Source of the DNA: an uncultured beta proteobacterium
GTDB lineage: Bacteria; Pseudomonadota; Gammaproteobacteria; Burkholderiales; Burkholderiaceae_B
NCBI GenBank assembly: GCA_903821335.1
Contig: CAIJKV010000049.1
Coordinates: 1-34,806, forward strand
Direction: 5' to 3'
DNA: 34,806 bases
The notes beneath the pieces were generated by a model, which saw nothing but the letters and a program-made list of their open reading frames with translations, did not search any database and was not told the origin of the DNA. The translations under genes were made by a program, and so were the position numbers. Below are positions 1-34,806 of the stretch, piece after piece. Numbering within the stretch: the first letter of the stretch is position 1; each line of letters starts with the position of its first letter.

Positions 1-502
1 ATCCGTTGTGCCCATCATCGAGGGCAGCGTTTCGTTTTTCGGGGTCAGCGTCACAGCGCAGCGCCTCTTGCTATGTGTGGTGGCAGCCAGCTTTACCGCC
101 CTCCTTTACTGGGTGTTGACGGTGACACGCCTGGGCAAGGCCTTGCGCGCGGTGTCGATCGATCATGAGGCAGCGATGTTGCAGGGCATTCCCTACAAAA
201 GAATTGCGTTCATCGGGTTCGCGATCGCAACCTTCCTTGGCGCCCTGGCGGGTGCCATCATGGCGCCGATAGCGGTGATTACGCCCACGATCGGCGGCGA
301 CTATCTTGTCAAGGGTTTTATCGCCGTCATCATTGGCGGGCTGGGCAGCGTTCCCGGCGCGATTCTGGGCAGCCTCTTTATCGGTTTTGTCGAAAGCGTT
401 GGCGGCTATTACTTTGACCCGTCTACGGCCAACCTGGCGATCTTCGTACTGGTGATGGTGATCTTGCTGGTGCGTCCCAAAGGATTGATGGGTCATGGAT
501 AA
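1..502 (+). CDS. livH: HAAT-family ABC transporter permease, LivH-like (5' truncated)
   Basis: C-terminal part of an inner-membrane permease of the branched-chain amino acid/hydrophobic acid uptake family. The open frame runs in from the window edge (first full codon at 2), so the true start lies outside. Visible are several hydrophobic segments and the family pattern of a cytoplasmic loop (LGKALRAVSIDHEAA, about residues 45-60 of the visible part), then a glycine-rich GGLGSVPGAILGS segment typical of LivH. The end overlaps the next permease by 8 bases, so the two are translationally linked. Position at the head of an operon with two acyl-CoA ligases suggests the cargo is a carboxylic acid rather than necessarily leucine or valine; that is inference. 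Family assignment is firm, substrate is not. Confidence 0.9.
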   Translation, partial: SVVPIIEGSVSFFGVSVTAQRLLLCVVAASFTALLYWVLTVTRLGKALRAVSIDHEAAMLQGIPYKRIAFIGFAIATFLGALAGAIMAPIAVITPTIGGDYLVKGFIAVIIGGLGSVPGAILGSLFIGFVESVGGYYFDPSTANLAIFVLVMVILLVRPKGLMGHG

Positions 503-1424
503 GCGCACCTTGATGCAAAGTAGTCTGGCCGTACTTGTCCTGGGTGTCGCAACCCTTTACCTGAAGTCCGCCTATCTTTCCAACCTTGTCATGTGGATTG
601 CGATTGCTGTCCTCACAGCGGCGAGCATGCGTTTTGTGTTGTTGATCGGCGAGCTGAATTTTGCGACGGCCGCTTTTGTGGGGCTGGGTGCCTACAGCGC
701 TGGCGTGGCGGCCACGATCCTGAACTGGCCTTTCCTGGCCGCGTTGCTGCTGGCAGGCGTGGTGTCGTCGGGTATCGGTTTTCTTTTCGGCTTTGTGACG
801 CTCAAGACCAAAGGCCCCTTTTTCCTGCTGATTGGCTTTGCGTTTACCGAAGTGGTGCGCCTCGTCTATACCAAGGTGCAATGGCTGGGTGGCAACTCGG
901 GGATGGTGGGTATTTTTCCACCCCGGTATCTCGAGGCACACTACTCCACGTTCGTGGTGATGGTGGTTGGCGTCATGCTCATTGTGCTGGTCGCGTTCGA
1001 GCGGTCACATCTTGGGAAAACCTTTGTTGCCATCCGTGACAACGATCAGGTCGTGTTGTCGGTTGGCCTGAACGTGCACATGCTCAAGGTCGCGTGCCTG
1101 TGCATCGGTGCGTTCGCCGCAGGCCTGGCGGGCGCCCTGTCGGCCTTTGTCAATAATGTCATCAGCCCTAACGATTTTGGTTTTTTGCTTTCCACTTTTG
1201 CGCTCGCTTATCTTAAGGTTGGGGGCGAGGACAGCCCGCTCGGCCCGGTCGCGGGCGCGACGCTGCTGGTGTTGCTGAGCAGCGTGGCCTTGAGCATGGG
1301 TGCTGGGGAACATGTCTTCTATGGCCTGGCCATTGTGTTTTCAGTATTGCTGATGCCCAAGGGCTTGATGGGACTGCTGCCCGCACTACGGCGCCTGCGT
1401 TCTGCGCGCAGGAGGTCGGCATGA
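495..1424 (+). CDS. livM: HAAT-family ABC transporter permease, LivM-like
   Basis: Second inner-membrane permease of the Liv-type importer, 309 residues, close to the usual size for LivM. It has multiple hydrophobic helices from residue 10 onward. The coupling loop (around residues 175-195, RSHLGKTFVAIRDNDQVVLSVGLNV) matches the conserved LivM cytoplasmic loop that contacts the ATPases. The start ATG lies inside the end of the livH-like gene (8-base overlap) and the stop overlaps the livG-like start by 4 bases (ATGA), so this is a translationally coupled operon. The protein ends in a basic Arg/Ala/Ser-rich tail. Substrate cannot be read from the sequence. Confidence 0.93.
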   Translation: MDKRTLMQSSLAVLVLGVATLYLKSAYLSNLVMWIAIAVLTAASMRFVLLIGELNFATAAFVGLGAYSAGVAATILNWPFLAALLLAGVVSSGIGFLFGFVTLKTKGPFFLLIGFAFTEVVRLVYTKVQWLGGNSGMVGIFPPRYLEAHYSTFVVMVVGVMLIVLVAFERSHLGKTFVAIRDNDQVVLSVGLNVHMLKVACLCIGAFAAGLAGALSAFVNNVISPNDFGFLLSTFALAYLKVGGEDSPLGPVAGATLLVLLSSVALSMGAGEHVFYGLAIVFSVLLMPKGLMGLLPALRRLRSARRRSA

Positions 1425-2170
1425 ACCGCCAGGTGACCACTCCTCTTTTGAATACCGAAGGCCTGACCAGACGCTACGGAGGCCTGGTGGCCGTGTCGAA
1501 CCTGAGCTTCGAGATTCGCGCCAATGAAATCCTCGGCCTGATTGGTCCAAATGGTGCCGGCAAAAGCACGACGTTCAATTTGATCAGTGGTTTTGTCAAA
1601 CCGAGCGCGGGCCGACTGTTTATCGACGGCCACGACATGACGAACAAATCGTCCATTCAAATCAGCCGCAAAGGACTGGTTCGCACTTTTCAGCACGGCA
1701 GCCTGATGCGCTCGATGAACGTCCATGACAACCTCCTGATTGGTGCGATGGGTGCCCTCAAGGGTGTGCAACGCCACGCCCGCGAGGCACGGGTCCAGGA
1801 GGCCGCGAACATGCTGGGCTTGCGGCCGTATCTGCACGAAACTGCCGGCAATCTGCCACATGGGTTGCAGCGTCTGGTCAGTATCGCGATCGCGTTCGCC
1901 GTCCACCCAAGAATATTGTGCCTGGATGAGCCCCTGACAGGTCTGAACCAGACCGAAGTGGTCGCGACGCTTGAGGTGTTCCGACGGATCCGTGCGCAGC
2001 ACGGTTGCGCGATTTTGCTGGTCGAGCACAACATGAAAGCGGTCATGCAGATTTGCGACCGTATTGTCGTGCTGCATCATGGCCAGATGCTCGCGACGGG
2101 TACGCCTTCGGAAATTCGCCAGAACACGCAAGTCGTGTCGGCCTACCTCGGAACGCGCCATGAACACTGA
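1421..2170 (+). CDS. livG: HAAT-family ABC transporter ATP-binding protein, LivG-like
   Basis: Cytoplasmic ATPase energising the importer, 249 residues as expected for LivG. Walker [10 protein letters not shown] is at residues 42-50, with a Q-loop in RTFQHGS and Walker [12 protein letters not shown]. The H-loop sits in LLVEHNM. The ABC signature is degenerate: [16 protein letters not shown] stands where LivG proteins usually have an L(S/P)YGQQR-type motif followed by an Arg-Ala pair. The other ATPase-defining motifs are intact and the gene is in frame with no break, so it is probably functional, perhaps with altered kinetics (inference). The start overlaps livM by ATGA and the end overlaps livF by 11 bases. 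Confidence 0.92.
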
Positions 2171-2882
2171 ACAAACCTCGCTGGTCCTGGACAACATCTC
2201 AGTCAGCTATGGTCTGGTTCCGGTCGTGCATGGCGTGTCATTGCGCGTACGCAAAGGCCAGGTCGTCACCATCATTGGTGCGAATGGCGCGGGCAAGTCA
2301 ACGCTGATGAAAACAATCAGCGGCCTGCTCCACCCCACGCAAGGCCAGATCAGGCTGTTTGAGCAGGACATTCAGGGGATGGATCCGGACCAGATTGTGC
2401 CCCGTGGCTTGTCGCTGGTGCCGGAAGGCAGGCGGTTGTTTGGCCCGATGACGGTGCGCGAGAACCTCGAGATGGGTGCCTATTGCCGGCGCGACCCGGC
2501 TGGGATCGAACGCGACCTGGAGCGCGCCCTGGGATTTTTTCCCGACTTGCGGGCCAAGTTGTCGGTGCCGGCAGGGTCGTTGAGCGGTGGGCAGCAACAG
2601 ATGGTAGCCGTCGCCCGCGCGATGATGAGCGCGCCTCGCATCATGCTGCTTGACGAGCCCACGATTGGCCTCGCCCCTGCGGTGGTGGACGTGATTGCGC
2701 AGGTGATTTCAGACATCCGGGACTCCGGGGTCGATGTGCTTCTCGTCGAGCAGAACGCTGAAATGGCGCTTGAGGTGGCCGACTATGGTTACGTACTTGA
2801 ACAAGGACGCATCGTGATTGAGGCACCGGCCCGCGAGCTGGCCTCGGATCCCGAAGTCCAGCGCGCTTACCTGGGGATTTAA
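2160..2882 (+). CDS. livF: HAAT-family ABC transporter ATP-binding protein, LivF-like
   Basis: Second ATPase of the importer, 240 residues. The ATG at 2160 was chosen because it gives the standard LivF N-terminus and length; the longer in-frame opening back to 2064 would bury 32 residues in livG. Walker A GANGAGKST is at residues 40-48, a canonical signature LSGGQQQM around residue 142, and Walker B MLLDEPTIGLAP follows, then the H-loop region LLVEQN (Gln-Asn after Glu, as normal for LivF). It overlaps livG by 11 bases and is followed after only 2 bases by the ligase gene. Together with the two permeases it forms the complete membrane part of the transporter. No periplasmic binding protein gene is seen here; it may lie upstream of the window. 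Confidence 0.93.
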   Translation: MNTEQTSLVLDNISVSYGLVPVVHGVSLRVRKGQVVTIIGANGAGKSTLMKTISGLLHPTQGQIRLFEQDIQGMDPDQIVPRGLSLVPEGRRLFGPMTVRENLEMGAYCRRDPAGIERDLERALGFFPDLRAKLSVPAGSLSGGQQQMVAVARAMMSAPRIMLLDEPTIGLAPAVVDVIAQVISDIRDSGVDVLLVEQNAEMALEVADYGYVLEQGRIVIEAPARELASDPEVQRAYLGI

Positions 2883-2884
2883 TC

Positions 2885-4825
2885 GTGACCGACTGGCAAC
2901 CACGCACTGAAGACCTCCAACATTCCAATGTTGCGTTGTTCATGCGACAACTGGGCTTTGACGATTACGATGCGTTCTACCAGTTTTCGATCGAGCACCC
3001 GGACCGATACTGGCGGGCATTCAACGACTTCAACGGTACGGTGTGGTCTCGGGATTATGACGCCTACGTTGATGAAAGTCGGGGTGCGCCCTTCGCCAGG
3101 TGGTTTGCGGGCGGTGAACTGAACTGGGTGGATATGGTGATGCGCTGGGCCGACCACCCCGCCACCCGCAACCAGGCTGCTATCGTGGCCGAGCGCGAAA
3201 GCGGCTCGATCGAAACCGTGACCTACAGCGAACTCAGGCAACGCGTGCAAGGCCTGGCCGCAGGTCTTGCCGGCCTGGGTATCCGTCGCGGCGACCGGAT
3301 CGGCCTGTTGATGGAAAATGGGTTGCAAGCCAACATCACGTTCCTGGCGCTGTCCTTTTCCGGTGTCGTGGTCGTGCCGCTGTTTAGTGGCTTTGGGGTT
3401 GACGCCATCGTGTCACGTCTGGGCTCTTGCGAGGCGCGGGCCATTATTGCGACCACAGGTTTTAGCCGTCGCGGGCAATTCCTGAGCGCGCGCACCCCGA
3501 TTGAACTGGCACGCGCACAGTTGCCGACCGTTGAATTTATTGTGTGGAAGCCTTCGCCCGAGGGGCCTGCGCTGAGTCCAGGTGAATTGAACTGGTACGA
3601 CGCGGCGGCGACACCACCCGGCACCTTGCAGGCGCAAAGAATGCGCCCAGACGATCCCTTCATGGTGATCTACACCTCAGGCACGACAGGAAAACCAAAG
3701 GGTCCTGTCCATACGCACGGAGGCTTTCCGCTGAAGATCGCGCACGACTCCGCCATACATTTCGACATGAAACAGGGCGATGTCTTTTGCTGGCCGGCCG
3801 ACATGGGATGGATCGCCGGGTCTCTGGTGAGTTGCAGTGCCTTGCTGCTGGGTGCGACGCTGATTACTTACGATGGTGCGCCGGATTTTCCGGATTGGTC
3901 GCGCATGGCCAGTCTGATCGCGCGACACCGCGTGACGCATTATGGCGCGTCACCAACGTTGATCCGGGGCTATGCCTCACACCCAGAGCGCGCACTTGCC
4001 GCAGATTTGTCGACGATTCGTTTGCTCGTGACCGCAGGCGAGAGCATCGATCCAGAACATTTCATTTGGTTCCAGACCCATTTTGGTCGGGGCACCTGTC
4101 CGGTCATTAACTACACGGGTGGCACGGAAGTCTCCGGCGCCATCCTGGCGAGCGTCGTGGTCAAGCCCATCCCGCCTTCTGGATTTAATTCGGCCAGCCC
4201 GGGTCTCGATGCCGACGTGATCGACCTGGCGGGATCCTCGATCCGCGAGCAGATCGGTGAGCTTGCGATTCGCCGGCCCTTCGTCGGGATGACCCAGTCG
4301 TTCTGGGAGGATGACGCACGCTACCTGGAAACCTACTGGGCGACGGTGCCGGGCATCTGGGTTCATGGCGACCTGGCGATCCAGGACAAGAACGGCGTCT
4401 ACTTCATTCTGGGGCGGTCCGACGACACCATCAAAGTGGCTGGCAAACGCCTGGGGCCCGCTGAAATCGAAGAGATCCTGCTTGAGCTTGAGATCATCAG
4501 CGAGGTGGCGGCGATCGGTGTGGACGACCCGGTCAAGGGACAGAAACTGCTGGTTTTTGTCGTCACTTCAGACGTCTGGCAAGGTCAGGCGGCTGAACTT
4601 GAAACGCTGGTGAAAAAACAGGTGGAAGAGCGCATGGGCAAGCCGTTCAGGCCGAACGCGGTCTTCAAGGTCAGCCTGCTGCCCAAGACGCGCAGCCAGA
4701 AAGTCATGCGACGCGTGATTCGAAATATTTATGCCGGACGCCCACTGGGCGATATGTCGGCGCTGGACAACCCGCCCGCGCTGGACGAGTTGCGCAGTGT
4801 CATCGCAGGGTCGGGTGCCGCCTGA
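2885..4825 (+). CDS. AMP-forming acyl-CoA synthetase (acetyl-CoA-synthetase-like), copy 1
   Basis: Adenylate-forming ligase that would join a carboxylic acid to CoA via an acyl-AMP intermediate; 646 residues, the size of the acetyl/acetoacetyl-CoA synthetase branch. The P-loop begins at Y263 (YTSGTTGKPKG); the A5 region reads NYTGGTE at 409-415; the hinge region WVHGDLA...GRSDDTIKVAGKR precedes the C-terminal domain; the catalytic lysine is K606 in TRSQKVMRR. True acetyl-CoA synthetases have a WWQTETGG-type A5 motif, so the missing tryptophan argues against acetate and for a larger acid. The usual SGK around the catalytic lysine is SQK. The start is a GTG two bases after livF with GGGGAT upstream. 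It is clearly related to the second ligase at 6578. Substrate unknown. Confidence 0.9.
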   Translation: MTDWQPRTEDLQHSNVALFMRQLGFDDYDAFYQFSIEHPDRYWRAFNDFNGTVWSRDYDAYVDESRGAPFARWFAGGELNWVDMVMRWADHPATRNQAAIVAERESGSIETVTYSELRQRVQGLAAGLAGLGIRRGDRIGLLMENGLQANITFLALSFSGVVVVPLFSGFGVDAIVSRLGSCEARAIIATTGFSRRGQFLSARTPIELARAQLPTVEFIVWKPSPEGPALSPGELNWYDAAATPPGTLQAQRMRPDDPFMVIYTSGTTGKPKGPVHTHGGFPLKIAHDSAIHFDMKQGDVFCWPADMGWIAGSLVSCSALLLGATLITYDGAPDFPDWSRMASLIARHRVTHYGASPTLIRGYASHPERALAADLSTIRLLVTAGESIDPEHFIWFQTHFGRGTCPVINYTGGTEVSGAILASVVVKPIPPSGFNSASPGLDADVIDLAGSSIREQIGELAIRRPFVGMTQSFWEDDARYLETYWATVPGIWVHGDLAIQDKNGVYFILGRSDDTIKVAGKRLGPAEIEEILLELEIISEVAAIGVDDPVKGQKLLVFVVTSDVWQGQAAELETLVKKQVEERMGKPFRPNAVFKVSLLPKTRSQKVMRRVIRNIYAGRPLGDMSALDNPPALDELRSVIAGSGAA

Positions 4826-4861
4826 ACTGCTCACGGTGTTGGTCACTACAGGAGTGCGCGC

Positions 4862-5644
4862 ATGGAAATGCATTTGAAAGGAAAGAAGGTCCTGATTACC
4901 GGTGCCTCGCAGGGGATCGGCGCGGCACTGGCTGCGGCGTTTGCCCGCGAAGGTTGCGCGTTGACGCTGGTGGCGCGTTCTGCAGAAAAACTCCAGGTGT
5001 TGGCCAACGATCTGGTCGCGCGGCATGGTGTGACGGTACGTGTCTTGTGTATGGACATGACAGAGCCCGGCGCCATCGAGCGTATCGTGCTCGAGGCTGC
5101 TGACACAGAGGTGTTGATCAACAATGCCGGTGCGATCCCCGGTGGCAACCTGTTTGATGTGGATGCCAAGCGTTGGCGCGAGGGGTGGGCGCTCAAGGTG
5201 TTCGGCTACATCGACCTGACCCGTGCTTACTATGCCCTGATGCGCGAGCGTGGCGGTGGCGTGATTCTGAACAACATCGGCAGTGGTGGCGAGAATTTCG
5301 ACTTTGACTACGTGGCGGGCACGACCGGCAATGCAGCCTTGATGGCCTTTACGCGCGCGGTTGGCGGGAAAAGTCTGCGTGATGGTGTCCGTGTCGTGGG
5401 CGTCAATCCGGGGCCGGTCGCCACAGATCGGATTGATAAGATTTTCAGGACACGCGCGCAGAACGTGCTGGGCGACGCGGCGCGCGCCCCGGAGTTGATG
5501 GCAAAGCTGCCACTGGGACGCCCGGCGACGGTCGAGGAGATCGCAGAGCTGTTCGTATTCCTGGCCTCGAGCCATTCGGCTTATACCTCGGGCGTCATCT
5601 TCACCGTGGATGGGGGTCTGTCGTCAGCCCGGTCCATCACGTGA
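4862..5644 (+). CDS. SDR-family oxidoreductase, non-canonical active site, copy 1
   Basis: Rossmann-fold short-chain dehydrogenase, 260 residues, with cofactor motif TGASQGIG at 13-20, the structural NNAG motif and a C-terminal GVIFTVDGGL end as in classical SDRs. The catalytic region is unusual: Tyr150 is present, but the expected lysine four residues later is Thr154 (YVAGT). The nearest serine, S141, is only nine residues upstream instead of the usual twelve or thirteen. It may therefore be an SDR subfamily with altered chemistry, or a dehydratase/reductase using other residues (inference). An AGGAG ribosome site at 4850-4854 precedes the ATG. It lies between the first ligase and the 3-hydroxyacid dehydrogenase, so it probably acts on a CoA ester or hydroxy acid in the same route. 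Confidence 0.88.
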   Translation: MEMHLKGKKVLITGASQGIGAALAAAFAREGCALTLVARSAEKLQVLANDLVARHGVTVRVLCMDMTEPGAIERIVLEAADTEVLINNAGAIPGGNLFDVDAKRWREGWALKVFGYIDLTRAYYALMRERGGGVILNNIGSGGENFDFDYVAGTTGNAALMAFTRAVGGKSLRDGVRVVGVNPGPVATDRIDKIFRTRAQNVLGDAARAPELMAKLPLGRPATVEEIAELFVFLASSHSAYTSGVIFTVDGGLSSARSIT

Positions 5645-5687
5645 GAGACAACATGTTGAGTCAGGTTGTTCAGAGTCTGGAGGGTGT

Positions 5688-6575
5688 ATGAAAGTGGAAA
5701 ATTCCCTTAGGCAAGTGGCCTTTATCGGCGCGGGCAACATGGGTGCCGCCATGGCGCGCCGGGTGGCACAGGGTGGTTATCCACTGCTGGTGTGCGATCG
5801 CAGCGAGACTGTTCGCCAGACCTTCCAGAGCGAGGGCTTTGCCGTCACCGACACCCCCGCGGGGTGCGCGGCTGCAGACCTGATTGTCGTATTGGTTGCA
5901 AACGATGAACAGGTCAAGGCCGTCACACTTGGACCACAGGGCATTGTTTCGGCACTGGACGGACAGCACCATCCTCTGGTGTGCATCATGAGCACCGTGT
6001 TGCCAGAGACCATGGTTGACGTGGCACAGGCGCTCACCGCGCGCGGCGCGCGGGTGATCGACGCACCTGTGACGGGCGGCGTGGCCGGCGCGCTTCGCGG
6101 CACCCTGACTATCTTGCTGGCGGGCGAGGCGGCTGATATTGAGACGGCCACGCCGGTCATGCAGTGCATGGGCACGCGGATTTTCCACTGCGGTGGCCAT
6201 GGTGCCGCGCAGGTGGTCAAGATCGTCAACAACATGGTGGGTATTGCCAACATCTACCTGATGGCCGAGGCCTACGAACTCGCCTCGGGCTATGGTGTCA
6301 CCCCCGAAAGTCTGGCACCCATTCTTGAGGTGGGGAGTGGCCGGAATTTCCTGACCCAGGACGCTGAATTGGCGCAAGGCCATTTTCAGGCCTGGGCGCG
6401 CTCACGCGAGATATTCGATTCGCTGGCCGACATCATCCGCAAGGATCTCGAACTGGCCCAGCAACTGGCGGGGGACAAGAGCCTGTCGTTGCCTGTGCTC
6501 AACAGTGTGGCAGCGGGGCTGGAAGATATACCCGGGGCTGTGTTTGAGCGTTGGCAAAAACTGGCTGGGATCTGA
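5688..6575 (+). CDS. 3-hydroxyisobutyrate-dehydrogenase-like (beta-hydroxyacid) dehydrogenase
   Basis: Member of the beta-hydroxyacid dehydrogenase family (3-hydroxyisobutyrate, tartronate semialdehyde and related enzymes), 295 residues, oxidising a 3-hydroxy acid with NAD(P). The Rossmann motif GAGNMG is at 14-19, substrate-binding DAPVTGG at 125-131, and the catalytic lysine region KIVNNMVG has K178 and N182. The ATG at 5688 was chosen over the upstream in-frame GTG at 5610: it follows GGAGGG (5679-5684) and starts just before the Rossmann strand. The family covers several substrates that cannot be told apart by eye. Placed between two CoA ligases and two SDRs, it suggests the pathway makes a branched or 2-substituted 3-hydroxy acid, as in valine/isobutyrate-type degradation (inference). 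Confidence 0.88.
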   Translation: MKVENSLRQVAFIGAGNMGAAMARRVAQGGYPLLVCDRSETVRQTFQSEGFAVTDTPAGCAAADLIVVLVANDEQVKAVTLGPQGIVSALDGQHHPLVCIMSTVLPETMVDVAQALTARGARVIDAPVTGGVAGALRGTLTILLAGEAADIETATPVMQCMGTRIFHCGGHGAAQVVKIVNNMVGIANIYLMAEAYELASGYGVTPESLAPILEVGSGRNFLTQDAELAQGHFQAWARSREIFDSLADIIRKDLELAQQLAGDKSLSLPVLNSVAAGLEDIPGAVFERWQKLAGI

Positions 6576-6577
6576 GC

Positions 6578-8587
6578 ATGAGCATAAACGTGGGCATGGA
6601 ACTGCCTTTTCAGAACACCCCGATTGTCTGGCGCCCCGATCCTGCGCGCGCGGCGACCAGCAACCTTGCCGGCTTTATGCGTAGCCTGGGCCTCGGGCTT
6701 GCCGATGCCCGGGGCTATCTCCAGTTGCTTGAGCGCGCTGAAAAAGACCCTGGCGAATTCTGGCACCAGGTGATCCGTCACGCCGAACTCAAATTCTACG
6801 CACCCTACAAGCAGATTCTCGATACGTCCCGGGGGATCGAATGGGCACAATGGTGTGTCGGCGGCACAACCAATGCCGTGCTCAATTGTCTGGACCGCCA
6901 CACTGCACCTGCACAACGCGCCAAGGACGCGATTGTCTGGGAAGCCGAAAGTGGCGAGAAAAAGCGCTGGAGCTATGCAGAGCTCAGTGCCCAGACCAGT
7001 CGGCTGGCAGAGGGCTTGCGATCACTGGGATGTGGTCCGGGAGATGTGATCGGTGTTTGTCTGCCGATGGTTCCCGAGGCGGCCGCAGCACTGCTGGCCA
7101 TCGTGAAAATCGGTGCGATCGTGCTGCCGCTCTATTCTGGCTTCGGTGCGTCGGCCATCGCCTCGCGTCTGACGGACGGTCAGGCTGTGGCCGTGATCAC
7201 GGCTGATGGCACTTGGCGCCGCGGCAAAGACATCCCCCTGAAGCGCACCATGGACGAAGCGGTGGCGAGTGTTGCAACGCTCAAGCACGTGATCGTGCTG
7301 AGAAATACCGAAAGCCCGGTTCAGTGGGATGAAACCCGGGATCACTGGTGGCATGCGTTATGTGCCGATCGTCGCGACGATGCACCGAACGCCGTGATGC
7401 CGGCCGACGCCCCGATGATGCTGATGTACACCTCTGGCACGACCGGAAAACCGAAGGGCACTGTTCACACGCATATCGGCTTCATCACAAAAATGGCGCT
7501 CGATCTGGGTCTGTGCGCCGACCTCGGCGCCGATGACCGCATGATGTGGATGAGTGATATGGGCTGGCTGGTCGGTCCCATGCTGATCTATGGCGTGACG
7601 CTCGCAGGGGCCACCATTGTCATGGCCGAAGGTGTGCATGACTATCCTGACGCAGGCAGATTCTGGCGACTGATCGAAGAAAACGGCTTGAGTTTCCTTG
7701 GGATCGCACCCACCATCATCCGCAGTTTCATGCAGGTGGGCGGTGCCGGGGTTGAACAAGCCAACCTGTCTTGCCTGCGGGTCGTGCTCTCTTCCGGTGA
7801 GGCGTGGACACCCGTGCCCTGGACGTGGTTGTTTGAAACCGTGTGTGCGAAAAAGATACCCATCATCAACTACTCGGGTGGCACGGAAATCGGTGGCGGC
7901 ATTGTGACGGGCACGGTGATTCATCCCATGAAAGCGTGTGCGTTTTCCGGGCCGATCCCTGGGATGGGAGCCGACGTCGTGGATCTGTCCGGGCGGCCGA
8001 CACCACGGGGCGAGGTCGGTGAGTTGGTGCTGCGCCAGCCCTCGATCGGCTTGACGCGCAGTCTTTGGAACGATGAGGCGCGCTATCTCGAAAGCTACTG
8101 GCAAAAAATACCAGGCGTATGGTGCCAGGGGGATCGGGCCCTGATCGATCAGGATGGTTACTGGTTCGTGCTGGGCCGTTCTGATGACACGTTGAAAATT
8201 GCCGGTAAACGCACCGGTCCTTCTGAGGTCGAGGCACTGGTCACGCAAACGGGGTTGGCTGGCGAAGCGGTCGCGGTCGGCGTGCCGGACGACATAAAAG
8301 GCGAGGCTCTGGTGCTGGTTGTGACGCTCCTGGCCGGTGTCAAGGCGGACGCTGCAACGAAAGCAACACTGAGCCAGGCGGTGGTGTCCGGTTTGGGGGT
8401 GGCCTTCAGGCCCAGGAGCATTTATTTTGTCGCCGACGTTCCCAAGACACGTAACATGAAAATCATGCGGCGCGTGGTGCGCGCGATGCTGGTCGGCGAG
8501 GCACCGGGTGATTTGTCCTCACTTGCCAATCCGGAATCGGTCGAGCAACTTGTCGCGGCGATACAGCCCTCTGGCGCACGTTCTTAA
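6578..8587 (+). CDS. AMP-forming acyl-CoA synthetase (acetyl-CoA-synthetase-like), copy 2
   Basis: Second adenylate-forming acyl-CoA ligase, 669 residues from the ATG at 6578 (two bases after the preceding stop; ATG 6596 and TTG 6551 are possible alternatives). The P-loop starts at Y284 (YTSGTTGKPKG), A5 reads NYSGGTE at 431-437, and the hinge is GRSDDTLKIAGKR. The catalytic lysine is K628 in TRNMKIMRR, so again not the usual SGK context. The N-terminal region shares the FMRxLG motif and overall plan with the ligase at 2885, indicating paralogy rather than recent duplication, since the sequences differ substantially. The absence of the acetate-pocket tryptophan is shared by both. It probably activates a second acid or a later intermediate of the same pathway; substrate unknown. 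Confidence 0.89.
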   Translation: MSINVGMELPFQNTPIVWRPDPARAATSNLAGFMRSLGLGLADARGYLQLLERAEKDPGEFWHQVIRHAELKFYAPYKQILDTSRGIEWAQWCVGGTTNAVLNCLDRHTAPAQRAKDAIVWEAESGEKKRWSYAELSAQTSRLAEGLRSLGCGPGDVIGVCLPMVPEAAAALLAIVKIGAIVLPLYSGFGASAIASRLTDGQAVAVITADGTWRRGKDIPLKRTMDEAVASVATLKHVIVLRNTESPVQWDETRDHWWHALCADRRDDAPNAVMPADAPMMLMYTSGTTGKPKGTVHTHIGFITKMALDLGLCADLGADDRMMWMSDMGWLVGPMLIYGVTLAGATIVMAEGVHDYPDAGRFWRLIEENGLSFLGIAPTIIRSFMQVGGAGVEQANLSCLRVVLSSGEAWTPVPWTWLFETVCAKKIPIINYSGGTEIGGGIVTGTVIHPMKACAFSGPIPGMGADVVDLSGRPTPRGEVGELVLRQPSIGLTRSLWNDEARYLESYWQKIPGVWCQGDRALIDQDGYWFVLGRSDDTLKIAGKRTGPSEVEALVTQTGLAGEAVAVGVPDDIKGEALVLVVTLLAGVKADAATKATLSQAVVSGLGVAFRPRSIYFVADVPKTRNMKIMRRVVRAMLVGEAPGDLSSLANPESVEQLVAAIQPSGARS

Positions 8588-8608
8588 TTATTCAGTGGAG
8601 AATCGAGC

Positions 8609-9388
8609 ATGGATTTAGGCATCAAAGGTCGGCGCGCCATCGTGTGTGCGTCCAGCAAAGGATTGGGGCTGGCCTGTGCCCAGCAACTTGCACGCGAAGG
8701 CGTCGAGGTCGTGATGATCGCCCGCGGACAACAGGTGCTTGAGGCCGCGGCCAGCGCTATTCGCGCCGAAACCGGCACCCACGTCACGACGGTTGTCGCC
8801 GATGTGACCACCCCGGAAGGACGCGCGGCAGTGCTCGCGGTTTGTCCGGACCCTGACATCCTGGTCACCAACGCGGGTGGCCCCAAGCCCGGCAATTTTC
8901 GTGAATGGACGCGCGACGACTGGATCGCTGCGGTGGACGCCAACATGCTGACCCCGATTGAGTTGATCCGTGCCACGGTAGACAAGATGATCGAACGGCG
9001 CTTTGGTCGCATCGTCAACATCACCTCGGCGGCGGTGAAAATGCCGATCGAAATCCTTGGTCTGTCAAATGGGGCGCGTGCGGGTCTGACGGGTTTTGTG
9101 GCGGGTCTGTCGCGCCAGACGGTGGCGCATAACGTCACCATCAATAATTTGTTGCCGGGCCCTTTCGCCACCGATCGGCTGCTGCAGACGGCAGAACGTC
9201 TGGCGCACGACAGTGGCAAGACGATTGAGGCTGTCATGACCGCGAGGAAAGCGGCCGTCCCAGCCGGGCGGTTTGGCGAACCAGCGGAATTTGGTCAGGC
9301 TTGCGCATTTTTATGCAGCGCCGGGGCGGGCTTCATGACTGGCCAGAACCTGGTGCTGGACGGCGGTATCTACCCTGGCACGCTTTAA
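8609..9388 (+). CDS. SDR-family oxidoreductase, non-canonical active site, copy 2
   Basis: Short-chain dehydrogenase-like protein of 259 residues, last gene of the operon, preceded by GGAGA about ten bases before the ATG. The nucleotide-binding motif is CASSKGLG (13-20), lacking the first glycine of TGxxxGxG; NAG and the IVNITS strand with S140 are present. At the catalytic position the sequence is SNGAR (153-157), so Tyr is replaced by Ser and Lys by Arg. I recall a divergent group of SDRs annotated as 3-oxoacyl-ACP-reductase-like that has this LSNGARAGL pattern; its reactions are poorly known. The C-terminus (GQNLVLDGGIYPG) is normal for the fold. Role in the pathway is inferred only from position. 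Confidence 0.87.
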   Translation: MDLGIKGRRAIVCASSKGLGLACAQQLAREGVEVVMIARGQQVLEAAASAIRAETGTHVTTVVADVTTPEGRAAVLAVCPDPDILVTNAGGPKPGNFREWTRDDWIAAVDANMLTPIELIRATVDKMIERRFGRIVNITSAAVKMPIEILGLSNGARAGLTGFVAGLSRQTVAHNVTINNLLPGPFATDRLLQTAERLAHDSGKTIEAVMTARKAAVPAGRFGEPAEFGQACAFLCSAGAGFMTGQNLVLDGGIYPGTL

Positions 9389-9418
9389 AGCTGACGCCCC
9401 GGTTGGCCCGACCAGGGT

Positions 9419-10231
9419 TTACTGCGTCGCTGGGGTCGCTGAGCCCAGGGAAAAAGAATCCATCGCCAGCATGTTGTACACCACCTCACGGCTCAGGTAG
9501 GTGGGCGTGGCGTGCGTGCCGGCTGCACCCAGCGCAAAAAACAGCGGCAAAAAGTGATCGTCTGACGGATGGGCGCGTTTGGCTGAGGGTGCCCGGGTGG
9601 CGTAATCGAGCAGCGCAGCGACATCGTGCCTGACCAGAGCGGACTCAATCCAACGACTAAAGGCATCGACGTAGGGATCGGGCCTGGCATTGCCACCGAA
9701 GAATTCCGACAGGTTGTGCGTCATGCTGCCTGATCCGATGACCAGGATGCCCTGCTCACGCAAGGGTTGCACAGCTTGCCCAAGTTGCAGCACTTGTTCT
9801 GGCGTCCAGCCCGCCGGTAGCGACACTTGCACAACCGGGATATCGGCCTTGGGCAACAGATGCATGAGTGGCACCCAGGCACCATGGTCAAGGGGGCGCT
9901 CGGCGTCTGACGCCGGATTGAAGCCCGCCTGTTTTAGCAGTGCCAGCACGTTGTCTGACAAGGCAGTATCGCCCAGTGCCGGATACTGCAGGGCGTAGAG
10001 TTCGGCCGGAAACCCGCCAAAGTCGTGGAAGGTTTCAGGTTTGGGATTGCGCATCACCGTCACGCCGCGGGTCATCCAGTGGGGCGACATGATGACGACA
10101 CCCTTGATGGCGGACTCATGCCGCAGTTGCTCGCCATATGCGGACAACGCCGGCCCGGTGGTGCCGGGATGGATGGCGAACAAGGGCGCGCCGTGGGAAA
10201 TAAACAAGGCGGGCAAGCCAGGATTTTGCAT
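9419..10231 (-). CDS. 4,5-DOPA-extradiol-dioxygenase-like (class III ring-cleavage/LigB-type) enzyme
   Basis: Non-haem metal enzyme of the DODA/YgiD branch of class III extradiol dioxygenases, 270 residues (usual 255-275). Metal-site histidines characteristic of the family are visible: H13 in SHGAP, H51 in SPHW, H172 in SMTHNL and H226 in DDHFLPL, and the typical DHGAWVPL segment is at 115-122. Family members cleave catecholic rings such as L-DOPA; the E. coli homologue YgiD has this activity in vitro, but the natural substrate of bacterial members is mostly unknown. It lies 61 bases downstream of the AhpD-like gene on the same strand, probably co-transcribed. It ends 30 bases from the convergent SDR gene. 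Confidence 0.88.
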   Translation of the reverse strand: MQNPGLPALFISHGAPLFAIHPGTTGPALSAYGEQLRHESAIKGVVIMSPHWMTRGVTVMRNPKPETFHDFGGFPAELYALQYPALGDTALSDNVLALLKQAGFNPASDAERPLDHGAWVPLMHLLPKADIPVVQVSLPAGWTPEQVLQLGQAVQPLREQGILVIGSGSMTHNLSEFFGGNARPDPYVDAFSRWIESALVRHDVAALLDYATRAPSAKRAHPSDDHFLPLFFALGAAGTHATPTYLSREVVYNMLAMDSFSLGSATPATQ

Positions 10232-10292
10232 GAGGAGTCCAAGCGTTCAGGCGCACAGCGCCGTGAGGGAAGGTAGATGAATTGAGTCTACT

Positions 10293-10646
10293 TCAGACCG
10301 CCAACTCGCCGCCAAATTCCTCATAGGCGGCCAGCGCCTCGGCGGCGGTCATCAGGGAGGGGCCACCGCCCATGTAGATCGCGACCTGCAGCATTTCCTG
10401 GAACTCAGCGCGCGTGACGCCGAGCTTGACGCAAGCCTGGGCATGAAAGGCCAGACACCCTTGGCAGCGGGCCGCGACACCGATGGCCATGGCCATCAGT
10501 TCTTTGGCTTTCTTGCTCAACGCACCTTCGGTGTGGGTGGCGGCCGCCATCTGGTTGAAGGCCTGCATGGTGTCAGGAATTTCCTGCCTGAGGTTTTTCA
10601 GCTTGGCGCTGATCTGGCCGGCGAGTTCTTTGTATTGCGTGGTCAT
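10293..10646 (-). CDS. AhpD-like / carboxymuconolactone decarboxylase family protein
   Basis: Small all-helical protein of 117 residues. The exact AhpD-type pattern Glu-x11-Cys-x2-Cys-x3-His is present (E49, C61, C64, H68), which indicates a thiol peroxidase/alkylhydroperoxidase fold with a redox-active Cys pair rather than a true carboxymuconolactone decarboxylase. The start at 10646 is preferred over 10655 and 10685 because AGGGA lies a suitable distance upstream and the protein then begins at the first conserved helix. It is the first gene of a two-gene unit with the ring-cleavage dioxygenase, so a role in protecting or supplying that enzyme is plausible (inference). A strong inverted repeat lies 47-78 bases upstream. 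Confidence 0.88.
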   Translation of the reverse strand: MTTQYKELAGQISAKLKNLRQEIPDTMQAFNQMAAATHTEGALSKKAKELMAMAIGVAARCQGCLAFHAQACVKLGVTRAEFQEMLQVAIYMGGGPSLMTAAEALAAYEEFGGELAV

Positions 10647-10692
10647 GGCGGGCATCCCTGTGTGAAGTTGACGGACAACATTCACCGTCTAT

Positions 10693-10724
10693 CCATACAT
10701 TATACGTAAATATATAATGTATGG
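10693..10724. promoter_or_regulatory. Perfect 12-bp-arm inverted repeat, probable operator with divergent -10 elements
   Basis: Arms CCATACATTATA (10693-10704) and TATAATGTATGG (10713-10724) are exact inverted complements separated by 8 bases. The arm centres are 20 bases apart, about two helical turns, as expected for a dimeric regulator. Each arm contains TATAAT reading outward, so the site may overlap -10 elements for both the AhpD/dioxygenase unit (minus) and the dehydratase gene (plus). No good -35 was found at the right spacing for either. The AT-rich sequence stands out from the GC-rich surroundings. No regulator gene is adjacent, so the binding protein is unknown. It is not a terminator: no T-run follows and it lies between divergent genes. 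Confidence 0.6.
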
Positions 10725-10908
10725 GATAAAAATTTGTAAACCCTTGCGCAGACAACGCGCGTCTGGATCCACTGGTGCGGGTCGCCCGTTTGAGTCTGTC
10801 AGCTTGCCTCACCAATATCATTGCTCCTGCACCTTAAAAACGACTACGATTTACGTCGAAGCAGTCACCGCCACTCTCATTACAAATTATCAATGGATCC
10901 ACACCACA
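10725..10908 (+). other. Long untranslated leader of the IlvD/Edd-type dehydratase gene
   Basis: About 184 bases lie between the inverted repeat and the dehydratase ATG. If transcription starts just after the repeat, this is a long leader. It contains a small hairpin (CAGAC at the 10750s with GTCTG ten bases on). A weak internal promoter-like pair is also visible: TTGCTC at 10821-10826 and TACGAT at 10845-10850, spacer 18. I do not recognise any known riboswitch, and no convincing leader peptide is visible. The in-frame opening upstream of the ATG (from 10717) is not credible as coding because it lacks family similarity. Confidence 0.3.
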
Positions 10909-12675
10909 ATGTCCTCTTCAGATGACGCACGCAAAAGCCATGACACCAACCCTGCGGCCAACCAGGACGGGATGGCAAAGGGCCTGACCAACTACGGCGA
11001 CCGGGGTTTTTCACTCTTTCTACGTAAGGCGTTCATCAAGGGCGCGGGCTACACCGACAAGGCACTGGACCGTCCGGTGATCGGGATCACCAATACCGGC
11101 AGCGCCTACAACCCCTGCCATGGCAACGCCCCCCAATTGATTGAGGCGGTCAAGCGCGGCGTACTGATGGCTGGCGGACTGCCGATGGACTTCCCGACGA
11201 TGTCAATCCACGAAAGCTTTGCACAGCCGACCAGCATGTACCTGCGCAATCTGATGTCCATGGACACCGAAGAGTTGTTGCGCGGCCAGCCCATGGACGC
11301 CGTGGTGCTCATTGGCGGATGCGATAAGACCGTGCCTGCCCAGCTAATGGGTGCGGCGTCTGCGGGCCTGCCGGCCGTGCAGTTGATCACCGGCTCGATG
11401 TTGACGGGATCGCATCGCGGCGAGCGCGTGGGCGCCTGTACCGATTGTCGTCGTTACTGGGGAAAGTTTCGTGCCGAGGAAATCGACGCCGAAGAAGTTG
11501 CCGAGGTGAATAACCAGTTGGTCGCAAGCGTGGGGACTTGTTCCGTGATGGGCACGGCCAGCACCATGGCCTGTATTGCCGAAGCTCTTGGCATGACAGT
11601 CCCAGGTGGTGCCTCACCCCCGGCGGTGACGGCAGACCGGATTCGCGTGGCCGAGGAAAGTGGCACGCTGGCGGTCGAGATCGCCCGCAAGCGCCTGACC
11701 ATCGACAAGATCCTGACGGCCAAGGCTTTTGAAAATGCCATGCGTGTGTTGCTGGCGATTGGCGGCTCGACCAATGGCATCGTGCACCTGACGGCTATCG
11801 CCGGACGGCTCGGCTTTGAGATCGATCTCAAGGCGCTTGACCGCATGGGTCGTGACACACCTGTGTTGCTGGACCTCAAGCCGTCCGGCGACCACTACAT
11901 GGAAGATTTTCATCACGCAGGCGGCATGGCCACGCTACTGCGTGAACTTAAACCCCTGCTGCATCTCGATGCCCTGACGGTAACGGGTCGCACGCTGGGC
12001 GAAGAGATCGAGGCCGCCGGGCCGGGTTTCAAGCAGGACGTCGTGCGCAGCATGAGCAACCCGATCTACCCACAAGGCGGTATCGCGGTGTTACAGGGCA
12101 ACCTGGCACCTGGCGGCGCCATCATCAAGCAGTCCGCTGCCAATCCAAAGCTCATGGAGCACGAAGGTCGTGCTGTGGTGTTTGAAAACGCCGAAGATCT
12201 CGCGCTGCGCATCGACTCACCCCACCTGGATGTGAACCCTGAAGATATTCTGGTCCTGAAACACATCGGTCCCAAGGGCGCCGCCATGCCCGAAGCCGGT
12301 TACATGCCAATTCCGAAAAAACTGGCCATGGCAGGCGTCAAGGATATGGTCCGGATCTCTGACGGGCGCATGAGCGGCACCGCCTTTGGCACCATTGTGC
12401 TGCACGTCATGCCTGAATCAGCGATAGGTGGGCCGTTGGCCTATGTGCAAAATGGCGACCGCATTCGCCTGAGCGTGGCCAATCGCGAGATTACGCTGTT
12501 GGTGTCAGACCAAGAACTGGCACGTCGCATGGCCGCGGCTCCGGTCCAGGAACCCGTTGCAGAGCGTGGCTATAAAAAACTGTTCCTGCAAAGCGTGACG
12601 CAGGCCGATAAAGGGGTGGACTTCGATTTCCTGATGCCACCGCTGACCGCCGGGACCATCCCCAAGATCAAGTAG
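10909..12675 (+). CDS. IlvD/Edd-family dehydratase (sugar-acid or dihydroxy-acid dehydratase)
   Basis: Iron-sulfur, Mg-dependent dehydratase of 588 residues that removes water from a 2,3-dihydroxy acid to give a 2-keto acid. Cysteines C70, C138 and C211 have spacings of 68 and 73, which match my recollection of the [2Fe-2S] ligands of Rhizobium L-arabinonate dehydratase (59, 127, 200). K140 in GGCDKT fits the metal-binding carbamylated lysine. The catalytic serine region RMSGTAF is near the C-terminus. The GACTDCRRYW segment also resembles the aldonate branch more than biosynthetic IlvD. The ATG at 10909 lacks a clear ribosome site; ATG 10972 has AGGA four bases upstream and is an alternative. 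No sugar transporter or aldolase is adjacent, so the substrate is left open. Confidence 0.9.
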   Translation: MSSSDDARKSHDTNPAANQDGMAKGLTNYGDRGFSLFLRKAFIKGAGYTDKALDRPVIGITNTGSAYNPCHGNAPQLIEAVKRGVLMAGGLPMDFPTMSIHESFAQPTSMYLRNLMSMDTEELLRGQPMDAVVLIGGCDKTVPAQLMGAASAGLPAVQLITGSMLTGSHRGERVGACTDCRRYWGKFRAEEIDAEEVAEVNNQLVASVGTCSVMGTASTMACIAEALGMTVPGGASPPAVTADRIRVAEESGTLAVEIARKRLTIDKILTAKAFENAMRVLLAIGGSTNGIVHLTAIAGRLGFEIDLKALDRMGRDTPVLLDLKPSGDHYMEDFHHAGGMATLLRELKPLLHLDALTVTGRTLGEEIEAAGPGFKQDVVRSMSNPIYPQGGIAVLQGNLAPGGAIIKQSAANPKLMEHEGRAVVFENAEDLALRIDSPHLDVNPEDILVLKHIGPKGAAMPEAGYMPIPKKLAMAGVKDMVRISDGRMSGTAFGTIVLHVMPESAIGGPLAYVQNGDRIRLSVANREITLLVSDQELARRMAAAPVQEPVAERGYKKLFLQSVTQADKGVDFDFLMPPLTAGTIPKIK

Positions 12676-12681
12676 CCGGCC

Positions 12682-12716
12682 GCGCGTGTGGCCGAGCCTG
12701 TCTCGCCTACACGCGC
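12682..12716. terminator. GC-rich hairpin between convergent genes (candidate terminator)
   Basis: GCGCGTGT (12682-12689) pairs with ACACGCGC (12709-12716). The stem continues inward as GG/CC and CGAG/CTCG with single-base bulges at 12692 and 12708, around a 5-base loop: about 14 pairs in all. It begins seven bases after the dehydratase stop. There is no T-run, so it is a strong transcript-end hairpin or Rho-associated structure rather than a textbook intrinsic terminator. A competing longer-range pair exists, CGAGCCTG (12693-12700) with CAGGCTCG (12743-12750). Confidence 0.5.
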
Positions 12717-12775
12717 AAGTGTTGTTGCCCGTCGCAGCATCCCAGGCTCGATGACCTGCCCTCCTTGCGCGGCCG

Positions 12776-13564
12776 CTATGTCTTGCCAACCTGCTTGTCA
12801 GCTAGAAACGCGGTCATGAATTGTTGAGGCTCACCCGTTTCAAAGGCCTTGCCGAATTCTGTGACGCTGTCTTCGATAGCCGCGTCCAGAGACATCGTTT
12901 CCCACCGACGCAATAGTGATTTTTGCTGGCGCAGGACCGCGGGACCCAATTGGGCGAGGCTAAGCGCGATCTTCAGGATTTCAGCATCAAGATCGTCCAG
13001 TGGCACCACTGTATTCACGAGGCCCCATTCCAGCGCCTGTTTGGCGCAGATCAGTTCGCCACTCAACAGCATCCAGGCGGCCCGGCCCTGCCCGATCAGG
13101 CGTGGCATCAGCGTGGCGTGAATTACCGACGGGATTCCGACCTTGACCTCTGGCATGCCAAACTGTGCGCCTAAAGCGGCGATACGCATATCGCAGGCCA
13201 TCGCCAGTTCCAGGCCACCACCCAAGGCCCAGCCCGGAATACGCGCAATGACCGGTACAGGCATCCGACGCACGCTTTCACATAAATCACGCAAGCCCTT
13301 GATGAAGTGCTCGCCGGTCGCACGGGTTAACCTGGCCATTTCGTTGATGTCGGCACCTGCCACAAAGGCCTTGTCGCCCGTCCCGCGCAGAATCAGCACG
13401 CGGACATCCGGGCGCTGCGCCAGTTGGGTCAGGGCGCGTGTCAGGTCTTCAATCACGGGCGTACTCAGGATATTGAGCGACTTGGCCTCGTGGATAGACA
13501 GTGTGGCCACACCCGCGTCATTCAGGCTGGCAACTGCATGGGGCAGATTGATGATGCGAAGCAT
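12776..13564 (-). CDS. Enoyl-CoA hydratase/isomerase (crotonase) family protein
   Basis: Crotonase-fold enzyme of 262 residues acting on acyl-CoA thioesters. Oxyanion-hole segments AGADI (69-73) and ALGGGLEL (113-120) are present. Both acid/base glutamates of true hydratases are in place, E119 in GGGLEL and E139 in MPEV, with the canonical spacing of 20, so hydratase activity is more likely than a simple isomerase. The usual PGxGG after the second Glu is replaced by GIPSV, a common variant. The ATG at 13564 was chosen because GAGGAA lies upstream; eight more in-frame residues upstream are unlikely. It is divergent from the Bug binding protein gene and convergent with the dehydratase. Exact substrate unknown. 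Confidence 0.88.
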   Translation of the reverse strand: MLRIINLPHAVASLNDAGVATLSIHEAKSLNILSTPVIEDLTRALTQLAQRPDVRVLILRGTGDKAFVAGADINEMARLTRATGEHFIKGLRDLCESVRRMPVPVIARIPGWALGGGLELAMACDMRIAALGAQFGMPEVKVGIPSVIHATLMPRLIGQGRAAWMLLSGELICAKQALEWGLVNTVVPLDDLDAEILKIALSLAQLGPAVLRQQKSLLRRWETMSLDAAIEDSVTEFGKAFETGEPQQFMTAFLADKQVGKT

Positions 13565-13667
13565 TGTTTGATTCCTCAGTCGGCGCACAGCACAGTTGTC
13601 GTTTCCAGATGGAACCGGTTAGGATGACAGACTGGCTGGTACATATAAAAATAAGCAGGGGACATTG

Positions 13668-14672
13668 ATGGGAAATCTTAGGTTCATTCGGTCGTTGCGC
13701 GCAATGGTCATTGCAATCGGGTGTGGGGTGGCCGGGTGTTTGATCACCTTGCCTGGTCTCGCGGCCGCGCAAACCACTTACCCTGACCGCCCGATCAAAC
13801 TCATTGTGCCATTCGCGGCAGGGGGCCCGACCGACATCGTCGCGCGCATCATGGCGCACGGGATCGAAAAAGAGCTCGGGCAATCGATGATCGTTGAAAA
13901 CAAACCCGGTGGCGGCTCCAATATCGGCTCTGAGCTGGTGGCGCGCGCCAAGCCAGACGGTTATACCTTGCTGATTGGCACGATCGCCAACGCGACCAAC
14001 ATGTCGATATACAACGGCCTGCGTTACGACACAGAACGCGACTTGGTGCCGATCACGCACTTCATGTCCTCGCCTAGCGTGCTGGTGGTCAACCCGACGC
14101 TACCGATCACCAACATGAAGGAACTGATTGCCTACGCGCGCGCCAATCCGGGACAGCTGAGTTATGCCTCATCAGGTGCGGGCGGCTCGCCCCACCTGGC
14201 CGGTGAAATGCTGAAGTTGCGCACGGGCATCGATATCCTGCATGTGCCCTACAAAGGGGCGGCTCCCGCGCTGAACGACGTTCTGGGTGGCAGTGTGTCG
14301 ATGGGGTTCATGACGGCAGCCGGAGCACTGCCAAACATTGTCAGTGGCAAGTTACGTCCGATCGCGGTGGCTGGACTGCAGCGGTTGCCACAACTGCCAG
14401 ATGTCCCCACCATGGCCGAAGCGGGCGTGCCTGATTTTGAAGTGAGCTCCTGGAACGGTCTGTTCGCGCCCGCAGGCACACCACCCGAGGTGATTAAAAA
14501 ACTGTCTGATGCCTCGCTGAAGGTACTGGCGATGCCTGGGATACAAAAACAGTTTGAATCGATGGCTTCGGTCGCCGTGGGTGGGTCTCCAGAGGAATTT
14601 AAACAATACGTGCACGCTGAAATTGCCAAATGGGCCAAAGTCGCCAAGGCCGGCAACATCAAGCTCAACTGA
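13668..14672 (+). CDS. Bug/TctC-family periplasmic substrate-binding protein, copy 1
   Basis: Periplasmic solute receptor of the Bordetella uptake gene (tripartite tricarboxylate transporter TctC) family, 334 residues. A signal peptide spans about residues 1-34 with a probable cut after LAAA. The mature protein starts with the family pattern YPDRPIKLIVPFAAGGPTD, and PYKGAAPALNDVLGG, which contributes to carboxylate binding in known structures, follows. The ATG at 13668 follows AGGGGA; a TTG directly before it is an unlikely start. No TctA or TctB membrane genes are present, so this is an orphan receptor, as is common in Burkholderiales. A strong hairpin follows. Ligand unknown; family members bind small carboxylates, amino acids or nicotinate-type compounds. 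Confidence 0.92.
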   Translation: MGNLRFIRSLRAMVIAIGCGVAGCLITLPGLAAAQTTYPDRPIKLIVPFAAGGPTDIVARIMAHGIEKELGQSMIVENKPGGGSNIGSELVARAKPDGYTLLIGTIANATNMSIYNGLRYDTERDLVPITHFMSSPSVLVVNPTLPITNMKELIAYARANPGQLSYASSGAGGSPHLAGEMLKLRTGIDILHVPYKGAAPALNDVLGGSVSMGFMTAAGALPNIVSGKLRPIAVAGLQRLPQLPDVPTMAEAGVPDFEVSSWNGLFAPAGTPPEVIKKLSDASLKVLAMPGIQKQFESMASVAVGGSPEEFKQYVHAEIAKWAKVAKAGNIKLN

Positions 14673-14691
14673 TTTGCCGGGCAGGTGACGC

Positions 14692-14722
14692 AAAATAACC
14701 CGGACCATGTCTGGGTTATTTT
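14692..14722. terminator. Bidirectional intrinsic terminator
   Basis: AAAATAACCCGGAC (14692-14705) and GTCTGGGTTATTTT (14709-14722) form a 14-pair stem with one G-U pair and a 3-base CAT loop. The A-run on the left and T-run on the right give a U-tract on both strands. It lies 20 bases after the stop of the Bug gene (+) and 23 bases beyond the stop of the convergent acyl-CoA synthetase (-), so it can terminate both. Confidence 0.85.
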
Positions 14723-14744
14723 CAAGTACGCAATACCGTCAGTG

Positions 14745-16865
14745 TCAGTCGTCGCTCAGTTCAAGCACTGCGTCGACTGCGTAGGCTCCCTCTCCTTCTG
14801 GCATGGCAAACACCGGGTTGAGGTCGATCGATTGCAACCGGGGGCCTGCGCTGACAGCAAACGCCGACAAGCGTGAAAGCATTTGCGCCAGTGCCGCGAT
14901 GTCAACGGGCTGACGGCCTCGTGCACCCAGCAGCAAGGGTGCGCCGCGGATTGAACGAATCATTTTTTCAGCCACATCTTCGCCGAACGGGCAACGGTGC
15001 AGGACCACATCCTGCAGTACCTCGACAAAGATGCCCCCGAGGCCGAACATGGCGATCGGACCAAAGACCGGGTCCCGATGAATACCCAAGATGCACTCCA
15101 CACCGCCCCGGAGTTGTTTGGCGACCAGCACGCCATCCAGTCTGGCGTGGGGTGCGGCGTTGCGACCACGCTCCATCAGCAGATCAAACCCCTCTTGCAC
15201 GCCTGCCTGATCCGAGACATTGAGCAGGACGCCGCCGATTTCAGATTTGTGCAGAATGTCGGGCGATACAATTTTCAAGACCACCGGATATCCCAACTCG
15301 CTTGCGGCGGCAATAGCGTCTTGGGCCGTCGTCACGACAGTTTCCGGCGCACTGGCGATACCGGCGGTTGACAGCAGTTTCTTGGCCTGCGCTTCGCTGG
15401 GCGTGTGTTGCGGCAGAATTACGACCGGGATGACCGGTGCGGGCAGGCGCGTGGGCATGGCGAAGGCGCGGCCAAACCGGCCCATCGCTTCGATCGCCAC
15501 GACGGCGCGACCGGGGTCTTCATAGACGGTAAAGCCATCCTGTTCGTATTGGCGGATCTGTTCGCGCGAGGCAAGGATGGACAGCACGAAAATGCATTCC
15601 GGGTGTTTGGCCCGCACGATTTTCAACTGCTCGCGCAGACGGGGCGCGATCGACGCGGCACCGCCGGTGTAGGTGAAGAAGCCCAGGATCGAGGTGTATC
15701 CACCTTCCTCGATCAGCGCCTCGGTAAAGGTGCTGACCAGCGACATTTCGTTGAGGTACTGAGCGGTGACGTCAACCGGATTTCGCGGTGCGGCAAAGGG
15801 TAGCAACTTCAGTAAGCGCGCTTGCGAGGCCTCTGGCATTTCAGGCATGGGCAGGCCGACGGCTTGCGCCGCGTCGGAGATGATCACCCCTGCACCGCCG
15901 CTGACAGTCATCACCCCGAGGGTGTTGTTGGCTGGAAAGACCCCACGGGTCGCCAGGCGCGCGATATCGAGCAGCTGCTCGGTGGAATCGACGCGCACCA
16001 CGCCCAGTTCGGCCAGCACGGCGTCGGTGACCTTGTCGTCGCCGGCGATTGAGGCGGTGTGCGACTGGGCCGCGGCGCTGCCGATCACGCTGCGCCCGAC
16101 TTTCATCATGATGACGGGCTTGCGGGCGCGTCGTGCGGCCTCAAGCGCGGCGATCAGGACTGGCGCTTGCTTGATCCCTTCGGAATACATCGCGATGACG
16201 TGCGTTTCTGGATCGTCGACCATCATTTGCAAAATATCGCCAACCGTCAGGTCGGCCTCGTTGCCTGTCATCACCAGCGCGGACAGGCCGATGTCATTGG
16301 CGGTCGCCACGGCCATCAGATGCGCGCCATAGGCACCTGACTGGCTGATGATGGCTACGTGCCCGGGTGTCGGAAAGCCCAGTTCGACGCCAGTGGCGAA
16401 CGAACCATAAAAATGTGTGCGCGGGTTGATCAGACCCAGCGAATTCGGTCCGATCAGGCGCATACCATGCGCATGTGCCACCGCGACCAGCTGTCGCTCC
16501 GCGGCGGCCCCTTCAGGCCCGGTTTCGGCAAAGCCCGAGCTAAACAGAATCGCGGCCGAGGTGCCGCGTTCAGCCAGTGCAGTCACCGATTCAAGCGCCA
16601 GGGAGGCCGGTACGATCACGATGGCCACATCGGGGGTTTCGGGCAAGGCCGCTACGGATGGATAGCTCGTCAGTCCCTGCACGGTTGAGCGGTTCGGATT
16701 GACCGGGTAGATCTTACCCTTGTAGCCCTGGCTCAGCATGTAGGAGATCGGACGGCCACCAATGCGCAACGGATCATCCGAGGCACCGATCACGGCGACA
16801 GATTGCGGGTTGAGCAGGCGGGCGAGACGGGTCGCGTCGTTCGGACGTGCGATAGGCTTGGACAT
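14745..16865 (-). CDS. Fused ADP/NDP-forming acyl-CoA synthetase (acetate--CoA ligase family)
   Basis: Single-chain acyl-CoA synthetase (NDP-forming) of 706 residues with both subunit types in the common alpha-beta order. The CoA-binding Rossmann domain occupies about 10-105 (SVAVIGASDDPLRIGG) and the succinyl-CoA-ligase-like domains about 150-460. A C-terminal ATP-grasp domain follows, about 480-700 (EAQAKKLL, LGYPVVLKIVSPDILHKSEIGGV). The phosphorylated histidine is probably H269 in QSHTASIAG. Such enzymes interconvert an acyl-CoA with acid plus ATP, and in soil proteobacteria often activate aromatic or branched acids. The start at 16865 lacks an obvious ribosome site. It lies 99 bases downstream of the second Bug gene on the same strand, suggesting a receptor plus activating-enzyme unit (inference). 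Confidence 0.9.
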   Translation of the reverse strand: MSKPIARPNDATRLARLLNPQSVAVIGASDDPLRIGGRPISYMLSQGYKGKIYPVNPNRSTVQGLTSYPSVAALPETPDVAIVIVPASLALESVTALAERGTSAAILFSSGFAETGPEGAAAERQLVAVAHAHGMRLIGPNSLGLINPRTHFYGSFATGVELGFPTPGHVAIISQSGAYGAHLMAVATANDIGLSALVMTGNEADLTVGDILQMMVDDPETHVIAMYSEGIKQAPVLIAALEAARRARKPVIMMKVGRSVIGSAAAQSHTASIAGDDKVTDAVLAELGVVRVDSTEQLLDIARLATRGVFPANNTLGVMTVSGGAGVIISDAAQAVGLPMPEMPEASQARLLKLLPFAAPRNPVDVTAQYLNEMSLVSTFTEALIEEGGYTSILGFFTYTGGAASIAPRLREQLKIVRAKHPECIFVLSILASREQIRQYEQDGFTVYEDPGRAVVAIEAMGRFGRAFAMPTRLPAPVIPVVILPQHTPSEAQAKKLLSTAGIASAPETVVTTAQDAIAAASELGYPVVLKIVSPDILHKSEIGGVLLNVSDQAGVQEGFDLLMERGRNAAPHARLDGVLVAKQLRGGVECILGIHRDPVFGPIAMFGLGGIFVEVLQDVVLHRCPFGEDVAEKMIRSIRGAPLLLGARGRQPVDIAALAQMLSRLSAFAVSAGPRLQSIDLNPVFAMPEGEGAYAVDAVLELSDD

Positions 16866-16964
16866 GGTGGAGAGTTGTTTCTAAAAACGATTGATTAAAG
16901 GTTCTGGCGCCATCGTGCTGAACAGTTTCGTGCGCGGTCTGAGGCGTGACACCGTCCAGGACGA

Positions 16965-17942
16965 TCAGTCTATCTTCGCACCGGAGTCCTGGACCACCTT
17001 TTTCCAGCGATCGATTTCAGTGCTGATCAGCATTCCGAATTCTGCGGGCGTGCCAGTCGTGACGTTAAAGCCCTGGCTGAGCATGCGGTCACGCATGTCG
17101 GGGCGGTTCATCGCCTTGGCGATCTCCGTGTTCAGCTTCGCGATGACTGCACTGGGGGTGCCTGCCGGGACCATCAGACCGTTCCAGACGATGACGTCAA
17201 AGCCTGGAATGCCTGCCTCGGAAACAGTGGGCACATCAGGAAGTGCGGCAGACCGCTCAAGCCCTGTCACGCCGATTGCCTTGAGTTTGCCTGACATCAC
17301 GTTGGGCATGCCCGAGAACATTAAATCCAGCACCAGGTCTGCATTGCCAGCCATCACGTCCGACATGGCAGGCGTGCTGCCCTTGTAGGGGATGTGGGTC
17401 ATCTTGACGCCGGCCGCCGCGTTCATGGCCTCGACTGCAAGATGCGTGGACGCCCCGTTGCCCGCGCTGCCATAGTTAAGCTGGCCGGGTTTGGCCCTCG
17501 CCAGTTCGAGTAGCTCCCGGACATTGTTGACGGGCAGTCTGGGGTTGACCATGACCAGTAGTGGCCCGCTGGTGAGTTGGGTGACAGGTTCGAGATTCTT
17601 GCGGATGTCATAAGTCAGCTTTGGGTAAAGCGAGGGCGCGATGGCCAGGCCCGTGGTCACCAGGATCAGCGTGTACCCGTCCGCTGTGGCGCGTGCCACG
17701 CTGGCGGTGCCGGTGTTGCCTGCGGCACCCGCCTGGTTTTCGACGAAGACGGTCTGGCCCAGTTGTTCGGTGAGCCGTGTCGACAGCAAGCGTGCCACGA
17801 CGTCGTTGGTTCCGCCAGGCGGATAAGGCACCACGATCTTGATCGTTTTGGTCGGGAACGTCTGTGCACAGACGGATGAGGCGATTCCAAGTGCGGCCAC
17901 GCTGGCGGCCGTGATCAACAGTAGGCGTCGAACTGGGTGCAT
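16965..17942 (-). CDS. Bug/TctC-family periplasmic substrate-binding protein, copy 2
   Basis: Second orphan receptor of the tripartite tricarboxylate (TctC/Bug) family, 325 residues. The signal peptide is about 1-26 with cut after SVCA. The mature N-terminus has FPTKTIKIVVPYPPGGTND, and PYKGSTPAMSDVMAG is the conserved ligand-pocket segment. It is clearly paralogous to the copy at 13668 but differs throughout, so not a recent duplication. A cysteine at residue 25 just before the cut site might suggest a lipobox, but the context does not fit one well. It is followed by the acyl-CoA synthetase and divergent from the dienelactone-hydrolase-like gene. Ligand unknown. Confidence 0.92.
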   Translation of the reverse strand: MHPVRRLLLITAASVAALGIASSVCAQTFPTKTIKIVVPYPPGGTNDVVARLLSTRLTEQLGQTVFVENQAGAAGNTGTASVARATADGYTLILVTTGLAIAPSLYPKLTYDIRKNLEPVTQLTSGPLLVMVNPRLPVNNVRELLELARAKPGQLNYGSAGNGASTHLAVEAMNAAAGVKMTHIPYKGSTPAMSDVMAGNADLVLDLMFSGMPNVMSGKLKAIGVTGLERSAALPDVPTVSEAGIPGFDVIVWNGLMVPAGTPSAVIAKLNTEIAKAMNRPDMRDRMLSQGFNVTTGTPAEFGMLISTEIDRWKKVVQDSGAKID

Positions 17943-18117
17943 GTTGGGTTGTCCCCCGGGTGTGCTTTTTGTTTGTCTGATTCCCGATATTACCGTGTGG
18001 TGATTGCTTTGCAGGGCAAAGGGGTGCCTCTATATTGGCGGATGCGGTGCGCCTGGAACGCTAGCATCCAGAGCGTCCATCGGATATAACGTCAAATCCA
18101 CCTTCAGGAGCCCGACC

Positions 18118-18993
18118 ATGAACAAGCCAAGTCCAGAGTTTGACAGCTTGCTGCCCCCGCTGACGCTGAACCGTCGCGGATTCTTGACAACCACTCTCGC
18201 CAGTGGCTTTACGCTTGCGGCGGGCCCGATCATGGCCCAGACCGTTATTACGACCGATAGCAAAGGGCTGACGGCGGGCGAAGTCAAGATCCCGGTCGCC
18301 GACGGATCGATTCCCGCCTACCGGGCGGCACCTGCCGGCAAGACGAATCTGCCGACCATCCTGGTCATCCAGGAAATCTTTGGCGTGCACGAGCACATCA
18401 AGGATGTTTGCCGACGGTTTGCCAAACTGGGATATCTCGCCATCGCGCCTGAACTCTACGCGCGTCAGGGCGACCCCTCCAAGTACACCGAGAACACCAA
18501 GCTGTTTGCTGAAATCGTCAACAAAGTGCCAGACGCCCAAGTCATGAGTGACCTGGACGCAACGGCTGCCTGGGCCGTGGCGAACGGCGGTGATCCCAAG
18601 CGACTGGGTATTACCGGGTTTTGCTGGGGTGGTCGTATCGTCTGGATGTATTCGGCGCATAACCCCGCGCTCAAGGCCGGCGTAGCCTGGTACGGGCGGG
18701 TGGTCGGCGACACCAATGCGATGCTCAAGGCGCAACCGATCGATGTCACCCTGATGATGAACGCACCCGTACTGGGGCTATATGGCGGCAAGGACGCTGG
18801 CATTCCGGTCAGCAGCCTCGACACCATGAAGGCAGCGCTGGCCAGGGGGTCGGCCGCGGCGCAAGCGTCGACCTTTGTTATTTATCCTGATGCCCCCCAC
18901 GCTTTTAACGCCGACTACCGGCCCAGTTACCACGCGGCCGCAGCGAAAGATGGCTGGAATCAGGCCCAGGCCTGGTTCAAGAAATATCTCTAA
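18118..18993 (+). CDS. Tat-exported dienelactone hydrolase family protein
   Basis: Alpha/beta hydrolase of the dienelactone hydrolase family, 291 residues, about 50 longer than cytoplasmic members because of an N-terminal export signal. Residues 18-23 (NRRGFL) followed by a hydrophobic stretch and PIMAQ form a twin-arginine signal with a cut near residue 40, so the enzyme is probably periplasmic. The catalytic triad is intact: C169 in GFCWGG, D226 in GGKDAG and H261 in APHAF; E86 in QEIFG is also conserved. The ATG at 18118 has a perfect AGGAG seven bases upstream, so the longer in-frame opening from 18004 is rejected. The stop overlaps the tail of the convergent GntR gene by four bases. Substrate unknown. 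Confidence 0.9.
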
Positions 18994-19811
18994 GCGGCTG
19001 GCGGGTCAAACCTGAGCGACATCGAGTACTTCATTTTCTTGTACGGAAATGTCGTGATGGTGACCAGCATCAATGTTTCTTTTTCGCCGTAGTACTTGCG
19101 TGTGATGACAAACCCGGGGGTGCCGGGTTTGACCTTGAGTGCGCGGGCGGTCTCGCCCTTGATGGGTGTGGCTGAAAACTCCTGCTTGACCTCAAGGATG
19201 CGACGACTGAATTTTTGTTCAATCAGCAGCGACAACGGCAGCTTGACCTTGCCCACGTCGCTGCGCACCGCCGAGTAGTCTGGGTGAACATAGACCTCTG
19301 AGTGTGCGACAGGAGCGTTTTGCCCCTGTAGCAACTTGATGGCGATGATGCGCAACCATTCCGAACCGGCAGCGCAACTCAGCATTTCGGCGGTGCGCGC
19401 ACTGACCCGCACCATGCGCACCAGGTTGACTTGCAGCGTTGCGTGCGCAATGTACTGAAACAAATCGGCCAGCTTTGAAATCTGTTGCGTGTAGCGCGTC
19501 GTGGCCCGTGTGGTCTCGACCCGTGTGCCGACACCTGCGCGGCGTGAAACCATGCCGCTTTCCGCCAGCATGCGAACGGCCTCGCGCACGGTGTGACGGC
19601 TGGCATCGTACTGGCGGCAGAGTGCAAGCTCGGGTGGCAGCAACGCGCCGACCGGGTAGACGCCATCACGAATATTTTTGAGCAACGCCTGGTAGATCGC
19701 CTTGTAGCGCGGAGCGGCGGTATCGTCCGCGGGCAGATCGTCGCGCGTGTGCGGGTCGTCGTCCAGGTGGGTTTCCCCATCTGACGCGACGGCTTCAGTA
19801 TGTTTTTTCAT
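18990..19811 (-). CDS. GntR-family (HutC-type, UTRA) transcriptional regulator
   Basis: DNA-binding regulator of 273 residues. An acidic, probably disordered tail (1-34) precedes the winged helix-turn-helix (about 35-100; [16 protein letters not shown], then [17 protein letters not shown] as the recognition region). A UTRA ligand-binding domain spans about 120-265 ([24 protein letters not shown]). HutC-type regulators usually bind inverted repeats with GT...AC ends and release DNA on binding a pathway metabolite. It is divergent from the transporter/oxidase operon, and twin TGTCCGGACA palindromes lie in the shared 153-base gap; both facts make it the likely repressor of that operon. The ligand is probably the imported amine or its oxidation product (inference). 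Confidence 0.9.
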
Positions 19812-19871
19812 CTTGGAATCGTCTCACACTCAACACGTTGGTCAAGGTTTTTCTTGTGGGACAAAAAACGA

Positions 19872-19899
19872 TTGACAATTTTTTGCCCGAGAGTAAAGT
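19872..19899 (+). promoter_or_regulatory. Probable sigma-70 promoter of the ABC importer/oxidase operon
   Basis: A perfect -35 TTGACA (19872-19877) is followed after 16 bases by TAAAGT (19894-19899), four of six matches to the -10 consensus. Transcription would start near 19906, inside the first TGTCCGGACA palindrome, an arrangement suited to repression. The -35 is strong; the -10 is only fair. Confidence 0.55.
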
Positions 19900-19900
19900 G

Positions 19901-19928
19901 AATGTCCGGACATTATATGTCCGGACAT
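19901..19928. promoter_or_regulatory. Twin palindromic operator, two TGTCCGGACA boxes
   Basis: Two perfect palindromes: AATGTCCGGACATT at 19901-19914 and ATGTCCGGACAT at 19917-19928, centres 15 bases apart. They begin two bases after the likely -10 box and sit between the divergent GntR regulator and the importer operon. GT...AC ends fit the operator style of HutC-type GntR proteins. A spacing of 1.5 helical turns would place two dimers on opposite faces of the DNA, allowing co-operative binding. I saw no further copy of the 10-base core while reading the window. Assignment to this regulator is inference from position. Confidence 0.8.
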
Positions 19929-19964
19929 TCAGTGCTGACAAAATTTTTCTGATCCGGAGAAAAC

Positions 19965-20996
19965 ATGAGCAAGCTTGTTGCAGTACTGGCGGCCAGCGCG
20001 GTGACGCTGGGTTTGGTGGCTAGCGCATCGGCCCAGCAAAAACTGGTCGTCGCGGGGTACGGTGGTTCCTTCGAAGACATTATGCGCAAGGACATCTTCC
20101 CGCCGTTTGAAAAAAAGCATGGCGTCAAGATTGACTTCGTTGCGGGCAACTCCACCAACACCATCGCGCGGCTGCAAGCTCAGAAGGGTAACCAGGAAAT
20201 CGACGTCGCCATTGTCGATGACGGCCCGATGTACCAGGCCATCGCGCTGGGGTTCTGTGCTCCGATCAAGGGGATGCCGGTGGACGACATCTATGCCACG
20301 GCACGTTATAAGGATGACAAGGCTGTCGGTCTGGGCATCGTCGCGACCGGCATTATGTACAACAAGAAGATTTTTGCCGAAAAAGGCTGGCCTGCGCCAA
20401 CTTCCTGGAAGGACCTCGCAGATCCCAAGTTCAAGCAACTGGTCGTGATCCCGCCGCTAAACAATACCTATGGCCTGCACGCGGTCATTGAGTTCGCCCG
20501 TGAAGGCGGTGGCGGCGAAAAGAATATCGATCCCGGCTTTAAGGCCTTCAAGGACAAGGTGGGTCCTAATGTGCTGGTCTATGAGCCCTCGCCAGGCAAG
20601 ATGACCGAGTTGTTCCAGAGTGGCCAGGCCGTCATTGGTGTCTGGGGCACGGGTCGCGTGAAATCCTTCGCTGACACGGGGTTCCCGGTAGGCTTCGTCT
20701 ACCCGACCGAGGGCGCCTATGCGTTGCTGTCCTCGGTTTGCCCGGTCGCCAAGCCGAATGCCTCGCCGCTTGCCCAGGAATTCGTCAATTACCTGCTGTC
20801 ACCAGAGATCCAGACCATTATGGGTTCTGCCTACGGCTATGGTCCGGTCAACAAGAAGGCCACAGCCAAGGATGACCCCAACGTGCCGTTGCCGATAGGC
20901 AAACGGGCTGCGGATCTGATCGTGGTCGACTGGGACACCATCAACAACAACCGCGACGCCTGGAATAAGCGCTGGACCCGCGAAATCGAACGTTGA
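19965..20996 (+). CDS. ABC transporter periplasmic substrate-binding protein, PotD-like (polyamine/opine type)
   Basis: Periplasmic receptor of 343 residues with a signal peptide cut after ASA23. The mature N-terminus (LVVAGYGGSFEDIMRK) and the following DFVAGNSTNTIARLQAQ resemble the spermidine/putrescine-type solute-binding proteins (SBP family 1), a group that also includes receptors for opines and other charged amine compounds. GGAG lies upstream of the ATG. It is the first gene of the operon after the twin operator and sits 39 bases before the ATPase. The downstream oxidase genes suggest that the cargo is a secondary amine, opine or modified amino acid, but the ligand cannot be read from the sequence. 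Confidence 0.88.
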   Translation: MSKLVAVLAASAVTLGLVASASAQQKLVVAGYGGSFEDIMRKDIFPPFEKKHGVKIDFVAGNSTNTIARLQAQKGNQEIDVAIVDDGPMYQAIALGFCAPIKGMPVDDIYATARYKDDKAVGLGIVATGIMYNKKIFAEKGWPAPTSWKDLADPKFKQLVVIPPLNNTYGLHAVIEFAREGGGGEKNIDPGFKAFKDKVGPNVLVYEPSPGKMTELFQSGQAVIGVWGTGRVKSFADTGFPVGFVYPTEGAYALLSSVCPVAKPNASPLAQEFVNYLLSPEIQTIMGSAYGYGPVNKKATAKDDPNVPLPIGKRAADLIVVDWDTINNNRDAWNKRWTREIER

Positions 20997-21035
20997 GCGT
21001 GGTGGGTGCGTTGCAATGATGTTGCCGGAGACACA

Positions 21036-22097
21036 ATGAGCTATCTCGTGCTGAATAATCTGACCAAACACTACGGTGCGATCCCTGCCGTTGATGGGCT
21101 GAATCTATCCATTCATCAAGGCGAGTTTGTTTCATTGCTCGGGCCGTCGGGCTGTGGCAAGACCACGACCCTGCAGATGATCGCAGGGTTTGTTGAACCA
21201 ACCTCTGGCGGCATTGTGCTCAATGGCAAGGAACTGAACAAGGTTCCCGCCAACAAACGCGGGCTGGGCATCGTCTTTCAGAACTATGCCCTGTTCCCGC
21301 ACATGACCGCCGCGCAAAACGTGGCCTTCGGCCTCGAAATGAAAGGGGTTGGCAAAGTGGAATGCGCCGACCGGGTCGCCGACACCCTCAAGCTCGTTGG
21401 CCTCGCCCATCTTGCAGACAGGTATCCCGCGCGCATGTCGGGTGGTCAGCAACAGCGCGTGGCGTTGGCGCGGGCACTGGTGATCAAGCCAAGCGTGCTC
21501 CTTCTCGATGAACCCTTATCGAACCTGGATGCAAAACTACGCGAAGAAATGCAGCTTGAACTGCGCAGCATCCAGCGCACCGTTGGCACGACCACTGTTC
21601 TGGTCACACACGACCAGACCGAAGCGCTGGCGTTGTCAGACCGGATCGTCGTCATGAATCAGGGTCGGGTCGAGCAGATCGCGGAACCCTACACTGCCTA
21701 CGAAGCGCCCGCTTCGGAATTTGTTGGCGGGTTCCTTGGCAAGGCCAACATCTTTACTGCCCAGCTCGCCCGGACAGCAGACGGGCAGCCGGCCGTGCGC
21801 ATCGCCCAGGCCCTCATCCGTCTGGATGGGTTATCGATTCCCGAGGGCAGCGTGCTGGTTCGCCCTGAAAAAATCATGTTTTCGCCACAGGATGCCGGCA
21901 CGTTGCCCGGCACGATGAAGACGCGGGTCTTCCAGGGCAACCACTGGTTGTGCCAGGTGCAGACCTCTGTCGGCGACGTGCTGGTCATCCGTCAGAATGA
22001 CGGGGTACCGGCACCGGACGAGGGGTCGCCGGTGCACTTGCGCTGGAATGCCCAGGACATGCGCGTGGTGGGGCCGGCGCGTCAGGCAGCCTGCTGA
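21036..22097 (+). CDS. ABC transporter ATP-binding protein, PotA-like
   Basis: Cytoplasmic ATPase of 353 residues with an N-terminal nucleotide-binding domain and a C-terminal TOBE region, as in PotA/FbpC. Walker A GPSGCGKTT is at 36-44, the signature MSGGQQQRVALARAL is canonical, and Walker B VLLLDEPLSNLD and the H-loop VTHDQTEA are present. The C-terminal part has VLVRPEKI, the usual TOBE segment. The ATG at 21036 follows CCGGAG and gives the normal N-terminus; the earlier in-frame opening at 21006 is not preferred. The stop overlaps the next start by one base (TGATG), so the permease is translationally coupled. Confidence 0.93.
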   Translation: MSYLVLNNLTKHYGAIPAVDGLNLSIHQGEFVSLLGPSGCGKTTTLQMIAGFVEPTSGGIVLNGKELNKVPANKRGLGIVFQNYALFPHMTAAQNVAFGLEMKGVGKVECADRVADTLKLVGLAHLADRYPARMSGGQQQRVALARALVIKPSVLLLDEPLSNLDAKLREEMQLELRSIQRTVGTTTVLVTHDQTEALALSDRIVVMNQGRVEQIAEPYTAYEAPASEFVGGFLGKANIFTAQLARTADGQPAVRIAQALIRLDGLSIPEGSVLVRPEKIMFSPQDAGTLPGTMKTRVFQGNHWLCQVQTSVGDVLVIRQNDGVPAPDEGSPVHLRWNAQDMRVVGPARQAAC

Positions 22098-22951
22098 TGA
22101 AGCCGTCTCAAGCACCCTGGCTGCTTAGTGCCCCGGCGCTGGTTCTCTATGCCACGTTCCTGGTGACACCCCTGGCCAGCGTCGTGCTGATCAGTTTTTT
22201 CAACTTTGAGTTTTATGGTGGCATTCAGCTGACCTTCACACTCAAGAACTACCTTGAAATCCTGTCCGATGGCTACTACTACGAAGTGTTCGCCCGTACC
22301 TTTGGCGTGGCGCTTGCCGTCACCATCGCCTGTGTGCTGATGGGGACTGCCGAAGCCTATGTGCTGTCGCGCATGCGCAATCCCTGGAAGGGCATTTTCC
22401 TGATGATCGTCCTGGGACCGCTGCTGATCTCGGTGGTCGTGCGCACACTCGGCTGGGCGCTTTTGTTCGGGTCAACGGGTTTGATCAGTAAGGCCTTGCA
22501 GGCGACCGGACTGGCCTCGGGTCCGGTGAGCCTGATGTACACCAATCTTGGGGTCGGCATCGCGCTGACGCATGTGATGGTGCCCTTTATGGTGATCTCG
22601 GTGTGGGCATCCCTGCAGCGCATCAACCCATCCACCGAAGCCGCAGCCTTGTCACTGGGTGCCAGCCAGTTCACCGTGATCCGCAGAGTGATCGTGCCCC
22701 AGGTCATGCCGGGCATCCTGTCGGGCTCCATCATGGTGTTTGCGATGTCCGCGAGCGCGTTCGCCACACCCGCCATCGTGGGCGGTCGTCGCCTCAAGAC
22801 CGTCGCGACCGCAGCCTACGATGAGTTTCTGAATACGCTGAACTGGCCGCTTGGGGCCGCGCTGGCCGTCATGCTGCTGATCGCGACGATGGTGGTCTTG
22901 CTGTCGGCCAATCGTCTGATTGAAAAGCGCTATGGCGCGGTATTCAACTGA
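22097..22951 (+). CDS. ABC transporter permease, PotB-like
   Basis: Inner-membrane permease, 284 residues, with about six hydrophobic segments starting at residue 10. The EAA-type cytoplasmic loop reads STEAAALSLGASQFTVIRRVIVPQVMPGI (about 176-204), the docking site for the ATPase. It is coupled to the upstream ATPase gene through a one-base overlap, and the partner permease begins 12 bases downstream. PotB-type permeases of the binding-protein-dependent family are typical partners of PotD-like receptors. Confidence 0.92.
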   Translation: MKPSQAPWLLSAPALVLYATFLVTPLASVVLISFFNFEFYGGIQLTFTLKNYLEILSDGYYYEVFARTFGVALAVTIACVLMGTAEAYVLSRMRNPWKGIFLMIVLGPLLISVVVRTLGWALLFGSTGLISKALQATGLASGPVSLMYTNLGVGIALTHVMVPFMVISVWASLQRINPSTEAAALSLGASQFTVIRRVIVPQVMPGILSGSIMVFAMSASAFATPAIVGGRRLKTVATAAYDEFLNTLNWPLGAALAVMLLIATMVVLLSANRLIEKRYGAVFN

Positions 22952-22963
22952 GGATGCCCTGAT

Positions 22964-23767
22964 ATGTTCCTGCGCAATGGTCCGATTGGTCTGGTTTTCC
23001 ACACGCTCTTCATCCTGTTCATTGTCGCGCCCATTGCGATGGTGTGTGCCGTGGCATTTACTGGCGATGGCTTTATCTCGCTGCCCGTCAACGGCTTGTC
23101 GCTACGCTGGTTCAAGGCGATTCTTGATCATCCGCGCTTCGTGGATGCCTTCACCTTCAGCCTGGGGCTGGGCGTGGTGTCCGCGACCTTCGCGATCGTG
23201 ATCGCCATTCCCAGTGCACTGGCGATTGCGCGGTTCCGGTTTCCAGGGCGCGAACCGCTGATGGCATTTTTCCTGTCACCGCTCATGATTCCGCATATCG
23301 TGCTGGGGTTGGCGTTCCTGAAATTCTTCACCTCGATCGGTGTGGCTGGCACCTATTTCGGGCTGGCGGTGGCGCACATTGTGGTGGTGATGCCCTACGC
23401 GCTCAGGCTGGTATTAGCCTCGGCAACGGGCCTTGATCCCTCGCTCGAGCGCGCAGCGCTTTCCCTGGGGGCCTCGACCTGGACAACCTTCCGGCGCATT
23501 GTGTTGCCCCTGATCATGCCAGGTGTCGTGAGCGGCTGGGTGATCGCCTTCATCACGAGTTTTGACGAATTGACGATGTCTATTTTTATCGCGTCGCCCT
23601 CGACGACGACCTTGCCGGTACGCATCTTCCTGCACATCGAGGACACGATCGACCCGCTGGTGACGGCGGTGTCCGCCGCGCTGATCTACATGACCATTAT
23701 CGCCATCTTCATTCTTGACCGGGCGGTTGGCCTTGAGAAATTATTTGTTGGAAAAGGACGCGCATGA
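22964..23767 (+). CDS. ABC transporter permease, PotC-like
   Basis: Second permease of the importer, 267 residues, with membrane segments throughout and the EAA loop LERAALSLGASTWTTFRRIVLPLIMPGV (about 160-187). Its size and order match PotC. The stop overlaps the ATG of the first oxidase subunit by four bases (ATGA), which ties transport and catabolism into one translational unit. With the receptor, ATPase and PotB-like protein the importer is complete. Confidence 0.92.
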   Translation: MFLRNGPIGLVFHTLFILFIVAPIAMVCAVAFTGDGFISLPVNGLSLRWFKAILDHPRFVDAFTFSLGLGVVSATFAIVIAIPSALAIARFRFPGREPLMAFFLSPLMIPHIVLGLAFLKFFTSIGVAGTYFGLAVAHIVVVMPYALRLVLASATGLDPSLERAALSLGASTWTTFRRIVLPLIMPGVVSGWVIAFITSFDELTMSIFIASPSTTTLPVRIFLHIEDTIDPLVTAVSAALIYMTIIAIFILDRAVGLEKLFVGKGRA

Positions 23768-24936
23768 GCGACGCCACAGCAGCAGGACCTTTGCCGCCAC
23801 CGCGGCCCCGACACCATCAGGGTGTCTATGACGCGCTGGTGATAGGCGGCGGTCTGGTGGGCTCTGCCATCGCGTTTGGCCTGCGCCAGAAAGTCGAACA
23901 TGTGGCCGTCCTGGACGAAGGCGACGTTGCCTTTCGCGCCTCGCGCGGAAACTTTGGGCTGGTGTGGGTGCAAAGCAAAGGCATGGGCATGCCAGCTTAC
24001 GGACACTGGACCATGTCATCGCAGCAATTGTGGCCTCAGTTAGCAGGGTTACTCGAGGCACTGACCGGGCTGGACGTCGGGCTTGAGCAGCAGGGCGGCT
24101 TGCACCCCGTGCTGACCGACGAAGAGTACGCTGAGCGAATTAAATTCATGACCGGCTTGCTGGCGCAACCGGGGATGGTGCAGTACGACTGGAAAATGCT
24201 GGATCGCAAAGAACTGGCCGACCTGGTACCCGGGATCGGCCCCGAGGTCCGGGGAGCCACCTGGACGTCCGTCGACGGGGTGGCGAATCCGTTGAAAGTG
24301 CTGCGCGCGTTGCATACGGCGTTTGACCGGCAACATGTCGATTACCTGCCACTGCATCCTGTTGGCGATATTGCACAAAAAAATGGCGTATTCGAAATGA
24401 CGACGCCCCATGGTGTCATTCGCGCACACAAAGTCGTGCTGGCTTCGGGGCTGAATAACCAGATCCTCGGCAACAAGGTCGGGCTGGAGATTCCGGTACG
24501 GCCACAGCGCGGTCAGATTGTCGTACTTGAACGCACCCGACGCATTCTGCGCACGCCCTTCAGTACCCTGCGCCAGATGGAGGAAGGCACCTGGCTGATC
24601 GGAGACTCGCAGGAAGAAGCAGGATACGCGGACGGTATCGTCGGGTTGCCGGTACTGGCCACACTGGCCGACCGGGCAGTGCGCACGATGCCGGCGCTGC
24701 GCGACGTGCGGGTGGTGCGTTCGTGGTCAGCCTTGCGCGTCATGTCAAAAGACGGTTTTCCAATTTATGAGCAGTCGCAGACACATCCTGGCGCGTTCGT
24801 CGCGACCTGCCATAGCGGTGTGACGCTTGCGGCGGCGCACGCACTGCGCCTTGCACCCATGGTTGTCGAGGGCGCGTTGCCCGACGTCATGGCTCCATTT
24901 TCGACTCGGAGGTTTCATGTTCAACAGGCTGCCTGA
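23764..24936 (+). CDS. FAD-dependent oxidoreductase subunit, HcnC/DAO-like (beta-1)
   Basis: Flavoprotein of the D-amino-acid oxidase/glycine oxidase fold, 390 residues. The FAD-binding motif GGGLVG is at 28-33 after a proline-rich tail, and ASRGNFG (59-65) is the characteristic flavin-contact segment of HcnC/opine oxidase beta subunits. HSGVTLAAAHA near the C-terminus completes the FAD site. In known heteromeric dehydrogenases (hydrogen cyanide synthase HcnABC, octopine/nopaline oxidases, D-hydroxyproline dehydrogenase) this subunit oxidises the substrate C-N bond. The start overlaps the permease (ATGA) and the end overlaps the Fe-S subunit by 20 bases, consistent with complex assembly. A second DAO-type gene lies downstream at 26667. 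Confidence 0.9.
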   Translation: MSDATAAGPLPPPRPRHHQGVYDALVIGGGLVGSAIAFGLRQKVEHVAVLDEGDVAFRASRGNFGLVWVQSKGMGMPAYGHWTMSSQQLWPQLAGLLEALTGLDVGLEQQGGLHPVLTDEEYAERIKFMTGLLAQPGMVQYDWKMLDRKELADLVPGIGPEVRGATWTSVDGVANPLKVLRALHTAFDRQHVDYLPLHPVGDIAQKNGVFEMTTPHGVIRAHKVVLASGLNNQILGNKVGLEIPVRPQRGQIVVLERTRRILRTPFSTLRQMEEGTWLIGDSQEEAGYADGIVGLPVLATLADRAVRTMPALRDVRVVRSWSALRVMSKDGFPIYEQSQTHPGAFVATCHSGVTLAAAHALRLAPMVVEGALPDVMAPFSTRRFHVQQAA

Positions 24937-25225
24937 AGCACTGCAGGCTCTTTCACAAAGGCCCGTGGTGGTCACCATCAACGGCGAGGCCGTCCGCTGC
25001 CGCGAAGGCGACAGCGTTGCCGCGGCGATGCTGGCAGCCGGATATTCCGACTGTCGCGATACGCCTGTCAAAGCGGTCGCGCGCGGCCCGTTCTGCCTGA
25101 TGGGGATTTGCTACGACTGCCTGGTCACGATCAACGGGCAACCCAATCAGCAGAGTTGCATGACACCGGTTCGGGCCGGCATGACGATTGAACGCCAGCA
25201 CGGCGCACGTGGGGTGCAGGAATGA
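24917..25225 (+). CDS. Small [2Fe-2S] ferredoxin-like subunit, HcnA/LhpF-like (gamma)
   Basis: Electron-transfer subunit of 102 residues with the Fer2_4-type cluster: C60, C65 and C68 in FCLMGICYDC plus C81. The N-terminal half (VTINGEAVRCREGDSVAAAML) is the usual beta-grasp start. The ATG at 24917 was chosen because CGGAGG lies just upstream and it matches the family start; the longer opening back to 24827 runs inside the preceding gene. The 20-base overlap with beta-1 and the ATGA overlap with alpha mark the three as subunits made together. It probably passes electrons within the complex; the final acceptor is likely the respiratory chain (inference). Confidence 0.9.
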   Translation: MFNRLPEALQALSQRPVVVTINGEAVRCREGDSVAAAMLAAGYSDCRDTPVKAVARGPFCLMGICYDCLVTINGQPNQQSCMTPVRAGMTIERQHGARGVQE

Positions 25226-26670
25226 TTTCAGTCACGCAATGCGAATTGCTGGTGGTCGGCGCCGGTCCCGCGGGCCTGGCCGCGGCCACCACGGCGGCGC
25301 AACTTGGCGTCAACACCGTGCTGCTCGACGAGCAGCCGGCACCTGGTGGGCAGATATACCGCGCCATCACGACGACACCCATCAAAGGCCGCGACATTCT
25401 TGGCCAGGATTACTGGCACGGCGAGTCGCTGATCGAACCGTTCAAACGCTCGGGCGCCCAATACGTGCCCGGTGCCACGGTATGGGCGGTTTCACAGATG
25501 ACTGTCCCGGAGTCGGTGCAAGGGTTTGAAGTGGGCTACTCAGTGGGTGGCCAGGCCAACATGTTGCAGGCCCGGCACATTCTGCTGGCGACTGGGGCGC
25601 AAGAACGGCCATTCCCGATTCCCGGATGGACATTACCTGGGGTCATGACCGTCGGCGCCGCGCAGATTTTGCTCAAGTCGGCGGGCTTGGTGCCTGGTCA
25701 GCGCACGGTTCTGGCGGGATGCGGGCCCTTGTTGTACCTGCTTGCGTGGCAGTATTTGAACGCGGGCATCAAGGTCGATGCCTTGCTTGACACCACGCCG
25801 GCCGGCCGGTTGTTGCGTGCGTTGCCCCACGCCTGGGGGTTCCTGCGGTCACCCTATCTGACCAAAGGCCTGAAGTTGCTGCGTGACGTCAAGGCCAGCG
25901 TGCGCGTGGTACGTGGCGTGACGGCCCTGCAAGCCCAGGGTGACGGCAAGCTCGATAGCGTGCGCTTCACGGCGCAAGGACAAACCGAGACGCTGCCGGT
26001 GGACCAGCTCTTGCTGCACCAGGGCGTGATTCCCAACATCAACCTGTCGCAGGCCATCGGCGTGGACCAGCGCTGGAACGAGCGATTGCTGTGTTGGGAG
26101 CCTGGCGTAGACGAGTGGGGCAATACCAGTGTCGCGCATGTGGGTATTGCCGGGGACGGCGCCGGCATTGCGGGCGCCTTGGCCGCCGAACATCGCGGTC
26201 GTATCGCCGCGCTCGAGGTCGCCATGCAGTTGGGCAAGATCGACCGGGCCAAACGCGATGCCTCCGTGACGCCGGAACGCGTTGCGCTGGAAAGAGCCGT
26301 GCGTGGTCGTGACTTTTTCGAGGTTCTGTACCAGCCTGCCGATGTCTTTCGCTTGCCCACGGGCGACACGGTTGTCTGTCGCTGTGAAGAAGTGACCGCC
26401 GACCAGATACGTGAAACAGTCAAGCTGGGCTGCCCCGGGCCGAACCAGATGAAGTCATTCCTGCGTTGCGGCATGGGCCCCTGCCAGGGACGATTCTGCA
26501 GTGTCACGGTGACCGAACTCATCGCGCAGGAACGGGGTGTGTCGCCCCAGGAGGTGGGTCATTACAGATTGCGCTTTCCGACCAAGCCGCTGACGCTTGG
26601 TGAGCTGGCGGCCTTGCCACAAACCGACGACTCACGCAAAGCGGTCATCCGACTCAAAAAGCAGCCATGA
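25222..26670 (+). CDS. NAD(P)/FAD-dependent oxidoreductase with BFD-like [2Fe-2S] domain, HcnB/OoxA-like (alpha)
   Basis: Large flavoprotein subunit of 482 residues. FAD motif GAGPAG is at 13-18 and a second dinucleotide fold lies near residue 163 (VLAGCGPLLYL). A C-terminal bacterioferritin-associated-ferredoxin-like cluster uses C386 and C388 (VCRCEEV) with C416/C421/C426 (CGMGPCQGRFC). This is the alpha-subunit layout of hydrogen cyanide synthase, octopine/nopaline oxidase and D-hydroxyproline dehydrogenase complexes. It overlaps both neighbours by ATGA, placing it between the gamma subunit and the second DAO-type subunit. All cluster cysteines are intact, so the protein looks functional. 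Confidence 0.92.
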   Translation: MISVTQCELLVVGAGPAGLAAATTAAQLGVNTVLLDEQPAPGGQIYRAITTTPIKGRDILGQDYWHGESLIEPFKRSGAQYVPGATVWAVSQMTVPESVQGFEVGYSVGGQANMLQARHILLATGAQERPFPIPGWTLPGVMTVGAAQILLKSAGLVPGQRTVLAGCGPLLYLLAWQYLNAGIKVDALLDTTPAGRLLRALPHAWGFLRSPYLTKGLKLLRDVKASVRVVRGVTALQAQGDGKLDSVRFTAQGQTETLPVDQLLLHQGVIPNINLSQAIGVDQRWNERLLCWEPGVDEWGNTSVAHVGIAGDGAGIAGALAAEHRGRIAALEVAMQLGKIDRAKRDASVTPERVALERAVRGRDFFEVLYQPADVFRLPTGDTVVCRCEEVTADQIRETVKLGCPGPNQMKSFLRCGMGPCQGRFCSVTVTELIAQERGVSPQEVGHYRLRFPTKPLTLGELAALPQTDDSRKAVIRLKKQP

Positions 26671-27800
26671 CCTCGTCAGCGCATTTAGCTCCGGTCATCA
26701 TCATTGGCGGTGGCTTGCATGGCAGCGCGACGGCCCTGCACCTGGCCCGTGCCGGGGTGCATGCACTGGTGCTTGAAAAAAACTACATCGGTCGTCATGC
26801 GTCAGGGGTCAATGCCGGTGGCGTGCGCACGCTGACACGCCATCTGGCTGAAGTGCCGCTGTCGCTCGCCTCGCGCGCGATCTGGTTGCACATTCGCGAT
26901 TGGGTCGATGACGACTGCGGTTTCGAACAAAACGGTCAAATGCGTGTTGCGGAAAACGAGGCTGATGTCAGGATCCTGGAAGAACGATTCCGAACCATGA
27001 CTGCGCATGGCTATACCCATGAGCAGTTGATCTCGGCCGACGAAGTGCGGGCCATTGCGCCGGCCATTACGCCAACGATCCGCGGTGGTCTGATCGCGCG
27101 GGAAGACGGGTCTGCCGATCCCTATCAGACGACGCGCGCCTTTCGACGCAAAGCCGAAAGCCTGGGTGCTCGGGTCATCGAGGGTATCCAGGTGCGCACG
27201 GTTGCGCGCCAGGGCGCTGACTGGAAAATCACGACAGACCAGGGCGTCTTTAGCAGCCCGGTCCTGGTGAACTGCGCGGGCGCCTGGGCGGACAAGCTGC
27301 CCGCGCAGTTTGGTGAACCCGTGCCACTTGAGGCGGTCGGCCCCATGATGCTGGTCACGACGCGAATGCCGCACTTTCTGGACCCGGTCGTGCTGGGCAC
27401 CGGCAGGCCCTTGTCGTTCAAGCAGCGTGCCAACGGCACAGTGCTGATAGGCGGCGGGCGCCTGGCCTGGGTCGACCGTGACCGTGAATGGAGCGAACTG
27501 GATTTCCGCTCGCTCGGTGAGGGTGCGCGCACCGTATGCGATTTGTTTCCGCATATGGCGCAAGCGGTCGTCAATCGTGGCTGGGCGGGGATCGAGGCGA
27601 GTATGCCCGATGGCATCCCCGTGATCGGGCCAAGCAGCACGGAGTCGAATCTTTTTCATGCCTTTGGTTTCTCGGCGCATGGGTTCCAGTTGGGGCCGAT
27701 TGTCGGCAAGATCACGTCAGACCTGATCACCACCGGCCAGACCGATTTGCCGATTGCACCGTTTTCAATTTCACGATTTCAATCCACTGCGGTCGTTTAG
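26667..27800 (+). CDS. FAD-dependent oxidoreductase subunit, DAO/SoxB-like (beta-2)
   Basis: Second DAO-fold flavoprotein, 377 residues, with GGGLHGS at 14-20 and ASGVNAGG (45-52) at the flavin-contact position, closer in style to sarcosine-oxidase-beta/SoxB proteins than to beta-1. The C-terminal segment GFSAHGFQLGPIVGK is conserved in that group. It is clearly not a recent copy of the gene at 23764, since the two differ in almost every motif. ATGA coupling to alpha indicates that it belongs to the same complex or uses the same alpha/gamma pair. Known relatives have one beta subunit, so having two is the odd feature of this operon. Substrate unknown. Confidence 0.9.
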   Translation: MTSSAHLAPVIIIGGGLHGSATALHLARAGVHALVLEKNYIGRHASGVNAGGVRTLTRHLAEVPLSLASRAIWLHIRDWVDDDCGFEQNGQMRVAENEADVRILEERFRTMTAHGYTHEQLISADEVRAIAPAITPTIRGGLIAREDGSADPYQTTRAFRRKAESLGARVIEGIQVRTVARQGADWKITTDQGVFSSPVLVNCAGAWADKLPAQFGEPVPLEAVGPMMLVTTRMPHFLDPVVLGTGRPLSFKQRANGTVLIGGGRLAWVDRDREWSELDFRSLGEGARTVCDLFPHMAQAVVNRGWAGIEASMPDGIPVIGPSSTESNLFHAFGFSAHGFQLGPIVGKITSDLITTGQTDLPIAPFSISRFQSTAVV

Positions 27801-27832
27801 CTATTGTGACGACCGCCTTTCAGGAGTTTTGT

Positions 27833-28186
27833 ATGCACACGATCATTCGTCAGGATTCCAATGCCCGCCTCAGCCGGGTCGTCATCCACGGAGACACGGT
27901 TTACGTGGCGGGTGTGACGTCAGCGGAACAGGGTGACATCGTTGCGCAGACGCGCGATGTTCTTGCCAAAATCGACGGCTATCTGGCCAGCGCAGGCAGT
28001 GATAAGCGCCATCTGTTGTCCGTCCAGATCTGGCTTAAAAATATCGAGGCAGACTTTGCCGGCATGAATAGCGTCTGGGCCGAGTGGGCACCCGCCGATG
28101 CCTTGCCTACCCGTGCCACCTGCGAAGCCAGGCTTGCGGCGCCTGAACTGCTTGTCGAAATCATTGTGACGGCAGCAAAAAAATAG
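27833..28186 (+). CDS. RidA-family imine/enamine deaminase
   Basis: Protein of 117 residues of the Rid (YjgF/YER057c/UK114) family, which hydrolyses reactive imines and enamines to keto acids and ammonia. The substrate-binding arginine R94 (PTRATCEA) and glutamate E109 (LLVEI) at the expected positions suggest a catalytically competent member. The ATG at 27833 has AGGAG upstream; the longer frame from 27536 is discarded. It lies 32 bases after the beta-2 gene. The 2-imino product of amine oxidation by the preceding flavoproteins is the kind of molecule Rid proteins clear, so its place at the end of the operon is biochemically sensible (inference). Confidence 0.9.
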   Translation: MHTIIRQDSNARLSRVVIHGDTVYVAGVTSAEQGDIVAQTRDVLAKIDGYLASAGSDKRHLLSVQIWLKNIEADFAGMNSVWAEWAPADALPTRATCEARLAAPELLVEIIVTAAKK

Positions 28187-28230
28187 GCAAACCGGGAAAT
28201 GGCAAATTTGGCGAGCGTGGTCTGAAATGA

Positions 28231-28252
28231 CTCGGCGACGCACGCCGCCGAG
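28231..28252. terminator. Hairpin between convergent RidA and methyltransferase genes
   Basis: CTCGGCG (28231-28237) and CGCCGAG (28246-28252) form a seven-pair GC-rich stem with an 8-base loop, 44 bases after the RidA stop and 31 bases beyond the stop of the convergent methyltransferase. No T-run is present, so it is only a modest terminator candidate. Confidence 0.35.
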
Positions 28253-28283
28253 CTGACTGGGCCTGACAGCGCCTGATAGCGAC

Positions 28284-28901
28284 TTACAGCGCCTTGGTCG
28301 CCACCATATCCACGAGCGCGGATATGCCCTGGTGACGCGCCCCTTCGCTGAGTGACGCGTCGTACTCTTGCAGCACTTCAATCTTCATGGCGCTAAAGGC
28401 CTCGCGCACGATTGCAGGGGTGTACAGGTTCTCAGCGTCGCCGGGCCCGCCCGTCTTGTACTCAAGTTGCTTGAGGCCATAGCCCTCGAGCAATAGCAGG
28501 CCGCCTGGCTTGACCGCTTGCTGCATGCCGGCAAAGATCGCCGCGCGCATTTTCGGGTTGGCAAACTGGAAAAAGATACCGACGACAGCGTCGAATTGTT
28601 GCGCTGCCCAGTCCCACTCCATGATGTCGCGGGTGATCACATGCAGCGCGACCCCGCGTTCTTTTGCCAGTGCGCGGGCTCTTTCCGAGCCGGCAGGCGC
28701 TGCGTCGACGGACCAGACTTCGCAGCCTTGCTCGGCCATCCAGACACCGTTGCGCCCCTCGCCGTCTGCCACGGCCAGCACGGTCATGTTAGGTTTGAAG
28801 CGTGCACGCTGTCGTTCAAGAAATGCATTGGGTGCTTTGCCAAACAGATAGTCGTCCGAGGCGCGATATCTTTCGTTCCAGTGCGAGATGGCAGGTTTCA
28901 T
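28284..28901 (-). CDS. SAM-dependent class I methyltransferase
   Basis: Protein of 205 residues with a class I methyltransferase core: motif I VLAVADGEGR (41-50), the acidic residue D66 at the end of strand 2, and the post-I/II region EWDWAAQQFDAVVGIF. The N-terminal WNERYRASDDYLFGKAPNAF segment resembles the TehB/thiopurine-like group of small-molecule methyltransferases. The substrate is not identifiable. It is convergent with RidA and divergent from the flavoprotein gene at 29055. There is no evident link to the oxidase operon. Confidence 0.85.
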   Translation of the reverse strand: MKPAISHWNERYRASDDYLFGKAPNAFLERQRARFKPNMTVLAVADGEGRNGVWMAEQGCEVWSVDAAPAGSERARALAKERGVALHVITRDIMEWDWAAQQFDAVVGIFFQFANPKMRAAIFAGMQQAVKPGGLLLLEGYGLKQLEYKTGGPGDAENLYTPAIVREAFSAMKIEVLQEYDASLSEGARHQGISALVDMVATKAL

Positions 28902-29054
28902 CGTGTGTGGTCAGTGGGTGAGTAGGTTCAACGCAAGCAAACCGCCGCCCTGGCGGCTGTGTTCCAATCGGTCAACTGTCCGTCGATCATAAGGCCTTTG
29001 CAAACAGTGCGCATCGTGTTGCGTCAAACGCGCAATTCCCCACAGGAAAATCAT

Positions 29055-30287
29055 TTGTCTACCGTCGCAGTGATCGGAGCGGGTCCGGCGGGCCTCATGG
29101 CAGCCGAAATCCTTGCCAGCCAGGGCGCAACCGTGCGTGTCTTTGAGAGCCAGCCTTCCGCAGGGCGCAAGTTCCTCATGGCGGGCCGCGGCGGGCTCAA
29201 TATTACGCATGCCGAACCCGCCGAACAATTCCTGAAACGCTATGGCGCACGTGCGCCCCAGATGCAGACCATGCTCGGGCAGTTCGATGCCAAGGCCTTG
29301 CGTGAGTGGGTGCACGGCCTGGGAATAGAGACCTTCGTCGGGTCCTCGGGTCGGGTGTTCCCGCAAGAGATGAAGGCCGCGCCCCTCCTGCGTGCCTGGC
29401 TGCACCGCCTGCGCGGGCAAGGTGTACGGTTTTCAATGCGTCATCGCTGGCTGGGCTGGACACACAATCATCAGCTTCGCTTCATGACTCCAGAGGGCGA
29501 ATTGACGTTCGCAGTCGATGCCACGGTGCTGGCACTAGGAGGTGGCAGTTGGTCCAGCCTGGGGTCGGACGGCGCCTGGGTGCCCTGGTTGCAAGCGCAA
29601 GGCGTGGACCTCGCGCCCTTGTTGCCCAGCAATTGTGGTTTCGAAACCCGCTGGAGTCAGCACTTTATTGACCAATGTGCCGGTGAGCCAATCAAGACGG
29701 CCGCATTCTGGGTTGGCAACGCAACCGCTGCGCATGTCCGCGGCGAGTGTATGGTGACGGCGCACGGACTGGAAGGCGGCGTGGTCTATGCGCTGTCGGC
29801 GCCGTTGCGTGACCAGATTCTGTCGCGCGGGCAGGTGACGCTGCATCTCGACCTGCTGCCTGACCATGACGCACAGCGGGTGCTCGATGAAATCTCGCGG
29901 TCGCGTGGCACTAAATCCATGTCGACGCATTTGCGTACGCGACTCGGTCTGCATGGCGTGCGTGCGGCCTTGCTGCGCGAATGCCTGACAGCCCAGACGT
30001 TCAACGACCCGCAAAAGCTTGCGGCCGGGATCAAGGCCTTACCGATCGTTCTGCACGCGTGTCGTCCGATTGATGAGGCGATCAGCACTGCTGGCGGCGT
30101 ACGATTCGAAGGCCTGGACGAACACGCGATGATCAAAAACCTCCCTGGCGTCTTCTGTGCTGGCGAAATGCTCGACTGGGAAGCACCAACAGGAGGCTAT
30201 CTCCTGAACGGTGCCATGGCCACTGGCAAGGCCGCAGCGCTGGGGGTGGCAAACTGGTTATCTGCCCAAGAGCCTGAAAACCAATAA
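29055..30287 (+). CDS. PP_4765/HI0933-family NAD(P)/FAD-dependent flavoprotein
   Basis: Flavoprotein of 410 residues with FAD motif GAGPAG (8-13) and the family signature GRKFLMAGRGGLNIT (37-51), followed near the C-terminus by GVFCAGEMLDWEAPTGGYLLNGAMATG. This matches the uncharacterised PP_4765-type branch (as I recall, TIGR03862) of the HI0933/YhiN proteins. The start is set at the TTG 29055, which has AGGAAA at a good distance and places the Rossmann strand at residue 3; the opening from 28959 would add 32 residues with no similarity. Biochemical role unknown in the family. No operon partner; the next gene begins 85 bases on. Confidence 0.85.
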   Translation: MSTVAVIGAGPAGLMAAEILASQGATVRVFESQPSAGRKFLMAGRGGLNITHAEPAEQFLKRYGARAPQMQTMLGQFDAKALREWVHGLGIETFVGSSGRVFPQEMKAAPLLRAWLHRLRGQGVRFSMRHRWLGWTHNHQLRFMTPEGELTFAVDATVLALGGGSWSSLGSDGAWVPWLQAQGVDLAPLLPSNCGFETRWSQHFIDQCAGEPIKTAAFWVGNATAAHVRGECMVTAHGLEGGVVYALSAPLRDQILSRGQVTLHLDLLPDHDAQRVLDEISRSRGTKSMSTHLRTRLGLHGVRAALLRECLTAQTFNDPQKLAAGIKALPIVLHACRPIDEAISTAGGVRFEGLDEHAMIKNLPGVFCAGEMLDWEAPTGGYLLNGAMATGKAAALGVANWLSAQEPENQ

Positions 30288-30372
30288 AATGCATTGCACT
30301 CCTCGCAAACAACTGCCAGGGTGACTTGCAAATATCGACTATCCACACCCCGATTCCGGAGTCCGTCACGCC

Positions 30373-31992
30373 ATGGCCGCAACACATTCACTTGATTACG
30401 ACTACATCGTGGTGGGTGCCGGCTCGGCGGGTTGTCTGCTGGCCAACCGCCTGTCGGCAGACCCCGGCAACCGCGTGCTGCTGCTCGAGGCCGGGGGCCC
30501 CGACAACTGGCACTGGATTCACATTCCGGTGGGCTATCTGTACTGCATTGGCAATCCGCGCACCGACTGGTGCTATCGCACCAAGGCAGACCCCGGCATC
30601 AATGGCCGTCAATTGGGTTATCCGCGCGGTCGTGTCCTGGGTGGTTGCTCGTCCATCAATGGCATGATCTACATGCGCGGGCAGCGCGGCGATTACGACA
30701 GCTGGGCGGCGGCGGGCAATGCGGGCTGGGGTTGGGACGATGTCCTGCCGTTATTCAAGGGCATGGAAGACCACCATGCTGGTGCCAGCGCGTTCCACGG
30801 CGCGGGTGGCGAGTGGCGGGTCGAGCGGGTGCGCCTGTCCTGGGAAATTCTTGACGCTTTTCGCCAGGCCGCGGATCAGGCCGGGATTCGTCCGGTGCAG
30901 GACTTCAACCGCGGGGACAACGAGGGCAGTGATTACTTCGAAGTCAATCAGCGCGCTGGCTGGCGCTGGAATACCTCCAAGGCGTTTCTGCGGCCCGTCA
31001 TGCATCGTCGCAATCTGACAGTGCTCACCGGCGCACACACCCGGCGACTGGTGTTTGAGGGTCGTCGCGCAACCGGTGTCGAGTTTGAAAAAGACGGGCA
31101 GCGCCAGACAGCACGGGCCCACCGCGAAGTCGTCCTGGCTGCCGGTTCAATTGGTTCGGTCCAGCTACTCCAGGCCTCTGGCGTGGGCCCTGCTGGTGTG
31201 CTCGGCCCACTGGGCGTGCCGGTTGTGCATGACTTGCCGGGTGTGGGACAAAATCTGCAGGATCATCTGCAACTGCGCATGGTGTATCGGGTTCAGGGCA
31301 CGCGCACCCTGAACACCATGGTCAATTCGTGGTGGGGCAAGGCCATGATCGGGCTGGAATACGCGCTCACGCGACGCGGCCCGATGAGCATGGCACCCTC
31401 CCAGTTGGGTGTGTTTGCCAAATCAGATCCCGGACAGGCCCGCGCGAACGTCGAATACCACGTGCAGCCCTTGTCGCTCGAGAAATTTGGAGAACCTCTG
31501 CACAGTTTTCCGGCCTTCACCGCCTCAATCTGCAACGTGCGTCCGACCAGTCGCGGCCACGTGAATATTGTGTCGCCCGATACGGCACAGGCGCCCGAGA
31601 TCCTGTGCAACTACCTCTCAACCGAAGAGGATCGTCGCGTGGCGGCGGACAGCATCCGCCTGACACGACGCATCGTGGGCCAGCAAGCGCTCGCCCGCTT
31701 CAAGCCGCAAGAGGTCAAGCCGGGCCTCACAGGAGACACGGACCAGGCATTGGTGACTGCCGCCGGCGACATCGGCACCACCATCTTTCATCCGGTGGGC
31801 ACTTGCAAGATGGGCCACGACCCGATGGCCGTGGTGGATGCAAGATTGCGCGTGCACGGCATACAGGGCTTGCGCGTGGCCGATGCGTCCATCATGCCGA
31901 GCATCACGTCAGGCAATACGAATTCGCCTGCCATCATGATCGCCGAAAAAGCCGCACAGATGATTCTGGCCGATCAGGCGGCACGGGCCTGA
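30373..31992 (+). CDS. GMC-family FAD-dependent oxidoreductase (alcohol/choline dehydrogenase-like)
   Basis: Glucose-methanol-choline oxidoreductase of 539 residues that oxidises an alcohol to an aldehyde. The FAD-binding GAGSAG is at 15-20, GGCSSINGMIYMRG is the first GMC signature and GSIGSVQLLQASGVGP the second. Near the C-terminus the active-site histidine is H473 in FHPVGTCKMG, with N517 in SGNTNSPA as the usual partner. The length fits choline dehydrogenase and AlkJ-type alcohol dehydrogenases, which cannot be separated by eye. The ATG has a weak GGAG about eleven bases upstream. It is convergent with allA, and the two stop codons lie in the arms of an inverted repeat. Confidence 0.92.
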   Translation: MAATHSLDYDYIVVGAGSAGCLLANRLSADPGNRVLLLEAGGPDNWHWIHIPVGYLYCIGNPRTDWCYRTKADPGINGRQLGYPRGRVLGGCSSINGMIYMRGQRGDYDSWAAAGNAGWGWDDVLPLFKGMEDHHAGASAFHGAGGEWRVERVRLSWEILDAFRQAADQAGIRPVQDFNRGDNEGSDYFEVNQRAGWRWNTSKAFLRPVMHRRNLTVLTGAHTRRLVFEGRRATGVEFEKDGQRQTARAHREVVLAAGSIGSVQLLQASGVGPAGVLGPLGVPVVHDLPGVGQNLQDHLQLRMVYRVQGTRTLNTMVNSWWGKAMIGLEYALTRRGPMSMAPSQLGVFAKSDPGQARANVEYHVQPLSLEKFGEPLHSFPAFTASICNVRPTSRGHVNIVSPDTAQAPEILCNYLSTEEDRRVAADSIRLTRRIVGQQALARFKPQEVKPGLTGDTDQALVTAAGDIGTTIFHPVGTCKMGHDPMAVVDARLRVHGIQGLRVADASIMPSITSGNTNSPAIMIAEKAAQMILADQAARA

Positions 31993-32042
31993 CGGGGTTG
32001 TGCAGCACTGCCCTGTAACGTGCGGCGCGTGACCGTCAGGCC
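31986..32042. terminator. 10-bp-arm inverted repeat containing both convergent stop codons
   Basis: GGCCTGACGG (31986-31995) and CCGTCAGGCC (32033-32042) are exact inverted complements 37 bases apart. The GMC stop TGA (31990-31992) is in the left arm and the allA stop (complement of TCA, 32036-32038) is in the right arm. It could serve as a bidirectional transcript-end structure, though the long loop and lack of a T-run make that uncertain. Confidence 0.4.
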
Positions 32043-32539
32043 AGGATGACCTTGAGTGGGGTGTTCAGCGTATAGACCTCGCAGTCCGCACCCTCTCCCT
32101 TGCGTTCGAGCACTACAAAATCACCCTGCCGTTGCGCCAGCAGCGGGTGGTGCCAGGTGCCGGGCCTGAACGTCACCCCGCATGACCCACTGACCCAGAA
32201 GGCAGCCACCGTGTCCTCGCGTGGCGCTCCATCGTCTTGTGCCGGATCGCCGAGTGCCACGATCACGACAAAAGGTACACCTGCCAGGGGAATAAAAGAC
32301 TGACTTCCCAAGCGATGGCGCTCGAGCTCGATGGCGACAAATGGCAGCGGACGGGCAGTCGCCCGATACAAGTTCAGCGTGGCATGACCGCCGCCCTGCG
32401 CCAGGTCGGGGTCGGCAAGCGGCAGGCGCTCGCTTGTCCCGCCATTGATCAATACACCGTTGGCCAGCTCACCACCTAGAAGGTCCCCGTAGGGTGCGAA
32501 AGCTTCGTGGGTGAGGGGGACTGCGTTGAGCGTTCGCAT
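32036..32539 (-). CDS. allA: Ureidoglycolate lyase
   Basis: Enzyme of 167 residues that splits ureidoglycolate to glyoxylate and urea, the last step of one allantoin-degradation route. The family pattern is present: an N-terminal LTHEAFAPYGDLL segment, then LNLYRA, the LERHRLGSQSFIPLAG core with its conserved Glu-His and Ser-Gln-Phe-Ile-Pro, and the cupin-like WHHPLL near the C-terminus. Usual length is about 160-175. No other allantoin or purine genes (allantoinase, allantoicase) lie in the window, so it is an isolated copy here. The gene start at 32539 is the natural family start. It is divergent from the antiporter gene and convergent with the GMC enzyme. Confidence 0.9.
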   Translation of the reverse strand: MRTLNAVPLTHEAFAPYGDLLGGELANGVLINGGTSERLPLADPDLAQGGGHATLNLYRATARPLPFVAIELERHRLGSQSFIPLAGVPFVVIVALGDPAQDDGAPREDTVAAFWVSGSCGVTFRPGTWHHPLLAQRQGDFVVLERKGEGADCEVYTLNTPLKVILA

Positions 32540-32723
32540 GGCAGAGGATGGGCCGGAAAGTGTGGGTGACAGTTGTCAGCTTCAGGTAGAAATGATTTGA
32601 AGTCAATTCTCACAGTTGTAACGGTGGGCCAAAATGTGCGGGTCGTCTGGCAATACTGAGCCAGAACGGCTTGCGCCTACGGTATAGTCAGCACCATTAT
32701 CCAAGACTGGCGCGGCCCCATTG

Positions 32724-33995
32724 ATGCCTATTCCCCATTTCATCGAGGTGATCGCAACGGTGTTGTTTGCGGTTGCTATTGTGCATACCTTTTCCGTGCC
32801 GATTTTTGCAAGGCTTGCGCACAAGAACGGACCGCATGCCGGCGTCTTTCATGCGCTGGCCGAGGTCGAGGTCGTCTTCGGGTTCTGGGCCTTCGTCCTG
32901 ATGGCCATCATGGCGTTCGGCGTTGGCACGCAAGGCATGGCCAGCTATATCGATACGCGAAACTTCACCGAACCCTTGTTCGTGTTTGCCATTATGGTGG
33001 TGGCCGCGAGTCGTCCGATCATCGAGCTCCTCAGCGTCGTGGTTCGTCTCATCGCACGGCTGATTCCTGTGCAACGGCACCTGGCCACTTTTTTCGTTGT
33101 GCTGACGTTCGTCCCCCTGGCCGGGTCACTGATTACCGAGCCCGCAGCCATGACGCTGGCCGCATTGCTGCTGCGCGATGGTTATTTCAAGCGCCCTGGA
33201 CACTCGGCGTTTAAATACATGACGCTGGGCGTGCTGTTCGTCAACGTGTCCATCGGCGGCGTGCTGACGGCCTATGCCGCGCCGCCGGTTCTGATGGTCG
33301 TGAAAGCCTTTGACTGGGATTCGGCTTACATGGCGTCCAATTTCGGCTGGCGTGCGGTCGCGGGCGTGATCGTCAATGCCCTCTTGCTGACGTTCATCAA
33401 CCGCAAACTGCTCTCCCAGGGTGAGGTCCAGACACATGTCGGCGTGACGCGCGAAAAGCCTTGCAGGGTACCCGTAGTAACCATGCTGGTGCATGTGCTG
33501 TTCCTGATCGGGGTGGTCGTGTCGGCCCACCACCCCGCGATTTTCCTGGGTCTGCTGATGATGTTCATCGGGTTTTGCGAGGCCTATCAACGCTATCAGT
33601 CCCGCCTGATGATCAAGGAGGGTTTGCTGGTTGGTTTCTTCCTTGCTGGGCTGGTGTTGCTGGGCGGCCTGCAAAAGTGGTGGTTGCAGGACTTGCTGGG
33701 TGGGTTGTCGCCCGACGTGCTGTTCTGGGGCGCGATGGTGTTGACCGCCCTCACCGACAATGCGGCGCTCACTTACCTGGGGTCGCTGGTGGATGGCACC
33801 TCGCAAGCCTGGCGCTACATGCTTGTCGCGGGTGCCGTGACTGGCGGTGGCTTGACAGTGATCGCCAACGCACCGAACCCGGCCGGCTTTGCAATTCTCA
33901 AGAGTGAGTTCACAGACGGCACGATTTCCGCCGCACCGCTTTTTGCCGCTGCGCTTGTGCCAACATTGATTGCGGCGACCTTTTTCCTGATTTAA
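32724..33995 (+). CDS. Putative Na+/H+ antiporter (Na_H_antiport_3-type membrane protein)
   Basis: Integral membrane protein of 423 residues with about ten or more hydrophobic segments. The N-terminal FIEVIATVLFAVAIVHTFSVP and the following charged loop (KNGPHAGVFHALAEVEVVFGFW) resemble the family annotated as putative Na+/H+ antiporter (PF07399, from memory). A TDNAALTYLGSL segment in the C-terminal half resembles the charged helices of ion exchangers. The ATG at 32724 directly follows a TTG and has no clear ribosome site. Actual ion specificity is undemonstrated. It stands alone on its strand, with the SDR gene 23 bases downstream possibly in the same transcript. Confidence 0.83.
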   Translation: MPIPHFIEVIATVLFAVAIVHTFSVPIFARLAHKNGPHAGVFHALAEVEVVFGFWAFVLMAIMAFGVGTQGMASYIDTRNFTEPLFVFAIMVVAASRPIIELLSVVVRLIARLIPVQRHLATFFVVLTFVPLAGSLITEPAAMTLAALLLRDGYFKRPGHSAFKYMTLGVLFVNVSIGGVLTAYAAPPVLMVVKAFDWDSAYMASNFGWRAVAGVIVNALLLTFINRKLLSQGEVQTHVGVTREKPCRVPVVTMLVHVLFLIGVVVSAHHPAIFLGLLMMFIGFCEAYQRYQSRLMIKEGLLVGFFLAGLVLLGGLQKWWLQDLLGGLSPDVLFWGAMVLTALTDNAALTYLGSLVDGTSQAWRYMLVAGAVTGGGLTVIANAPNPAGFAILKSEFTDGTISAAPLFAAALVPTLIAATFFLI

Positions 33996-34018
33996 AACTT
34001 TCACTGCCAGAGCCCATC

Positions 34019-34806
34019 ATGCAATATCGATCCGTATTCCGTCCTGGTCTGTTCGAGGGCAAGGTTGTCGTGGTGACCGGCGGGGGGAGCGGACTGGGTC
34101 GTTGCAACGCGCACGAGCTGGCCAGCCTGGGCGCGGGTGTCGCGTTGGTGGGTCGAAATATTGAAAAATTGCAGACCGTACGCAATGAAATCATCGAAGC
34201 CTACCCAGAGGCGGCGACGCGCGTCAGCACGCATGTTTGCGATATTCGTATCGAAGACGTGGTGCGCGAAACGGTCGCTGCGGTGCTGGCCTTTCATGGC
34301 CGGATCGACGGCCTATTCAACAATGCTGGCGGTCAGTTTCCGTCGGCACTGCGTGACCTGAGCCTGAAAGGCTGGGATGCAGTCGTGCGTAACAATCTGC
34401 ATGGCACATTCCTGATGTCGCGCGAATGCTATACGCAATGGATGGAATCCAACGGTGGTTCGATCGTGAATATGCTGGCCGATATCTGGGGCGGCATGCC
34501 CGGCATGGGTCACACGGGTGCGGCGCGCGCGGGCACGCTGAACTTTACCGAAACCGCAGCCTGCGAATGGGCCGTCTCAGGCGTGCGTGTCAACGCCGTG
34601 GCCCCTGGGTGGGTGGCTTCCAGCGGATTTGATACCTATGCCCCCGCATTCCAGGACCAGCTCAGGTCGTTCAAACGCAGCGTACCGTTGCAGCGCCATG
34701 GAACTGAATCGGAAGTCTCGGCCGCCGTGACGTTCCTGTTGTCCGAGGCGGCTGCCTTCATCACTGGGGTCGCACTCCGGATCGACGGTGGCGTCCCCAA
34801 TGCCCG
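34019..34806 (+). CDS. SDR-family oxidoreductase, enoyl-CoA-reductase/terpene-utilisation type (3' truncated)
   Basis: Short-chain dehydrogenase open to the window edge (262 complete codons, no stop). Cofactor motif TGGGSGLG is at 20-27, NNAG at 101-104, and APGWVASSGF and GVALRIDGGVP near the end. The catalytic site reads HTGAAR (165-170), so the YxxxK pair is replaced by Thr166 and Arg170. This HTGAARAG pattern is what I associate with peroxisomal trans-2-enoyl-CoA-reductase-like and Atu-type (acyclic terpene utilisation) SDRs, which act on CoA thioesters. Only the last few residues are missing. It lies 23 bases after the antiporter gene, same strand. Precise substrate unknown. Confidence 0.88.
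   Translation, partial: MQYRSVFRPGLFEGKVVVVTGGGSGLGRCNAHELASLGAGVALVGRNIEKLQTVRNEIIEAYPEAATRVSTHVCDIRIEDVVRETVAAVLAFHGRIDGLFNNAGGQFPSALRDLSLKGWDAVVRNNLHGTFLMSRECYTQWMESNGGSIVNMLADIWGGMPGMGHTGAARAGTLNFTETAACEWAVSGVRVNAVAPGWVASSGFDTYAPAFQDQLRSFKRSVPLQRHGTESEVSAAVTFLLSEAAAFITGVALRIDGGVPNA

Follow-up and report, generated by a model that had tools for sequence, protein, structure and literature searches.

Operon structure

The window, i.e. the whole stretch of 34,806 nucleotides that was analysed, carries between positions 19965 and 28186 an operon for a PotDABC-like importer, a first DAO-type subunit (beta-1), gamma, alpha, a second DAO-type subunit (beta-2) and a Rid protein, with a GntR/UTRA regulator in the divergent direction. 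The placement and order of the genes in the initial annotation are borne out, with open frames in place and Pfam families that match. On the forward strand, the importer comprises a PotD/AgtB/PhnS-like substrate-binding protein (19965..20996; SBP_bac_8, 9.4e-32), a PotA/PhnT2-like ATPase (21036..22097; ABC_tran, 5e-38, and TOBE_2) of which the start is uncertain (GTG at 21006 or ATG at 21036), and two BPD_transp_1 permeases, one PotB-like (22097..22951; 148.3 bits against a PotB cut-off of 348) and one PotC-like (22964..23767; 160 bits against a PotC cut-off of 326). The enzyme genes follow on the same strand: beta-1, a catalytic subunit of OpnDH type-1 on the NoxB/OoxB/OdhB1 side (23764..24936; DAO, 2.1e-51), the small OdhC-like [2Fe-2S] subunit gamma (24917..25225; Fer2_4, 6.2e-27), the OdhA/OoxA/NoxA-like electron-transfer subunit alpha with FAD and [2Fe-2S] (25222..26670; Pyr_redox_2, Fer2_BFD and SO_alpha_A3), and beta-2, a catalytic subunit of OpnDH type-2 on the OdhB2 side (26667..27800; DAO, 2.6e-70).

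Permease 2 overlaps with beta-1 by 4 bases, beta-1 with gamma by 20, gamma with alpha by 4 and alpha with beta-2 by 4, i.e. the B-C-A order with overlapping genes of OpnDH/Odh is present. The description of the set as all overlapping is correct as far as the four enzyme genes are concerned; the gene of the predicted Rid2-like imine/enamine hydrolase (27833..28186, forward strand; Ribonuc_L-PSP, 1.4e-21) follows beta-2 after a gap of 32 bases. Its frame of 117 aa runs from the ATG at 27833, and the mechanical ORF start at 27536 is not the Rid start. The gene content supports the earlier view that uptake, oxidation and imine hydrolysis are combined in a single operon. The GntR/UTRA protein (18990..19811, reverse strand; GntR, 2.6e-18; UTRA, 6.5e-12) is likely the regulator of the operon; it is matched at 52-70% before the operon in five other loci (L077, L078, L087, L098 and L121).

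Features of the subunits

Both betas belong to the DAO family (PF01266) with a GxGxxG near the N-terminus, and both fall into published OpnDH classes, beta-1 into type-1 and beta-2 into type-2. In a quick tree, beta-1 groups with NoxB, OoxB and Bradyrhizobium B1, while beta-2 lies on the other side together with Bradyrhizobium B2; the branch that separates the sides has an SH-aLRT of 100, in a tree that has no bootstrap, gave long-branch warnings, represents Bradyrhizobium by strains other than USDA110, and contains no P. putida, B. thailandensis, D-HypDH or Hcn sequence. The best solved relative of beta-2 is 1y56_B (8.1e-36), the beta chain from Pyrococcus horikoshii, which sits on the beta-2 side on a very long branch and was entered as sarcosine oxidase; we take 1y56 to be an archaeal, proline-specific L-proline dehydrogenase. 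Heterotetrameric sarcosine oxidase, which has small soxD and soxG subunits, was considered for the window enzyme and rejected: alpha has 482 aa (964 aa in 1vrq_A) and scores 131.9 bits against a soxA cut-off of 1164, and in a Pfam search none of the operon's proteins matched a soxD or soxG family.

That the two betas carry distinct flavin-contact motifs, as had been proposed, proves to be a real and class-wide difference in the aligned beta rows. AS..NAGG occurs in 40 of 46 beta-2 rows and in none of 74 beta-1 rows, while ASRGNFG occurs in 33 of the 74 and is replaced at that position by ASRANFA or ASRTNFG in Bradyrhizobium B1, OoxB and NoxB. The putative FMN motif R-x-W (R319-S-W in beta-1, R304-G-W in beta-2) is kept in the same alignment column in all 76 type-1 rows and all 46 B2 rows.

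The gamma motif, C-x4-C-x2-C-x12-C, fits the OpnDH gamma pattern (C-x4-C-x2-C-x11-12-C). In alpha, C386, C388, C421 and C426 are invariant in seven aligned alphas with a spacing of C-x-C-x32-C-x4-C; the printed OpnDH alpha [2Fe-2S] motif, C-x-C-x15-20-C-x4-C (PMC4575208), was not found in the window, but this spacing does not separate the window from Bradyrhizobium, as the alpha of B. japonicum SZCCT0148 also has x32 in this stretch. Among solved proteins, those nearest to the Rid protein are PSPTO_0102 (3.5e-30) and PA5083 (1.5e-26), both named Rid2 in PMC5619798, which states that Rid2 proteins including these two hydrolyse iminoarginine made by an FAD dehydrogenase. According to PMC4433059, genes for RidA, and sometimes Rid3, are often clustered with those for FAD amine oxidases. 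The arginine of PTRATCEA in the window protein aligns with an arginine in PSPTO_0102, and we read it as the probable equivalent of Arg105 of RidA, for which the same paper describes carboxylate binding.

Gene order across genomes

The order B1-G-A-B2 recurs in 13 other genomes (11 of the same genus, 2 of the same family), which is not chance, with identities of 70-80% for alpha, 74-91% for beta-1 (interrupted by a contig end in one of the 13, G001), 70-83% for beta-2 and 63-78% for gamma. Within the genus of the window the two betas are constantly co-located; the same lineages retain both, at a similar level of conservation and with no visible decay of either. In a biased sample of 81 alpha loci (including the lead locus of the scan, from Microvirga), B1-G-A-B2 is found in 48, B1-G-A in 32 and G-A-B2 in one. 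Beta-2 is an optional component, and the two betas do not always co-occur. Either beta can therefore occur with alpha/gamma alone, B2 being absent from 32 of the 81 loci and B1 from one. All nine genes stand in the identical order in 27 of the 81 loci, of which 13 are from Bradyrhizobium, and 42 loci show ATPase-permeases-B1-G-A-B2.

The presence of beta-2 tends to go along with that of the Pot-type importer: the two agree in about seven of nine phylogenetically independent pairs (median p 0.016), a link of which a limited literature search found no report.

A probable counterpart, already described, in Bradyrhizobium

The initial annotation had recognised no described system with this set of genes, but such a system exists. 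OdhB1-C-A-B2 of B. japonicum USDA110 (bll7193-bll7190) has been expressed and assayed (Watanabe et al. 2015, PMC4575208), i.e. the gene set was already characterised. Either beta formed an octopine dehydrogenase together with the common alpha and gamma, so that an electron-transfer module used by two catalytic subunits, one of the arrangements suggested for the window, is established for the Bradyrhizobium counterpart (PMC4575208). However, BjOdhAB1C assembled poorly and was about fifty-fold less active, which speaks against two working enzymes, and perhaps, as the authors remark, only the B2 enzyme matters in the cell (PMC4575208). With a Km for octopine of 19.5 mM for BjOpnDH2 (L-proline was inactive; PMC4575208), the natural substrate is, even in Bradyrhizobium, probably a compound other than octopine.

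The window shares with the USDA110 Odh system the B1-C-A-B2 order, the type-1 and type-2 betas, R-x-W and the gamma cysteine motif. In all 14 Bradyrhizobium loci compared the order is importer-B1-G-A-B2, with a Pot-like importer ahead as in the window and Rid following in 13 (the 14th stops at a contig edge). Identities to Bradyrhizobium are 51% for B1, 54% for A and 52% for B2; with B. japonicum SZCCT0148 (L065), the enzyme subunits are 45-54% and Rid 34% identical. Each of three Bradyrhizobium genomes searched, one of them a named B. japonicum strain, holds one such alpha, except for a 30% match within a 998-aa frame of one genome. On these sequence likenesses, drawn from Bradyrhizobium other than USDA110, the window operon is taken as the counterpart of the Odh system. 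It is a further, mostly ordinary member of a kind of system already known.

Substrate and working of the system

In family and architecture, the operon quite probably represents a flavin-dependent opine dehydrogenase (OpnDH/Odh) organised like OdhB1-C-A-B2 of Bradyrhizobium, and, somewhat less firmly, its substrate class appears to be opine-like. At the protein level, the OpnDH/Odh family is defined by octopine or nopaline oxidation in dye-linked assays and by an alpha4-beta4-gamma4 assembly that contains FAD, FMN and [2Fe-2S]. On Ti plasmids, the operons for octopine oxidase (ooxB-fdx-ooxA) and nopaline oxidase (noxB-fdx-noxA) contain the same B1-gamma-A unit (beta-1 being 43% identical to OoxB and 36% to NoxB), but lack beta-2, while P. 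putida KT2440 OdhB-C-A (PP_4457-PP_4456), a type-1 heteromeric flavin opine dehydrogenase (PMC4575208), has a single beta.

The same two-enzyme architecture could, with a lower though real probability, be fed by import of a D-amino acid, N-methyl amino acid, polyamine or aminophosphonate. The best NCBIfam matches of the binding protein and the ATPase are 2-aminoethylphosphonate importers, all under cut-off (the ATPase reaches 364.4 bits against 457.7 for PhnT2), and D-hydroxyproline and L-proline are substrates of related heteromeric enzymes (PMC4575208). The importer is of the Pot type, whereas proven opine operons have the OccQMPT/NocPTQM type, and neither ornithine cyclodeaminase (linked in both Ti operons) nor arginase (present on pTiC58), nor any other arginine or ornithine catabolic gene, is found within the window operon. 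The host genome's own ornithine cyclodeaminase and arginase genes sit on other contigs of the 408-contig draft. Against a non-opine substrate stand the grouping of beta-1 with NoxB and OoxB, and the RidA-family gene after ooxA on the octopine Ti plasmid, just as Rid closes the window operon. The receptor also points away from it, although ambiguously: the nearest solved sequences to the binding protein are 4edp, agropine permease 6hly and 3pu5, and the Foldseek neighbours listed for its model (mean pLDDT 91.8) include AgtB, AttC, MotA, PotD and GABA receptors. Taken together, the solved binding proteins near the receptor include agropinic-acid AgtB and mannopine-type PBPs, but also binders of sugar-phosphate, iron, GABA and polyamines.

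How the betas relate to alpha/gamma can be read in other ways as well. A pathway of two distinct oxidations, in which beta-2 works on the product of beta-1, would suit their constant co-location in the genus, but is improbable given that both Bradyrhizobium enzymes oxidised octopine, AB1C weakly (PMC4575208), and that the betas occur singly too. A single alpha-beta1-beta2-gamma complex, with the betas side by side or successive, might be expected from the four overlapping genes and the joint retention of the betas, yet seems very unlikely: in Bradyrhizobium, AB1C and AB2C were purified, AB1B2C was not found, and His-tagged BjOdhB2 did not pull down BjOdhB1 (PMC4575208), besides the loci with only one beta. 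It is hardly credible that beta-2 acts as an oxidase on its own, without binding alpha/gamma. A 49% relative in Pusillimonas (L116) does lie on the opposite strand, near alpha without adjoining it; however, 21 of 22 beta-2 matches (E <= 1e-50, 61 genomes) adjoin an alpha gene and the last is a contig-edge fragment, there are G-A-B2 clusters without beta-1 (L071, L194-L196, L202 and L203, the last with only ~2.5 kb of contig upstream), and purified OdhAB2C largely refutes this reading (PMC4575208).

In the favoured opine dehydrogenase reading, the importer would take up an opine-like secondary amine (an N-carboxyalkyl amino acid), and by analogy with Bradyrhizobium beta-1 or beta-2 would dock on the common alpha-gamma module, giving alternative alpha-beta1-gamma and alpha-beta2-gamma enzymes. 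The FAD of the beta would oxidise the C-N bond to an imine, and the electrons may pass via FMN between alpha and beta and then the cofactors of alpha and gamma to an acceptor other than NAD(P) or oxygen, a path that was shown in P. putida and reported to be similar for Bradyrhizobium (PMC4575208). The imine would then yield an amino acid and a 2-oxo acid, presumably assisted by the Rid2-like protein.

Beta-2 probably serves the compound delivered by the Pot-type importer. More tentatively, beta-2 might be no spare part but a substrate-dedicated catalytic subunit, co-inherited with this importer and added to an alpha/gamma/beta-1 module for the oxidation of opines in general, such that the family changes its diet by a joint swap of importer and beta; the shared natural substrate would then be some opine-like compound from soil and water that has yet to be described, not crown-gall octopine. 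As beta-2 is tied to a defined importer, the question of the natural substrate becomes directly testable via the binding protein. The published arrangement, in which two catalytic betas share an electron-transfer module, is thus found repeatedly in both alpha- and betaproteobacteria, with 48 of the 81 alpha loci of the biased sample.

Subunit composition and relation to a described system

The window carries, as open frames on the forward strand, the genes of a PotDABC-like (Pot-type) importer, i.e. a substrate-binding protein (19965-20996), an ATPase (21036-22097), permease 1 (22097-22951) and permease 2 (22964-23767), followed by the DAO-type subunit beta-1 (B1, 23764-24936), the [2Fe-2S] subunit gamma (G, 24917-25225), alpha (A, 25222-26670), the other DAO-type subunit beta-2 (B2, 26667-27800) and a Rid protein (27833-28186). 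The four enzyme genes share 4-20 bases from one to the next, 32 bases lie between beta-2 and the Rid gene, and a GntR/UTRA regulator (18990-19811, reverse strand) is divergent from the operon. The open frames bear out the gene set that the initial annotation had read; its claim of novelty, no described system with this set having been recognised, fails, and the operon is a further case of a described two-beta kind. Literature searches for the set of four genes, also by locus tag and by name, led to the flavin opine dehydrogenase genes OdhB1-C-A-B2 (C being gamma) of Bradyrhizobium japonicum USDA110 (bll7193, bll7192, bll7191 and bll7190), which have been described and assayed (Watanabe et al. 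2015, PMC4575208).

Among the best 80 of 584 candidates from one contig scan with a Microvirga alpha as query, all 14 loci titled Bradyrhizobium have the order importer-B1-G-A-B2, with Rid also present in 13; the 14th (L051) ends 68 bases past beta-2. The locus of B. japonicum SZCCT0148 (L065) is 61% identical to the window in the binding protein, 61% in the ATPase, 57 and 61% in the permeases, 51% in beta-1, 45% in gamma, 54% in alpha, 52% in beta-2 and 34% in Rid. Each of the three Bradyrhizobium genomes searched has one alpha of the Odh kind, one of them with an extra 30% alpha match in a 998-aa frame, sized like sarcosine oxidase alpha. Since the comparison ran through other Bradyrhizobium loci rather than the USDA110 sequence itself, we strongly infer that the published cluster is the ortholog of the window operon. 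A locus recorded as Frankia sp. RB7 (L052) has the Bradyrhizobium gene order and an alpha 76% like the Microvirga one, the same closeness as Bradyrhizobium alphas, and is possibly a mislabelled Bradyrhizobium.

For the two betas, a four-subunit complex or one electron-transfer module serving two substrates or two successive oxidations had been proposed. The published Bradyrhizobium experiments bear this out by half, speaking for alternative enzymes on one shared module and against the complex. Tagged OdhB1 or OdhB2 each brought down the common alpha and gamma, with FAD and FMN bound, and upon expression of all four genes B1 was not retained by tagged B2 (PMC4575208), for which reason the alpha-beta1-beta2-gamma complex was set aside. 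Successive oxidations by beta-1 and then beta-2 were also considered and set aside. The same paper proposes subunit exchange and defines type-1 and type-2 betas, the latter near archaeal L-proline dehydrogenase. Octopine was oxidised by both Bradyrhizobium enzymes, at 0.504 units/mg (Km 19.5 mM) by AB2C and at 0.0095 units/mg by AB1C, and both nopaline activities were <0.001. The AB1C preparation was mostly free B1, and the authors suggest that, with alpha and gamma favouring B2, perhaps the B2 enzyme alone has a role in the cell. One sentence in the results of PMC4575208 puts the nopaline efficiency 11,000-fold below that for octopine, whereas the values alongside show nopaline higher, seemingly a mistake in phrasing.

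The weak activity of BjOdhAB1C gave rise to the idea that beta-1 is decaying and that beta-2 is the working subunit, but pairwise identities of beta-1 versus beta-2 within five groups show no such decay, and the idea was rejected. Beta-1 is the more conserved in 27/28 pairs from within the window genus, in 3/3 pairs of the Aurantimonas/Aureimonas group, in 34/78 of the Bradyrhizobium/Microvirga/Methylobacterium group, in 7/21 of the Achromobacter/Bordetella group and in 0/6 of the Bosea/Microvirga group.

A quick tree of 123 betas (which left out 23 loci, i.e. closely related Bradyrhizobium, Rhizobium and Reyranella and five window-genus loci, as well as betas of <75% coverage) places beta-1 of the window with Bradyrhizobium B1 and with the nopaline and octopine oxidase betas of Ti plasmids, NoxB and OoxB (76 rows). 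Beta-2 groups with Bradyrhizobium B2 across a long branch (SH-aLRT 100, no bootstrap), and the solved Pyrococcus horikoshii beta 1y56_B joins this side on a very long branch; long branches (NoxB, OoxB, 1y56_B) came with warnings. All 76 type-1 rows (74 B1 plus NoxB and OoxB) and all 46 B2 rows have R-x-W at this column. The cysteine motif of gamma agrees with that published. In alpha, the cysteines read C-x-C-x32-C-x4-C versus the printed x15-20, and the SZCCT0148 alpha likewise has x32.

Distribution of the two betas

That both betas always co-occur does not hold in a wider sample. Among 81 alpha chains (from the best 80 of 584 candidates, and therefore a biased sample, with the Microvirga query locus included), B1-G-A-B2 is found in 48, ATPase-P1-P2-B1-G-A-B2 (P1 and P2 being the permeases) in 42 and the full order from binding protein to Rid in 27, as opposed to B1-G-A without B2 in 32 and G-A-B2 in one. 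These counts are without L180, L181 and L183, whose contigs have the lengths of L074, L077 and L086, and without L035, which covers the region of L045; both L075 and L185, seemingly one contig, were kept. In the sets counted here, G-A-B2 without B1 was seen in four chains (the second cluster of L071, L194, L195 and L196), three of which carry their own Pot-like importer and binding protein.

Close to the window, B1-G-A-B2 surrounds an alpha of >=70% identity in 13 further genomes of the 61 nearest (11/31 of the same genus and 2/5 of the same family), and no readable locus with such an alpha lacks either beta; beta-1 is cut by a contig end in G001, and genes are split by contig ends in G007 and G027. 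Of seven distant loci with room on both sides (alpha about 45-48%; L018, L020, L021, L022, L024, L030, L032), six have B1-G-A without B2. Beta-2 as a stand-alone oxidase in relatives was set aside: matches at E <= 1e-50 occur at 22 places in 17/61 genomes, 21 of them adjoining an alpha and one being a contig-edge fragment.

Association of beta-2 with the importer

In the alpha tree (a quick tree of 89 rows, 15 loci left out), beta-2 stands beside alpha in 54 rows, is absent in 33 and is of unclear state in 2. For the association test, 78 rows were used (without four G-A-B2-only rows and rows of unread state), and the importer was scored as present when each of the two permeases and the ATPase matched at >=40% anywhere in the locus, or when a permease was in the chain. 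Beta-2 and importer are both present in 43 rows and both absent in 24, with the importer alone in 8 and beta-2 alone in 3. Nine phylogenetically independent pairs (starred branches) gave about 7.0 concordant, 0.4 opposite and 1.6 without difference (median p 0.016, range 0.008-0.125). Links of Rid with beta-2 (median p 0.375) or with the importer (median p 0.25) were not significant in such pairs. Judging from gene content, it seems that beta-2 goes with the Pot-type importer, the association being modest; a limited literature search found no paper stating it, and it may be new.

Eleven loci drawn from 369 genomes of the class form a second set, which may overlap the first. Its clusters with B1 have both beta-2 and importer in two cases (L200, L204) and neither in six. 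In L201 the importer is present and the contig ends where B2 would be. A strict rule is opposed by L202 and L203, where G-A-B2 stands without B1 and no Pot-type importer is in view (although the L203 contig extends just some 2.5 kb upstream). Both loci also show, next to gamma, a weak ornithine-cyclodeaminase-like match (26-27%), and their beta-2 is 50-53% like that of the window.

Among 28 beta-2-less loci inspected, a Bug-type receptor is in view at 13 (Cupriavidus, Schauerella, Roseococcus and others), which may be background, since Bug genes are common and two lie in the window; other importers are OccT-type in one (L072) and Opp-type in one (L090). On the Azospirillum lipoferum plasmid AZO_p2 (L034:11397-12538), B1-G-A-B2-Rid is followed by an OccT-like receptor (42%) and a second Rid, with a Pot-type importer on the opposite strand, i.e. 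two receptor types at one cluster.

Possible substrate

The natural substrate is probably an opine-like N-carboxyalkyl amino acid. The receptor belongs to the PotD/AgtB/PhnS group, with 4edp, the agropine permease 6hly and 3pu5 as nearest solved sequences. Its confidently predicted structure (mean pLDDT 91.8, from 28 sequences) does not point to one ligand, because the 50 Foldseek matches listed include proteins that bind sugar phosphates, iron, agropinic acid or mannopine, as well as receptors for GABA and for polyamines such as spermidine. NCBIfam aminoethylphosphonate-importer matches are below cut-off, that of the receptor far below. Among the printed clusters of 1808 neighbouring ORFs (mostly judged by eye, many long ORFs resembling antisense artefacts), no recurrent catabolic neighbour names a substrate, only regulators, generic transporters and local synteny being found. 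Other contigs of the window's genome hold two arginase-family genes and one ornithine-cyclodeaminase-family gene.

Rid protein and surroundings

Among solved proteins, the window Rid is nearest to PSPTO_0102 and PA5083, both of them Rid2 proteins active on the iminoarginine that the FAD enzyme DauA releases (PMC5619798). RidA, and sometimes Rid3, genes cluster with FAD amine oxidases (PMC4433059), and in the octopine catabolic operon of the octopine Ti plasmid ooxA is followed by a RidA-family gene, ahead of ocd (NC_002377.1, L044:2901-3206). Given this clustering, the Rid2 action and the ooxA neighbour, the Rid part of the operon is expected rather than new. The words RidA and YjgF are absent from the main text of PMC4575208, the literature search gave no report of importer and Rid combined, and the available text of PMC10745273, on opine use by crown-gall isolates, has 0 occurrences of putrescine or RidA.

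Downstream of the operon, and outside it, the window has a methyltransferase, an HI0933-like flavoprotein and a GMC oxidoreductase (28284-31992); in relatives, too, a cluster of HI0933-like flavoprotein genes comes after the operon. Elsewhere in the window, TctC (Bug-type) receptors (13665-14672 and 16965-17942) stand either side of a CoA-ligase-like gene (14745-16865, ATP-grasp_5/Succ_CoA_lig).
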